A stretch of DNA of 64,000 bases. It comes from Isoetes taiwanensis. Its lineage: Eukaryota > Streptophyta > Lycopodiopsida > Isoetales > Isoetaceae. How positions within the stretch are numbered: position 1 is the stretch's first letter; each line of letters begins with the position of its first letter. The stretch is from assembly GCA_021234155.1 (NCBI GenBank), contig JAJEKV010000003.1:28875166-28939165 (forward strand), given 5' to 3'. The notes below the pieces were generated by a model. That model worked only from the letters and a program-made list of their open reading frames with translations. It was not told the DNA's origin and did no database searches. The translations under genes and the position numbers were made by a program. Of the stretch, positions 1-64,000 are shown in pieces.

Positions 1-1342
1 AAGTGTGCACAGGAGGGGCGGATGGAGTGGACAACCCTAAGCCATGTTCTTATGCCAGCCAAATCCATTGCCATGAATTCTGTCTGCAATGACCTCTGGT
101 GACCCAAGCTTGTCAGTCCATCCCTGTGTCTGAGCCTTGGGTAGGATTCCCCATGTGATGTGCTGATCTTTGTCTATGCAGATATGTGGAGGACCATCCT
201 TCGTGATGGTCATATGATGTTGATGTATGTACTACTGACATGTGTGTTTACGCTTCCGCAGCTAGGTAGGCCCTGAGGGAGACGGGGTAAAATGACCCCT
301 TCACTCTTCCCACTGGAACCCGTCACGGTTGCAGTGTCATGTGGAGGTCCCTGCATCGGCATGGAGCTGGTATGGGGGATGAACTCCTGTTTGTATGCGG
401 TGAGTGCACCGTATACGAGTAGGGGACGTCACAACGGGTCGCGGACTTTGTCCGCAGAAATAGTTCGAGATCATACAAGATCTCCCGGAACTGTGGTAAA
501 AAAGGCAGATCCGGCTCTGTAAAAGAGAAATCCTAGATATTTTTAACCGATTTCTTGACTGGCCCTTCTTATATGTTTTGTTCCTGCCAAGACCACCTCA
601 TCTGTTCAAAGAAATAAGAATGGATTTATATTAACCTAGTCCATACATAAGGATCCAAGCAGATGTGCCTTTAGAGAAGCCTCAATCACTCAATAAGCAA
701 ATCTTCCAAATCAATTACCTTAACAATAAACCTTTAAAAGCTACAACCAGAGAAACGAAAGGCAACTCTTATGCGTTATGGAGTCAGATTATTCACCTGA
801 TATAAATGCTATATTTAGGTTGCCTAGATATGCATCTACCATGCTATGTTAAGCGCACACTAATTTCTGGAATTAAAAAGGGCCTATCCTCTGAAGAGCA
901 TTCTATTCCTAATATTATCTCTGTTGATAGTCTAAATTCACTGAAAAGAAATTGAAGCACCGCAAATCCTGTGCTTGACCTTTTAGTTCCTGCTTAAATC
1001 CTCTGAAGCTGGTTCAAAGAAATGATAACCTAAAAAAATGGCAAATATTAACACATACCATTGTTGTAGATCCACTGTCTCGGGAGTATAAGTGCGGATA
1101 GCGTAAACCTTAGAAAATCTATGGAAGAGCCCAAACAATATAATAAACTCTTGATTATGGACTGGCTTACCTTTGTAATACAATCACCCAAGAGGCTACT
1201 GCATTAACCATCCAGTTTGGCAGATTCCTGGCCTTGTATATGCTCTGCACGAAAAGGAAAGCTACAAAATTAACACGCAAAATAGGGCCTCTTCCAGGGC
1301 AAATCATCTCAGCCAAGCACTATAATCCCTTTTCAATCCACG
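1..1342. other. Non-coding stretch, no gene recognised
   Basis: Nothing recognisable as a gene, RNA or repeat was found. A 76-codon open frame at 292-522 (+) lies in a locally GC-richer patch (about 240-530) but has no recognisable domain and is probably fortuitous. Confidence 0.5.
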
Positions 1343-1530
1343 ATGAAGGATGCCACAAAACTGCAACTGGAAGAAATGAGTTATTATGAAGCTGAAAATG
1401 GAAAGGCGTGGCTGACATGCACGCTCGATTGCCAGGATATGGATAAGCACCTCCATCATATTTTTGAAGAAGGGCATGAAATCGTTAAAGAAATGCATCT
1501 CGATTTTTGGGAAATCGGGAATTCTTTCCG
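1343..1530 (+). other. Possible orphan exon of unknown function
   Basis: An open frame beginning ATG at 1343 encodes about 63 acidic, His- and Glu-rich residues (for example QDMDKHLHHIFEEGHEIVKE) and ends at a plausible donor, CAG followed by GTAAACC near 1530. The composition looks more protein-like than the surrounding DNA. The family is not recognised, and no partner exon was found. The sequence after it merges into a dispersed repeat. It could be part of a mobile element or a chance frame. Confidence 0.2.
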
Positions 1531-1620
1531 GCAGGTAAACCCCTTAAAACCTTTGGAAAACAACCTTAAAAAAAACCAAAAATATTTTCGGTCAAATCGG
1601 ATAATCCCAAATTAATGTAC
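1499..1620 (+). repeat. Dispersed repeat, degenerate copy
   Basis: This stretch shares the words CGATTTTTGG, TTTCCGGCA and CGGATAATCCCAAATT with sequence at about 18272-18306, 13921-13974 and 23213-23267. It appears to be a low-copy dispersed repeat with diverged members. No terminal structure could be defined. Confidence 0.4.
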
Positions 1621-2414
1621 AATTTATTTGTGCTTCAAAAGATTATAGCAATATCGAAGCATTAATTGTTCGGAGGACATCATGACTTAATAGTTTGAGG
1701 CATCTGCATGTTTGGAAGGTTCCTTTTATACCACTATATTTTTTGCTTCCCAAACTATTCTGATAGCACTATCTCTAGAAGGAAGTACACTAGACCATAT
1801 TATATTTTGACTATGAAACTCACAATATTAGATTTTCTATTTTTGGCAGAGTTCTACCAAATGTAGCTATGATTGAGATTGTTCATATTTAGACTCAATG
1901 TTACCAATAAAATTTCTAAGTAAAAGGTTACAGTATGGCATTTACCAGATTGTACGACATTTACCAGATGGAATCATTGGAAGCTCAAGAACCTTAACCC
2001 TCAATTCACAAGCTTTAAATCTGGGTGCAAATGGCTCAGTCAGTAAGAGCCATGTTCTAGAAAAGCCTGTACACATGGTAGGTACCTCTTTGCATTGGAT
2101 CAACATAGACATATAAGCGAGGGAGATATAGAACAGTTCATATTGGTCTGCAACAGTACCTCATGAGCTACCGAAGATGAATAAGAGAACAATTGGCAGA
2201 TTCGTGAGCTTTGCAATTGTATTCTCTTGAGCAACGACAGACAAGGACAATATTTTGCTACAAAGGATGATAAATCAAATTTACTATTTTATTTTGTTAG
2301 GCCCACTTAGTGCAGAAAGAAACCAATCTGTCTAGATTTGCAATTAAAATTGTGCTAGATTTTTCTTCATCAATAATGCGTTAGTTTATACTACTGAAAT
2401 TACTTGCAAGGTGT
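1621..2414. other. Non-coding stretch, nothing recognised
   Basis: AT-rich DNA without a convincing gene, RNA gene or repeat. A 72-codon frame at 1898-2116 (+) has no recognisable features. Confidence 0.5.
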
Positions 2415-3232
2415 TGTTTTTTGTTTTTGTTTTGAAGAACTGTGATATCAATATATTAAAAGAATGGTAATGTTACAAAGCAAGTGAGGAGGAAGGAGAA
2501 CTGCCTCAAAGAGACAGCGATACCTCGACACTCCACAACAAACTCACAACCAAACTGCAACTCTACTGCTGTACAAACCGACCATCACCATCTACAACAC
2601 CCAAGAAGTCCCGCCAAATGGCAAACTTCCGCTCTACTAATCCCGGGAACACCAGAAAGCTTTGAAATAGCTTGTACCTGAGTCGAGGAATCAGAGAGAC
2701 TGCAGGCTGCTGAATCCCCTGAAAGATCCACAACCGCCGCCGCTTCCAAATCAACCACACCAACCAAGCCACGCACAGATGCAAGGCTTGCTGCCGCAAG
2801 AGCGGCCAAGCACCAGGATACACATGAAGCAGCAACTGCTGGCTAGTCAATCTCACCTGAAATAGAGCCCTGACCCAATCCCAGGCAGCCTGCAAGTGAG
2901 GGCATAAAACCAGACAATGCTCTATAGTCTCACGATGAAGGCCACAACAAGGGCAAAGAGGGCTCACACCCAGCCTAAACTGACTCACAAGGACATTCAC
3001 CCTGATACAGCGGTGCACCACCTGCCACAGAAGCACCCTAACCTTCGGTGGGGGAAGTGAGCTCCATGTCCACGTCCAAACCGAGCGCCATCGAGAACCC
3101 GGAAGCTGCAGAGACCACTTGCTTGAAGGGGGCAGAGTATCATGAATAGCCAACACCCGGTAACAAGACCGTACAAAACAAGAAGACACAACAGCCGGAT
3201 GAACCTTCCAATCCTGCACCACCACATCAATG
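2415..3232 (-). mobile_element. 5'-truncated L1-like LINE, copy 1
   Basis: A minus-strand LINE fragment ends in an A-rich tail (T-rich on the plus strand, 2415-2434). It is closely similar over its length to the LINE at 18727-19688; both begin with the same 3' sequence just inside the tail (GAAGAACTGTG on the plus strand). Only the C-terminal end of the reverse-transcriptase polyprotein is present, so the copy is 5'-truncated at about 3232. No target-site duplication was found around it, unlike copy 2. Immediately beyond the 5' end a 12-bp word (ATGCTTTATTAA) is repeated twice. Confidence 0.75.
2563..3225 (-). pseudogene. LINE ORF2 C-terminal fragment with zf-RVT zinc-binding region
   Basis: An open frame of 220 codons encodes the tail of a plant LINE reverse transcriptase. 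The central part (residues about 65-115) reads like the zinc-binding region found after plant non-LTR reverse transcriptases (zf-RVT): a W/V-rich segment VRVLLWQVVHRC, then CPCCGLHRETIEHCLVLCPH with the Cys-Cys-His-Cys spacing. No reverse-transcriptase core (YxDD or FADD box) or endonuclease is present, so it cannot be autonomous. The first ATG is inside the truncated polyprotein and is not a real start. The frame is intact here but broken in the copy at 19 kb. Confidence 0.7.
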
Positions 3233-3490
3233 CTTTATTAAATGCTTTATTAAATGTGATACGGCATGAATGCTATGCCATTGATATGATTTGATGTCTT
3301 TGCCATGGATGTATAGAAAGGCTATTTTTAATATGATGATAGCCCATCAAATCAAATAGCACACAACATTTTGTCATTCCAACTTTGCCCAACAACAACT
3401 TGGATTTCTATTGATACTTGAATTACGCAAAATGCATTAGGTGTATTCAAGTATCCACAATGGTACCAAATCCTACAACATAATGAAATA

Positions 3491-4085
3491 GCAATTCAAG
3501 TCTAATCCTATAAATGTCATGACAACAACAATCGCCTTATAGCCCAGCAATGACATTGCAATTCACGTCCAATCCTATGAATGTCATGACAACAACTATC
3601 TTATAGCCCAGGACATAGCAATTTAGATCCAATCCTATAAATGTCAGGACAACAACCGCCTAATAGGCCAGCAATGACATAGCAATTTAAGTTCAATCTT
3701 ATAGACAAAAACGACATAGCAATTTAAGTCCAATCCTATAGCCCAGAAACGACATAGTAATTTAAGTCCAATCCTATAAATGTTAAGACAACGACTGTCT
3801 TATAACCCAGCAATGACATAGCAGTTCAAGTCCAATCCTATAAATGTCAGGACAACAACAGCCTTATAGCCCAACAATGACATAGGAATTTAAGTTCAAT
3901 CCTATAAATGTCAGGAACAACAATCACCCAATAGCCTAGCAGTGACATAGCAATTTAAGTTCAATCCTATAGCGTAGCAGCGACATAGCCATTTAAGTCC
4001 AATCCTATAGCATAGCAGCAACATAGCCACAACATTTAAGTCCAATTCTATAAATGTCAAGATAACAGCCTGATAGCCCAACAAC
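3491..4085. repeat. Minisatellite of long and short unit variants
   Basis: Eleven head-to-tail units each begin with a variant of GCAATTTAAGTCCAATCCTATA. Unit starts are near 3491, 3558, 3618, 3682, 3719, 3757, 3821, 3885, 3950, 3988 and 4026. Two length classes alternate: long units of 60-67 bp and short units of 37-38 bp. Short units lack the internal part that reads AATGTCAGGACAACAACAGC in the long units. The order is long x3, short x2, long x3, short x2, long. Confidence 0.9.
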
Positions 4086-6094
4086 GTTGGGCACTTTTTC
4101 TATTCAAAATAGTGTTCAACATTTGTTGGAGCATGATGTTAACACGAGAGTTTTAAAGCGATAAACACACGATCAACTTATGCGTAGCAACATTGGGCAC
4201 CATTACTAGTGTTGAATAGAACCATTGCATATTCAGGATCTAGTTATTTCTACTAATTGGGCACGAGGATACAAGGGTTGAACGACTATAAACTTGAAAG
4301 GATCCATTGCACATTTTGGCCCTTCATGCATTACCAAACTGTTGCTAATGTCATGATGTTTGGCTGAAGGTACCAGACCTCTCCTGCCCTTGTCTTTTCT
4401 TTGCTTGCGTTTTGAGAATTTGCTAGGATCTGGAAATGGAAATGGATTTAATATCTTTTAAAAAGCATCTACTACAAGCATTACAAGATTTGCTATCACC
4501 ACTCAAATTTCATATAAATACAGGTTGCATTGTCTATGTGAAATTTCAGAAACACAATAAACAAAGTATTTGCTTAAAATAGAAGCATCAAGCAGAAGTT
4601 TTATTTAAGCATTGGAACGTTCGATTTCTGTACTAAATCTATTGATATTGCAAAAATGAATTTTTGACTAAGATATGATGTTGTAATCAGTTTTCCCTTT
4701 TAAAATACAAATGTATAGTTATGGAAAACTTGTGCCTAAGCTCTAGGACCTATGAATATGTTTTAGTTAAGAGTGTTTTCGCTCTTTGAATAGTGGAAAT
4801 GTTGTATGATAAGCAAGCTTGCTCGAAAATTAATATGGGAGGGTAATCCTAAAACAACTCTCCCTCCTGAAAAGATTGAACCAAGGCCTAATAAACTGTG
4901 CCCCCCTTTAATAAATTATGGCAGTAATTTATCACCTGGGAAAGGAATAATTAATGGTTGAAAGCTGTAGGACTTTCAGTGCTTCGCAACTATCAGAGCT
5001 TTATAGTTAGACATTAGCAAAGAAAAATCGCATTTGGGCTAATTTCTGTTGAAAATACGCAGTTAATTGATTTAAGACATCTTTCGAGTATGTAAATAGG
5101 TTTCTATATGAAGAAATGTCTATGATTCAGTAAAATAACTGATGGATGTTTTAATCTTACGTAAATGAACACTGATAGTCTTTCTTGCAATGTTTTAGCT
5201 TTGGTAGAAAGTATTCTAGAGGTCTGTACATTTATGCTCTAATAAGCAGGCATGCATGCAGAATCCAAAGGCTTAGTGAGGGCAGATGTATTAACTAAAA
5301 GACAAAATCAAATAGACCATGCTAGGCTGACAACAAAATGTTTATCTCTAGCTGTTAAAGAAATTTGCTTTATGTTTACATGAGTGATTTCTAGAGAATC
5401 GAAAGAGGCTGCATTTAAACCAACATGCAAGAAACTAAGGTCAAGATGTCATGAAAATTGAGGCATGCAAGAAAAAATGTACCACATTGCTACGAGTGGC
5501 AAAACAACTCGTACAATCCTCGTTCAGCCGCAGGATACGGAGATGGAACACAGATCGATGAGATAGATGTTAATAAAAAGAATAATTTATCGCGGCTTGG
5601 CAAATGAGCATGCAAGGCATGTACTTTTGCATGCATACAAGCATATGAAACACTGGTCTTAAAAAGGTTTAAACTATAAGGCGCTTCATAGAAGATCCAG
5701 GAATATATTAAACATGGCGATGTGAAACTGTATTGCATAAGTAGGAATTAGACATAAGGATTTTAAACCTTTGGATTCTGTATATGGAACCATTAGAATC
5801 TAATCCCTGAAAGGTTTAACTTATTTGACTATGGTCTTGTTAGAAAAATTGTTTATTAGGACTTGGATTTACAATATTTCATTACAAATTGGAGTGCTAG
5901 AGGCTAAAGGATAATGAGTATCAGTTTCATAATTACATATCCAGATTGATAATACAGGTTCTGGGATTGATCAGGACTGATGTTCGATCTAGGGATCTAA
6001 GTTTGATCTTTTTTTTTTTGCTTGCTCTTCCTCATGGTTTCTTGAAAGTAAATTTTTGCTTTGCATGTTATGAGGAGGATTCACAAATTGAGGC
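4086..6094. other. Non-coding stretch, nothing recognised
   Basis: AT-rich sequence without a recognisable gene. The word TGGGCAC recurs several times near 4088-4265 just after the minisatellite. A T-run lies at 6009-6019. The 82-codon minus-strand frame at 5490-5738 has no recognisable domain. Confidence 0.5.
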
Positions 6095-6633
6095 GTGATT
6101 TATTCTTTCTTAGCACAATTTCTTCATGAATGCTGGCTGATTTGTGCATGTCAATTGAAGGAGTAGCTTTTCTCGCATGCATCTCTAGTCTAGGTTGCTT
6201 TTTTCAGATGGAACCTCTCGATTGCTTTTCGTATTTTGCACAGATAGTAGACGGTGGATTTCCTCACAGGGACACCAACGATTTAAAGGCAGCCCTGGTA
6301 TCTTTCTTTGTGGTATTTTATTGCATGTAGGGAGGATTCGTCAGAATCGAATCATTTCATAGAGACTTGGGCAACTCAGGCACCTTGGAAGTATTCATCT
6401 TGCTTTGCCAGTTTTCTATGCATTTTGTAGCTGTGATTCATTCTTCCTTAGCACAATTGCCTCATGCATGTTGGCTGATTTATGCATGTCAATTGAAGGA
6501 GTAGCGTTTCTCGCATGCATCTCTGGTCCAAAATGTTTTTTTGGATGGAATCCCTCAATTGCTTTTCGTATTTTGCACAGAACAGATGGTTGATTTCCTC
6601 ACAGTGACACCAACGGTTTGAAGGCAGCCCTGG
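6095..6633. repeat. Tandem duplication with 338-bp period
   Basis: About 200 bp beginning GTGATTTATTCTTTCTTAGC at 6095 is repeated, diverged, from 6433 (GTGATTCATTCTTCCTTAGC). Both copies end in a block reading AAGGCAGCCCTGG (near 6299 and 6633). A third weak trace with the word CAGATTTTGCACAGACA is seen near 6739-6755. No coding capacity is evident. Confidence 0.8.
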
Positions 6634-6830
6634 CAAATCATCTCATCTCGGCATATTCCATCAATTTTAATTGTTCTGAACCTGGCCATGCATGCTGCTA
6701 CGCTTTCTTTAGGTGTGCTCTACGCTTCCTTCTGCTGTTCAGATTTTGCACAGACAAGTTTAGTTGCCCTTTTTCCATTTTACACTTTGTAGGAACTCCA
6801 TTTTATATAACAACAAATGTAAAAATATAG

Positions 6831-6900
6831 TGTTGTTGTTAAGGTGTAGGTTTGTCACATTATGGATGAGGGTTCGAGCCATGCTACTATCAATCCATTT
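6831..6900 (+). mobile_element. Possible tRNA-derived SINE head
   Basis: A box-B-like word GGTTCGAGCC lies at 6871-6880, about 30 bp downstream of a box-A-like stretch (GTTGTTAAGGTGTAGG, about 6835-6850). This spacing matches the internal RNA polymerase III promoter of tRNA-derived SINEs. The cloverleaf of a functional tRNA cannot be drawn, and the 3' end of any element is undefined. Confidence 0.25.
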
Positions 6901-7033
6901 TTTTTTTAGCTTTAGTTGGTCAAGTTTAATATTCCCGCTAACATATGCTTCTTATCTTGTAGTCATCGTACAGATTTCGCTTTCGTGGGTCTCATCTCGT
7001 CCACTTATGTTTTTATCCTCTCATAATAGATAG

Positions 7034-7554
7034 CTTTAACTAGGCTCCTCTTGCCAACTTATGTTTTTGATTCTCTCATATTAGAACAAGCTTGACCACT
7101 GTCATTCATGCTTGCCCTCTCTATCCAATTTTGGCTATGCCTTTGACCTCAACCTCGACTTTAATCTCGATCTCCACTCAGTCCCCCTAATATTGTTATT
7201 TTCTTTTCATTTTTTGCAGTTAACTTGTTGTATTTTCTTGGGCATTTTCTTCCTTGTTGCATGGCACATATTGTCGTGCTTCAAAAATTGATTTGTATGA
7301 TTTTTTTGTGCATTATTATGATGGATCATCATTGTGCATATAGGAAATAAAATGTTGTTGCTAGATCAATGGCATTTTTTATTTTGGGACTTATATTGTG
7401 ATCAGAGCACTCTATTCTTCTTATATAGACTCATCTGTCTTTTCTTGGAGGTCGTATATTTTTTTATCTTCTAGTTAGAAAATGAGCTCGAGGTGATATG
7501 TTATTTTCATCAAGGATAGGTTCTGTATGTATGAAATTATTTTTCCAGACGTAT
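7034..7554. other. Non-coding stretch, nothing firm
   Basis: T-rich DNA without a recognised gene. The word GTGATCAGAGCACTC near 7399 loosely resembles the initiator-Met tRNA primer-binding site of LTR retrotransposons, but no LTR pair or coding domain supports this. Confidence 0.4.
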
Positions 7555-7563
7555 AAAGTCCAA

Positions 7564-7630
7564 AAATACGTATTTTTAGGTTAAAATACGTATTTTTAGG
7601 TTAAATACATATTTTCCGTATTTTTAACCT
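7564..7630. repeat. AATACGTATTTTTAGGTTA short tandem and inverted repeats
   Basis: The 19-bp word AATACGTATTTTTAGGTTA occurs twice in tandem starting near 7565. It is followed by a degraded third copy and by an inverted trace (CGTATTTTTAACCTGCC near 7618). It directly precedes the hairpin array. Confidence 0.6.
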
Positions 7631-7639
7631 GCCGGCCGA

Positions 7640-7890
7640 AAAAAAAAATTGCGTAAGTGAAACCTTCAGTTTCGCTTACGCGAAAATATAATTTCACGTA
7701 AGCGAAAGCTTGAATTTCGCTTACGTGAAACTCTTTCCGTGTTTCAAGTGTTTAAACCTTTAAGTTCGCTTCTGAGACTTTTTTCGCGTGGCGAACCTGA
7801 AGGTTTAAACTTTCACGCCGAAACTTTTAGTTCGGCGTGGCGGTTTTGAAGGTTTTGCTTACGCGAAAGCGTTTTCGCATAAGCAAAACA
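7640..7890. repeat. Array of nested hairpins built on TTTCGCTTACGCGAAA
   Basis: Successive inverted repeats fill this stretch. At 7692-7707 and 7715-7730 a perfect 16-bp pair (TTTCACGTAAGCGAAA) surrounds a 7-nt loop. Around 7750-7811 a longer imperfect hairpin has outer arms GTTTAAACCTT/AAGGTTTAAAC and inner arms GTTCGC/GCGAAC. Near 7823-7848 CACGCCGAA pairs with TTCGGCGTG. Near 7853-7890 GTTTTGCTTACGCGAAA pairs with a one-mismatch partner. The arrangement is unlike a simple tandem repeat. Confidence 0.85.
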
Positions 7891-7912
7891 GTAGTTTTCG
7901 CTTACTCAAATT

Positions 7913-7930
7913 TTTTTATATATATATAGA
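7913..7930 (+). promoter_or_regulatory. TATA-rich core promoter candidate
   Basis: A TTTTATATATATATAGAG stretch follows the hairpin array directly and is followed by a GC-richer leader (GGCGCTG...). It would suit transcription to the right. No coding region was recognised downstream, so the transcript, if any, is non-coding or belongs to a degraded mobile element. Confidence 0.35.
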
Positions 7931-8280
7931 GGCGCTGTTTCGGTTTTTTTGCGCAAAACAAGGTAATCCTTCTGCGCCCTGCTCCACAACCTGTGCCCCT
8001 TTGCTTTTTTTTTACCTTTTTCTTAGTTTGTAGGGAAACTTAGTTAGTTTTTTCTTGTTGTTTTTTTTATTGTAGGTCTAGGGTTCCTCCATAGTGAGGC
8101 CCTCGCCTGTTGCCCCCTTCCATCCTTGGCTGCGGCAGTGATCCTCGCCTGGTGTGCCACATTGAATTGTGCCATGCCGAGGGTGGGTGTCATTGCTGAT
8201 GTAGAGGATTGCTAGGGCCAACCTTCCATCGAGGTTTATAGCCCTCTCCTGGTGTCGCTTGTTGGCTTCGGTCACGCGGT

Positions 8281-10217
8281 TTCAAAAGGTAGGTGTTGTA
8301 CTCTTATGGAAGGTCAGGAGGATATTTTAATGAGATATACCGTATTTTCTTACGGTGTTGTTGACGAAAGTCCAACACTAATATAGGGATTGGCGTATAT
8401 TTCATTAAATATTCGTGAGTTTGCCAGGTGGTCAAATGCAATATGTTCAGTTGAGTGCCAACCTCTATGAGGGAGTTTCCTCATGGAGTCAGTAGCTGGG
8501 TCAGATCATAAGTTAAACTTGTTGAAGAGAATGAGAAAAATGCATTTCCTATAATCGTGAACTGTGAAACTCAGTAGATTAACCATAGGGTGCCTATAAC
8601 CATCAACTTGAAACTCAGTAGGGTGCCTATAACTGTCAAACTTGAAACTCAGTAGTTTACTAGAATCTTAATGAACTATTTCACGGATTATTGATACTCA
8701 CTAAAGTGGATTTTTTTTCCCAGACTTTCAAGTATTGTTGCTGCTTTGCTACTGTTGGCATATTGCTAGCTACACAGTTTCTTATAAAGCTCTATGAATC
8801 CACTAGTATTCCTCAAAAGTCTTCAAAAAGTTATTGGCATTCATACTTGGATCAAATGTAGGAGGAGGAATTGGCATGTTCAACTTAAAATAGTGGCAAG
8901 GCATACCTTCATTTGCCTTAATACTTACTCCTGGCACTGCAGCAAAGGTCTCATGATTCTCTTGTGCTTCAACATGCTCAGGAGTTTCATTGTTTCTCCT
9001 AGGAGTCATGAGTTCAAATTCCAGGTAATTATCTCGTCATGAAGTTGTTCCTGGCAAACCTTCAACCTCTATGGCACAAGTTGCTTAAGGCAACCACTTT
9101 GTGCAAGAAAATTTCAGTAACAAAGCCTGAACACAAGATTAGTATTGCTTTCCCAAATCAGAAAAATGGATGCCTAATGGTGTCATTTGCAAGCAGAATG
9201 AGATCTAATCATGATTCCAATTGTAAAGGCTGCTTAAAGTCTCAAGGAATCTAAGGCCAAAAGTCAGATGCCGAAAGCCTTGCAGAGATCTTTCAAATAT
9301 GCATTCCTAACCAAGTCAAAAAAGAGTCAATATCCCTGGCAGTGAGCAATTTTTTGCAAATCGAAGAATATGAATTTTTTTTTTGTTTTGTCACTTGATT
9401 CTATCTCTGACAGGTCTGCACACTAGGATCAAACACTTTTTTTGCAAAAGTAGATGCCTGAAACTCAATTTTTTTGCAAATAGACTGTCATAGGAAGAAA
9501 ACACCAAGCAACTTTTTGCAAATCAATTTATGCTGGTCCTTTATGAGCTTTGAGAACTTTCTACAACTTCTAGAGGTCTGCAATCAAGGAGGGATTGCTT
9601 GTTTGATCACAATCATGGCTAGAATCTATAAGATGGATTTTTTTTGCTTAGAAAATGCAATTATTTGCAAAACATCAAGAACAGACTATTGCAAATTGCC
9701 TTTTTGATGTTTTTTCAAACTCTTTATGCTTTTTGACTGACTAACTAACTCTCTATATGTGTAGTGTCAAAACTTATCAAATTTTCACATAGATTGATTC
9801 TAAAGGCAATGGTAATCTAATTTTTAAGATGGTTTCGATTAGCAGAATAACATATGATGTAACCTGATTTATGTTATAGTTCAGATGAACAAATTACCTT
9901 CAAATATTGCTCTTTCACCTTTTTACTTTACCTGTTTGGAATGTAGAAGGCAAATTGAGCTCAGTTGTAACATCAAGGATCACATTTTCATTCAAAGGAA
10001 CATCACGTAATCATATAAAAGAATCCCAAGCTCTGTAATCTTGGGCAAAGGATTAAAATAGTGTTCATAACAGCAAATAATCTGATTGCTTCAAGTAATC
10101 CATGGATTCTAAAAGCGAGGAAGGCAAATTCAGTCAACAGTCAGTCAATTCGGTCCCTAAATGAGCAAACTCGATCGATTCTTGCATCCAAAGCCCTCGA
10201 ATTCTTCTGTAATACAA
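8281..10217. other. Non-coding stretch with TTTTTTGCAAAT words
   Basis: No gene was recognised. The word CAATTTTTTGCAAAT or near variants recurs at about 9351, 9466, 9510 and 9660. Two near-copies of ACTCAGTAGGGTGCCTATAAC lie around 8580-8640. Confidence 0.45.
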
Positions 10218-10245
10218 CCTCCTCTTTCTATTCTATTCTATTCTA
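10218..10245. repeat. TTCTA pentanucleotide microsatellite
   Basis: Four to five tandem copies of TTCTA. The same motif (or its complement ATAGA) is also amplified at 31330-31350 and 33730-33785. Confidence 0.8.
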
Positions 10246-12028
10246 TTTCATATTCCCCTATTTCTGGTCCATTCTTGGCAAAATCCCCTCAAATTCGTTT
10301 GTTTTTGTGTGTGCAAAAGGTTTTCTTGGCATGGGTTCGAAGATTCTGGCCTGTGTTGGTCATGATTGAAGCCTTTAATCCAACAAAAAATTTGTTTCTT
10401 GGCCTGATCTATTTTTAGGGTTCTTCAGAATTTTTGTGCACAATATCCCACATGCATTTTTCATTTTGGCAGATCGGGTATATATAGCTTGGTCTGACAT
10501 GTATTATCGATAATTGCGTGCTGTCTCCACGTGATGTCTCGTTGCCATCTCACATGCCTAGACGCACCACGTGGAGGGGGGAAGACTGGATGGCGGGGAG
10601 GGGAGGTAGATAGGATTTTTTTTATTTATTTTTTGAAACTTGGCACGATTCCCAAGGACTCAAAATAAAGGTCAAAACAAGGTCTTTTTCAAAAATTCTT
10701 TTTTTTTTCGTATAGAATCTTTTTTGATGCTCTATGACATGGAAGAATCCTTTTTGCAAAAAGGACATTTGGCTTTTTTGAGTCCAAAATGGGGTAAAAT
10801 TGATGCTGTGGCAAGTTGGTATGGTGACTTGGTAAATGGAAGATAACATGGCAAAAAGGGATGATGATGCGTCAAGCAAGTTGGCAAAATGTCTTTTTTC
10901 TAGTCAAAACTTTTATGAGGTGGAAATGATGTGAATGATACGTGTAGAATGATGTGAAGGCATTTAGTGATGATATGGCACATATAATGATGACATGTCA
11001 TCCTAAGTGTCAAAATGACTTCTCTTAGATCAAATATTTTGAATGAAGGAAATTTATGGAAGGTGACATGTGTGTGATGGCATGGCATACTTGGTGCTGA
11101 TATGGATAGTACATGGTATATTGTGGTGGTGATTTGGCAACCTTGACGATGACATGGATCAATTTGGTACTAGTGCACATAAACTTGAATCTTTTATGCA
11201 TCAACTTGATCATTTGACTTCTTCATGCTTTTCTTGGGAAATTGTGCACTTTCTCTCTCTGGTTTGACTTTTAGAGAGAGAATATGATCTTAGAACATAG
11301 GAAAAGCCAAATTGAGTGGAATGTTTTGCTTTTTCAAGATGGTGGAGGTATAATGAGTGTGTGGTGTATGAATGGTGTATGAGTGGCGTGTTTTGACTAG
11401 AGAAAAGGCTATTTGCCAAATTTGCTAAGGGAAATGAAGGTGAGACATGGAGGATGAGGCAAGCAAGGTATTATGATAGGAATGAGATGGTCAACTCATG
11501 TAGTGAAACATGTAAAATAGAATTCATGCCAAGATGATCTCAAATAGGCCACATACCAAGTAAACTTGAGGGGTCTTCCAAATAGTTTGTTAGTGTCATC
11601 ATTTCAAAGAATTTGTTTATTTTCCTACATTATGAATGGGATCTTAAATGATGGGGATGTAATCTTAAATTTGCAGAGAGTTGTTTCAATTTTTAGGATT
11701 CACGCAAAGATACTAGGTATGATTTTATTTTTTTGGCTATAATGCTTGGGTTCGATTCCCAAGGACCCGTTTGGTGGTAATATTTTTGATTGCTTAGGAA
11801 GTCATGTTTTTATATTCAATACCATTATGTATTCAATGACTGAGCTTATTTTATTAGACATATTTTTGTACTATTGGTATTCTAGTTTTAGGGTTTCGAT
11901 CTTTATGACGGCTAGAATTTAGTCTCAGATGTCATATTCTAGGTTGATCCTGGCCCAAAGGGCCATGATTTAGCTATAAAGCAGAATTTAGCCATAAGGC
12001 ATGATATAAAGTTTGAGATCTAATTCTA
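10246..12028. other. Non-coding stretch with two G-box motifs
   Basis: No gene was recognised. CACGTG cores occur at 10528-10533 and, as the full palindrome CCACGTGG, at 10567-10574. The pair lies 30-75 bp downstream of a TATATATA word (10480-10487), which could be a fossil promoter, but no transcript unit follows. A repeated word family GATGACATG/GATGATATGGCA runs through 10925-11160. Confidence 0.4.
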
Positions 12029-12057
12029 ACTAGTAACGGGTGCCCGGCGTTGCCGGT
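12029..12057 (-). mobile_element. Helitron-type 3' terminus
   Basis: Read on the minus strand this ends in a GC-rich hairpin (GCCGG, short loop, CCGGC), a short spacer, then CTAG followed by T at 12033-12029. This is the layout of plant Helitron 3' ends: a hairpin about 10 nt before CTRR, inserted before a T. The body would lie to the right (from 12030), but no matching 5' TC end was identified. Confidence 0.55.
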
Positions 12058-12804
12058 CATATATACGATTAGATTTTAGATAGTCATGAAGTTGTAGACA
12101 TCTGTACAACACCTTGCTAAATTTGGAAGAAACAAGAAAATGGCATGATGTTAGATTGTATCCATGGCGACTTGAAGTTTGAGTTTGTGCATTTAGTGCA
12201 TGAAATCCCATCTTGATAATGTAGCCATTGAAATCCATTTTTCATAACAGCAATACTTTTTGCCCAAGGGTCATTCAATGGGGTTATTCAAAAAAAGAAG
12301 GAACTTGGGGTTGAATACCATATATTCGAATTTGACATTCCGCCCAACGCCAAAATTGTCTATAGGTGATAGTGAATTTTTTCTAGCGTCGATTTTGAAG
12401 GATGAGTTGGGAACATTGGAAGACCGATTCCCATAGTCCAAACAATTGATAAGCATTAAAGCCTATGCTTGGATGAAATATGGAACATTCACCATGGAAG
12501 CAACAGTTTACTATCCCTGCTCGACATGAGTTGATTGTGAAGAGCTGTTGATATGGTTAGGATTCAACGAATGGTTATAGTTGAAAGGTATGGCTATAGA
12601 TGACAATCATGATGCCTCTTAACATGTGCAAGCAATCAAAGGCTTGTGTAATAGTTGTAATGTGCTTTTAAGAATGGAATAGTATGTTTTGCATTGGCTA
12701 CTCGTGCGTAAGTTGTTATCTGCCTCTAAGAAAGGAAGGCACTTTCCTTTAACAATAGATGGAAATTCTAGTTGTAATGCCTTTAAGAAAGGAATATCTG
12801 TGGT

Positions 12805-13007
12805 AGCACTCTTTGCACCTCCCTTTAGCAATAGATGGGAATTCTGCAAGATGCAAAAACCACGTAACATAGTGCCATGGGGCATACAGGCTTAGCATAA
12901 ATACTCAATAGCACTTTTTGCACTTCCCTTTAATAGTAGATGGGAATTCTAGAAGACGTAAAGACCACGTACAATAGTGCCATAGGCATATAGGGTTAGC
13001 ATAGATA
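12805..13007. repeat. Tandem duplication, about 104-bp period
   Basis: A block beginning AGCACTCTTTGCACCTCCCT (12805) recurs from about 12909 (AGCACTTTTTGCACTTCCCT). Both run through an AATAGATGGGAATTCT-like word to GTTAGCATAGATA-like ends. A partial third copy precedes them around 12723-12804. Confidence 0.8.
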
Positions 13008-13020
13008 ATAACAATTGCTA

Positions 13021-13670
13021 AGCATCCTTGAACTTCGAAATTTGAAATATACTTCATCTAAAAACATGGATATTCCAACTTTGTGTTAAGATCATGTCCA
13101 TACTTTGTTAATGTAACGCCACAATATTATAACACCTTTTTGAACTGCAATAGACATCCAAAAGGTTTTTTGTTGAATACAGATGTGCAAGTAAAATCTC
13201 ATGGCCTGTAAAAATTTGAACATGGATTCTGCACCTTACATAGTCAAGCTCTTGTGCATAACACAACAATGGCATTTGTGCAAAGCAATTGCTATATTCA
13301 ATGCTCTGGATACTTGGAAATTTGACATATACTTCCAACTTTGCGCTCACATATGTTCAAGATCTAAAAACATACATGGATATCCCGACTTTATGCTAAG
13401 ATCACGTTCATAATCTGTTAACAGAATGCCATAATGCCATAACACTTTTTTGAACCTGCAAAAGAAAATCCAAATCTTATTTGAAGTACAAAATTATATA
13501 TGGAAAGCTTTGCAGACATAAGAATTTGGTTTTCTGTTGAATACAGATATGTGCAAGGTCATGGCTTGTAAAAATTTAAACATGGTTTCTGCACCTTTTA
13601 TAGTCAAGCTCTTGTGCATAACACAACAATGGCATTTGTGCAAAGAAATTCCTATATTCAATGCTCTGGA
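13021..13670. repeat. Tandem duplication, about 290-360-bp units
   Basis: Unit A (about 13021-13309) and unit B (about 13310-13670) share long near-identical blocks. An example is TAGTCAAGCTCTTGTGCATA (13241 and 13601), followed by the same 60-bp tail. Unit B contains extra sequence near 13400-13550. No coding capacity is evident. Confidence 0.85.
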
Positions 13671-13789
13671 TAAACAATATTAAGCTGAGAAATTCCACAG
13701 TGCCCTTTTTATTTCTTCAACATGCCACTGCATCTATAGAATATGCTAGGTTTCATCATATTGAATAATATAGAGAGCAAACAAAATAG

Positions 13790-13904
13790 AATTCAAACTG
13801 GTCTTACCATAGGCGAACACAAGTAAACTCGAGGATCTAGACTGTTGCAACACGTTCAAATGCAGACATTGGTTGGAATTGGCATAGTGAGAAGTACATA
13901 AGAA
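13790..13904. repeat. Segmental direct repeat, left copy
   Basis: About 115 bp starting AATTCAAACTGGTCTTACCA are repeated with few changes at 16448-16562. The two copies flank the LINE insertion at 14370-15961, so the duplication is separate from the LINE. Confidence 0.85.
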
Positions 13905-13920
13905 AAATCAATCTTAAGAA

Positions 13921-13974
13921 AATTCCAAAAACTTTTTTGGCCATACCGGATAATCTCAAATTCAAAGGGTTGAT
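13921..13974. repeat. Dispersed repeat, copy shared with 23.2 kb
   Basis: About 54 bp containing ACTTTTTTGGCCATACCGGA match 23213-23267 almost exactly. Weaker relatives lie near 1500-1620. Confidence 0.8.
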
Positions 13975-14359
13975 TGTTGTTTCCAAAAGCCTGCAATAAG
14001 TACATGAGGGCAAGCCAAATGGGAACTAAAAGTCAAAACCATTATTGCACCTGCCATCACCTCAAATATAAGCTAATGCACAAATGGGACTGATGCACTG
14101 GTTAGTGATTTATATCCATTCCACCAAGAAGCTTGAAAGAAGCAAATTCTTACCAATTGTTGAGAGATTTGCAGGAATTCGCAGGTAATTGATCGTCACT
14201 TTGATAATGAAAAATTTTCTCCAAGGAAAGGAATACAACAAATTGAAAAATACTCTCATGTTTTGTGTGAAGCTAATGATTTCTGATAACAATTTGCTCC
14301 CTTCCATGCTATAATCATAAAAACCACGAAAGGGCATGTGTTGCACATCATAGTAGAAA

Positions 14360-14369
14360 CTATTGAATA
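14360..14369. repeat. Target-site duplication, left (CTATTGAATA)
   Basis: This 10-bp word abuts the 3' (TAA)n tail of the minus-strand LINE. It recurs exactly at 15962-15971 beyond the LINE's truncated 5' end. Confidence 0.85.
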
Positions 14370-15961
14370 ATAATAATAATAATAATATTTATTATCATGC
14401 CCCTTTGGACCTTGAGGTCATGGAGCAGCAAATAAACTTTACATGTCTGGTTGTAATTGAGTCAAAAATAGTCTATGTGACTCAATATTCTTAAAATAAC
14501 AGCCTAGTTTTTTAGGATCCATATCCAGAAGGCTATGAAAATTACGGAAATTAATACCAAACTTTGTACGGAGTCCTGCATATGCTGTACATGACAAAAA
14601 CACATGTTCCTCGTCTTCAACAACCCTGTCTGTACACAAAGAGCAAAGCCGTTCATCACGCGGGATGCCAAACCATCTGCCCATCTCTACTTGAAGCTTA
14701 TGTGAGCCAGTGCGGTAACGTGCAACGGTACGCTTCAGGGACAACGGGATACTTGCTTGAAGGTAGGTCTGATCAGAGTACACAAGCATCGGGTTCACCT
14801 CTGACATGTAGAATGTCATTTTGGTGCCTGGATTATGCCAGATCCGCTTGAGCACCTGTGACTGCACTATATCCCTTACTCCAATTTCTGAATCCGGCCA
14901 GCTTGTTATGTCCCAGCTGGCTGCCCAATCCAACACTTCTTTGTACCAACCCACATTTACAGATGATTCCAAAGCTCCCTTCAAATCCTCATCATCACCT
15001 AGAGCAGATATCCTGTTTACAAATGTAATCGTCTGGATCAATGCCTCTGCTTCCAGAGGTAATAGACCTGCTTCTGCCAACATTATGGGGTATGGTGTTT
15101 GCTGCTTGATACCTAGCTCCTCTTGTAAAAAAGTCTTTTGGACGCCTTCGACCAGTTTCCACATTCCTTTGGATAGAGCAGGGCCCCATATTGGAGCAAT
15201 CAAAGAACTACTTGTTTGAACCAAATCTTGAAGAGCATTCTTTTCAGCCTCCAGTCTTGTAATGATGCCTTATGACATCGTCTAAGCATGCTATATAGGG
15301 CTCCTTTCCCTCCTGCTACCCGTCTCTTAATGCAATCTTTCCACTTATAATTAGCAGAGAATTCAAGACCGAGATATTTGTATTGACTTCTACCGCTTTC
15401 CAACGTTTAGCCACAATAAGTGAAACGTGGTTGCGCCTGATACCACAAATCATTACCTTGGATTTGGATAAGTTTACCTTCATTCTTTTTGCCACGCAGA
15501 ATTCATTAAGTGTTTGCAAATGTCTTTGAAGACCTGCTGGTGTTTCTGCCATTAACACCAAGTCATCTGCAAAAAGTAGCAGCCTAATCAAGTGGTCACC
15601 CAGCCGAACCCCTGCAACACCGTTCCTTTCCAACCATGCCTGCAATTCATCTATGTACAATCCAAAGAGCGTGGGTGACAGAGGACATCCTTGTCTTACC
15701 CCGATTGTGCTGTGGATCTCGGTAGGGTTGTAAGGTAATCGCGCTCTGACTTCTTTATACAGTTGGGATACTGCACCCATGATCTCCAGAGGGACTCCAA
15801 TCTCTTTCATCCTGTTGCCCAATTCATCTCTCGGCACCGTGTCAAAGGCTTTGGAGAAATCGATGAATGCCAAGAACAATGCTTTCTTTGGTCTCTTTGC
15901 CTTTTCAACGAGCACCCTTAAAGTAAGGGCGTGATCCAAAGTACTATGCAGCTTCCTGAAG
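14370..15961 (-). mobile_element. 5'-truncated LINE with (TAA)n tail and intact TSD
   Basis: A minus-strand non-LTR retrotransposon of about 1.59 kb. Its 3' end carries a trinucleotide tail (AAT repeats on the plus strand, about 14370-14390). It is flanked by identical 10-bp CTATTGAATA duplications, as expected of target-primed reverse transcription. The 5' end is cut inside the reverse-transcriptase domain (FRKLHSTLDHALTL). The tail type and the C-terminal domain differ from the poly(A) LINEs at 2.4 and 18.7 kb, so this is a second LINE family. The insertion interrupted one segment of the 13.8/16.4-kb direct repeat region. Confidence 0.9.
14439..15955 (-). pseudogene. LINE reverse transcriptase, truncated and frameshifted
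   Basis: This is ORF2 of the LINE, read right to left. Frame 1 (about 15955-15316) holds the reverse-transcriptase palm with FIDFSKAFDTVPRD, RQGCPLSPTLFGLYIDEL and the catalytic box FADDLVLMAET. A switch of frame near 15320-15220 joins to a 261-codon frame (15224-14439). That frame encodes the thumb/connection region and a C-terminal segment RTGSHKLQVEMGRWFGIPRD followed by CSLCTDRV...DEEHVFLSC, a Cys-Cys-His-Cys zinc-knuckle pattern typical of LINE C-termini. The endonuclease and fingers are missing because of 5' truncation, so it is inactive. Confidence 0.88.
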
Positions 15962-15971
15962 CTATTGAATA
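15962..15971. repeat. Target-site duplication, right (CTATTGAATA)
   Basis: Exact partner of 14360-14369; it lies directly outside the truncated 5' end of the LINE. Confidence 0.85.
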
Positions 15972-16267
15972 GACACTTCTAAATTTACATTAGCTGAAGT
16001 TGCCAAACCTAACTTGAACAGGTCGATTTACATAGTTCTTGGAGGTTGCTGGTTGAACCATAAGCTGGGTAAATAGGATCGATTTGCATAGCCCGCAGTT
16101 CATCCTTAACATTCTGCACATGTCGGAAGACAACCCTTTAGCAAGTAGTGACAGCCCATTGCATACCTTGTTCAATTGCGCACACAAAGGGGAAAAATAT
16201 ACACATAACAAAGCCAACGGGACTCCTATTTATGAAAATTAAATAGCTATGTTATAGAATGAAATGC

Positions 16268-16377
16268 TCACCCTGAGGACAAATGTCCTTCCTGTTGTCT
16301 CAATATCAACCATTCTTTCTTCTTCCCTTTTACAATTCGAGCCCACTAAAGATTTCTGGGAAACCTGCAATTTTTCT
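16268..16377 (-). other. Possible orphan exon
   Basis: On the minus strand a candidate acceptor (AAATTGCAG) precedes an open stretch containing KREEERMVDIETTGRTFVLR, and a donor-like GTGAGC follows. The peptide is not recognised. Its phase does not fit the candidate exon at 16906-16998, so the two are not obviously one gene. It may be a captured gene fragment. Confidence 0.22.
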
Positions 16378-16447
16378 AGCATAGAGACCTTTCATATCAA
16401 GAGAATAATGATAGTACCATGCACAACCTAGTATTAACACATGAATA

Positions 16448-16562
16448 AATTCAAACTGGTCTTACCATAGGCGAACACAACTAAACTCAAGGTTTTAGAC
16501 TGTTGCAACACATTCAAATGCACACATTGGTTGGAATTGGCATAATGAGAAGTACATAAGAA
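16448..16562. repeat. Segmental direct repeat, right copy
   Basis: Partner of 13790-13904. After it, the word TTGTTTCCAAAAGCCTGCAA also recurs (13978 and 16567), but about 70 bp of the left copy are missing here. Confidence 0.85.
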
Positions 16563-16905
16563 TTATTGTTTCCAAAAGCCTGCAATGTACAGGCAAAATA
16601 GTTAAGATCAATCATGATGTCAAGAAAGAATACCTCAAATGCTCACCAATCTTATTGCCACAAAACCCACATTGTAGGAGGCATTTGTTATATGGAAAGC
16701 ACAAAAAGGCATTGAATATAGAAAAATCAGATTCGCCATACTCATTCTTAGGATGCAACATTCATCTTACTTCAGAGGATATCAGCTTTCTTCTGGATCA
16801 GTAAACAAAACTTTTTAGGTTGGCAGTATGATAACATGCAGATATGAGAAACTTGAAAATTCAAAATCAGTATAGCACTAATCTTACATGGAGATAAACC
16901 TTACC

Positions 16906-16998
16906 TGCCTGATTAATAGCAGTCTTTAGCTCTTGCAGTGAGCTCAAACCATTTTTACAGATGTACGCTTCAGAAGAAACACTGCTCGTAACTTCCCA
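16906..16998 (-). other. Possible orphan exon
   Basis: Minus-strand stretch bounded by an acceptor (TTTTGGCAG) and a good donor (GCAG followed by GTAAGG). It is open in one frame and encodes a natural-looking peptide that includes AYICKNGLSSLQELKTAINQ. The family is not recognised and no neighbouring exon continues it. It may be a gene fragment. Confidence 0.25.
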
Positions 16999-18710
16999 AC
17001 TGCCAAAAAATAGATTGTAACTATTTCATATAAACTTTCAGATTGACATGGGAGAAACACAGATTTTAGCCTCAATTCACATGAGAATAAAACATGTTAG
17101 TCTAGTAGATCCTGCAACTGAAGAATACAAAGCATAGAAGGCTGGATATAAGTATGAGCAGCATCATGTGCATGTGTGGCACATATAGACAGACGTGCCC
17201 CATGATCATCCCAGCCTAATTTCCTATGAAAAACCAAGAGCAAACCCTATCAAAAACTCTACATCTCTTTTTCACATTCATAAGCCAAATAGGCCAAAGG
17301 AATTCATAAGGCTCAAACTCCATAGGCTTTTCATTGAATTTAGTAGCTACTATCACCAAGAATTTGTTATCAAATTTCCAATTCCAAGAAAATCATTGTG
17401 CTTTCCTAATACAAATTTTATTAGAGAACTAAGAACCTATGATAAACAGAGAGGTATCTATTGTATGTTTATGAATAAACAATCATCGTTGTATCAGAGC
17501 TCTCTAAAAGCTCTTTCACTAAAAAGGACATGCCAAAAAAAGGTGCTCTCCTGTAAATGAAGAATAAACGACATATGAAAGTATAAATGTGAAAGTAGAT
17601 ACTTTTAAGACTATTGCAGAAGTACCAGTAATTTCAACCAACAATTTTGTATACCAACTTGCTATTTTCAAAGTAAATTATAGGTGGAATGCAACCACAA
17701 ACTGAATATGAACATCTGGATGGGTCTATATTATTTGCCCGGAAAGGCAAAGCACATGAGCAAGACATTCAATCTTTGCACACTATCTTATAAGCTAAAC
17801 CTCTAAACCATCTTTATATCTAACCTGCTATATAGTTCCAAGTTGAAGGCATGCGACAAATGAAAAGGAATTTGTCAAAATCATTGCTAGAAGTAGCAGG
17901 GCCGACCCTTTACCTGCATATAATTGATGCCTGGTTTATCTTCTTAGAAATAGAATTGATAAAGGCTGATGCTGGGCCAATCCTGTGTAAATTTTTGCTC
18001 AAGTCCTCTTATTTTGCTCAAAGATGCAAAATCCCTGTGCAAATTTGGCAAAATCAGAAGGTGAAGCAGCACCCGCCTATGGATAACATGCAAGTGCCCT
18101 GCTTGAAAATCCTTAAAGGATATTATAGTGCTCCGCATCAAAATTCTTTTCAAAATCCTTTGAAGACATACTTATAGGTGCCACCCAGATGCATGTGATT
18201 ATAAGCTCTCGACTCGATAAGGGCGGTGCCGAACGAAATCCAAAACCCAAAAATGATACATGCAAAACTTCTTCGATTTTTGGAATATCGGATATGTTTT
18301 CCGGCATCGAAAAACCCTATACCTTAGAAAATCAATCTTAAACAAGGTGCTGCGCACGGAGGGTTGCCCTCCATGGCTAGAGGGTAAAGTGGCTTAAGTC
18401 ATAGTTCAAAGTTATGTTTTGACAATCAATTCAAATTGCTACTTCTAGACAATAGAATACTTGATACCATGACTGCCAATGGAATTGGCCTGAAGAAGTC
18501 TTTGGTGCTCGGCAGGGAAGAAGTATTGCAAAAGCATAAGGACATCATATTTTAAGAAACAATTTTTTAGACTTGAGCATAAGATATTATTAGATTATCT
18601 TGTATTATTAGCCGGCCTAAGGACATAGTGGAATCTCACGCCCAAGCACAACATTGCATCGAGGTGTTATGAGGCTAAATGTGGCTTTGGTTAAGATTCA
18701 TTAACATATA
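16999..18710. other. Non-coding stretch, nothing recognised
   Basis: AT-rich DNA. A 121-codon frame at 17195-17560 (+) and a 108-codon frame at 17851-18177 (+) are the longest frames. Neither shows domain signatures or good splice context. A word resembling the dispersed repeat of 1.5 kb lies at 18272-18306. Confidence 0.45.
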
Positions 18711-18726
18711 AAGTTATCACTCTTTT
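18711..18726. repeat. Target-site duplication, left (16 bp)
   Basis: AAGTTATCACTCTTTT here is repeated exactly at 19689-19704. It marks the 3' (poly-A tail) side of a minus-strand LINE insertion. Confidence 0.9.
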
Positions 18727-19688
18727 TTTTTTTTTTGAAGAACTGTGTCATCAATATATTAAAAGAATGGTAATGTTACAAAGCAAGTGAGGAGGAAGGA
18801 GAACTGCCCCAAAGAGACAGTGATACCTCGACACTCCACAACAAACTCACAGAAAAACTGTAACTCTACTGCTGTACAAACCGACCATCACCATCTACAA
18901 CACCCAAGAAGTCCCGCCAAATGGCAAACTTCCGCTCTACTACTCCCTGAACACCGTAAAGCTTTGAAATAGCTTGTACCGAAGTCGAGGAATCGAGAGG
19001 CCGCAGTCAATGAATCCCCCGAAGATCCACAACCGCCGCCGGCTTCAAATCAACCACACCAACCAAGCCACACACGATGCAAGGCTTGCCGCCGCAAGAG
19101 CCGCCAAGCACCGGATATACATGAAGCAAAGAATCGGCAAGCTGGCGGCTAGTCAATCTCACCAAATAGAGCCCTAACCCAATCCCGTGCAGACTGCAAG
19201 TGAAGGCATAAAACCGCATAATGCTCCACGGGCCTCACGATGAAGGCCACAACAAGGGCGCGAGAGGGCTCACACCCGCCTAAACCGACTCACAAGGGCA
19301 TTCACCCCGACATACGGATGCACCACCGCCACGTAAGCACCCTAACCTTCGGTGGGGGAAGTGAGCTCCATGTCCACGTCCAAAGTGAGCGCCATCGAGA
19401 ACCCGGAAGCTGCAGAGACCACTTGCCTGAAGGGGGCAGTGTGTCATGAATAGCCAGCACCCGGTAACAAGACCGCACAAAGCAAGAAGACACAACCACC
19501 ACATCATCCTGAGGGACTATAGGTATGTGTAGCGGAATACTCCCCGCCACGTGTTCCCAGATAGCCCGGTCACTGCCCCTCAGGCGAAAGCGAGCTCGAA
19601 AGAACTCCCACGAAGCTAGCTGACCACCCCAATACCAATCCTCCAAGGTGAGCACAGCAGCTCGCCTCCAACGGGCCTGCGTCCGAGC
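18727..19688 (-). mobile_element. 5'-truncated L1-like LINE, copy 2, with 16-bp TSD
   Basis: A minus-strand LINE of about 0.96 kb has a poly(A) tail (T-run to 18736 on the plus strand) and perfect 16-bp flanking duplications. It is homologous to 2415-3232 but extends about 160 bp further 5' (including LEDWYWGGQLASWEFF). The long matching duplication suggests a fairly recent insertion. The coding frame nonetheless carries several 1-3 nt indels relative to copy 1. Confidence 0.9.
19007..19655 (-). pseudogene. LINE ORF2 tail, frame-broken
   Basis: Upstream part (19655-19302) reads through WEFFRARFRLRG and VVSSCFVRSCYRVLAIHDTL into VRVL, matching the 2.6-3.2-kb copy. The remainder, corresponding to the zf-RVT region, is spread over different frames down to about 19007. 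Differences from copy 1 cluster where one copy has CTG or CAG and the other CCG, CGG or a missing base. No reverse-transcriptase core is present. Confidence 0.65.
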
Positions 19689-19704
19689 AAGTTATCACTC
19701 TTTT
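19689..19704. repeat. Target-site duplication, right (16 bp)
   Basis: Exact partner of 18711-18726, immediately outside the truncated 5' end of LINE copy 2. Confidence 0.9.
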
Positions 19705-20925
19705 ACCAAAGCTCTCAACAAAAATATGAAGTAGCATATGTTGCCTGTTAATTCACAGAAAACATAAGTTTATAATGGCGGCATGTGTATCATGACTTGA
19801 TGATATAGAATAATAGATTCTTTGTGGTTGGCAATTTCATACCAAAGAAAAGCCATGGCCGCTTATAATTGAATTCCTAAACATGCTACAGGGTAATAGT
19901 TAGCACATTATGATAAAACCTGGATCAAATTTAAAAATAGATCTGGAATTGGCACCAATAGACACATAATGCAAATTATCCTTTCTTAGTATGGTGACTC
20001 CTCATAATATCAACTCGACAAAAATCACCATACCCAGCCCATATTGATGTATGCACCTCAACATATGTCTGATCAAGGACAGTCGAAGGAAAGTGAGCAT
20101 TTGCTCTAGAAAGCAATGGTGAGATAACATAAGTGATATGAGTTTTTATATGAATGTATAGCAGAAGGGAATATCTGAATTTTGAAGTCTGCATAAAGTG
20201 AGATTCTCTACACCAACATTTTTATTTTGCTTCTGTAGAGTTTTGCGGTCATTGTTCCGCAACATGTAAGTCATGTCTAACCAACTCGCACATACTTGTC
20301 AAAGAATAAAGGTGTTATATAACTTGGAATAAAACTTTTACCTATCTTAAAGCTGCAATTTCGAAACCCTGCGATGCATACAACTGTTTTTTTACAACTC
20401 TACTTCCACATGTTTCTATTCTAGTACATCTATCCTTATTGCTATATCCTTATTGCTTTTTTTCGATCATTGGATCGAAGCATAATTCTATGAATGTGCC
20501 AAATCAAGGGTTGTGGAATTTCCACATCAGACCCATGTATACGTCTACGCACCCCATACACTGTTTCTACGTATTCATCTACATCTAATACTTTAATGCA
20601 TACAAATAAACAATGAATATGATACGATTGCATTTACAACAGATAGACAATAAGATAACAGGGAATATATTACATTGAAAGCAGTTCATATCTGAAAAAC
20701 AACAGTCGTGAAAGGAGCTTCAAGAAGAAGCTTCCACAAAGGGCGTGCATGCCCAAAAGGTCTGTGCATAAGCAGAACTGGAAAACAACAGATATCATGA
20801 GCAGAAGCAGCAAAGCAGGCAGTCTTGGCTTCGAAGAACACATAAGAACATCGGCGGCAGTCCTGCCATAGCCAGAGTAGCCATAGCTGCAACCCAACCT
20901 TTATGCAGAAATTGCCCTGTAGATG
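19705..20925. other. Non-coding stretch, nothing recognised
   Basis: AT-rich sequence without convincing coding, RNA or repeat structure. A 75-codon frame at 20670-20897 (-) is hydrophobic but has no recognisable identity. Confidence 0.45.
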
Positions 20926-20934
20926 AAATACAAA

Positions 20935-21150
20935 GCTTTAAGCAGAAATCTTCCCTCATAAATCGTCGGATCTTCCCTCAGAAATCTTTCCTCAGAAATC
21001 GCCAGATCTTCCCTCAGAAAGCATCGCCTCATCCCCTGAAGTTTCATCTTTCAGCTCCCCTGCTTCTCCCTGCTTCTTTCCGCTTCTCCCCTGGTTCTTC
21101 CCGCTTCTCACCAGAAGCTTCTCACAGGCGGAACCAGAAGCTTCTCACAG
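20935..21150. repeat. Short pyrimidine-rich direct repeats
   Basis: Two short words are reiterated: ATCTTCCCTCAGAAA (three to four variants, 20948-21022) and CCAGAAGCTTCTCACAGG (21110-21150, twice). The stretch is CT-rich on the plus strand, and no product is evident. Confidence 0.7.
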
Positions 21151-21731
21151 GTGCAGAGCTCCTCAGGTCCGGCCATGCTCAGCCTTCTCGGCTTCCCGCC
21201 ATGCTCGGACGGCAGCTGCCGCGACAACTGCCAATTTCATTTCTACCAAAACCCTAACATTTTTCGCGAAACCACCAACAAAATCATACTAAAAAATAAA
21301 ACCCACCCCCTTTTCCCGCCAAACCACTGCCAAAATCATAGGAAAAGAAAATTTGGGAACCTTATCAATGCTTTGGTTGTTTACTATAAATTGTATAAAA
21401 GAGCAGGAAATCAATATCATGCACGTACATGCAAATAGCACAAGGTTAAATGATTGACATATTATTACTTTTAATTATTAACTGCCAATAGTTAAGTTTG
21501 CCTTTGAATATGACTGTGCACCATGCAAAAAATATGCTGCCGAATTAGCTTATTTGCAATAATGATAAATAATATGAACATGCATTTGTTTAGACAATTT
21601 TGAAGAATTTAAAGGCATTATTTTTCGTGGCAAATAGAATTTATGGAAGTACCATTTTTCAATTCAATTGTCCTGCTTTACAAACAATATGCAAAATTAC
21701 AAAAGTGATCTAACAGAGGTAATGATGTCAA

Positions 21732-23011
21732 TGATGTCAGGTTATTTGCAATATATTTGCACCCAGCAGCTACCATTTTCACAGCACGGTCAGCCATGAC
21801 AAGGGAATCAGAAATATGGATGTGAGGCCACAATTTCTGTGCTGCAGCCAACACGCCTTGCACCTCAGGGTCCATGTAGAAGTGTGCAACAACACCAATC
21901 TTCTTGGTTTCTAGAAGTTTTGCCAGCTTTTCCACTTTTGTACTATATGGAAACAAGTACTTAGCCTGAAATAATATAAGACATGACAAGCTGTCATGGG
22001 ATGTAAATGATTAACAAGGAAAGATGTTCATTCAGCATAAGACTAATAAAATATAATACATATTCAATGTCTGGACAAGTTGGATAATGCATGCGTCTTG
22101 TGACTAATTTGTGATAGCTATCGACTTCAAAGTTACTCTATGCAGTTCTGCCCCCCTTTGTATAGAAAAAGCTTCTGCATAAGGATATGCAAATATCGTG
22201 CCCCTCTGAGATAATTAAATAACGATGTCTCTCACAAACATCAATGCTACCTCCGCAACTTCGGCATAGAAGTTGCGGACTACCTCTTGGTCAAAGAAGT
22301 AAAAACTTGGGCAAACTATTGGATGACAACATCAGGAAGACACTTACGCTTTTTATGACAAATCGATGCTATGAATCCTAGATGACGGTGCCAATAGACA
22401 TGCCAATAATTGTAAATATTGAGATGGACACAATTTTGTGAGCAGCCGAAGGGATCTATAAGTAATAACTATAAGCAATTTGAACTAGCAAAATAATAGA
22501 TTAGGAATCACCACATTTGTCACCATGGCATCTTTTAGTAAATCCATTTTTCTTTATATACCTCAAGCTTTTAAATTGTGCAAGTAGGCTGAACAGAGGT
22601 TTCAATGGCTTCACCATTGATAACAAATAAATGGAATCGTATTAAGAGGCAAATCCTAATAAATATAGGAATTTACACGCACCACAAGCTTGATTTCGAA
22701 TTTTTAACACTTTGTATAATTGATGATAATCACCGTAAAATCGGGTTAGGAAGAAATATGTACTAACCTTGTACATCAAAAAATCACCTGGGGGACTATA
22801 TCATTTGCGATAATAAGAACGAAGGAAAAAGGCCGGAAAGTAGGCATTCCCTCCTCGCCCGCTAGTAAAATGCGTGCCTTTTTTTGCATCGTAACAAGCA
22901 CATTATACCACGTATTAGTTCTAGACATTGTTCCTCCAATCCCTATTCCAAGCCTGCCCAACAAGTCCGGGGAAGCTGCAAACACTTCCTGAGGTCTGGA
23001 ACCATTCATAG
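21732..23011 (-). pseudogene. QS: Quinolinate synthase fragment: two internal exons only
   Basis: Plant quinolinate synthase makes quinolinate from iminoaspartate and dihydroxyacetone phosphate for plastid NAD synthesis, and is a fusion of SufE-like and NadA domains. Exon A (23011-22788, minus) encodes the end of the SufE-like part: EVFAASPDLLGRLGIG, then NTWYNVLVTMQKKAR. A GTGATT donor and TTTCAG acceptor delimit an 822-bp intron (22787-21966). Exon B (21965 to about 21732) encodes the start of NadA: KIGVVAHFYMDPEVQGVLAA and SDSLVMADRAVKMVAAGCKY. The phases fit exactly (exon A ends and exon B starts at phase 0). After GCKYI the match stops without a donor, and expected later exons with the Fe-S cysteines are absent. 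The N-terminal SufE exons are also absent before the KH gene starts. Both exons are open, so this looks like a captured or duplicated fragment rather than an old pseudogene. Confidence 0.8.
22253..22278. repeat. Perfect 10-bp hairpin inside the QS intron
   Basis: CCGCAACTTC and GAAGTTGCGG surround the 6-nt loop GGCATA. It is GC-richer than its surroundings and lies within the intron of the quinolinate synthase fragment. Confidence 0.8.
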
Positions 23012-23212
23012 CTGAAACAAGGATCCGCACACAATCCTCTCCGGTTAGCCAGTTTCAAGAGTGGCTGCCCAACAACGAAAACGACCTAGCATTTACAGCC
23101 AATAAGGGGTTTTTAGCAGTCATAGGCATATTTCAAGCATATACTGGCATATACCTATAATATGCCACAAACCCACATAAACAAGGGTTTGCCCCCTTAG
23201 GGGCAACCCAAA

Positions 23213-23267
23213 AAATTCCAGAAACTTTTTTGGCCATACCGGATAATCCCAAATTAAAAGGGTTGAT
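23213..23267. repeat. Dispersed repeat, copy shared with 13.9 kb
   Basis: Near-identical to 13921-13974, sharing ACTTTTTTGGCCATACCGGA. It lies between the quinolinate synthase fragment and the KH gene. Confidence 0.8.
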
Positions 23268-23399
23268 GGATTTGATCCATGTATACCCTAGGAAGTGAAA
23301 CTCTATTGTCGTATCCACATGTCGAAAAGAGGAACAACAAGTAGCCACGAAGATGGTGACGTGGAAGCTACGTGCGCAACTTGCCAACAATATGCCCTA

Positions 23400-23862
23400 A
23401 CCATAAAGAAACAGCACTCTGCGCTTCCGTTTGGTTTTAGCAGTTCCGCTTCTTCCCCTGTTCGACGCAAGCTCGCTTTTGCTTGACATAGGTACGTCCC
23501 CCTTCATGTCCATTTCTGCCTTCTTTCCGTTTTTCTTCTCATTTGATGCAACAATGTTCATCATTTCTTCTTGTTGAAATGCCGTCCTTGCTATGTAGAC
23601 GCTATGTGGCCACCCATTTAACTTTCCTAGCTTCTTATGTTGCTTTTCTTTCTTGGGCTTCTACCTTGCTTTTCAAGTTTGTTGCTTGGGTCTTTGGCCG
23701 AATTTTGCTTTTTTGCTACAAGCCACTGTTCTCTTACTCTCAGATTTGATATTTTGTTCGTTCTATATTTTGTACAATTTGCCCAGAGGCAATTTTTGCT
23801 TGTCTTTTGTTGCCTTACATCTTGGCACAATTTGTCTGCGTTGCAGCAGTTTTTAGCGGAAT
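23400..23862 (+). promoter_or_regulatory. Promoter/5'-UTR region of the KH gene, with possible leader intron
   Basis: A GC-richer leader (about 23400-23490) ends at CATAG followed by the donor-like GTACGTCC (23491). A T-rich stretch with an acceptor (GTTGCAGCAG, about 23841-23850) follows just before the ATG. A 5'-UTR intron of about 360 bp is therefore likely. The leader lies close to the truncated quinolinate synthase exons, which face the other way. Confidence 0.4.
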
Positions 23863-26427
23863 ATGGAGGACTCTAGAGGTGGCTATGGTGGAAAGAGGTC
23901 AAGATCACAGTATGAACAAGGTTCAGGGGAGAGAAATGGTAGACAGAAAAGGCAAGGTCAAGGGGGACCTCCTGATTTTTTCTCTGAGCCACCAAGAATT
24001 ACAGTGGATGAGATCATTTATCGTATCCTCTGCCCAACTTCAAAGATTGGCAGTGTTATTGGGAAGGGTGGAAATATTATAAAGTCACTAAGGCATGAGA
24101 CTGGTGCTAAAATTAAAATTGAAGATGCAGTTCCAGGAGCCGATGAGAGAGTCATTATTATTGCCACTTCAGGCAGAGATAGGGATAGGTTAGGACGAGA
24201 AGGTAAGCCTTATGGAGAAAAAGAAAGAGACGAGAAGGATAAGGATAGCCTGAAGGAAAAGGATGGATCAAGGGATAAAATCCTTCCTTCTGTTCAAGAA
24301 GCGCTGTTCAAAGTTCACTCCAGGGTTGTCGATGGAGAAGGAAGCGCATCGGAAGAAGAGGATGATGGATCTCGGACAATTACAACCCGGCTTCTTGTTC
24401 CAAATAGTCAAATAGGGTGTTTATTAGGAAGAGGTGGGAAGATAATTGAGCAGATGAGGAGCGAAACAGGTGCTCAGATCAGGATTCTTTCGAAAGATCA
24501 GTTGCCCAGGTGTGCACTTCTCACGGACGAGCTTGTTCAGGTACAAATTAGCCCCTAAGGACACTAGTTTTGTACCATTACTGTGTTGCCCAGAATTTGA
24601 TAACCCTTTTTCCTTTGTGTTATAGTTGTCTGGAGACATGGGTGTGGTCAAGAAAGCACTCCACGCCATATCGTCCCGTCTGTTTGAACATCCTCCCAAG
24701 GACCGCCATCAAGGTCTTCCAATGCCTTTAATGGCATCAGGTGGTGGACTGATGCCACATGGTGCTTTCTATCATCCAGGGAATCCTTTGATGGCACCTG
24801 GAGGTATGGGAGGTTCCTTAATGCTTCCCCCAGTCTCACACATGGGAGCTGAAGCATGGCCATTTGGTTCTGGGGGAGGGCCTTTCCTTTCTTCTATCCC
24901 TGGGGGTCAGGGAGTTCCTAGAGATGCCCCAGAAGAGGAATTAGTTATTCGAATACTTTGTCCAAATGATAAAGTTGGAAGCATCATAGGGAAGAAAGGC
25001 AATCTGATAAGGCAACTGCGTGAACAAACGCATGCACAAATAAAAATATCAGATCCTGTTCCAAATGCAGATGAGCGCGTCATTATTGTGTCTGCGAATG
25101 AGGTAAGCAGTTACGTCTATTATCCTTGATTTCTCTTCGAGCATATAACTGACTGTTAGATGGTGGAACATAGATACTTGGGGATCCATCATTTCCCTGT
25201 TTGGATGCTGCGCTACAGCTACAACGCAGAATAACAGAATTGAGCCAAGATAAGGATGACGAGGCGACAACAAGGCTGCTTGTCCCATCAGCCAACATTG
25301 GGTGTCTACTGGGAAGAGGAGGAGGTGTGATCACTGAAATGAGAAAATTGACTAAGGCAAATATTAGGGTCCTTCCAAAAGACAGTTTGCCTGCGTGCGC
25401 TCTCGAAACTGATGAACTTGTTCAGGTATTTGTTCAAGTTGGATTAAAATGTCGTTTATGAAGCGAGATGCATCAGGTTACATATAAATACATGTCTTGC
25501 ACTTTATAACATCAATCAGCCTAATTGCCTGGTTGCGGGTGTATATAATGTGCAGGGCAAGAGTGAGCAATAAGTCTTATACTATTTTATATTTTTTATA
25601 CAGGTCAGTGGTCAGTTAGGAGTTGCACAGGATGCACTTATTCAAATAGTATCCAGGCTCAGAGCTAATTTATTTAAAGGTTATGGTGATGGTGGGAACA
25701 AAGGTGGGAATATGAACTCTGCATCGGCATATGGGGGTGCTCCCATGTCATCTGAATATGAGGACAGACATAAACCTGGCTCTCCAGGGGCTGCATATAA
25801 CCTTCCTCCACTTGGTTTGCAAAGATCGTCAATGCATTCATCTTCTGGATGGGGCCTTCAGGTAGATTTTACGAGCATTTTTTCATGGGATAGCCAACTT
25901 GATAATTAACAATGGTTTCCATTTGCACTCAATTTGCAGGATGGTGCTGGTACTTTATCTGGATCATCTGCTTTGGGAAGGTAATGATTTGCTACCACAT
26001 TTTGTGGGGGTTTGAAGTTCTTTTCTGGCGTTAAGTTCTTTCTGACATGATAGTGGCAGGTCCGGTAGTGGATTCATGGCAAATGTGTCAGTCACAACTT
26101 TAGACATAGCTATTCCAAGTTCTATAATAGGATCAATAATTGGCAAAGGAGGCTGTAACATAGCTCAAATACGTCAGGTACCTATGATACCTATGATAAT
26201 TATTTTCCTTCCACTTCTTTTCATATCGTATGCTGTCTGGAAATCTGATCTGACCCTGCTGTTGAACATAGATATCTGGGGCAAAGGTAAGGTTACGTGC
26301 TCCAGATTTCAAGTCTGGAGATCAGCGGATGGTTGAAATTTCTGGTACGCCAGAACAAACTCAAGCTGCACAAAGCCTTCTGGAAGCCTTTATAATTACA
26401 GCACAGTCTCAACAATCAAAGTACTAG
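23863..26427 (+). CDS. Five-KH-domain RNA-binding protein (HEN4/RCF3-type)
   Basis: Seven exons: 23863-24540, 24626-25102, 25174-25425, 25604-25861, 25940-25980, 26060-26177 and 26272-26427. All have GT-AG borders and the joined frame of 659 residues is intact. Five KH modules are visible by their GxxG loops: GKGG at residues 67-70, GRGG 189-192, GKKG 348-351, GRGG 432-435 and GKGG 597-600. Each loop is set in a V/IGxxIGKxG-type context (for example KIGSVIGKGGNIIKSLRHET). The N-terminus is Arg/Gly-rich, an acidic-basic linker (residues about 105-135, DRDRLGREGKPYGEKERDEK) splits KH1, and a Gly/Met/Pro-rich linker precedes KH3. Five KH domains in this 2+2+1 arrangement and a length near 600-660 match plant nuclear poly(C)-binding-like proteins of the HEN4, RCF3 and At4g18375 group. 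These act in pre-mRNA processing and stress or floral gene regulation. Which paralogue it is cannot be told from the sequence alone. Exon 6 has two possible in-frame acceptors 6 nt apart. Confidence 0.93.
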
Positions 26428-27781
26428 GTGAGAACATTAACTTAAGAAAATTAGGACTCTTGTATATTTTCGTCCTTAACCATAGGCCTTTAAAAGAGGA
26501 CATGTTGACTATGTTGCCGTACCTGCTCTGTGCTTCAAATCAAAGTGATCAATCTGGTTCACGTTTTTTCCACTGTCCTCACATTTTCTATTATCCTAAC
26601 CACAGTTGGCAGAGAAAGAACCTGGCGTTAGATATATCCTATGCTTTGAGCCTCATCAGCCTACTCTGGAGGATTTGGAAGATTTTCTGAAGTCTGGCTC
26701 TGCGTCCTTGCAAAGTTAGTAATATGCCTTTGGAGTATTAAGTGCCCTTTTTATTCATTGGCTCTATCCAGATATGGTTACAAGAAGACAAGTCGTGATC
26801 CAGGCCCACTTAGTGCCTAATGTACAATAGTGGCCAATGCCCAAAGGTTTATGTAACTGGAAACCAAAACACTAATTTATTGTTTCTCTAGACTGTAGTT
26901 ACAGTTTTCTCCCGGGAATGGAGAATGAAGTTCCATGGTTGTCCATGTATTCTATTTTGTGGCGTTATAACAGGCTTGAGAGATTTTGGCCTATACTATT
27001 CCTAACTTAGAAGAACCCAACACATTAAGTTGATAATAACTACTGATTTGAGTAACTACTACAATTTTATTTTCATTATAACTTCTAATGGCCTCTTGCC
27101 CATAAGACCAACTCTGGGTTCTGTTCATAGTGCCATACCAACCTGATTGAAAGCATTTCATGTGAGGCAGCTTTTCTTCTCTATATTTTATGTTTCTATG
27201 GTGGTCATCTAGGATGGTAATAAACGGAGCTGCCTGCAGATTTTATAGGTCTGCTATGCATTCTAACTGCTTTGCATAATATGACTATTCTTATCCAAGT
27301 TGACACTGTCCAATTTTTTTCCTCTCCCATATCCTAAGATGTAAATTGTCCAAATGTCCAATCCAATCATAAATGGATTTTGTTACGATAAGTTGAATGA
27401 TGGTGTTGAAGCTTGACCATCTCACATATCAACCTTTCAACTTCACACATCACATGGTTAAAAGTGAAGACTTCTTATATTAGTAGGCCTCCTTGTCTTA
27501 AAAGTAGCTGTGCAAAATTGAGCTCTCATTGTCCACCAGCACAAAGGAACATAAGGTTGGTCTTTATGTATTGGAAGCAGCTCATGTATTCACAGTTTTC
27601 TAATGGTTTTATATCGTTGTGTTTTGTTTTTGATAAGATGATGGGTGCACTACTAATAAGCTAAACGACTACTACTACTACATAATTCTGCTACAATAGA
27701 TCGGGTAATTATGTTTGTTCTCTCTCTTTTTTTTTTCTTTTCTTTTTTTTCCTCCTACTCTTTTGTTATTAATGATTGGTA
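26428..27781. other. 3' flank of the KH gene, no further gene
   Basis: Presumed 3' UTR followed by AT-rich DNA. No recognisable frame, RNA gene or repeat apart from CT/T-rich runs at 27720-27755. Confidence 0.5.
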
Positions 27782-27947
27782 GAATACTAGTATGGTTTAT
27801 GCATCATATTCGAAGTAGGTCGTAATTGCATGGACATTACTTCAACATTAACAAGGTGCTTGGGAGAATACTAGTATGGTTATATGCATCATATTGTAGG
27901 TCGTAGTTGCATGGACATTACTTCAACATTAACAAGGTGCTTGGGGA
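27782..27947. repeat. 84-bp tandem duplication
   Basis: Unit 1 (27782-27865) and unit 2 (27866-27947) both begin GAATACTAGTATGGTT and end ACAAGGTGCTTGGG. They differ by a few bases and a short deletion. Confidence 0.9.
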
Positions 27948-28757
27948 TCATGTGACACGTGAGTAGCATATTTGCATCTCGTTTCCTCTTTGCAACGTCC
28001 TTTAAAGTTGCTCCTACAAGAGGAGCATTGTGAATATACTCTTTGATACTGTCCACTCAATTTTTTTAATATGGCTAAGACTTGGCACTGTTTTCGGGAC
28101 AAGGTTAAGCAGTGAACCATTTAAGTAACGAAAATGAGAGGCTATCGCATTAACCCCCAACTCCATAGACACAAAAATGAAGGCTAAAAATGAAGAAAGA
28201 TATAGGACTTCTTGGCGAGCTAAAAAGGGATGTAGGTTAGGACTTGGACTTTTCGGCCACCCAACTAGAAACTAGAAGGTGAAGCATGTAAAGGATATGG
28301 GATCTATATATTGCTTGCTTTAGATCCATGGGTTAAGGCAATCTAACATGAACTTCTTGGACATCCTCCCATGGAGATGTCAAGTCAAAAGGTATATGAT
28401 TGGGTACAATAGTGGAGGAAGCAACGATCTTCCTAGTACCTTCTTCTTTTTTGGAAAAAAGTGTTCAAGAAAATATAGAATTGAACTTTGGCATACAAGT
28501 GACCAAGTAAGAACATCCCAAATTTACACCAATATATGTTGAAATAAAACACCAAATTGAAGCTTGATCTTCCTTATTTGCTTACATTATCCTTGTCTAC
28601 GATGTCTGTTCTAAATTCTAATGAGTTCTAAAAAAATTCAAAAAATTGTGAGCCATACAAAATTATGAGCTATACACGTGGCATTTATAAAGTCAACCAA
28701 AAGCAATGTTCCTTGCACATGCAATTTGTGAACAAAATACATACGTAGCCAATAGGC

Positions 28758-28985
28758 ATCGTAAACAGAGTTTGTTATACATAAAAGCTACAGGCCTTGA
28801 TCACATAATTTCTTAACTATGAGTCAATATAGAAGAAAATGTGCCCACCAGTTGCAAAACACCTAGTCATAGAGGTAGAGGTATCGTAAACACAGTTTAT
28901 TATATATGAAGCAAACATGCCTCGTTAATATAATTTCTAACCATGAACCAACATAGAAGAAAATGTGCCCACCAATTGCACAATT
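28758..28985. repeat. Tandem duplication, 125-bp period
   Basis: Units at about 28758-28860 and 28883-28985 begin ATCGTAAACA and end in AGAAGAAAATGTGCCCACCA-type sequence. They are moderately diverged. Confidence 0.8.
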
Positions 28986-29776
28986 AGATTACCTATTCAT
29001 AATTCAAATTCAAGGCAAGCTATCCTCATGCCTAGCTCGCCTTCCGGCTGATAAGATGAAGGCCTAGCGATCCTCTGTTTCCTCCCATAATGAAGCATAA
29101 AATGTCGTGGACGAGTAAGGAGGTTTTGATTGTCCAGTATAACACAATTTTTTATTTCTCTTTGCTTCTGCTTCTTTTTTTCTCCCTTCTCATGCTGCTC
29201 CATAATTTTCAGAGCAACATCCTTTTTTGGCCTATCTCTCTTTCTACAAACATCTGCACGAACATCATAGTGCAGCCTGTCTTGGCGAATTCCTAATAGC
29301 TCAGATGTCACCTCCAGAATAGTGCTTCTTGTGTGATTGCCAGTGTCTAATCTCGATTTAGTAGCTGAGCTAGTCTCAGATGGGCGTTTTCCTCATCTAA
29401 GCAAAAATCAGAGGCAGACATCCTAGTCTATTCTACCTGCAAGATGATGCCCTCTCTACCATCGCTAGCCTCCTTCTGTAAAAACTTGAAGATATAGAAG
29501 CACCCATGCAGAAATAGGATAAATTAACATTTTAGGCTTAATGTTTCTTGAAATTCTGAGATTATGGTCTGTATTTTTAGATTCCAAAATTAGGTCTTTC
29601 TTTCCTTTATGCTTTTTGTAGGTTTAGAATGATGAAACTAGGCCTTCTTTTTTATTTACAGACTTGTAACAAGCCAGAGGGTTTTATGTCCAGAGCGCGA
29701 CTCAAGAAGCATCGGGTGCTATGTCTAGACTGTGACACAAGAAAGGGATGTCTTCCAAAACATGATATCAAAAACA
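28986..29776. other. Non-coding stretch, nothing firm
   Basis: A 104-codon minus-strand frame (29311-28997) is Lys/Arg-rich but has no recognisable domain and no clear splice context. I see no other structure. Confidence 0.4.
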
Positions 29777-29955
29777 TGGCTTCAACCAATCTTGATTAGA
29801 TCAGAAAGGGCAACACATCATACAAGAAACTTATCAAAAAAATGTAACATCAAAACAATCAATCTTGACTTCAACCAAGTCTCATTAGACTAGAAAGGAA
29901 GAGGACATCATAAAGAAATTTATTTAAAAAATGTGACATCAACAGAGTCAATTTT
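29777..29955. repeat. Tandem duplication, about 90-bp period
   Basis: Two diverged units (29777-29865 and 29866-29955) both run from a TTCAACCAA word through AGAAAGG and an ATCAT..AGAAA word to AATGTRACATCAA. Confidence 0.7.
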
Positions 29956-30345
29956 GAGCAAATCAGTAACCCAAATTTCAGAGGTCAATCCTCAATGAGA
30001 GCTTGCAATTGCAAGTGCAGCACTGTTCGATGGACCTCCAAAAGAACTGAGAGTATATCAGATCAAGTCGTAGCCACAAACATAGATCTCAAATCCGTAA
30101 TACAATAGATCCTGCTGAAGAAATTGATATCTGGTCTAAATTTGGGTCACTAATTCCATATAAGCTCACTGACAGACTCTTATGTCTTCTACAAATGGTC
30201 TGATTTGTATACAAGCTGGTCAGCTTCCTTGATCGATTTTCCATTTGCTTATGTCGCCGATGTTATCCTTTTGTGTTGGTTGCAGATATATAAACTAGTA
30301 TGTCCTTCATCCCAATCAGTCACATGTCGATGTCTTTTTCCCACC

Positions 30346-31155
30346 GGAGCCTTTTGATACAAATAGGTAGTCTCTTCACTTTTGCATTTTCCCAGTTATT
30401 CCAGTAAACTTGAATCTTTGCATCAGGACCCCATCCTCTTATTTTTTTTGATGATGTTTAAGTTAAAAGATCTAAGATCTTAGTATTTGCCATAATTTAC
30501 CAATCCATTCAATGTGGACCACTCCCCCATACTCGCTTCATATCAATCCATCCCTTCTCAAAATAGGTCATCCGCGATCATCCAAATTACGCTCCATGCT
30601 CAATCCATCCATTCTCAAGATAGATCATCCACGATCATCGATAACTTGGATGCTTTTACAAACCTGCAAAATCCAGAAATAATTATAGATATTCTTGTAC
30701 TCTCATAGTACGTTATATCCCTTGTACCTCTGCGGCTTGCCCCTTTTGAAAGTAAAGTCCTTCCTGCCCATTCTTCAAGGAGCTTTTTGATATAAATAGG
30801 TAGTCGCTTCACTTTTTCTCTTCTTATTCCAATACACTTGAATCTTTGCATCATGACCCCATCCTCTTATTTTCGATGACCTTTAATAGTTAAAAGATTT
30901 TAGTATCTGCCATAATGTGCCAACTCATTCAATGTGGACCATTCCTCAGTGCTTACTCCATATCAATCCATTTCTTCTCAAAATAGATCGTCAGTGATCA
31001 TCCAAGTTACGTTCCATCATCAATCCATCCCTTTTCAAGGTAAATCATCCATGATCATCGACAACCTAGATGTTTTTTGAAACCTGCAAAATCTAGAAAT
31101 AATTATGGATATTCTTATACTCTCATCATACCTTATATCCCTTGTACCTCTGTGG
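30346..31155. repeat. Tandem duplication, about 433-bp period
   Basis: Unit 1 (30346-30778) and unit 2 (30779-31155) are about 80-85% alike by eye. They share blocks such as CATTCAATGTGGACCA and ACCTGCAAAATC. Each unit also contains two internal variants of a TCAATCCATCCCTTCTCAAA word. Confidence 0.85.
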
Positions 31156-33729
31156 TCCTTCCCAGTTATGCTCTGCAATACAGTTGTATCTTCGCGATAT
31201 AGGTGCAGTTTTTATTAGATCTATTGTGTTGCAATCACAATTATCACTTCTCAAAAAGTATACATCATGCACACTTGTTCAAGCCTATTGCATTGCAATG
31301 CAATTTCTAATATACCAAGACGCTAAAAACCTATTCTATTCTATTCTAATATAATTCACATCTAGTATATCATGTTCAAGCCTGTTACGTTGCAATTGTA
31401 ATTACCAATATACCATGAATATACACATAAAATTTTAATAAAGAAGATTCACTTACAAATTTTCCATAAACCCGTACTAGCAATTTGAGATTTCACATCC
31501 AAATTTCGCGTCCATATATCTGGCAGTATTATTCAGCGTCCTTGTTGGTGCTAAGCCAATCCTGCAAAATCATATATTAATAAAGCTGGCCTCCATGGCC
31601 AAACAACTTCTCAGATATTTGCAAGCTTAAGCAAGAAAGCTTATGGCAGTTTTACATTCAGGTTAGGTATGGGCTCACATAATCAAAATAAGATTCAGAG
31701 ATTGTATGCGGATACGGTACGTAGGTGGGTAGTCAAGACAATGCAAAGCCCATTTCAAATTGATCATGATTTTGAGTGCTGTTATTTGCCTCCACGACAA
31801 GATAATGGTTTCCATGACAAGCTGGTGCAGATAGTTCCATTTCCTCTGTTTCTGGCTCCCTAAGAGCTTAGTCCTTTGCTTCCTTTTTAGCTGCTGCTCC
31901 TGTCTCACGTGCAACAACTTTGTTGACCTCGTTGAATTGCTTGACTTTTCACAAGACAATGCTTCCATAAATTAGAAATATTTAGGTTTGAACCATCTTC
32001 ATAAAAACACATAACTCTTTTGTTGTAATGTAAACTTTACTGATATACTTCCTTCTCTGACCTCAATGTCCATCCTTTTCATTCTTGTCATCCAAGAGTA
32101 TAATATGTCTTGTTCAGTTTCAAGCATTATAGCTGGGTAGAGGTACAATCTCGTTGGGTTATTCATTACTTTAGCTAGAAGAAGAAGCTAGAGTGGTTCA
32201 ATTAAACCCAATAGACTATGATCAGACATGAGCATAGGTCTAGCACTAGTAAGAAGTTATGGAGCCCTTTATTTTTCCAAATGTATTTATTAGACTGTAG
32301 TACTTTAGTCATTATTTTTGCATGCACAGAAAACAAAATTGAAAATTGTAGCCCATGATGATGTTGCTACTAACCTTTCGTTTGTCCTTATTCTTTTTAT
32401 TTATACACACCATCTCCTCCCGAATCTATAATGCCTACTAGATTTTGTAGCAGCTATGCTGGCACTTGGTTGACCAATTTAAGGATGATGTATTGCATTC
32501 ATATTCCTGCGTTTGTATTCTACAGTAAAATTATTGCCCATTTCTATACGGTAGTTGGTTAATTATGCTTGTAGCGGATATTGTGATCTCAACTTCTCTT
32601 CAATTTCCAAGCACTAGCTTGACTTAATGAAAGTCCTTCAAGTGCTTCAATTGCTTGCCAAATTGGAATGCACACAGATGCTTTATAGAGTGAAAACATA
32701 GTTAGTTTTGGTACAAAATTCTTTGCTATCGAAACATTAGAACTTCTGCTCTCACAAATACTTTGTTGCTCATAATGCTCTCAAATCTTCCATATAAAAG
32801 GAAAAAAAGAAAAACAAAAAAATTGGCAACTACATTACACCAGAGGATGTAGGGAGTGATGGCATATGGACCTGGATGAGGATAGAAGTAACAACACATA
32901 CAAACTGCATGGCTAACCTGCAAAATTTAGTGGGATCTCACTTGGCCCTGAGCCATTATAAAGAAATTAGGATTGTTTTATTCACGTTTTTTGAAGGATA
33001 TATCTATTAATACAAAAGGTAAAAACACAAAGAATCCCAAATTGAGATTAATGGAAAAAATTATAGCTAATATGATAGAGTACCCTTCATATCAAAGCTA
33101 TGTGTACCCCAGGGCATGCACTTATTCTATAGGTGATATGAGACGTGCAAAAGACCCCTTGTATATGGCTTAGAATTTTTTTTAAGAAATTGCATATCAA
33201 CCACGTATAGTTTTAGAATCACCAAAAAAAAGTTTCCATGTATGAGAGGAAATTATAGACATGAATTAGCAATTAGCAGGTTTGTCTAGAAAATAGTAAA
33301 TAAAATGGTTGCACTAATGTATCAATTGCACTTAGAAGCATAGTGATGACTTTAAATGAAAGAATGTATTATCTCCTCCCTCTTCACGATTCTATGCAAG
33401 TGATTGACAATGAATACAAACAAATTAGCAGTTGATAGCATACATAGACCAATCAGTATAAATTGTAACTACGTTCAAACTAAGGATTATTATTAAAGTA
33501 ACCTTTAATGGGACAAATAAAATGGGAAGGAGGAGGAGGAATTGGATTTTAAACATCGACTAGAAACTACAATTGGTCTATGAGACACACGAACTACATT
33601 AACATTGCTGTACGTTATCTGCCCAGGTTCACTGATTGTCAAGTTTATGTACCAAGTCGTAAAAAGAAATTCTTACATCCTAAGTTGGAAGTAAAGTTCT
33701 CAACTCCATATGCAATGATACCACCTAAG
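31156..33729. other. Non-coding stretch, nothing recognised
   Basis: AT-rich sequence. The TTCTA pentanucleotide is locally repeated at 31330-31350. No gene, RNA or terminal structure was recognised. Confidence 0.45.
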
Positions 33730-33786
33730 ACAAAATAGAATATAGAATAGAATAGAATAGAATAGAATAGAATAGAATAGTATAGA
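33730..33786. repeat. ATAGA pentanucleotide microsatellite
   Basis: About nine tandem copies of ATAGA or GAATA phase, complementary to the TTCTA repeats at 10.2 and 31.3 kb. Confidence 0.9.
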
Positions 33787-34733
33787 ATGTATTTTTATCG
33801 TCCACGAGAACCAATTGGCCCATGGGACCCAAACAACGAGAGCAGCAAGCGTATTATTATTAGGATTAAAAAACCCTCGTCCCAAAGGATTTTTGAGGGA
33901 AAAACCTTAGCAGTAATAAGTATGCTAGTAGACTGTACAATCGTATAAGACAATTCAATACTGCACTGAAGGACACAGCTGAGTTCGTGTATCCATAACC
34001 TCCCGAAGTTCCCAATAAGCCCACGGAGGTCGTTTTCAACAGCACATGCAGCAGCTGGTCATGTATAAATAACTGAACATACCGTGTCCGAATTTGATAG
34101 AATGTTGAGCTATGATTCAAGTCGTTGCCTATTGGACAAAAGTAGATTGGTTGTGAGATAGTTGGATAAATGGATTAGGACTGGGGTGATGAGATAAATT
34201 AAGGGATATAGAAGAGTTCTTAATAACGAGGATGTATCATTCTAATAATCTTGAGCTCTTAGTGGTTCAACTGCGTAGATCTAGATATAACCTTAACTAG
34301 GTTAAATGGCCTTTGGTTCGAAATGGATGTTCAAACTTTCTTAAAACTACATTAACAAATGGTGAACAATTATGGTTCCAAGATAGGGGGGTTTGATCCG
34401 AGATATTCAACTATCCTAAAAATTCAGATTAGATAAAAAAAATTCTGGCGATTTTTTGGCTATTTTTGCAAAAAACATTTAGAAAGTAGGCTTAACAAGG
34501 TGTTGTCCTAAAAAGGTTTTCCCTTAGAGTGTCAAAATATAAAAAGCTAGGAGGTTTAGAAATATAAGATTAGAGGGGATGCAAAAACAGGGGATCAAGC
34601 TTAGGAGCTGATTATGATGCAAAAAACGAGCAAGAAGCGGATGAAGAAGGGGCAGAAGGAATGACAGATGTATCTTCTTGCCTGTCCCTGTTTTTACTGC
34701 CCTTGTTTCGCATTGAAGTTCCACCAGATTTGT
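33787..34733. other. Left flank of the 13.4-kb element, non-coding
   Basis: No gene was recognised. The last bases (34734-34737, AAGC) are the left target-site duplication of the large inverted-repeat element. Confidence 0.5.
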
Positions 34734-34737
34734 AAGC
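34734..34737. repeat. Target-site duplication AAGC, left
   Basis: The four bases directly outside the left terminal inverted repeat are identical to the four directly outside the right one (48135-48138). Confidence 0.75.
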
Positions 34738-34762
34738 AAGTCGTATTTAATTAAAGTGGGAC
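34738..34762. repeat. Left 25-bp terminal inverted repeat
   Basis: It begins AAGTCGTATTTAATTAAAGT and ends GGGAC. It is the exact reverse complement of 48110-48134, all 25 positions matching. Confidence 0.95.
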
Positions 34763-34943
34763 AAATCTTGAATTTTGGGACTCGGACTGAAAATGGGACT
34801 CACACACCATAAAAGAAATTTCTGAATTGATTGCTTGAATAGAATTACACATGATACACATAGAATTGGGTTACTTGTTTTCCTCATAAATTTTACAAAC
34901 CACTAGTTGAGATAGTTTTCAAACTTCTCAATATTATGTGCCC

Positions 34944-35165
34944 TCATACAATGATATAGCATGGAGGTTGCTCATGGCCTTGTCCATCTCCCTTCTTGGG
35001 ATCTTGTGTGTGTGCGCCTTGGCGCAGGGCTGGAGGATGCACCTCCTCCGAGCGACTTCTCTGAGCGTTTTCCCTGAGCGCCGCCTTCCCTGAGCGCCTG
35101 GACTTCTGGCGCTTGGGCTTATTGGATGCGTTGGTTTTCAGCTTCAGCGGCGCCCTCACGGTCAC
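34944..35165 (-). other. Basic C-terminal-type frame next to the left TIR
   Basis: A minus-strand frame of 73 codons is rich in Lys/Arg/Ser (for example KPKRQKSRRSGKAALRENAQ). The DNA here repeats TCCCTGAGCG-like words (35060-35096). It could be the end of the DUF7869-like protein or an unrelated frame. Confidence 0.2.
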
Positions 35166-35613
35166 CGCCTTTCTGCAGATCGTTGCTATGGGGGTTTTGG
35201 GACTCTACCTGTTTCTGGGGCAGCTCTTATGGTCTAGTGGTTTGATCGAGTTACTCCAGGGGGTCGGCACCAGGATCTCTGCATCAGCATCTATTTGCCC
35301 TGGTTTCAGTGAGAGGATGGAGGTTTAGCGCGTGCATGAGTCCGCACCAGTACTCGGCACCTAGCTGTGAAGAGGTTACGGTTCGGGGGCGTTTGTTGAA
35401 GTTCTGTTTGTTGGAGGTATGCTTGTTGCTTTTTGCAGCAGCATAGCTTTTTGGATCTGTGGTCATCATGGCAACGGTTTTTCCCCAGTGGGGTTTTTTA
35501 ATCCGGGCCATGGTGCTCACGGGCTTCGGCCCATGCAATGTATTTTTGTTTTCTTTGTACTTGTGGTCGCATGTCCTTCGTGACGCTGCCTTTGTGGTGC
35601 GACGTAAAAATAT

Positions 35614-35638
35614 ACTTCCTTCCTTCCTTCCTTCCTTT
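35614..35638. repeat. CTTC microsatellite
   Basis: About six tandem CTTC units lie in the C-terminal part of the DUF7869-like gene. On the minus strand they encode an artificial-looking GRKEG stretch and probably cause a frame change. Confidence 0.85.
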
Positions 35639-36292
35639 GCAACGTGAGAACTTGGATATGACCATACCACACACTCCACCAATTCCCTCCTTTGAGGGTC
35701 AGCATAATTTGCCCTCCACTTCTTCTCCCAGCAGTCAGTGTATTGCTCCTTCAAGTTGCCCTTCTTGTGTCTCCCAATGGGCTCCCAATATTGAATTTGG
35801 AATCCAGGACGCAACTCCTCTCCATCAGGCATAGTGGTGGTTACATCAGAGAGTGCCACCCCTAACCATATTGGACAGTCCTCATCATCAGGCCTTACTA
35901 GCACAAAGTATCCTTCCTTGATGTCCTCAAAGGGATCCCACTCAGGAAGATCAAACCACTTCGGCTTTGAGGCCTTACTTCCCACAAACCACTTGGAACC
36001 CTTGTTGGGACCCAAGTGAGCATTCTTAGACGTGCTTGCACCTTGAGAACCCTCCCATCTTGACTCTGGCAAGAACCCGTCTCTTAGCTCCCTCCCACAT
36101 GGCTGTTCAGTTTCCAAGCATGTCACAACTTTCTCCCAGTACTTGATTAGGGAGTCCATTTGATTTTTCTTAAGAGTGGAGGTGTGCTTTCCATTTCGAA
36201 CATCATCCCGGTGTGTTATGTAATCCTTGATGCCCTTCACCAGTTGGCTAGAGTCTTTGACTGTCTTGAAGGGAGGTAGTGGTTTTGGTTGC

Positions 36293-36613
36293 GGGTAAAA
36301 GCATGTTAGGGTGTACCACTTTTGGAACCTGCAAAAGTACATGCACTAGGTACTTATAAAATGGATACTTTCTCATTTTATTTTTCATTAAAACTAGTAC
36401 AAAAGTCCAAAATAGAAGTCAAGGACGTGTCAATATTCAAAGTTAAGATAAAGATAATGCTACTGGAGACCAAAATATATATAAAAGTTCTAAAATGTAC
36501 CTTTTATTGAGATATTACACGAGTACCCAGTACCTAGTCCTGGGTACCTTTTTAGGTACTTTTTTAGTCACTAAATAATACTTTTTAAGGGACACCCTAA
36601 CATGCTTTTACCC
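36293..36613. mobile_element. Nested 321-bp element with 22-bp TIRs and TTGC duplication
   Basis: The 22-bp word at 36293-36314 (GGGTAAAAGCATGTTAGGGT plus GT) is the exact reverse complement of 36592-36613. TTGC lies directly outside both ends as a 4-bp target duplication (36289-36292 and 36614-36617). The element sits inside the DUF7869-like gene between ...LIPKGQ and PKPLPPF.... Removing it with one TTGC copy restores an uninterrupted reading frame. Alternatively, on the minus strand, a donor at its first bases (GG then GTAAAAGC, GT at 36611-36610) and an acceptor (TTTTGCAG, AG at 36330-36329) would splice out 283 bp in frame, leaving 14 extra codons. Confidence 0.85.
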
Positions 36614-38865
36614 TTGCCCTTTAGGAATGAGAACTTCACCAGCAGCACCCCTTTGCCACAACTCGATACCTTGTACAGGCATCCACAACTTGTCACCTGG
36701 TCTCCACTTATATTGCATGATTGGTATTCCATCCCTAACCCAAAACTTGAACTGAAGTGGCTTTGTGTGTCCTGTCAACTGGTCCTTACCATCTAGCAAG
36801 TATCCTTCTACAAATGATTTCCAATCTGCAACCTCATCCATCAAGAAAGCCATTGGGTTGGGGTCAATGCAGCTCTCAAACACATCCATTAGTTCAGGGA
36901 GAGTGGTCACGTTTTCTCTCTTGAGCTTGGTGGAGAAAGTTCCAAAGAATCCATCTATATCATCATGCGTATGCCCAACCATCATGAATCCCACTTTCAC
37001 AACTTTGAATACTCCCACTGCTGTCAAGTATGACATTGCCCCAAACATCCATCTATTCTTGTTTTCTTTCCAACAGTTGTCCAACTGAACACATAGCTCC
37101 TCGGGCAGTGATTTCTCAAGTAAGGGGAAATCATCCCAAGTCCTCCTTGATTCACCAGACACCTTGGATGTGAGCTTTTTTAGCTGCCTTTGGTAACAAA
37201 GCGGTTGATCATCCATCAAAGCCTCAAAAATGGGTCTTTGAAGGGAATACCTCCTCCCTTCTATCGATCCTTTCTCTAGTGTTCTCGTGCACTTGAAAAT
37301 AGAGCTCACATGGAAGTTTGGATCATCTCTCCATAGATCAAGCACAAAATGACCATATGTTCCAGTTCCATGACCATGTGTTAATACACCCCGGACTTAC
37401 TTTCATCCGAAAAGCGTTTTGACAACGCTTTGGGTAAAGGATCTAGCTTTGGCAAGAAAGTCTTGTGTTGGTCCATCTTATCATGAATTATACACAAAAA
37501 TTTGTCCGGCCGCATCTCGAAAAATGTTCTCCACTTTGCCAATACAAGCTGTCTACATGATATTTGGTCCCTTTGGTGATCTGCAAATTGCTCCCTAATT
37601 GCCATTCTTTCTTTCTCTATTGCAGGTTGATGCAAGTGTATCCTTGAGTTGAATGCAAGTGTTGCACTTTGAGAATGGCATGTGTTGTAGGACACTCACG
37701 TCCGAAGTGAGTGCTCCATAACTTCTTGAAATGTGATTGAGAAAGAGGCCTACCTCCGGTGGTTTCTAGGATGGAGTTGACCTCCTTAAAGGCACTCCTT
37801 CCGGATATAGTGTTGTGGCAACACTCTTTTGCACCACTCGCACATCGTGCTCGTTCACCTTCGACTTGTGAGGCATAGATTGAGACATGTATCTCACAAA
37901 GCTCTCGAAGATCTGCAATGGCCTTTAGAGTATTTGCTCTAGTTTTCAAAGTGAGTGCATTACCATGTTGGAACAAAGTGTGCCCTTTTCTAACCTTGCT
38001 CCCAAGTCTGTAAAATGAAGACTTGCTCACCCCAAGAATCCATCTCAATGCTCTCATACATACCTTCATGCCCCTCAATTGATATAGTAGCCGATCCGTG
38101 TTTTCATCATAGCTTTGGAATTCCTACACAAGGAGTAAATGAAATTAATCCTATCTTTTTGAAGCATCCCAATGTATTGGGACCTTATCTCGCACGAGGT
38201 CATCCACATTGTATCTTTGCAGACTGTGCAATCTAGGTTGCAACACTCTTGTCCCCTAATTGCCTCCGGGTTTTCTTTGGTTGGTGCCATACTTTCCATC
38301 CTTTCTAAATATTTGTCACTTCTAGGCCTCTTGGGCACCTTTGGCTGCCTTTTATGAAAGACATAGCGTCTCTTCCTTGTGATCAAAGGATGCTCATCGA
38401 CCACCAAATCTTCCACATGGCCTTGGGTGGGCCTTGGGGTGTGTAGTTCAGTAGGGCAATCTAGAGTATCACCATTCTTGTGTGTAATATATCTAATTGG
38501 CCATCTCAACTGAGCTTGGGACTCCAGCAGCCCTGAGCACACAATGCAATCACTAGAGCTTCCCTGGGACATGATTGTATCAACTTCGATAAGAAGCTTC
38601 ACAATGCCAACTCCAAGATGTTCATCTCCCAGCCTCTCATCATTCACACTATCAAATGGATCAACTGCAGTTATTATACCCTCTGCAAATACCGTCTGGT
38701 TGCAAGGGTGCAACAAAAGGCAACCCATCTTCCTCCATTGGAGCCTAGGGCAATGGCCTCCTTTGGACTTCCCTGGCTCCATTTTACTCATCTCACATGT
38801 TCCCTGAATGAAAAAGCTCACATTAAAACCATATAGCCCCAAACACCACAAATATGACCATATGA

Positions 38866-39055
38866 ACCATATAAAACCATACAAACATATTAAATATAAT
38901 CATATTATATCATACAACCATATTAACTAAAATCATACAACCATATTAACTAAAATCATATAACCATATTAAAGCATACAACCACACTCATTCTAAACCA
39001 TATGTAAACATTGTAAACATATATAACCATTGAAACTATTCAACCATTGAAACCT
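38866..39055. repeat. AT-rich minisatellite, AACCATATTAACTAAAATCATA units
   Basis: Words of about 22-24 bp (ACAACCATATTAACTAAAAT and degraded forms with AACCAT or AAACATAT) are reiterated. It lies just upstream of the DUF7869-like gene and may form part of its promoter region. Confidence 0.75.
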
Positions 39056-39500
39056 TATTAAATACATAAGATAACATATATAAACATATAACCTACCCTT
39101 TCATATCTTGTCATGTCCACGTGGCGCCTCTTGAGGCTTGAAACCGCGCTATGCATGTCGGAATCCAGATCTGCCACGTCATGGAGGGCATGGCCCTGCG
39201 TGACAATGGTTTTATTATTGCACTTTTCACGAGGTTCGAGGGTGCGGCCCAGTGCTTGCACCCTCTTCCTCTCCCCCCGATTCATTCTTCCTCCCACGTT
39301 TTCTCGATCACTCATCCTCCCCCTTTTCCTTAGGCGCTTTCACCGTCGAGGCGATCGATCGAGCCGGCGATTCCAAGGCCATCTTATGACAATAGCTTGG
39401 TCGGCCGGATCGGGGCGCTTCCGGCCAAGTTCTCGCCAGATTCATTGTTCGGCGGCGTTCTGCTTTGAGAAGAAAGTGAGGCCCTTTTAGTCTTTGCTTT
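39056..39500. promoter_or_regulatory. Putative divergent promoter region of the 13.4-kb element
   Basis: This lies between the minus-strand DUF7869-like gene and the plus-strand half of the element. It contains a CCACGTGG G-box (39117-39124) and a second CCACGT word (39174-39179). A sharp rise in GC content and a pyrimidine-rich leader (39255-39335) follow. No TATA box is clear. The function is inferred from position only. Confidence 0.3.
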
Positions 39501-40299
39501 TTTTTTAGTTTTACGTAAGTCCTTTAGTGCATTTTTTACTTATATTACATTGTTAGAGGCTCTTATTGATCCACGATACAATTTACAGCCCAGAAATCCT
39601 TATTCACGCTTTGCCAAACGACTATACCCACATGGAAGCAAACTTCGGAAGCCTCCTCCTCATCCAGCCAAATCTTCGGGTATGTTTTTGTAATATCATA
39701 CCCTTTTTTTAATCTCATTTCTCTGTCTTTGTTCTCCAGCGTTCTCGTACTCTTCTCCACCGTTCTCTGTTTTCTCATTGATCTCAATAATCTCAACATT
39801 ATCTGTTTTTCCCTTTGTATTGTTTTTCTGTTTTTGTTATCTTTTTCTTGCTTGTGGTTGAATTGAATACATTGTACTGAGGCACAAGTGAGAATAGTGG
39901 TTAGAGTAGTAGCAAGCAACCGGATAGAAATCATCGAGACTGGTGTTAGGAACTAAGATATTGCGAGCATTAACAAGAACATAACTAGGAATGTCTTTCT
40001 CCCAAAGAACTAAGAATAGGAATTGCTTCACTGAATCTCCATTTCTAACTCACAAAAATCCCTAATCGGGGAGACACATGCAGAAGGGAGTGGCGAGTTG
40101 GGAATACTTCAACTTGCCAACGATCCGGAAGTGCAGGCCTTCTTCTCGGCTCTCGACTCGCGGGCGAAAGAGGGAGTGTACACTGGGCTTGTTGGCGGTT
40201 GAGATTCTCGACTTCGATTCGGATTGCCGCGGCTACCCAATGTCTTCACATTCTTTAGAACCTTTGCGGCCTTCTAGGCTTCGTGAGTCGAGAATGTGA
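39501..40299. other. GC-varied stretch inside the element, no gene recognised
   Basis: A minus-strand frame of 123 codons (39934-39563) is basic and unrecognised. From about 40140 the first degenerate copies of the CTCGACTTCGCGAGTCGAG palindrome appear (CTCGACTCGCGGG, CTCGACTTCGATTC, GTGAGTCGAGAA). Confidence 0.4.
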
Positions 40300-40330
40300 T
40301 ACCTGCCAATGGCTCTTTGTGCCGGTCGCG

Positions 40331-41650
40331 GTGCCTCCACCCGATCTGAGCCACTCTCCTTGAACCATGCTCGCCGAATATTGCGAAGAGGGGCGGCTCG
40401 GCGGGTGGAGACCTCGGCGACTAACCCGCGAGGAGTTGTTGGCGCTTTCCTCGACTTCGTGAATCCGGCTTAGCGAGCTCTAGTGCACTCTAGAGCTGGC
40501 TGCGAGCGATCTTAACCACTCTCCTTCTATCTTCCCTCGGACATTGCGAAGGGAAGTGGTTTCAACGTTGTCTGCCCGGCCAACTCTTAGCAACCCAATT
40601 CTCACATTATTGGTCACGCCCGTGGCCTCTACCCAATCAAAGGCCCAGTCTCGCCCGAACCATCTTAAATTAGAATATTGCGAAGGGGATGGGCTCCCCG
40701 ATTGGTGGAAGCCTCGGCGACTAACCAGAAGGTGCTGGCGCTTTCTGACTGGAGTAATTCGAGAAAGAAAAACCGATCTACCAGAGCTGGCTGCGGAGCC
40801 GGTCTTAACCCACGGGGAAACCCGCTCCTTCTATCTTCCTCGGGACATTTGCATGCAAGAAGGGGTTTTTTTACCATTGATGTTTGTATACTTACCATTA
40901 GGGGTTTTTGCCATTATCAAAGGGGCAAAATATATACTTTAGGGTTAAATTAGCTTCCGCAGTCGGTATACTAGGGATGTTTTTTGGGCACACTTCGACG
41001 CGATGTCCATACCCTTTTATTACTAAGTGCATCCCCCAGGGAATGCATTCTACCAAACCAGAATGGGAATGCCTTACCCAACCGCACTCCATGTGTACCA
41101 TCCGGGTTTCTCGATGGCTAAGGCATTCTCGACTTGCGAAGTCGAGAATATGAACTAAACCAACTCTGCGCCGCGGAAACCATAGAGCTTCTTGCATTCG
41201 CCCTCGCCTCGGTCGGGAATGCCTTAACCAACAGGCACTCCGTGTGTACTAGCCGGAGTTACGGATGGCCCAGGCATTCTCGACTTGCGAAGTCGAAAAT
41301 GTGAAACGAAAAATAATCGCATTCTCGACTCGCCAAGTCGAGAATCCCGCCCAACCGACCAATTCTCACCTTGTATGGTAGCGGTGGCCTCGACCCGGTC
41401 GAGTCACTCTCCTTGAACCATCTTAGGTCGAGTATTGCGAAGGGAGGGGCTCGGGTGGGTGGAGGCCTCTACAACTAACCACGAGGGGAAACCACCAGAG
41501 AGGAAGCCAAGGCTTGCATTCTCTACAAGTCTTGCACTTTCTATTCTCTGTTTTTAGTCCCAAGTGCCTCTAGCACATGCGAGCCACTCTCCTTGAACCA
41601 TCTTCCTCGAATATTGCGAAGAGAGGAGTGGTTGAGACAGGGAGGAGGCC
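40331..41650. repeat. Family of long stem-loop repeats, five copies
   Basis: Copies of about 50-115 nt lie at about 40331-40413, 40514-40562, 40624-40713, 41387-41466 and 41574-41650. Each has a loop containing CTTG/CTTCTATCTT... to ATTGCGAA and flanking arms that pair with each other. Inner arms are CACTCTCCTT with AAGGGAG- or AAGAGAGG-type partners. Outer arms are CCTCCACCCG with CGGGTGGAG (copy 1), or CTCTACCCAATC with GATTGGTGGA (copy 3). Copies differ in sequence while arms stay complementary. The words GACTAACC and GAGG follow most copies. Confidence 0.75.
41067..41279. repeat. Second hairpin repeat, two copies ending in the CTCGACTT palindrome
   Basis: GAATGCCTTA (41067-41076) pairs exactly with TAAGGCATTC (41119-41128). 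The copy at 41217-41279 has GAATGCCT and AGGCATTC arms. In each copy the right arm runs straight into a CTCGACTTGCGAAGTCGAG palindrome (41125-41149, and from 41275). Confidence 0.8.
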
Positions 41651-41679
41651 CTCCAGACTAACTACAAGAGGATGCATTT

Positions 41680-42480
41680 GAACCGCATCTCACGGGCCTT
41701 AGTCCTAGCCTGATCTATGTACAACATTCCAAGTAAGCGGTCCATGAAAAAACACACCTAAAACGGGCTGTTCTTTACCCCCGATCCATTGTTTCCTTGC
41801 CGAGCATCTCTCAACCCGAGAGAGAGTAAATCATCTCTCGAAGCTGAAAAAATCTTGGACAAGGAAACGATGAATCCGTCGAGCTTATCGGCGGTTCCAT
41901 TATTTAAACATATCGACATGTTCTACAAAGCGAAATAACATAGGCATCTCGAAACTCACCTCTTCACGCGCGGTAATTCCTTGAGCCCTTTGTATCCGCG
42001 GATCCCGCACCTCACCTAGAGTCTTTGCTTCTTACAGCCGGTCTCTTCAAGAGTGTATTCGCATCTAATACTTGTATCATCACGATTCTCGCGTATCCCG
42101 TTCCATGGCGCCAGATGTAGAGTTCAGGTCCGCAGCTCCTCTCCGGCTTCCTACCTTAGCTCCGTGCTCATCGATCAAATCAAGCGCTTGCAATAGGGCC
42201 GGTCGGAAAAACACATATGCAAGGCGTTAGCGGCTTTACAGCGTCGGCGGCGCCATTCCCAAGTCGCTAACGGTCGATGCTCCCCTCCGAACTCGAGGGT
42301 CCCCAATGCCGCGGGGAAGATAAACTACGCTCCGCTCACTTAGTCCCTTGATATGATTAAATTTGAAATAGTGTTTGGGCGGGCTAAAGCCGACCGTCTT
42401 TGTACCCTTTAGCCGCTTCTTTTCATAAATGATTGCATGTCCTTAACTTCAAATTAAAGAACACGCCCGATCTTTTTTAC
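41680..42480. other. Inside the element, nothing further recognised
   Basis: Short inverted words such as CTCTCAACCCGAGAGAGAG (41811-41830) occur. No frame with recognisable domains was found. Confidence 0.4.
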
Positions 42481-43834
42481 ATGCAGTCCTAAAACTCAAC
42501 GCCGGAGGAGACTTAATTTCTGAGGGGTCCAAAGAGGATGAGAGGGCATCTGAGACATGACTCCGTCCTAAGAAGCGGCGGCCGGAGGATGCTTCTACCG
42601 GCGGCGGCAAGAAGAAGAAGACAAACACCCGGGTGAGCTCGAGGTTTTTTTTTTGTCGAATACCTTAAGCGATCCATCCTTTCTTCTTGCAGCATTCACC
42701 TCGGACTCAGCGGTGATCAGCGGCGAACTCCATTCTTAAATCATCGAGGGGCGGAGACGAGCTTCTTGAAACAGCAGCAGATTCTTGGTGGTATGTCGAG
42801 GTATCGACAAGTGGGAAGGAGAAAGATCTGTTTCTACACCAAAGGGACAAGAAGAGCTCCGGAGACAAGTACAAGAAAATCGGTGTTGTGCTCTCCGTCT
42901 CTGCGCCAATTCAAAGCATTTAACACTACATGTCGAGGGCTGCCCGGAAAGAGTAAGTTCTATCACACCAAAAATTAGCGGTTTCAAATTATTCTCACTC
43001 TTCCATGAGCAAGGCTAAGGGCACCCAGAAAAAGGCGGCCTTTAAATTGTCGAGAACCTTGGGTGGAAGGATGCTGGAAGGGATGAAGGAGGCGGAACCC
43101 TAACATCGAGGGGAGCTTGGTATGGAGATTTCAGTCGGGGAAAAAGCTGTTCAATACGGGGAGCTTCACTTCTCTTGTCTTTGAAGACTCTACAACACTC
43201 TGATGGGGAATGAAGTTGTGGTTCATACACAAAAAAAAAGTCCACCAAAAACAAAGATGGGGATGATGACACCACACGGGAGGAATCGGATGACGAAGGA
43301 GAGCGAATATGGGGCGAGTCCCCAATAATGGATCGGATGATCAGATCAGGATTTCCGCGAGAGGGGCCGCAGAAAATGGAAGCGTCTAGCTCAGTATTAT
43401 CCGTTAGGGAATATCACACAAAGTTGCTTTCTTTGGACATTAGACGGCTGAAGGTTTGCACGGGAGATCTGCCGTCTTGTTCAACCATTGAATTTAATCC
43501 AGACACATGCTTGGAGATTCTGAACCGATGGTGCGACATCCCGATGCGGATCCAATGCTGCGGATGTCATACCTTTTAACAGATCGGCCAGGTGGTACGT
43601 TGTTTGGAAGTCCGAGGAAGATCCGGGGAAAAGACGTCGGTTACGGGTTGTAGGCGGTCGGCATTCCAGGTGAGGGCGCGCAAAGTATTGCTGACGGAGA
43701 AGGAGGTGCCGCAAAGGATCAAGGATAGATATGCCAGCGAGAGTCACGAGTTCTTTCACGGAGACGCCAAGAACCGAATTGGCGGCATTAGCCACTGCGA
43801 GAACACAATAGCGGCCCGGTGCCAGCTACGTAAG

Positions 43835-44267
43835 GTAAATAACTCTCGAATCTTTCCATTCTCGACTTCGCGAAGTCGAAAAACCATCCTAACATTTTCC
43901 CGATTATCAGCAGGGGTTTCATTTCGCGAGTCGAAAAGCCGTAACTGACCTGAAAATCAAAGGATGTAGAGCTTTCTCGACTTCATGAGTCGAAAACCCC
44001 GAAAGTAAAAGAAAATTAGGCGTTCAAGGGACTTTCTCGACTTCGCGAGTCGAGAAAGCCTACCATCTAACATTTTTCCCGATTATCAGGGGTTTCTCGA
44101 CTCGCCAGTCGAAAGCCAGGCGTAAACACCGAGAAAATCAAAGGATCGCGAGCTTTCTCGACTTCGAGTCGAGAAAACCGAATAAGTAAAAAGAAAATTA
44201 GGCGTTCAAGGGACTTTCGACTTCGCGAGTCGAAAACCCGGGCTACTATTTCCGCTTTTTATTGCAG
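43835..44267 (+). repeat. Intron filled with CTCGACTTCGCGAGTCGAG palindromes in a duplicated block
   Basis: Donor AAG/GTAAAT at 43835 and acceptor TTGCAG at 44267. Inside are seven palindrome copies near 43862, 43921, 43978, 44038, 44096, 44158 and 44217. From about 43889 to 44240 a unit of about 175 bp occurs twice. The unit runs CTAACATTTTCCCGATTATC, palindrome, GAAAATCAAAGGAT, palindrome, AAAATTAGGCGTTCAAGGGA, palindrome. Confidence 0.8.
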
Positions 44268-45948
44268 GTTTTTGTAGATGCTTTCATGCTCTGACATTGG
44301 TGCATTGACTGAATGCAGCCCTTATCCTGACCAGATCATACACGCTGAAACAAACGATGGAAAGCATTGGGTTGTCCTCGGCGTCCTAAAGGAAAGGGGC
44401 TCCCTCGGATAAGTGGAAGACCTTTGAGAAACTATGTAGATATGTTACTGGAGGAGGGACGAGGGAAGATGATGAGGAGGAGAGGAAGAAGAGGAGAAGA
44501 AGAAGAGAACACCAAGGAAAGGCGGGGAGTCTCTCTCGGACCAATATGACCTCATTCTTAGCACCGAGCGGTGCAGGAGAAATGGACGAATATGGGCTCA
44601 ATGGACAAGAGGCAAGGCGAAGGGCGGCAATGGAGAATTTCCATCCAGGCCGGACCCCAAGTTGTTTGACAAGCGGTTCATGAGGATACATGGCCTCCGC
44701 GGACAAAAACGCTTGACACGCAAAGGCGAGAATCTTGGATGGAACAATCACGCTAAGGAAGACTAGGAGTTCTAAAATGCGGGGCGCAAAGGATTATGCC
44801 ACGATCCTAAAGCGGCGGTCGTCGTTTAGAAAAAAGGCATCACGGAGTTACGCAGCGTTGCATCTAATGAATACCATGACTTTGATTTTTACAAGGAAAA
44901 GGCTGCCCTTGATGAGGAAGACATGAAGGAATTGAATCGTCTATGTCAACCCTACATCAACACGAAGGCTGAAGCGTAGCGTCAAAACCCTTCCTTTCCA
45001 CGAGCGTGCTATGGCAGTTCGAAGAGGAAGCTTGGATTGGGTGGTCCCATTTAAAGGCCGACGATAGCTCCCCCATTTACGCTAACTTTGGGACACAAGG
45101 GATTTGGTGGTGCAGGCGGCACCTGGACCCGGTGGCACTATTTGTCATCAATATGATCGAAGACCCCACCCTTTTTATGACAAAGGCGACATAGAAGCGA
45201 TGGTACAAGGCGTGTCTAGACATGACCGACTGGATACTTTTCGGTTTCCTTGTCTTTTGCATCTTGGGGCAATCGGACAAGCTGCTTGTCTCCCAATGGG
45301 CGGTGATATTAACTTCACCAACAAGATCATGTACTCCATATCACGAACTTGATCATGAGTGTAGACTTGGCTTGCCGAAGGCACAAAGCTTTGCCAACAT
45401 AGTTTTGGTTTTGATTTCAAGATCGGTTTGTAGACACGGATAAGTGGTGGTCTAGCGAGCATCATTATCTCGGCAGTTTCATGATCTCTCAAGAAGCGGA
45501 TGGAACCACGGAAGGGGGCAGATTTATGGAGGATGTTCCATCGATGGACAAAGGTCAAAGCAAAGATGGTGCGGCGGGTCCTATACATAGAATTCCTATC
45601 CGGCCAAGAGTTATCAAGTACTTCATAACCAGCACGGTGAGGAAGATCAAATTGTATCGCGAGTGGTACATGAATGGCTGTTCTTCTCTCGAGGGGGCTA
45701 TCTTTGTTTGGAATGAAACCTATATCCGTGGTTGGAAATAAGGACATGGTTGAAACCATTCGGTCATACACGGATCTGCTTCATGAGCATTTCAAGGGAG
45801 GAAGACAAATGGAAGCGATAAAGGCGGCGAGGGCGAGGGGAGACCAAAGCGGCGTGAGGCGTGATTGTCGAAGGTTTAGACAAGGATGCTTTGCCGAACA
45901 CATTCTTGAGAATCTGAGATTGAGGTGAGTTTACTTTGCTCTATCGGT

Positions 45949-46032
45949 GTTTCTCGACTTCGCGAGTCGAAAACTTCGTTCCTTTCAATACCTTTTTCTT
46001 TTCATTCTCGACTCGCGGAGTCGAGAATAACT
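45949..46032. repeat. Two palindromes after the 45.93-kb donor
   Basis: CTCGACTTCGCGAGTCGA near 45955 and CTCGACTCGCGGAGTCGAG near 46008, both ending in AAAACTTCGTTCCTTT- or AATAACTTCGTTCCTTT-type sequence. They lie just downstream of a splice donor, as in the upstream intron. Confidence 0.8.
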
Positions 46033-47009
46033 TCGTTCCTTTACGGCGGATGTCATCATTTCGGGAGTTCCATGTCAACGACTCGGATCATTGTCATTGG
46101 ATACCGGCCGGTTCCGCGTCGCGAGGAGGAGAGTGCACTCCACAAAGACAATCGAGCAAGACACGCTCCACGGCCCGAAAAAGGACCGAAAAGATAATGA
46201 TCCCGCATTTGGATCCCGATGAACCGGAAATATGGTCGAGCCAAACTCCAAGCGGGATCGGTTTGGTCCCGCCAAGCTTGTAATATTTGGCGTCAATGGA
46301 GTATTAGCTGCTGCGGTATACCACGATAAAGGCGTCCCAGATTAACACCTCGCGGATCAGGCCGAGCGGACATAAAATAGTGTATCAGGGCCTAGAGCTA
46401 AGAAATTATTGAATGGTGCATTGAGCGGGGGATTGAAAGTGGGCATATGGTCTTGTATGGCAAAAAGAAAAATATTGTCAATGTTCTTGGTGTTCTCGGC
46501 ATTTCGGTTTTGAAGTTCAAGTTAGTTTGGGGAAGCGAAAGGGTCGAGCATGTGTGGGACCTCGATCCGACCATCACAAAGGGGAAGCCTATAATGGTGA
46601 AAAGGCTGGACCGGGGTTTATGAGCAATTCGGGGACTATGGCAAACACAACCGCGCTGATCATAGGCGACTCATACAAGTGCTATCATAGCAGCGCAAAA
46701 TACAATCATTGCTAAGCCATATCGACTGAAGAATATGAGGCGGATAGGTGGTTGTCCTTGGTTGTGTCTGTCTTGGCGGAATCCCTCTTTGCCATTCTTG
46801 TCGCCCGATGTGATTAGGAACTATCCGAGCCTCCGCGGAACCCGATCCGAGAGCAAGCAAAGCGATCATGAAAGCTATGGGCGACAAATATTTTGGTGAA
46901 CAAGAAGAGTGACCTCTGCTTTGAGATAGTCAAATTGTGTGAATATTGTAAACAAGCGTGAAATGTATTGAACATTTTGTAATGAATATACTTGTATATT
47001 GAGTTTTCG

Positions 47010-47225
47010 ATGCCTTTCTCGACTCACGCGAGTAGCGAAAGGCATGCTTGTCTGTTGATGAGACCATTTGTATGTTTGATTGTGTGGCCCGGATGCGACC
47101 ACAATGTATTATGATGATGCTTCTACGTTGCGTTTCACGGGCCTTTCACTTTCGCGGAGTGAGATTGGCAACTTGGTTGTACTTTCACTTTTATGGGCCT
47201 TTCTGACTCGCGAGTCGAAAGACAC
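47010..47225. repeat. Degenerate palindromes downstream of the plus-strand gene
   Basis: GCCTTTCTCGACTCACGCGA...GCGAAAGGC (about 47009-47043), CCTTTCACTTTCGCGGAGTGA (47141-47161) and CCTTTCTGACTCGCGAGTCGAAAG (47202-47221, slightly longer). Each has an outer GGCCTTTC-type arm. A last trace, CTCGACTTCGCTAACCCGAAAA, lies at about 47968. Confidence 0.7.
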
Positions 47226-48109
47226 TACTCCGTCATTGGATGCGGTTGTATGGAATGAATGTTCTCCATTGTAATTTGATTTCAACATTCTTTTCTTCGT
47301 TTTGACTAATGGCACCGTAATTGTTAATCATACTCTCCTTGCTCCGGGTGGTTCGAGCCTGAGTCCGACACCGCCACGGATCCCTTCGGGCATCCGCGAG
47401 GAGACCGCTCCAGGCGACGCAGATCCCACTCAAAGGCGGAAAGAAATACCGTTCAGCACGGATCCGGTCACGCTACACTCTTGCCCGGCCTTTGGGATAA
47501 AGGTTGCTTTCGGGAATTGAGAGGTTGCTTCGCTACACCACAGGGATAAAGAAACGGCCGAAGAACAAAGAAAGTCGGGGAAGCTCAAAGCATCTTGCAA
47601 GCATTGCATAACATCCACGGAGGTTGGCGAAGGAGCATATTGATGGAAAGGCTGCGGGGGGAGTGGAGAAAGTCGAGGTGGGCGAGTCGGCGGTAGCTCG
47701 AGAGGCACCTCCACGTGAGGCATTCCACACCCTTGAGTTGCCCCAAGGCTTCACGGTCGGCGTGAAAGAAGCTAGTTAATCCCCTAAGGTGGACCACCTC
47801 ACGAAGATGATGTAAGCTGTAGTGGCAAGACCACCATGGTCTCTGGCGTCCAGATGTAAAATACATTGTACTGTTCAATTTATTAATAAAAATTCTTTTT
47901 TCAACTAGATCTTTGGTTTCAAACTTTAATGAATTTCCTTTGTTTTGATTTGCATTGTTCTTGTTCTCGACTTCGCTAACCCGAAAAGCTGCGACAAAGC
48001 TTGAATCACGAGTTTTATTCAAAAATTCGAATTAAGGATAGTTTTCGGGTCGGGGTGCTCCTTTTTGTGTAAATTAACAGGGTTACGGAAAAAAGTGGGA
48101 ATGGAATGA
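47226..48109. other. Right end of the element, no gene recognised
   Basis: GC-rich until about 47750, then AT-rich to the right TIR. Frames of about 70-145 codons on both strands show no domain. Wording such as GGCGGTAGCTCGAGAGGCA suggests more decayed coding DNA, but no family is recognised. Confidence 0.4.
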
Positions 48110-48134
48110 GTCCCACTTTAATTAAATACGACTT
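48110..48134. repeat. Right 25-bp terminal inverted repeat
   Basis: Exact reverse complement of 34738-34762; ends ...AATTAAATACGACTT. AAGC follows at once. Confidence 0.95.
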
Positions 48135-48138
48135 AAGC
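48135..48138. repeat. Target-site duplication AAGC, right
   Basis: Identical to 34734-34737. The empty site would read ...GATTTGTAAGCTCGATTTGG.... Confidence 0.75.
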
Positions 48139-49080
48139 TCGATTTGGTTAAGAATAGGAGATTTGCAAGCTCAAGAAACAAAGGACAAAATGCCAGAAGC
48201 ATAGAGGGGATTTAATCTGCTGCTGCTGCAAATGAAAGAGTCAGACTGAAGCTCTCAAGTTTGGACAAAAGCTTTGCAAACAAAAGATTCCACTGAAGCT
48301 CTATCGGCCATTGAAAGGAAAATCTCTCTTTGGGACCCAAACCATCTACAACTAGTGCAAGGTTAAAAAATGGTTATAGAAAACATAATCTAGATGATTC
48401 CTAGGGAGCTTTTTGGTGCGGATCGTCTGGACTCTCCCTCTACGGTGAGGCGGCCGTGCAAAGGTCATGGCGTTGTTTGACTTGGGGAAGGGTGCCAACT
48501 TCGGCGCTCAACAAGAAGCTGCCCCGACCATTCTAATGCTAACTCTTTGTTCTAAATCTTGTCCAGAAAAATTCAAAAAATTGGCCTGTATGCTAATGAT
48601 GACTTAGGAAGCCAGCTGACAAAAAATCAGAATTTTATTTCGTACTATGCATTAATTACAAATTGATGAATATCTTGCTCTTTGCAAAAGTGGCCCTTGA
48701 CTTCCAATTGCCACATCGGAGAGAGAACAAATCAAACTCTATTCGCCCGATTGCTTCATGTTCTCAACTTCGGACTTCTCGGCCATGTCCCAAGTGCAAA
48801 AGACCAAGACTCGACTTCCAGAATGCAAACACTTCAAGAACTGGCAATTCACAGGGTCTGGCCTTTGGATCGTGGCATAATTCATGGGATATTCCCTCTC
48901 CACACATCCTATCCGCTGTTGACCTGATTTTAAAGGGGGCGCTTGAGGGCCAGACACCATGGGTTACAATAATATAATGGTGCATCAAGATAGTATAGAA
49001 GCATACTGGTAATCTATACAATACGATGTTATACTAATACAATAGAATACTGCACAACTCAAACATAGCAGCATCATTCT
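48139..49080. other. Right flank of the element, non-coding
   Basis: No gene was recognised. A 104-codon frame at 48663-48977 (+) lacks any recognisable domain. Confidence 0.45.
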
Positions 49081-49084
49081 AATA

Positions 49085-49262
49085 TGACATGAGCTTGGGG
49101 AATCGAACCCCAGTTCCAATCCGATGCTCAGGGCTTAAACTTATCTGAAGCTTCACAATCCAGTTTAATTAATGATCCTGATACAGCTCAGACTTGCAAC
49201 AGACCAGGGCTTGGGAAACCGAACCCCAACAACCATCCTATGGCCTTGGCTTACCCGATGAA
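49085..49262 (-). mobile_element. Two tRNA-derived SINE-like heads in tandem
   Basis: On the minus strand a box-B word GGTTCGATTCC (49109-49099) is preceded by TTAAGCCCTGAGCATCGG. A diverged second copy has GGTTCGGTTTCC (49225-49214), preceded by GGGTAAGCCAAGGCCATAGG. The layout resembles the polymerase III promoter of plant SINEs. No full cloverleaf or element ends could be drawn. Confidence 0.35.
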
Positions 49263-50733
49263 CCAGCCTTTGAAGATCTTCAACAAGTTCTTCTATGGCA
49301 GCGATCTGGCTGGTGCTCAAATACAATAAAACCTGATTATGCAAAACCCTCAAGGCAAGAACCGCAGTTATCACGAAACCCCTCAAGGCAAAAACATTGG
49401 TGAAAACACAAGGCAATCTGTCTCTCCTTTCATCTGTATTACAGAAGAAAAACCCTCATCGAATATGTGCCATTGAATGCCATTTTGCAGTTCTACAAAG
49501 TAGATGAATATACTACAAACTGTAAATAGTAGTAAGAAACTTATGCATGCAGCTGCCGAGACTACTGCTGCCATGAACCACTGCTGCTATGAACCACAAG
49601 GGAAAAAATAAACATAGCCCAAAGCACCTAAATCACTGCCAGAAGCTGTTTTGCTGCCAAATCGCAAACCAGAAAATTTTGGCTTCTAGATTAAAGCTCA
49701 GAAACTCTATTTTGTCTTAAGAACTTAGATCAACACGAACATAGAGCCAGCAGCGCATTAGGAGCCCCGAATTCGTTCCAATATCCTTTCAAAAGAACCA
49801 AATCGCTCCGCCAAACCGCACAGAAAGTAAACTAAGGGCACAAAATCAAATAAAAAAAACAGAGCAAAGCGAGGCAATCACCAAATCGACATAAAAGTTT
49901 TTATCTGCGATCTAGCAAACAAAACATTGGAAGCATAGATTGAACAGACGAGATTGTCTCTTCTTGCAAAAATGAGCATGTGGTTCCATCAATCCAATTC
50001 GGTTTAAATACAAGGCTCTGGGTACCCAGGAAATCCGGCTCACTCTCCGGCTTCTAATTACGGCCTGAAACAGATCGCTGGTCTTTATACCTAAGGGAAA
50101 CGCCCAGCCTTTGGCTGTGGCTGGCGCAACCTACTTCTGGGCTTATACTGAAGCAAAAGGGTGCGAGATAAATCCGGCAGGTGAAGAGAAATAAGAGACC
50201 TTTCAAATCGAATGCTCAAACACAGCGCGCTTGAGCTTTCAAATTGAATGTTGAAGCAGAAGAAGACGTGGCCACAGCAGAGTTTGAACTTCCCTTGTTT
50301 TGCAAACGGCCCATACCTTGGCGCATCCAATCCGCCATAGCCTGCCGCATATCACCTGCGCTCTGATTAGAAATTATGTGCCCCAGGCACACGCGGCCAT
50401 CTGCACGAACGGACCATCAATCCCTCACAAATAAACCCTAAATGCTTCTATTTCGAATCCAAGATGCCATCGTCAACAATGTACGTATGCTCATACGAAT
50501 ACAACAAAAAACCATTAACAATCATATGTTATAAAAATACGCTTTTTGATTGTGCAAACAATATTGTATATGACAGCCATATTTATTTTGCAACTAGTGC
50601 GGAAAAGGCCTAAACATACGGTTTGTGATTTAGGCCACATTATCGTCTAAACTCCTTTTAAAACAATTGGAGAAACTTTCTTTTTTATTTTCTCTTATTT
50701 GTGGACGTCCAATTAGCGTATTCTGTATTCTGT
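49263..50733. other. Non-coding stretch, nothing firm
   Basis: Mixed sequence. A GC-richer part (49990-50340) could be a promoter or leader, but no coding region follows in either direction. Confidence 0.4.
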
Positions 50734-50763
50734 ACTAGTAACAATGCCCAGCGTTGCTGGGCA
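50734..50763 (-). mobile_element. Helitron-type 3' terminus with perfect hairpin
   Basis: TGCCCAGC, a 3-nt loop and GCTGGGCA (50745-50763) form a perfect 8-bp stem. Reading on the minus strand, CTAG then T follow at 50738-50734. This is a canonical plant Helitron 3' end, with the body to the right. Confidence 0.7.
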
Positions 50764-50942
50764 TAAGTTGGGAGCCTGAAAATGTTTTGGTCGAATGAGA
50801 AAATCGTCTAATAATAATCGAATTTTTGTATCCCACCCCAATGTTGTTGGGCATAAGTTGGTTGAAAATGTTTTGGCCGAATGAGAAAAACGTATAATAA
50901 TAATCCAGTTTTGTATCCAACCCCATACTGGGATTTAAGAAA
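50761..50942. repeat. Tandem duplication of about 85 bp next to the Helitron end
   Basis: GGGCATAAGTTGG...GAATGAGAAAA...TAATAATAATC...TTTGTATCCCACCCC is repeated from about 50850 with variants. The second copy begins with a degraded hairpin (AATGTTGTTGGGCATAAG). Confidence 0.75.
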
Positions 50943-50961
50943 TTGAGGGCGACTTAATATC

Positions 50962-50991
50962 TCCTCTCCCTCCCTCCCTCCCTCCCTCCCT
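50962..50991. repeat. TCCC microsatellite
   Basis: About seven tandem CTCC/CCCT tetranucleotides on the plus strand. Confidence 0.9.
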
Positions 50992-53956
50992 TCGCTCATA
51001 TTACCTAGATCCAAATCAATAAGCATAACATTGATTTGATGCTTGATGCTCTTTGAGATGCCTTCATTGATGTGTTTCTTTTCTTTTCCTTGCTTGATCG
51101 TCTAGGGATAGATATGTTGTCTTAAGTTGCATTGACACCTAGGAGATTATAAGATGCATCGCCCTTACTTGATGCTCTAGAAATAGCTCATCTTAAAGTT
51201 GTAGATGTGGTGAAATGCATCTCCATTGATATAACTAAAAACAAAACATTTCTGACGTTTAAACTTGAGTTCATGTGCGTGCAACATGTGCACAATATTT
51301 GATATTAAATATTCTTTCATAAACCTTGAACGGTTTCTTGCACATTAACTTATAGGTATACTTGACTCCTATAGGTATTTATTAACCTATAGGTATTATA
51401 AATGGCTTGAATGCGATGTTACCTTTGCGATGGATGGCTTGGTTAAATAAGAAGTTGCATTCTTGAAGATTTACTAATGATGATCTGGAATATTGTCGTA
51501 GTTGCAACATCTATATGTGATACGTATTGCTTCTCCTACATAATGCATGTTAATGATGCAACATTGAAGCTATAATTTTGTGCAATACCTTAAAACAACA
51601 CTTTATCTTTTGCGATATATTTAGGCAATGCTTTTGGGGCAAGTACTTTATCGATGGTCCTATTAAATAGCGCTATATTTTATCTCGATAGATTGAAGAA
51701 GAAGCACACTATGCATTTGAGTTGTTGTTCGGGTTTTCTTTATCTTCTTTAAGTATGCTATTTTGTTTTTCATTATTCCACGATTGTGAATTTATATATG
51801 GTACATCTTAGATTGGGACTGGAGTTAGATCACCTTCCATTTGTGTTACATGTGTTTAATGGGAGCTATTCCAACAATGGGCATTGGCCTTTAACAATTG
51901 TCTTGGATCTAGGTCATAATAGCCAAATTTGTAGAAAACTTTAAGTTAACAAGGTCGAATTCTAATGCACATCATTACCCATGGGTATGTTGCTCAAGTG
52001 TTGGTGATGTCTTGCTACAATATTGCAATGCCTTGCTATTAGTTGCAAGTCTTTTCCTATTGTTTACGGTCTTGGCACCACAATTGCGGGACCCCAAACA
52101 TAGGGCTGAGATACCTATTCTATATATGCAAAATGCATGGATAAATAAGCGGTATTGTAGGCATGCGTTAGCTTGAATGGCCGAAGGAGATTTTCAAGTG
52201 AAACAAAAAAAAATAGAGATGATCTTTTTCCATGTTGGTTTTGAGGTCCAAAGCTTGAACATGTAGCTCGAATACACCTCTTTACAATCTGATATGACCT
52301 CAAGGCGAGTAAATAGTTTTATAATGCCATAGGCATTAACGGATTGTCTACATTCATTGAAGCAAACATAGATCCCGTTACTTTGTTTGCATGTTGTTTA
52401 AATTTGTTCAAGCGCAATAGCATCCTTGATACAGCGATATCGACCAAATTCCTGTTCAAGTGGCGACTTACAAATCCAACTTCCGGCAATCCGCGGATAG
52501 GATAAAGCCGCGGTTTCGGTACCAAGGATTTATGCAGTTCAAGATTGTTTTGTGATTATACAAAATTTGAGATTTACCTTGGGAAACTTTCAAGAGTAGT
52601 TTTGAAAATATTATATCTTATTTGAGCTAGTAAAGTAAACTCATAGCTTCACCGGTAAGAACCCACGCATAAAATCACAAACTCGTCCATACTTTGTCTA
52701 AAATGGTCCTCCGTCCATTAGTCTTTCTAACATTTCAAATACATGGCATGCTATGATAGTTTGAGAAATAAAAAGTCTGTCTAGAAAAATTCATTTACTG
52801 TGGGCATCATTGGCTTAATCGGTGAAGGTGATTCGAACATTTTGTGCAAAAGAATTGTAAATAAAGACATGGAGGTCCTTCACCCGAGTAAGCGTCTACG
52901 CCATTCAATTAAAGCCATACATATTAACCCAACTTCTGTAGAAGTTCCAACATGCGTCTGATCAGCGACATCCTAAGTTGGCCCTAGTAAGCGGATGCTA
53001 TGAATCATTAGCGAAGACATCCATGCATTACATGAATCACGGACAAAGGATTAGTTTCACGACACTAAGGATAGAGGGCGCATTCTACATACATTTATGT
53101 CATGATACATGATTAGGTTAGAATCTGACTTCAAAGAATCCGTGATATTGTTGGCTGAAAAAAGAGAGCGTCGAGAGATCAAACTCTAGCTCCATCAAAC
53201 TATGAAATGAAGTGCTAATTTTTACATGGGAAACAACACCTACCTTGCAAGAATAGAGTTTCTTTGCATTTCATAACTCTCCACTTCGAGAAAAAGAGGC
53301 CCTAACCCGGAAGGTGTATCATCGACCCTCCGAGTTGGTGAAGAATCTCCAATATGGCAACATTTCCACCTTGAGGAATCTTCCACTTATACCATCCATG
53401 TCAAACGGTTCCAAGTAGAAGCTGCAATAATAATGTTGCGGGGAGAAAGATTGACTCCACGACACGGAATGACCGAGTTTAGCATTTGCTCATGCTTCTC
53501 TCTAATCGAAATGCATGGGCCATTCTTTGTGGCAAACTATGACGAGAAATCCTTTATAAAACTCCTCTAGAAACCTCACATGCATTATGGTGTCCCTCGG
53601 GCATCAATATCTTAGACTAAAAGCGAAGAGTAAGTCTTCTAATCCATTTCTTGTAGCAATTGTCCTAAAGCTAAAAAAGGAACAAATCACGATGATCCAG
53701 GAATGGATGGAGAAGCGAAGCTCGATGGTTGCCATGGCTGCACCATAGCTCTAACCCTATAGAGCTAACCCTATATGGCTGGGCTCTAATTTTGTATGGA
53801 TGGAAAAGCGAACTCTAACCCTATAGAGCCAGAAACGGAAGAGCTAAGAAAAACCTAAGAAAATCGTGGAAACAACCGACCGTTCGATCTAGACAAAATA
53901 ATGTAGACCGTCAGATTTAGGGCGTGGTCCATTACTTGCAGTAAAACATTATAATA

Positions 53957-56614
53957 CTAGTTAAGGTGCCCGGCGTTCTTTGAAACACAGGTTAAGTCGT
54001 AATGTTGGGGACCTATAAATGATAAGGCTACATTGCAAAATGACACGGTGAGCATTGTTGGGCTAGGAGGCGATTGTAAACTTGTAAGCGATGGACTATT
54101 ATCATGTTTATGAACAATACAAAATAAACTTGAATCACTATATGCCAGACAATGGACATGTTCATTTTCACATAATTGTTTCATTCTTCTTTATTATTTG
54201 AGAATGATGAAACATTAATTACTTATTCTCCACCATTTCAGAATGATGAAACTAACATAAAATCTTAATGTAAATTGATTTGATTTTAAAGATCATTCAT
54301 TGTTAACAACATTGACATGTCGTTAATAGACATATTAAATCATGAGCATTTTATTATAGCACTTTAGATAGTAAAACATGCATAAATGCGGGAGAAAAAT
54401 AACCCTATAATAGACCAAAACTATTGTTTCAAAGCAGGGCTATGCATTGGCCTTTTATTATGGTGAGACCAAAACTATTGTTTCAAAGCAGGCTATGCAT
54501 TGGCCTATTATTATAAGCTGATATGTTAATGTTAATACTTGTATTGTTTTAGGGATGAGCTATGTCATTATAATATACGCTAGAGAGAACTATCAAATAT
54601 TACTTTCCATTTTTTAATATGTTGGCGGTTATGCATGACATATAATCCTTGTGCAAAAGCGCATAATATATTGGAGGGTCCTAAGACGAGAAAAAAGAAT
54701 TGAAATTCAAAAATCTACCTCCTTAACATCATAATATTTTTTTCTTCTCTTGTGATCATTCTGATTTAAGATCGCATGAACACCACTGATAGAATGAATA
54801 TCGCACAATCACGGCCAAATATCAAATGGCAAAATCGCTTCTTTTCACAAAGCCTCCCTTGGCTCTCAATTATATCATACAAACTACACTAACACAACTC
54901 GTGATCAAATACCGAAACAATTACCTCCTTAGAAGGTACGAAACATTCATCAACAATTACCTCCTTAGAAGGTACAAGCTGCCGAAGCGTTTGGATAGCT
55001 TTCACATGACATTCACTTCCAACCTATATGCCTTTGCTATTTTTTGCAATTAGATTGTGTAGACAATCTATAGTCTTCGCCATAATCTAATGCTCATATT
55101 GCATGCGGCTCTGTTTGCAAAAGTAGAATCCACTTTCATGCTAACCTTATAAGATCATGTGTAGCGGGTGTTCTAGCAGATGATTGATTGGGAATGTTGA
55201 AACTACTTGCGATTGCCTTGTACTTTCAATCGACACTACTTAGAATCATAGATTGTATAGTTGTTCTATGTCCACTTGTTTGCCTCCATTGTGTCTATAT
55301 CACGTAACAACAAAATAAATATAGATCAACTATGAATGAAAAAAATGTCAATTTATGTCAACTTGAACGAGGGAAGGGAATGTTGAAAATACTTCGACTA
55401 GTTGCCTTCTACACTTCATGGACACTTCGGTTTGCTTCCTCACGAACACAAAGCCGGCACCCATTAACTATGTGAAATATTTAAGATCGCCGAGAGCTGA
55501 AAACTCTAGGACCTGAAGCATGTAACATGGATCGTCTTTGTCACTTTTTGTTGGTGCTTTGGCTATAAGCGAGACAACCAATTTGCTTTCGGTGTTCGGA
55601 CAACCAATTTACTTGGTACTTTGGCTATGGCACCTGACCAATTTGCTTTCCGGTTCTTGTTGTGTTTCAGCCATATGCACAAACATACACGAGAGAAGTC
55701 TTAATGTCAAATATGTTGCTATTGTGCCATGAGACAAAAACATGTTTATACGTTTGCTCAAATAGGGGCCAAGAAAAGACCAGCGAATTAGGCGAGAATC
55801 CTGCAATGGCTGCCCCTTTTAAGTTGATAGTTTGGCCCTGAGGGCGACCCGATTTACTTTCATTCTCTTTTGTAAGAAGAGGCAATTTTGGTTTGCAGCC
55901 ATATGCACTTGTGCTTCTCTGCTCTCATCACCGAGAACCAAATGAGTAACAAAACTACGGAAAAAAATACGAAACATAAGGAAATCTGCTTTATCCATAA
56001 TCATTCCGGCATAAAGAACTTTGTGCAAGCTTCAAAGTACGCAAATTGGAAGTCTCAAAAGAGCAAAGGAATTTTAAAGTCATACGCTCTGAGTCTCGAG
56101 AGAAGTCAAATCTGGGGCTGGGTTAGCGAAGATCATCATTCTAGTACTCAAAGCTATCTTCTTCATGCAAAAGGGAGCCGTTTGAAGAAAGCTCCCATGG
56201 CCAATTAAGACTGCTTTGCACTCCTGCAATGAAGCATCCGAAGCCTTTAACAAAATAAATAGGCCGATTTACACGGCCGATTTGCCCGCGATTTGCCATA
56301 GCCGATTCTTTATCTGCTCCACCTTCCCCATTTCTTGTGGCATACTATGGGAATGATGCATGTCGATTCTGTTGGTGGGAACAGAGGAAGAGAAAATTAC
56401 AACGAAACAAAAACCTAGCATCTCGGCCTTTAGATTGGGAATTGGGTGATGCCAAGCTTTGCCTCCATCGCCATAGGCGGGGAAGCCCTAAATCCTTAGA
56501 ACGAATCTCCATCAATCGGACCATTCGATCAATCCCCAGCCCTAGATCTAAGCCGTCAGATCTAGAGGCGAGGGTTTAAAACAGGACATACAACATAATT
56601 TTTATTATATAGGA
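53957..56614 (-). mobile_element. Non-autonomous Helitron, 2.66 kb, both ends visible
   Basis: The minus-strand 3' end is CTAG at 53960-53957, followed by T, with a degraded GC-rich stem (GTGCCCGGCG) inside. The minus-strand 5' end reads TCCTATATAATAAAAATTAT from 56614, with the required flanking A (T at 56615 on the plus strand). Insertion between A (53956) and T (56615) fits Helitron behaviour. No Rep or helicase coding was recognised. Inside are a 54-bp tandem duplication (54413-54519) and short unrecognised frames. Confidence 0.65.
54413..54519. repeat. 54-bp tandem duplication
   Basis: GACCAAAACTATTGTTTCAA starts both unit 1 (54413) and unit 2 (54467). They differ by a few bases and one deletion. 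Confidence 0.9.
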
Positions 56615-56618
56615 TAAA

Positions 56619-57260
56619 TCCTATATTATAAAATTATTGTGTATGTCTTCTTAAACCTAGCCCTAGGATTGGGCGGTGAATATATCATGCCACGTGGGCA
56701 TCATCTCACCCTTATTATTGTGGTGTAGTTGTCTTCTCCGTGGAGCGTCCGCCATAGCCATCCTCTGCTTGGCTTCGAGTAAGCTATTAGGGTTTTTTTC
56801 TTCCACGCGTAGGCGGGAGCGGTTTGGTTAAGCCCGGATGAATAAGGTGCGAGGAATCAAAGATAATGGTCTTTGTGTAGAAATCCGTGACTTATGGGCT
56901 GTGAAGGAGGAATGAATGTCTGCGGGCTTTGGGTTTTGATCGAATATTTGATTCGGCCTTAAAAGCAGGTTGTCTTTGCCTGAATTATGAATAGCCGCAT
57001 CAAAAGAAGACAAGGGTTCATCACATGATGTATTCTTTGGAGTTACGGCCGGATATCACATCGATTGTGAGTCGGGAGAATCGGGAGGAGAGTTTATATG
57101 AAAACAAGACTTTGATTGGCTTAATGTTGTCTTTGCTGGGTCGCGGATGGCCGCATCAAAAGAAGACAAGGGTGGTGTATTCTTTGGATTCTGGCCGATA
57201 CCACATCGGTTATTGGGTTGTGAGTCGAGGCCGGGACATTCTCTTGGCGACAAGGCTCTA
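56619..57260 (+). mobile_element. Helitron 5' terminus facing right (3' end not found)
   Basis: TCCTATATTATAAAATTATT begins at 56619 directly after A. It mirrors the minus-strand 5' terminus ending at 56614, leaving only TAAA between the two. Subterminal sequences (GTGTATGTCTTCTTAAACC and TACAACATA...GTTTTAAACC inverted) are also alike. No hairpin plus CTAG was found downstream, so the right boundary given is only the limit of the recognised repeat content. Confidence 0.5.
56998..57235. repeat. Diverged duplication, about 155-bp period
   Basis: CGCATCAAAAGAAGACAAGG at 56996 recurs at 57152. Both are followed by a GTATTCTTTGGA word, a GGCCG(G)ATA(T)CACATCG word and GTGAGTCG. Confidence 0.8.
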
Positions 57261-60120
57261 ATATGGCTCCTTCATGCAATTTCTTTGGATGCATTTTGTA
57301 GGTGATATTTTTTTATGGCACTCAAGCTTCTTTGTCGGCAAAGGCACATTATAGCTCATGACATGTTCGATCGATGTAGGTCTATGTTACGGCTTCCTTT
57401 TTGAGCTTCTAGAAATACATCGATAAAATGTTTTAATTATTTGTCTTGGGTTGAGAATACTTGGGTGCCAAAAAAAGCACCGTCAGACTTCAATCTTTGA
57501 GATAAGCAACTATCTGGATGGGTACTCGAAGTTCCATTACGCCTATCTAACTTGCATGCACGGATGTTATCACGGGCACGAGGTTCTGGCTGGTTTAGTT
57601 CATTCTCATGTTGGCATTGCTTATAGATGGAAAATAAAGCATAAGCAACCACTTGTGATCATGCATGAAGGTAAGTTATACATTTTGAGTTATTCAATTG
57701 TGGCCGACTATCTTTTTGAATCTTGAGGATAAACAAAAGGCATGTCTTTATCTGCAAGTCATAACATATATATTAGTACTTGCTTCTTTGGACACATTTT
57801 GGAGTGTTGAAATATGCCTTTTGATTTGAAGAGCTTGAAGATCATTTTTGTCTCATGCGCTTTCACATGACCTTATTTGCAGATTCAATTGCAGCTTGAT
57901 ATGGTAATAACGGCAAGTGTACCCATTTTTGCTACCATTTAGAATCCCATGAAGTGAACCCACATAGTTTTGGGGCATATCACGTGTCTTGAGAGCTTTT
58001 GGACTGGCTCATGTACTTTGATCTATTTCACCCATTTGTACTCTGAATTTGAAAAACATATACCTAGCATCTTTTTATAGGTTGTTCCACTGAGCTTTCC
58101 AATGCATGCTCATGTTTAGGAAATGGAGCTTTCTTCTTAAAGTTACGACCCTATTAGTACTCTCTGCTGTAAAAACTAGACCCGACAAATGCAATTTGTC
58201 ATATTTGACATATTTAGACTAGGAATTTGAGAACTGTGTGCCTAAGATTTTTTTAGGTCTTTCCTTAAGCTTTTAAATGGATGCCCTGTTGGTGGAGCGA
58301 GGCTTGCATTCTTCATTTCATAGTTTGGCATCATTGGATTTTAGCTTCTAGGCTCTGCCTTAGTCTCAACAATTTTCTATGTTTGCCAAATTTGAGTCCT
58401 TTGATCTAAGTTTCTAAGTATGGTTTTAACGCAGATCAAATTTGTTTCAAAGAGTTGGCATGTTAGATGATAATCTAAACTTTGGGCGGCAAAGGCGGAC
58501 AACAAGATACGCCTTCAACTTAGATGGGATGTTAGTGGGGGCATTCATGTGAGATATCTTGAGACTCCTAAGTTAGTGTTGGTGTTGCGTGAAGGCACAA
58601 ATTCGACTATCTGAAATTTCCATGTTTTGATGAAGCAAAGTGGCCTTTCACGCAGCCAATAAGCAATCATGATATTGAAGGTTAGGGATTATTCCCTCAT
58701 GCATCTTGGATTTTATAATTCTCTTACGCCACAAGGCTATTATACAAAATTTGAAGCAGGCGGTCTGTTATGGGCGGAAATGGAATCTATTATTAACAAT
58801 TGGATATTCTAGATGGCTACGTTTTGTAAGCTGTGTCATATTTTGATGTGTTTATCCAACAATGAGCTCCACATTATATCAACTTCTCACCCATGGAATG
58901 ACTATGAGGAGCTAGGAAAATATAGAAAATATAGAGTTGCTTTTCATATTGGATCTACTAAAGCAAATAGAAGACTTTGTATGGCAAAATTAATTTATTG
59001 TTATTCTTCTTCTTTAAACCCCGTGTGGTATCTGAGGCAATTGCTAGGTGAAACTAATTGAAATTGCAATTCAATCAATATTCATTTTTTGTCGGTCAAT
59101 TTAAACATCTTTACTTTCTTTGTTGTTTATGAATAAACGAATTTGAAGAATATGGAAAATGCTCATGGATAATGGCGCTCATGGACTTGCAAGGAAACAC
59201 TTAAAGGTTATTATTTGTTGTAGTGCTTTCTACAATGGAGTGTGTTTGGCGCCACGACAAATTGTTTGAGATAAAATGGACTTGAGCAAGCATTGCTTTT
59301 TAGTATTTTGCTAATGTTACTTCGTATAACTTTTACTTGATGTAACTTATAATATAAGCAATAAACATCCATTGTCATTCATTATCTTCATGTAACATAC
59401 ATAAAATAACTGACATCGATACAAAGGTTCAACATTGTTTCGATATTGTTTTACATAATCCATGGAAAACGTTGTTAAAGCTTTGAAAAAAAAAATTGTT
59501 ATAATAAGAAGTTACAAAAGTTGGCTTATTACTGCAAGCCCTTCTTATTGCAGCCAAAACATTTACAGTAGAACTTATGCCAAAGAACAACTGGACACCA
59601 TTAGTTCTAAATAATTTTCTATCCTCTCCCCAAATCTCGACTTTCTATTTCGGATATCTTGCTTATGTTCCTTCACTTTCTATTTCCGGATATCTTGCTT
59701 ATGTTCCTTCACTGCTGACGATTTTTCCTCCAGTAACATCAAGTGGAGGCGACATTTTCCCAGTTGTCCAGGCCTGACAATGACCCGGCATACAGGTGGA
59801 GCTGCAGATAGACTTTTTGGGGTAAAATACAACAGGCTAAGATTTAAAAAGATCATCTATCAACCGACAGAGCTGGCCCTTGCATTACAGAAAAAATCGG
59901 TTTGATCTGAAAGGTATGGACCACCAATCGGGCAACAAACTCCTATATTTTACGTTCCTAAAAGATTGCCAGCGATTTATTCTTCAAAATATCATTTATT
60001 ACGAATACTGAAGAGAAGAAGGAAAAACCGAAACTAAGAAGGATGCCCAACAACACTAAGCCAAATTGGAGAAGAAAAAGAAGAAGTTTTGATTAAAATG
60101 CAGGAAAAAAAAAAGGGTAC
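57261..60120. other. Non-coding stretch, nothing firm
   Basis: Unrecognised frames of 91 codons (57451-57726, +) and 82 codons (58813-59061, +) are present. A short duplication, CTTTCTATTTCGGATATCTT (59640 and 59680), lies near 59700. No gene could be identified. Confidence 0.4.
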
Positions 60121-60165
60121 ACAATTTATTTCAAAGGGGAACAGGGAGGGCAAAAACAGACATGT

Positions 60166-61428
60166 TTAGCAATTATCAATCTCAGAGGTGGTACTAGGTT
60201 CCATCCAGAGTCTGAAGATAAAGATGTTGCTGAAAGCATGGTGGTCAAGGATCTTCACTTTAACATCTTCAAGGAACCAGCTGCCACCATCTGTGAGGCT
60301 GACAGAGATGCTGCAGATATCTTCAAGGCATCTGCCAGTCTTCTGGAACCTATCAGTCTTGCCACTCCAGAAATTGGTCCAGCCACTGTTTAGAGTAGCA
60401 TCATCAAAGGCAGTCATGCCATTTGAGTTCTTCAGTTGGACTGCAACATTTCCATCAGTTCCTGCTCCAAATTTGGACCCTGTTCTGGTGGTGATCTGGT
60501 ACTCGCACAGCCTCTGCATTTAAACCAAGTAAAAAAGAAAATACAAACGTAAGACAGATTGGACTAGAATTTGATACACAGCATATAAATAGAGTGTACT
60601 ACAGTATATGTAATGTTTCAAGCAAGAATAACGTCAAATCTAGTGGAAGGATTTATTTTTAGAGTCAAGCTTCAAGTAAGTGGAAGGAAGCATTTTCCGC
60701 GCTATAAGATTCAAACTCAAGATCTTTTGGTAGCGATTTCAGTCCTAACATAATGACTAACTTCATTCTAAAAGATAAACTATGTATGATTAAAATTTTA
60801 AGCAAATCTAAGGAAAGAGACATGACTGAAAACAAATTATGCAAAGTGAAAGAACAAAAAGGAAAGGTATAAACCTGCAGAGGTGGAGGTGGAGGAAAGA
60901 CAGGTGGTGAGGGTGAGGGTGAGCTGGAAGGTGAGGGATGAAGGCGAAAGGCAGGGGAGGCGAGGCAGGTTGATGGTGGTGAGGTGAGGGTGGGGATGGA
61001 AGTGATGGAGAGGGAGGGGGATGGAAAAGACATTGAGGGTGGGGCTGAGGGTGAGAGTGAGGCTGAGGTTGAGGGTGAGGATGAGCAGGGGCATTGACAC
61101 ATTGGAGGAACTTGAGACACAATTGGAGGAGGAGAAGAAGGAGAAGGAACTTCAACAGGAACAGGAACAGGGACCAGACTTGGAGAAGCAACAGGCACAG
61201 GATTTGGCTCCAGAAATCACAGGCGACTCCGCCGGAGCCGAACCAGAATCCGGGGTCAGCACGGTGAAGAATGGCAATGGGCTTCAGCCCCTGAGCCGGG
61301 CCCGGAGTCCGGGCCCGAGCGAGCTCCATGTACATGGCCTCAAACCGGGCATCAGGCCTGGCCTCTGCAGCCCAGTTTGTGCAGAGCAGAAAGACCAAAA
61401 GCATCTGCATTGCGGCTCCTTTCGCCAT
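60166..61428 (-). CDS. Secreted PLAT-domain protein (PLAT1/ATS3-like), exon 1 frame-disturbed
   Basis: Two exons on the minus strand: 61428-60875 and 60513-60166. Exon 1 starts MAKGAAMQMLLVFLLCTNWA, a clear signal peptide, and ends in a long Pro/Ser-rich linker (VPVPVPVEVPSPSSPPPI... FPPPPPLQ) at a CAG/GTTTAT donor. Exon 2 enters in phase 0 and encodes the PLAT/LH2 beta-sandwich: CEYQITTRTGSKFGAGTDGN, LNSGWTNFWSGKTDRFQKTG, SISVSLTDGGSWFLEDVKVK and a FIFRLWMEP strand, stopping at 60166. PLAT-only proteins of plants are secreted or ER proteins linked to abiotic-stress tolerance and embryo development. The signal-peptide frame and the Pro-rich frame are out of register: two shifts are needed, near 61260-61290 and 61216. 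This is an assembly error or a damaged gene. The PLAT identity is firm; the ATS3 versus PLAT1 subgroup is not. Confidence 0.72.
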
Positions 61429-61502
61429 AGCTCAAGCTTCCAGAATCAGTCCCTTTCTCCTCTCTGCCTGTGTCTGTGTATTCTGGTGGCCTCGCCTCGC
61501 CG

Positions 61503-61509
61503 TTTATAG
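61503..61509 (-). promoter_or_regulatory. TATA box of the PLAT gene
   Basis: CTATAAA on the minus strand lies 75 bp upstream of the ATG at 61428, with a GC-rich stretch (CGGCGAGGCGAGG) between. Spacing suits a short leader. Confidence 0.55.
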
Positions 61510-61926
61510 TCCCGGTTGGTATGTTTCGTTTTGGACGTAACGTTCCTTCCCTGCATGCTGATTTCGTAACCTTCAAAACCGCATCTCACCCCCTTTCAAA
61601 TCCGGAATTTGTATCGTCTCTCACTTGCCATTGGGTAATTATTCTTCATCCCTCATTGCCTTGTCTCTTTTGTTCCTTCCAACCTCCGACTTGTATCATT
61701 ATGAGCTTCTGAATCTACTTCGTCTCACCTCTTATCTACTCCCATTTATAAACGGAAATGTTCTGACACATGCTATGCTAGATTCTGCTTTTTATGGCCT
61801 GCCTCAAGTTTTTCCAATTATTGTAGTCTCTTGACAAAATGCGTGTCATCTGCCATTTACCACCAAGGTTTGTTTCAATAGTTTCATCTTTTGTTTTCCA
61901 AATATGAACCAGACCCTACACGATAG

Positions 61927-62106
61927 TTATCATCATCATTTCTGCTCAATGATATGCTATCACCAACGCGTTTGCTATTTCATCTAGGTCCACACACACA
62001 GGTAAATGCAACAGGAACTTATCATCATCATTTCTGCTCAATGATATGCTATCACCAACGCGTTTGATATTTCATCTAGGCCCACACAGGTAAATGCAAC
62101 AGGAAC
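61927..62106. repeat. 90-bp tandem duplication
   Basis: Unit 1 (61927-62018) and unit 2 (62019-62106) begin TTATCATCATCATTTCTGCT and end GGTAAATGCAACAGGAAC. They differ by one substitution cluster and a CA-repeat length change, so the event is recent. Confidence 0.95.
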
Positions 62107-62639
62107 GAACTCTCTAACAAACTTCTAGATGCTTCACTATCTCGATGTTTTGTTTACTTAACACACAGATGCCATGATCCTTTGTTTCAATGACACACAA
62201 CAGTGAGAATTTGAACTTTGTGATAATATAAAATTGTCTCATCCATACTAATCTCAAGCATATAGTTGAATATTGGTCGCCAAAAGTTACAAACAAAAGG
62301 ACCCAAGTAACCGTAAGACTAAAAATGTCCTGTCATCAAGGAAACACTTTAAATATAAAATTAACAACTCTTTATGAGGGAGATGACAACTGATAATTGG
62401 ACGGAAAATTTAACCATAAAGTTCCATGACGGAAAATAATTGGACTCATTTTATTTAAGAGAATTAGAACGACACCACTCATAAGCAACACAATAGGAAA
62501 TATTGCATGGGGAATAAATAATTCCCCAAGGCATTGCCATCGAAAAAGAATTTTCTACGCATAGCACTGGGCATGCTAGACAAAATAGAGCAACAATGAA
62601 TGTCTGCTCATTAGTGACAGGATGTCTTACCAAGATGCT
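62107..62639. other. 3' flank of PEX19, nothing recognised
   Basis: AT-rich spacer between the PLAT promoter side and the PEX19 stop codon. It presumably includes the PEX19 3' UTR. Confidence 0.5.
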
Positions 62640-63506
62640 TCACATGATACTGCAGTTTCCTTGAGGACCCCCTGCCAAATCTGGAATCCTGGAAGGGAAA
62701 CATAGTATTAGTTTTTCAAAATAAGGACAATGGATGTGTGGTATAAAAATTGATCTCCCTTTCTCTTTTGTTTTCACTCACATGGGCAGTTCATCTTCTC
62801 CGAGCTCTAGTCCTGGAGCAAGTTCTTGAACAATGTCAGGTGGTGGATGCCCTAATTTTGCACCTCTTGCATTAACTCCACAATTTTTTCAAAATCATCA
62901 GGTGTCTTCTCATACACATCACAGAGCTGCATAATAAATCGGTGTTGCTTTGAATATCGGTCAAAGTCTTCACAACTCAGTTTTGACTTGTTTTCTTGTA
63001 ACCATTGAGGATACTTTCCCCCTATCTCTTTCATTGGCTCATGGAGAATTTCTTTGGACAGAAGTTGCTTCATCATTACGTCCATCACTGATTGCATATC
63101 CTGCAATAGAACATTAACACATCAAGAAACATAATGCAAAACGAATATTTTCTAACAAGAGGGGCAAACTTCACCTGTGAACCACCAAGTTCCTCAAATT
63201 GTTTTACCACATTTTCCATTATCTCATCCCCCACCATATCCTCATTCATGGTTTGCACAGTCTGCCTTGTCTGTTCTGCAAGCTTCTGTAAAGTTGCAGC
63301 CATGCTGCTGTCTGCTTCTCCTGGTGCTGCATCCTTGGGCAATACTGAATCCTTCCCTTTTGACTTCAACTTTCCTCGAGGTATTGGTGGCAATTCACAA
63401 CCTAAGCCTTTGCCTAGGGAAAATTCTGAGCTTCCACTTGCTGTTAATATTGTACTCTGTTCCTTTGTCTGTGAGAGATCGACCTTTTTGAAATCTTCTA
63501 GAGCAC
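62640..63506 (-). CDS. PEX19: Peroxin 19, peroxisomal membrane-protein chaperone (3' exons)
   Basis: Three exons on the minus strand: 63506-63175, 63100-62782 and 62688-62640, with GT-AG borders and matching phases. PEX19 is a cytosolic receptor and chaperone that binds peroxisomal membrane proteins and docks on PEX3. Exon 1 here begins in GALEDFKKVDLSQ, the end of the N-terminal PEX3-binding region, and includes AATLQKLAEQTRQTVQTMNE. Exon 2 holds the conserved core MKQLLSKEILHEPMKEIGGK, YPQWLQENKSKL and DFDRYSKQHRFIMQL. The last exon encodes IPDLAGGPQGNCSIM and a stop, giving the C-terminal farnesylation box CSIM. One A is missing from an A-run near 62855-62860 (after MQEVQ). Without it the frame ends early, while the downstream DIVQELAPGLELGEDELPM and CSIM are intact in the next frame. 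That suggests a sequence error rather than a real stop. The first exon is not visible and probably lies beyond the window. Confidence 0.9.
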
Positions 63507-64000
63507 CTGATAAGACATGACACAACACAACATGTTGTCAGTTTTAAAAGCCTGTTAAGTAAAAGATGTTAGATCCAACGTGTCTCTTGAGATTGAGCAA
63601 ATTCATTAAGGGGCGATGCAACCATAGACCCAATCATGGTGCCTGTGAAAGTATAGATATGGTTCTCTCTCATCAGCGGAGCTCTAAAGCTCTAATTAAG
63701 TCTGTGAAAATTTTGCCAGAATCCCCAGCACCAGATGATAGCATACTAAGGAAACATTCTCTACAGCCAGTTCTAGTCTATTAAGCAAGTCCTTATTCAT
63801 TGACATTAAGTTATTTTTCAGATGTGTCCTGCAAACAGAGACTTTCCCGGATGGGACACTTTGAACTCAAAACAGCCATGATACAACCGTCTTACTCCAT
63901 GTTAATGCGAACTTTAATCGTGTTAAGACAATGCATGTTATTTATGTCCCGAGACATGGTTAAAGGTCTGAGAATGACTGTCCCCGCACTCTATGGTTTT
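63507..64000 (-). other. Intron of PEX19, first exon not in view
   Basis: The acceptor TTATCAG ends the intron at 63507. The short first exon expected for PEX19 (an Asp/Leu-rich start) was not found up to the window edge. Confidence 0.5.

Follow-up and report, generated by a model that had tools for sequence, protein, structure and literature searches.

Target duplications of DNA transposons measure 8 bp for hAT, 8 to 11 bp for MULE, 3 bp for Harbinger, 2 to 3 bp for CACTA and 3 to 4 bp for Academ elements, and consist of TTAA for Kolobok and piggyBac. The CACTA/EnSpm elements are large two-gene elements with terminal inverted repeats (TIRs) and CACTA termini, which have smaller non-autonomous partners, and the VANDAL elements carry the anti-silencing VANC genes. 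Sola1 is listed for Physcomitrella in a table of PMC9033089, and the target duplications of Sola2 are described in PMC3627910 as AT-rich with the form AWWT. Finally, PMC12730594 presents fungal DNA transposons possessing TET/JBP dioxygenases as accessory genes.

We analysed a 64-kb window of DNA from Isoetes taiwanensis (the whole stretch under study), and the 13.4-kb unit that it contains is very probably one copy of an amplified class II TIR family of this 1.66-Gb genome, with a putative transposase bearing the domain DUF7869 and with elements of about 4 kb as presumed partners. The ends of the unit, the insertions it has received and a related empty site are located as follows:

34734-34737, unstranded: left 4-bp target-site duplication, AAGC
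34738-34762, plus strand: left 25-bp terminal inverted repeat
34738-35013, plus strand: left terminal 276 bp, conserved with 100% identity at 40/40 scored places
35014-35632, unstranded: nested 619-bp insertion private to the window copy, with a (CTTC)n run at its end and absent from 26/26 other spanning copies
36293-36613, unstranded: private nested MITE of 321 bp, with 25-bp TIRs (96%) and a 4-bp target-site duplication (TTGC on the plus strand, GCAA on the minus strand)
48110-48134, minus strand: right 25-bp terminal inverted repeat
48135-48138, unstranded: right 4-bp target-site duplication, AAGC
59194-59388, plus strand: empty site of the C1068 copy, an unoccupied repeat which matches both flanks of that copy, with CATT at 59291-59294

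The two TIRs agree at 25/25 bases and AAGC is present on both sides of the 13,397-bp unit, as the earlier note had reported. When up to 3 mismatches are allowed, the 25-mer is found in the window at just the two terminal places, against 0 in 100 shuffles. The perfection of a TIR as short as 25 bp is a poor guide to the age of the element. The ends of the proposed unit are real, but 940 of its 13,397 bp correspond to two later insertions which are private to the window copy and absent from 26/26 other copies spanning them. The 619-bp insertion is, we presume from its resemblance, perhaps a SINE; the MITE sits in the coding region of the putative transposase, and the L010 copy, which lacks it, has a 591-aa frame across the site.

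Searching the assembly with the terminus, as the earlier note had proposed, gave 2217 exact places for the 25-mer (1102 forward and 1115 reverse), against 0 for the reversed control, and inverted pairs were found among them. The picture of a solo repeat scattered in either orientation and lacking a regular partner, which that note had set against its own reading, does not describe the places listed: among the first 100 of the 2217 places listed, 34 pairs face each other and 9 neighbours stand back to back, and the facing pairs are distributed between 3.5-5.8 kb (12 pairs), 11.0-12.7 kb (12 pairs) and at least 14.6 kb (10 pairs), so that two main size classes of about 4 kb and about 12 kb gather 24 of the 34. 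The ten facing pairs above 14 kb lie outside both classes unless they contain nested insertions or are chance neighbours. A perfect 4-bp target duplication was present at 16/16 end pairs examined, in 15 different sequences; these were 12 pairs put together by eye from 40 left and 40 right scored ends, each on one contig and strand and no more than 40 kb apart, the window copy, the C1068 copy and two short elements. Other copies with different 4-bp duplications therefore exist, as had been expected, and a duplication of 5 bp is rejected (0/14 pairs tested). Scoring of the left end covered 40 places, the window copy among them, out of 1944 first-look candidates, and the right 500 bp gave 2138 first-look candidates genome-wide. 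Empty sites, also foreseen, were recovered in part: one was found for the C1068 copy, inside the window itself, but the window copy's own empty-site string is absent from the assembly at up to 1 mismatch. Two sampled elements of about 4 kb have the outer 32-36 bp in common with the long form and a different sampled interior, and the interior sampled from one of them (C40) recurs inside three other listed pairs of this size (C49, C53 and C95); the elements of about 4 kb are probably non-autonomous partners of the 12-kb form.

The earlier description of two divergent genes has held, both gene regions recurring in other copies. The parts of these genes and of the block which holds the second one are:

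35633-36292, minus strand: C-terminal part of the putative transposase gene, present in 26/26 other copies and resembling by eye the C-terminal region of L107, a relative from another organism
36611-37396, minus strand: open frame that covers most of DUF7869 (PF25273; E = 2.4e-42), with the motifs QLDNCWKENKN and VGHTHDDID
37384-38803, minus strand: N-terminal and central part of the putative transposase, where IIHDKMDQ, the first of the acidic motifs, lies near 37.48 kb; the frame changes several times in the window copy
39098-39315, minus strand: probable first exon of the putative transposase, with a probable GT..AG intron after it (39097-38804), both from sequence reading
39116-47807, plus strand: right block, CpG-undepleted and hairpin-rich, which holds the second gene; a two-model composition segment, present in other copies
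41126-46027, unstranded: stretch with most palindromes of the TTCTCGACT(N)AGTCGAGAA type
42900-46900, plus strand: region of the second gene, divergent from the putative transposase, with approximate limits and frames interrupted in the window copy
46270-46700, plus strand: FCP1/NIF-like HAD phosphatase region, with motif I VIFGVNG and a later motif IIGDS in the window copy

The product of the minus-strand gene matches DUF7869 with 145 bits for a cut-off of 26 and, judging from its sequence, is probably the transposase of the element, the Pfam label being "unknown function". Nine sequences were aligned, namely L010, the window fragment and 7 of 11 further DUF7869 loci fetched; L092 and L093 were set aside because they start in a different frame, and L095 and L088 because by eye they hardly differ from others. 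The acidic motifs IIHDKMDQ, QLDN and GHTHDDID are conserved in this alignment, which may point to an RNase H-like DDE/D enzyme. The window protein is 29-32% identical to the other DUF7869 families of the same genome, with the same acidic motifs and about 54 extra residues before QLDN, and L107, of 898 aa, shows the same motifs and 36% identity over 364 positions. The longest transposase frame among the fetched loci reaches 591 aa, versus at least 898 aa in L107, and no locus presents a single frame for the whole gene. A profile search gave 9903 first-look DUF7869 candidates in the genome, as expected of a transposase, with 150/150 scored places over the cut-off and 0/14 for the control genomes. 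No other transposase domain emerged when the element was scanned with Pfam (past 42 kb, the minus strand was covered as single ORFs), NCBIfam had no match in 5 proteins, and PDB sequence searches found no transposase, the single match of the profile search, a hemoprotein receptor (E 0.022), being taken as chance. Single-sequence structure prediction of the DUF7869 fragment gave a pLDDT of 35. In 8 kb inspected for the ends of the related L088 element, no pair of TIRs bordered by a 4-bp duplication was convincing. The name DUF7869 is absent from the open-licence literature (5.39 million papers), and catalogues such as Repbase or Dfam may hold relatives under another name.

The second protein marginally resembles, by sequence, an FCP1-type phosphatase. 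PF03031 (NIF) has no Pfam match in the window's own frames, and matched 2 of 8 ORFs from other copies (E = 1.8e-4 and 2.3e-3) with scores of 21.7 bits for L037 and 18.1 for L047, both under the gathering score of 21.8; these ORFs were chosen for length from six loci (L036, L037, L039, L044, L045 and L047), and the non-NIF Pfam matches, with E values of 0.02-0.25, were attributed to chance. A motif-I-like string is present in 20/20 loci, DVNG in 8 and GVNG in 12, including the window copy, which has Gly for Asp in both VIFGVNG and IIGDS; the second Asp of the catalytic motif I, DxDx(T/V), is Asn in 20/20 loci. The literature on NIF and transposases offered no lead among the matches listed. Three-base periodicity gave no coding signal in the element and thus no support for the second gene, while the signal was present in the KH gene; its absence is expected if the frames are interrupted. 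As to the role of this protein, our guess is an accessory or anti-silencing function.

The limits of the right block are those of the best-scoring segment under a composition model trained on 41-47.5 kb, and its insertion into the window copy alone is rejected, since other copies are arranged in the same way. The unit had been called rich in hairpins, and indeed 11/11 CGACT...AGTCG hairpins of the window lie inside it, in the right block. Such hairpins characterise the family, since each of 20 right-block loci, window copy included, has 3-12 of them. The difference in GC content from the surroundings, which the earlier note gave for the unit, belongs together with that in CpG mainly to the right two thirds (about 39.1-47.8 kb), not to the unit as a whole. 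The CpG observed/expected ratio is 0.95 for the right block versus 0.27 for the transposase region (19 copies each). Low values also mark the host stretches measured in the window (0.41 for the KH-gene region with introns and 0.16 for a PEX19-like frame), so the right block is the exception. For the two DUF7869 relatives measured, the ratio is 0.34 for L088 and 0.87 for L107. Between copies, CpG transitions show an 8.5-fold excess in the transposase region and a 2.5-fold one in the right block, a comparison in which base-calling error may inflate the non-CpG rate.

Several other explanations of these data deserve to be weighed. A reading in which a small dispersed repeat supplies the inverted ends and the 13.4-kb unit arises by chance pairing has next to no probability: the back-to-back neighbours, the facing pairs above 14 kb and some listed ends with no listed partner would be in keeping with it, but the matching target duplications and the two size classes refute it for the examined pairs, and the number of exact ends against a control of 0, like the DUF7869-gene sequence which adjoins the left end in 26/26 other copies examined (7 selected through the left end and 19 through the transposase), stands against it as well. 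Very improbable too, if less extreme, is that another transposase moves the ends while the DUF7869 gene and the second gene are passengers. The elements of about 4 kb do show that the ends are able to carry an unrelated interior, and Pfam assigns no function to DUF7869; yet this gene accompanies the left end in all those copies (every one of them chosen by left end or transposase match), its acidic motifs persist between families with about 30% identity, thousands of candidates are present in the genome, and the Pfam scans, within the scope given above, contained no other transposase domain. A DUF7869 transposase encoded by the element is the reading we retain.

The interruption of the frames and the composition of the right block are more evenly disputed. 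The window copy, which later received two smaller insertions, may be inactive, and its frameshifts may come from decay, nanopore error or both. That they are real decay, the element being a fossil moved only in trans, if at all, is a tenable reading to which we grant appreciably less than an even chance: the frames are broken in several places, the MITE interrupts the coding region and the other 19 copies are interrupted too, to different degrees. Against it, in alignments of at least 600 columns (overlapping pieces of one copy kept separate), indel events between copies amount to 1.2% versus 2.9% for mismatches in the transposase region and to 4.1% versus 6.0% in the right block, with respectively 41% and 50% of these events at positions shared by at least 5 copies, many of which may be differences of the window copy. 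Such a frequency of indels relative to mismatches exceeds that of usual natural decay. The paper on the likely source assembly reports nanopore v9.4.1 flowcells, and together with the frequent, position-shared indels this means that some of the interruptions may stem from base-calling error, but not the MITE. For the right block and its second gene, a later acquisition, perhaps of foreign or captured DNA, falls barely short of being an even match for maintenance in a hypomethylated state. The CpG contrast between the two parts of the element and with the host stretches speaks for acquisition, as does the low ratio of L088, L107 of another organism being the relative which does not share it; however, no source sequence was found, and the smaller excess of CpG transitions in the right block also fits reduced methylation in place. 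A bolder reading, which we consider unlikely, is that the second protein would be a new anti-silencing factor binding the CG palindromes (TTCTCGACT..AGTCGAGAA) and leaving the right block unmethylated, and that the transposase superfamily would be new by its mechanism, with non-selective 4-bp duplications. If true, it would explain why CpG retention is confined to the right block and why the palindromes are concentrated there, and it would constitute a lycophyte counterpart of the VANC/TET strategies in which an FCP1-like fold serves for binding, not catalysis.

In the mechanism we propose, the DUF7869 protein would bind the TIR, its acidic motifs IIHDKMDQ, QLDN and GHTHDDID would bind metal ions, and the protein would excise the element and join it to staggered cuts 4 bp apart, whose repair would produce the 4-bp duplication; it would also mobilise the elements of about 4 kb, which have the sampled outer 32-36 bp, but not the sampled interior, in common with the long form. 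A "domain of unknown function" thereby gains a genetic context of terminal repeats, target duplication and long and short forms, which makes the transposase role testable. Considering the 9903 first-look candidates, of which 150 were scored, such elements may form a large unnamed part of the repeats of the genome.

Compared with the described systems, the 4-bp duplication in 16/16 pairs examined and the absence of their Pfam domains from the element scans set aside hAT, MULE, Harbinger and CACTA, and TTAA, found in 0/16 pairs, sets aside Kolobok and piggyBac. A virus or phage origin was also rejected, as the DUF7869 fragment gave no tblastn match to phages and had no relative in viral contigs; neither Rfam families at gathering score nor tRNAs (ARAGORN) were detected in the 64-kb window. 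Academ, compared by duplication length alone, fits in that respect. With CACTA/EnSpm, the family has in common the large two-gene TIR organisation with smaller non-autonomous partners, and differs by its 4-bp duplication, its AAGTCG termini and the lack of a CACTA transposase domain in the Pfam scans. Sola elements are likewise TIR transposons with 4-bp target duplications, and Sola1 is reported from a moss; the AWWT preference described for Sola2 fits 1/16 duplications here. The DUF7869 (PF25273) proteins are alike at E = 2.4e-42, with the acidic motifs of the other families of the genome, from which the window protein differs at 29-32% identity, L107 being closer at 36%. Finally, like VANDAL and the fungal TET/JBP elements, the family keeps a second, non-transposase gene through amplification, here marginally similar to an FCP1/NIF-type HAD phosphatase, and together with the CpG contrast within one element this gene bears on the question of anti-silencing genes in plant transposons other than MULEs.

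The 25-bp ends of the element at 34738-48134 are identical as inverted repeats with an AAGC duplication on either side, so that direct sequence comparison bore out what the earlier note had read there; allowing up to 3 mismatches, the window holds no third site of this 25-mer, and chance alone would give none. Searching the source genome (1,658,258,908 bases, 1110 contigs) gave 1102 exact forward and 1115 exact reverse occurrences of the 25-mer, and none of the reversed control. The first 100 places listed include 9 back-to-back neighbours and 34 facing pairs. Of these pairs, 12 measure 3.5-5.8 kb and another 12 measure 11.0-12.7 kb; the remaining 10, at 14.6 kb or above, may contain nested elements or be mere neighbours. 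The search for the terminus with inverted partners, proposed earlier, thus returned many ends and facing pairs. First-look searches gave unconfirmed counts of 1944 candidates with the left 501 bp, 2138 with the right 500 bp, 1613 with the candidate transposase gene and 1176 with the right block; in each of the four, 40 candidates were scored.

Sixteen end pairs were examined for target duplications: the window element, 12 pairs formed by matching scored left ends to scored right ends, a copy on C1068 (picked because its flank matches a window repeat) and two ~4-kb elements. A perfect 4-bp duplication was present in all 16, with 15 different sequences and 75% A+T, and a 5-bp duplication in 0 of the 14 pairs tested. 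The paired ends are the exact 25-mer except for two right ends (loci L079 and L080, with 1 and 2 mismatches), and three of the 12 matched pairs lie more than 14 kb apart (18.7, 22.2 and 39.6 kb), presumably through nested insertion. The repeat flanking the C1068 copy also occurs without the insertion, at window 59194-59388, where CATT marks the junction. Both things that the earlier note had suggested looking for, namely other copies with different 4-bp duplications and an empty site (here that of the C1068 copy), were therefore found, and in its ends, target duplications and empty site the element behaves like a cut-and-paste TIR transposon.

Features of the element and of the rest of the window
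2566-3234 and 14442-15978: non-LTR retrotransposon fragments (zf-RVT and RVT_1 matches)
21681-22010: host gene piece, NadA-like (match below cut-off)
23857-25906: host gene piece, multi-KH RNA-binding protein (scanned part 23857-24555)
35014-35632: private insert of 619 bp, ending in (CTTC)n
36293-36613: private MITE of another family, 321 bp, with 25-bp TIRs and a 4-bp duplication
~39.3-35.6 kb, minus strand: DUF7869 gene (PF25273 domain, E = 2.4e-42)
63088-63537: frame that we take to be a PEX19-like host gene piece; no Pfam match

By eye, 19305-19691 repeats part of the retrotransposon fragment at 2566-3234.

From its motifs, position and abundance we infer that the DUF7869 protein is the transposase. 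In an alignment with further DUF7869 families from this genome, it keeps the motifs IIHDKMDQ/VIDGMDQ, QLDN..(R/K)ENKN and VGHTHD(D/Q)ID. The source genome gave 9903 first-look candidates for the domain, and all 150 scored exceed the cut-off, whereas none of 14 control genomes had a match above it. Contig L107 (CADCWO010000071.1), deposited in a Synechococcales (cyanobacterial) MAG, carries an 898-aa DUF7869 frame, open at its 5' end, which has the same motifs and is 36% identical over 364 positions to the candidate transposase; it is probably eukaryotic contamination. The top-scoring candidates belong to other families; in one of these, a 987-aa open frame (L088:3049-6009, minus strand) has a divergent neighbour ORF (L088:6784-7521, plus strand).

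Other copies, too, contain the right block with its plus-strand gene region. The FCP1/NIF-like name of its putative gene is marginal: only two of eight ORFs scanned, from two other copies, matched the NIF/FCP1 phosphatase family, the better one just under the cut-off (E = 1.8e-4, 21.7 bits where the gathering score is 21.8; the other E = 2.3e-3), and a Pfam scan of the window copy's own second-gene frames gave no such match. A motif-I-like string occurs in some frame of all 20 right-block loci, the window's included, and VDGQHS in four. At the first catalytic position eight loci have Asp (VIFDVNG) and 12 have Gly (VIFGVNG), and a later I-I-x-D string has Asp in nine, Gly in nine and was not found in two; in the window copy both positions are Gly. 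This split is odd; it may be genuine or a product of base-calling error, and in either case phosphatase chemistry is doubtful. Two tandem palindrome-rich units of ~180 bp at 43859-44236, between GT- and AG-like splice sites, are perhaps an intron of the second gene.

Both private inserts are missing from all 26 copies spanning their sites; the 619-bp one holds what we take to be a tRNA A-box-like string and is possibly a SINE. The open frames of the window copy are interrupted. With 19 copies compared for each part, indel events and mismatches amount to 1.2% and 2.9% in the transposase and to 4.1% and 6.0% in the right block. Of the respective indel events, 41% and 50% fall at positions hit in at least five copies, although at many of these positions it may be the window copy that deviates. 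The Isoetes taiwanensis assembly (1658.30 Mb, 204 scaffolds and 909 contigs) is described as using nanopore v9.4.1 flowcells (PMC8566536). The indel pattern suggests that part of the indels are base-calling errors, so that this assembly does not allow the state of the gene to be judged.

For the transposase, CpG o/e is 0.27 (range 0.21-0.36), and for the right block, where the palindromes also lie, it is 0.95 (0.85-1.02), with 19 copies measured in each case. Transitions at CpG exceed those at other sites 8.5-fold in the transposase but 2.5-fold in the right block, a contrast that may be read through methylation. Host stretches of the window are CpG-poor as well (0.41 in the KH-gene region with introns, 0.16 in the PEX19-like frame; 0.48 and 0.61 in the whole flanks), and because of this the right block may instead derive from a CpG-rich source.

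The two ~4-kb elements equal the 12-kb family at their ends over the 32-36 bases sampled, with one mismatch in all, and both carry 4-bp duplications. Three of four interior samples had no match in the sequences compared, and the fourth matched only a stretch adjoining a nested element end in the 12-kb copy L037. From L037:3194 onward this copy shows such an end, which probably belongs to a ~4-kb element. The C40 interior sample gave 658 first-look candidates and lies also inside the listed ~4-kb pairs C49, C53 and C95; one C1 sample gave 1067 and lies also inside the C49 pair, and another only 12 matches. Judged by these samples, the ~4-kb elements appear to form a single non-autonomous group, or a few such groups, mobilised in trans, although they may still carry a gene. 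A palindrome in a ~4-kb element (L101:90-110, TTCTCGCCTCCCAGGCGAGAA) has the outer TTCTCG..CGAGAA in common with the 12-kb palindromes and a different core.

The term 'DUF7869' was not found in the open-licence literature searched, and searches on Isoetes DNA transposons, Sola and transposases and on NIF with transposase gave no title on the family among the matches listed. The common plant superfamilies (hAT, MULE, Harbinger and CACTA) have target duplications of other lengths than 4 bp, in line with the earlier note, which could name no fitting plant superfamily with confidence. We claim no superfamily, and compare Sola and Academ with the element by their described target duplications. Academ duplications are compatible in length with its 4 bp, and Sola likewise shares the 4-bp length. 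TTAA is found in 0 of the 16 pairs, and the AWWT target preference given for Sola2 (PMC3627910) fits one of the 16 duplications.
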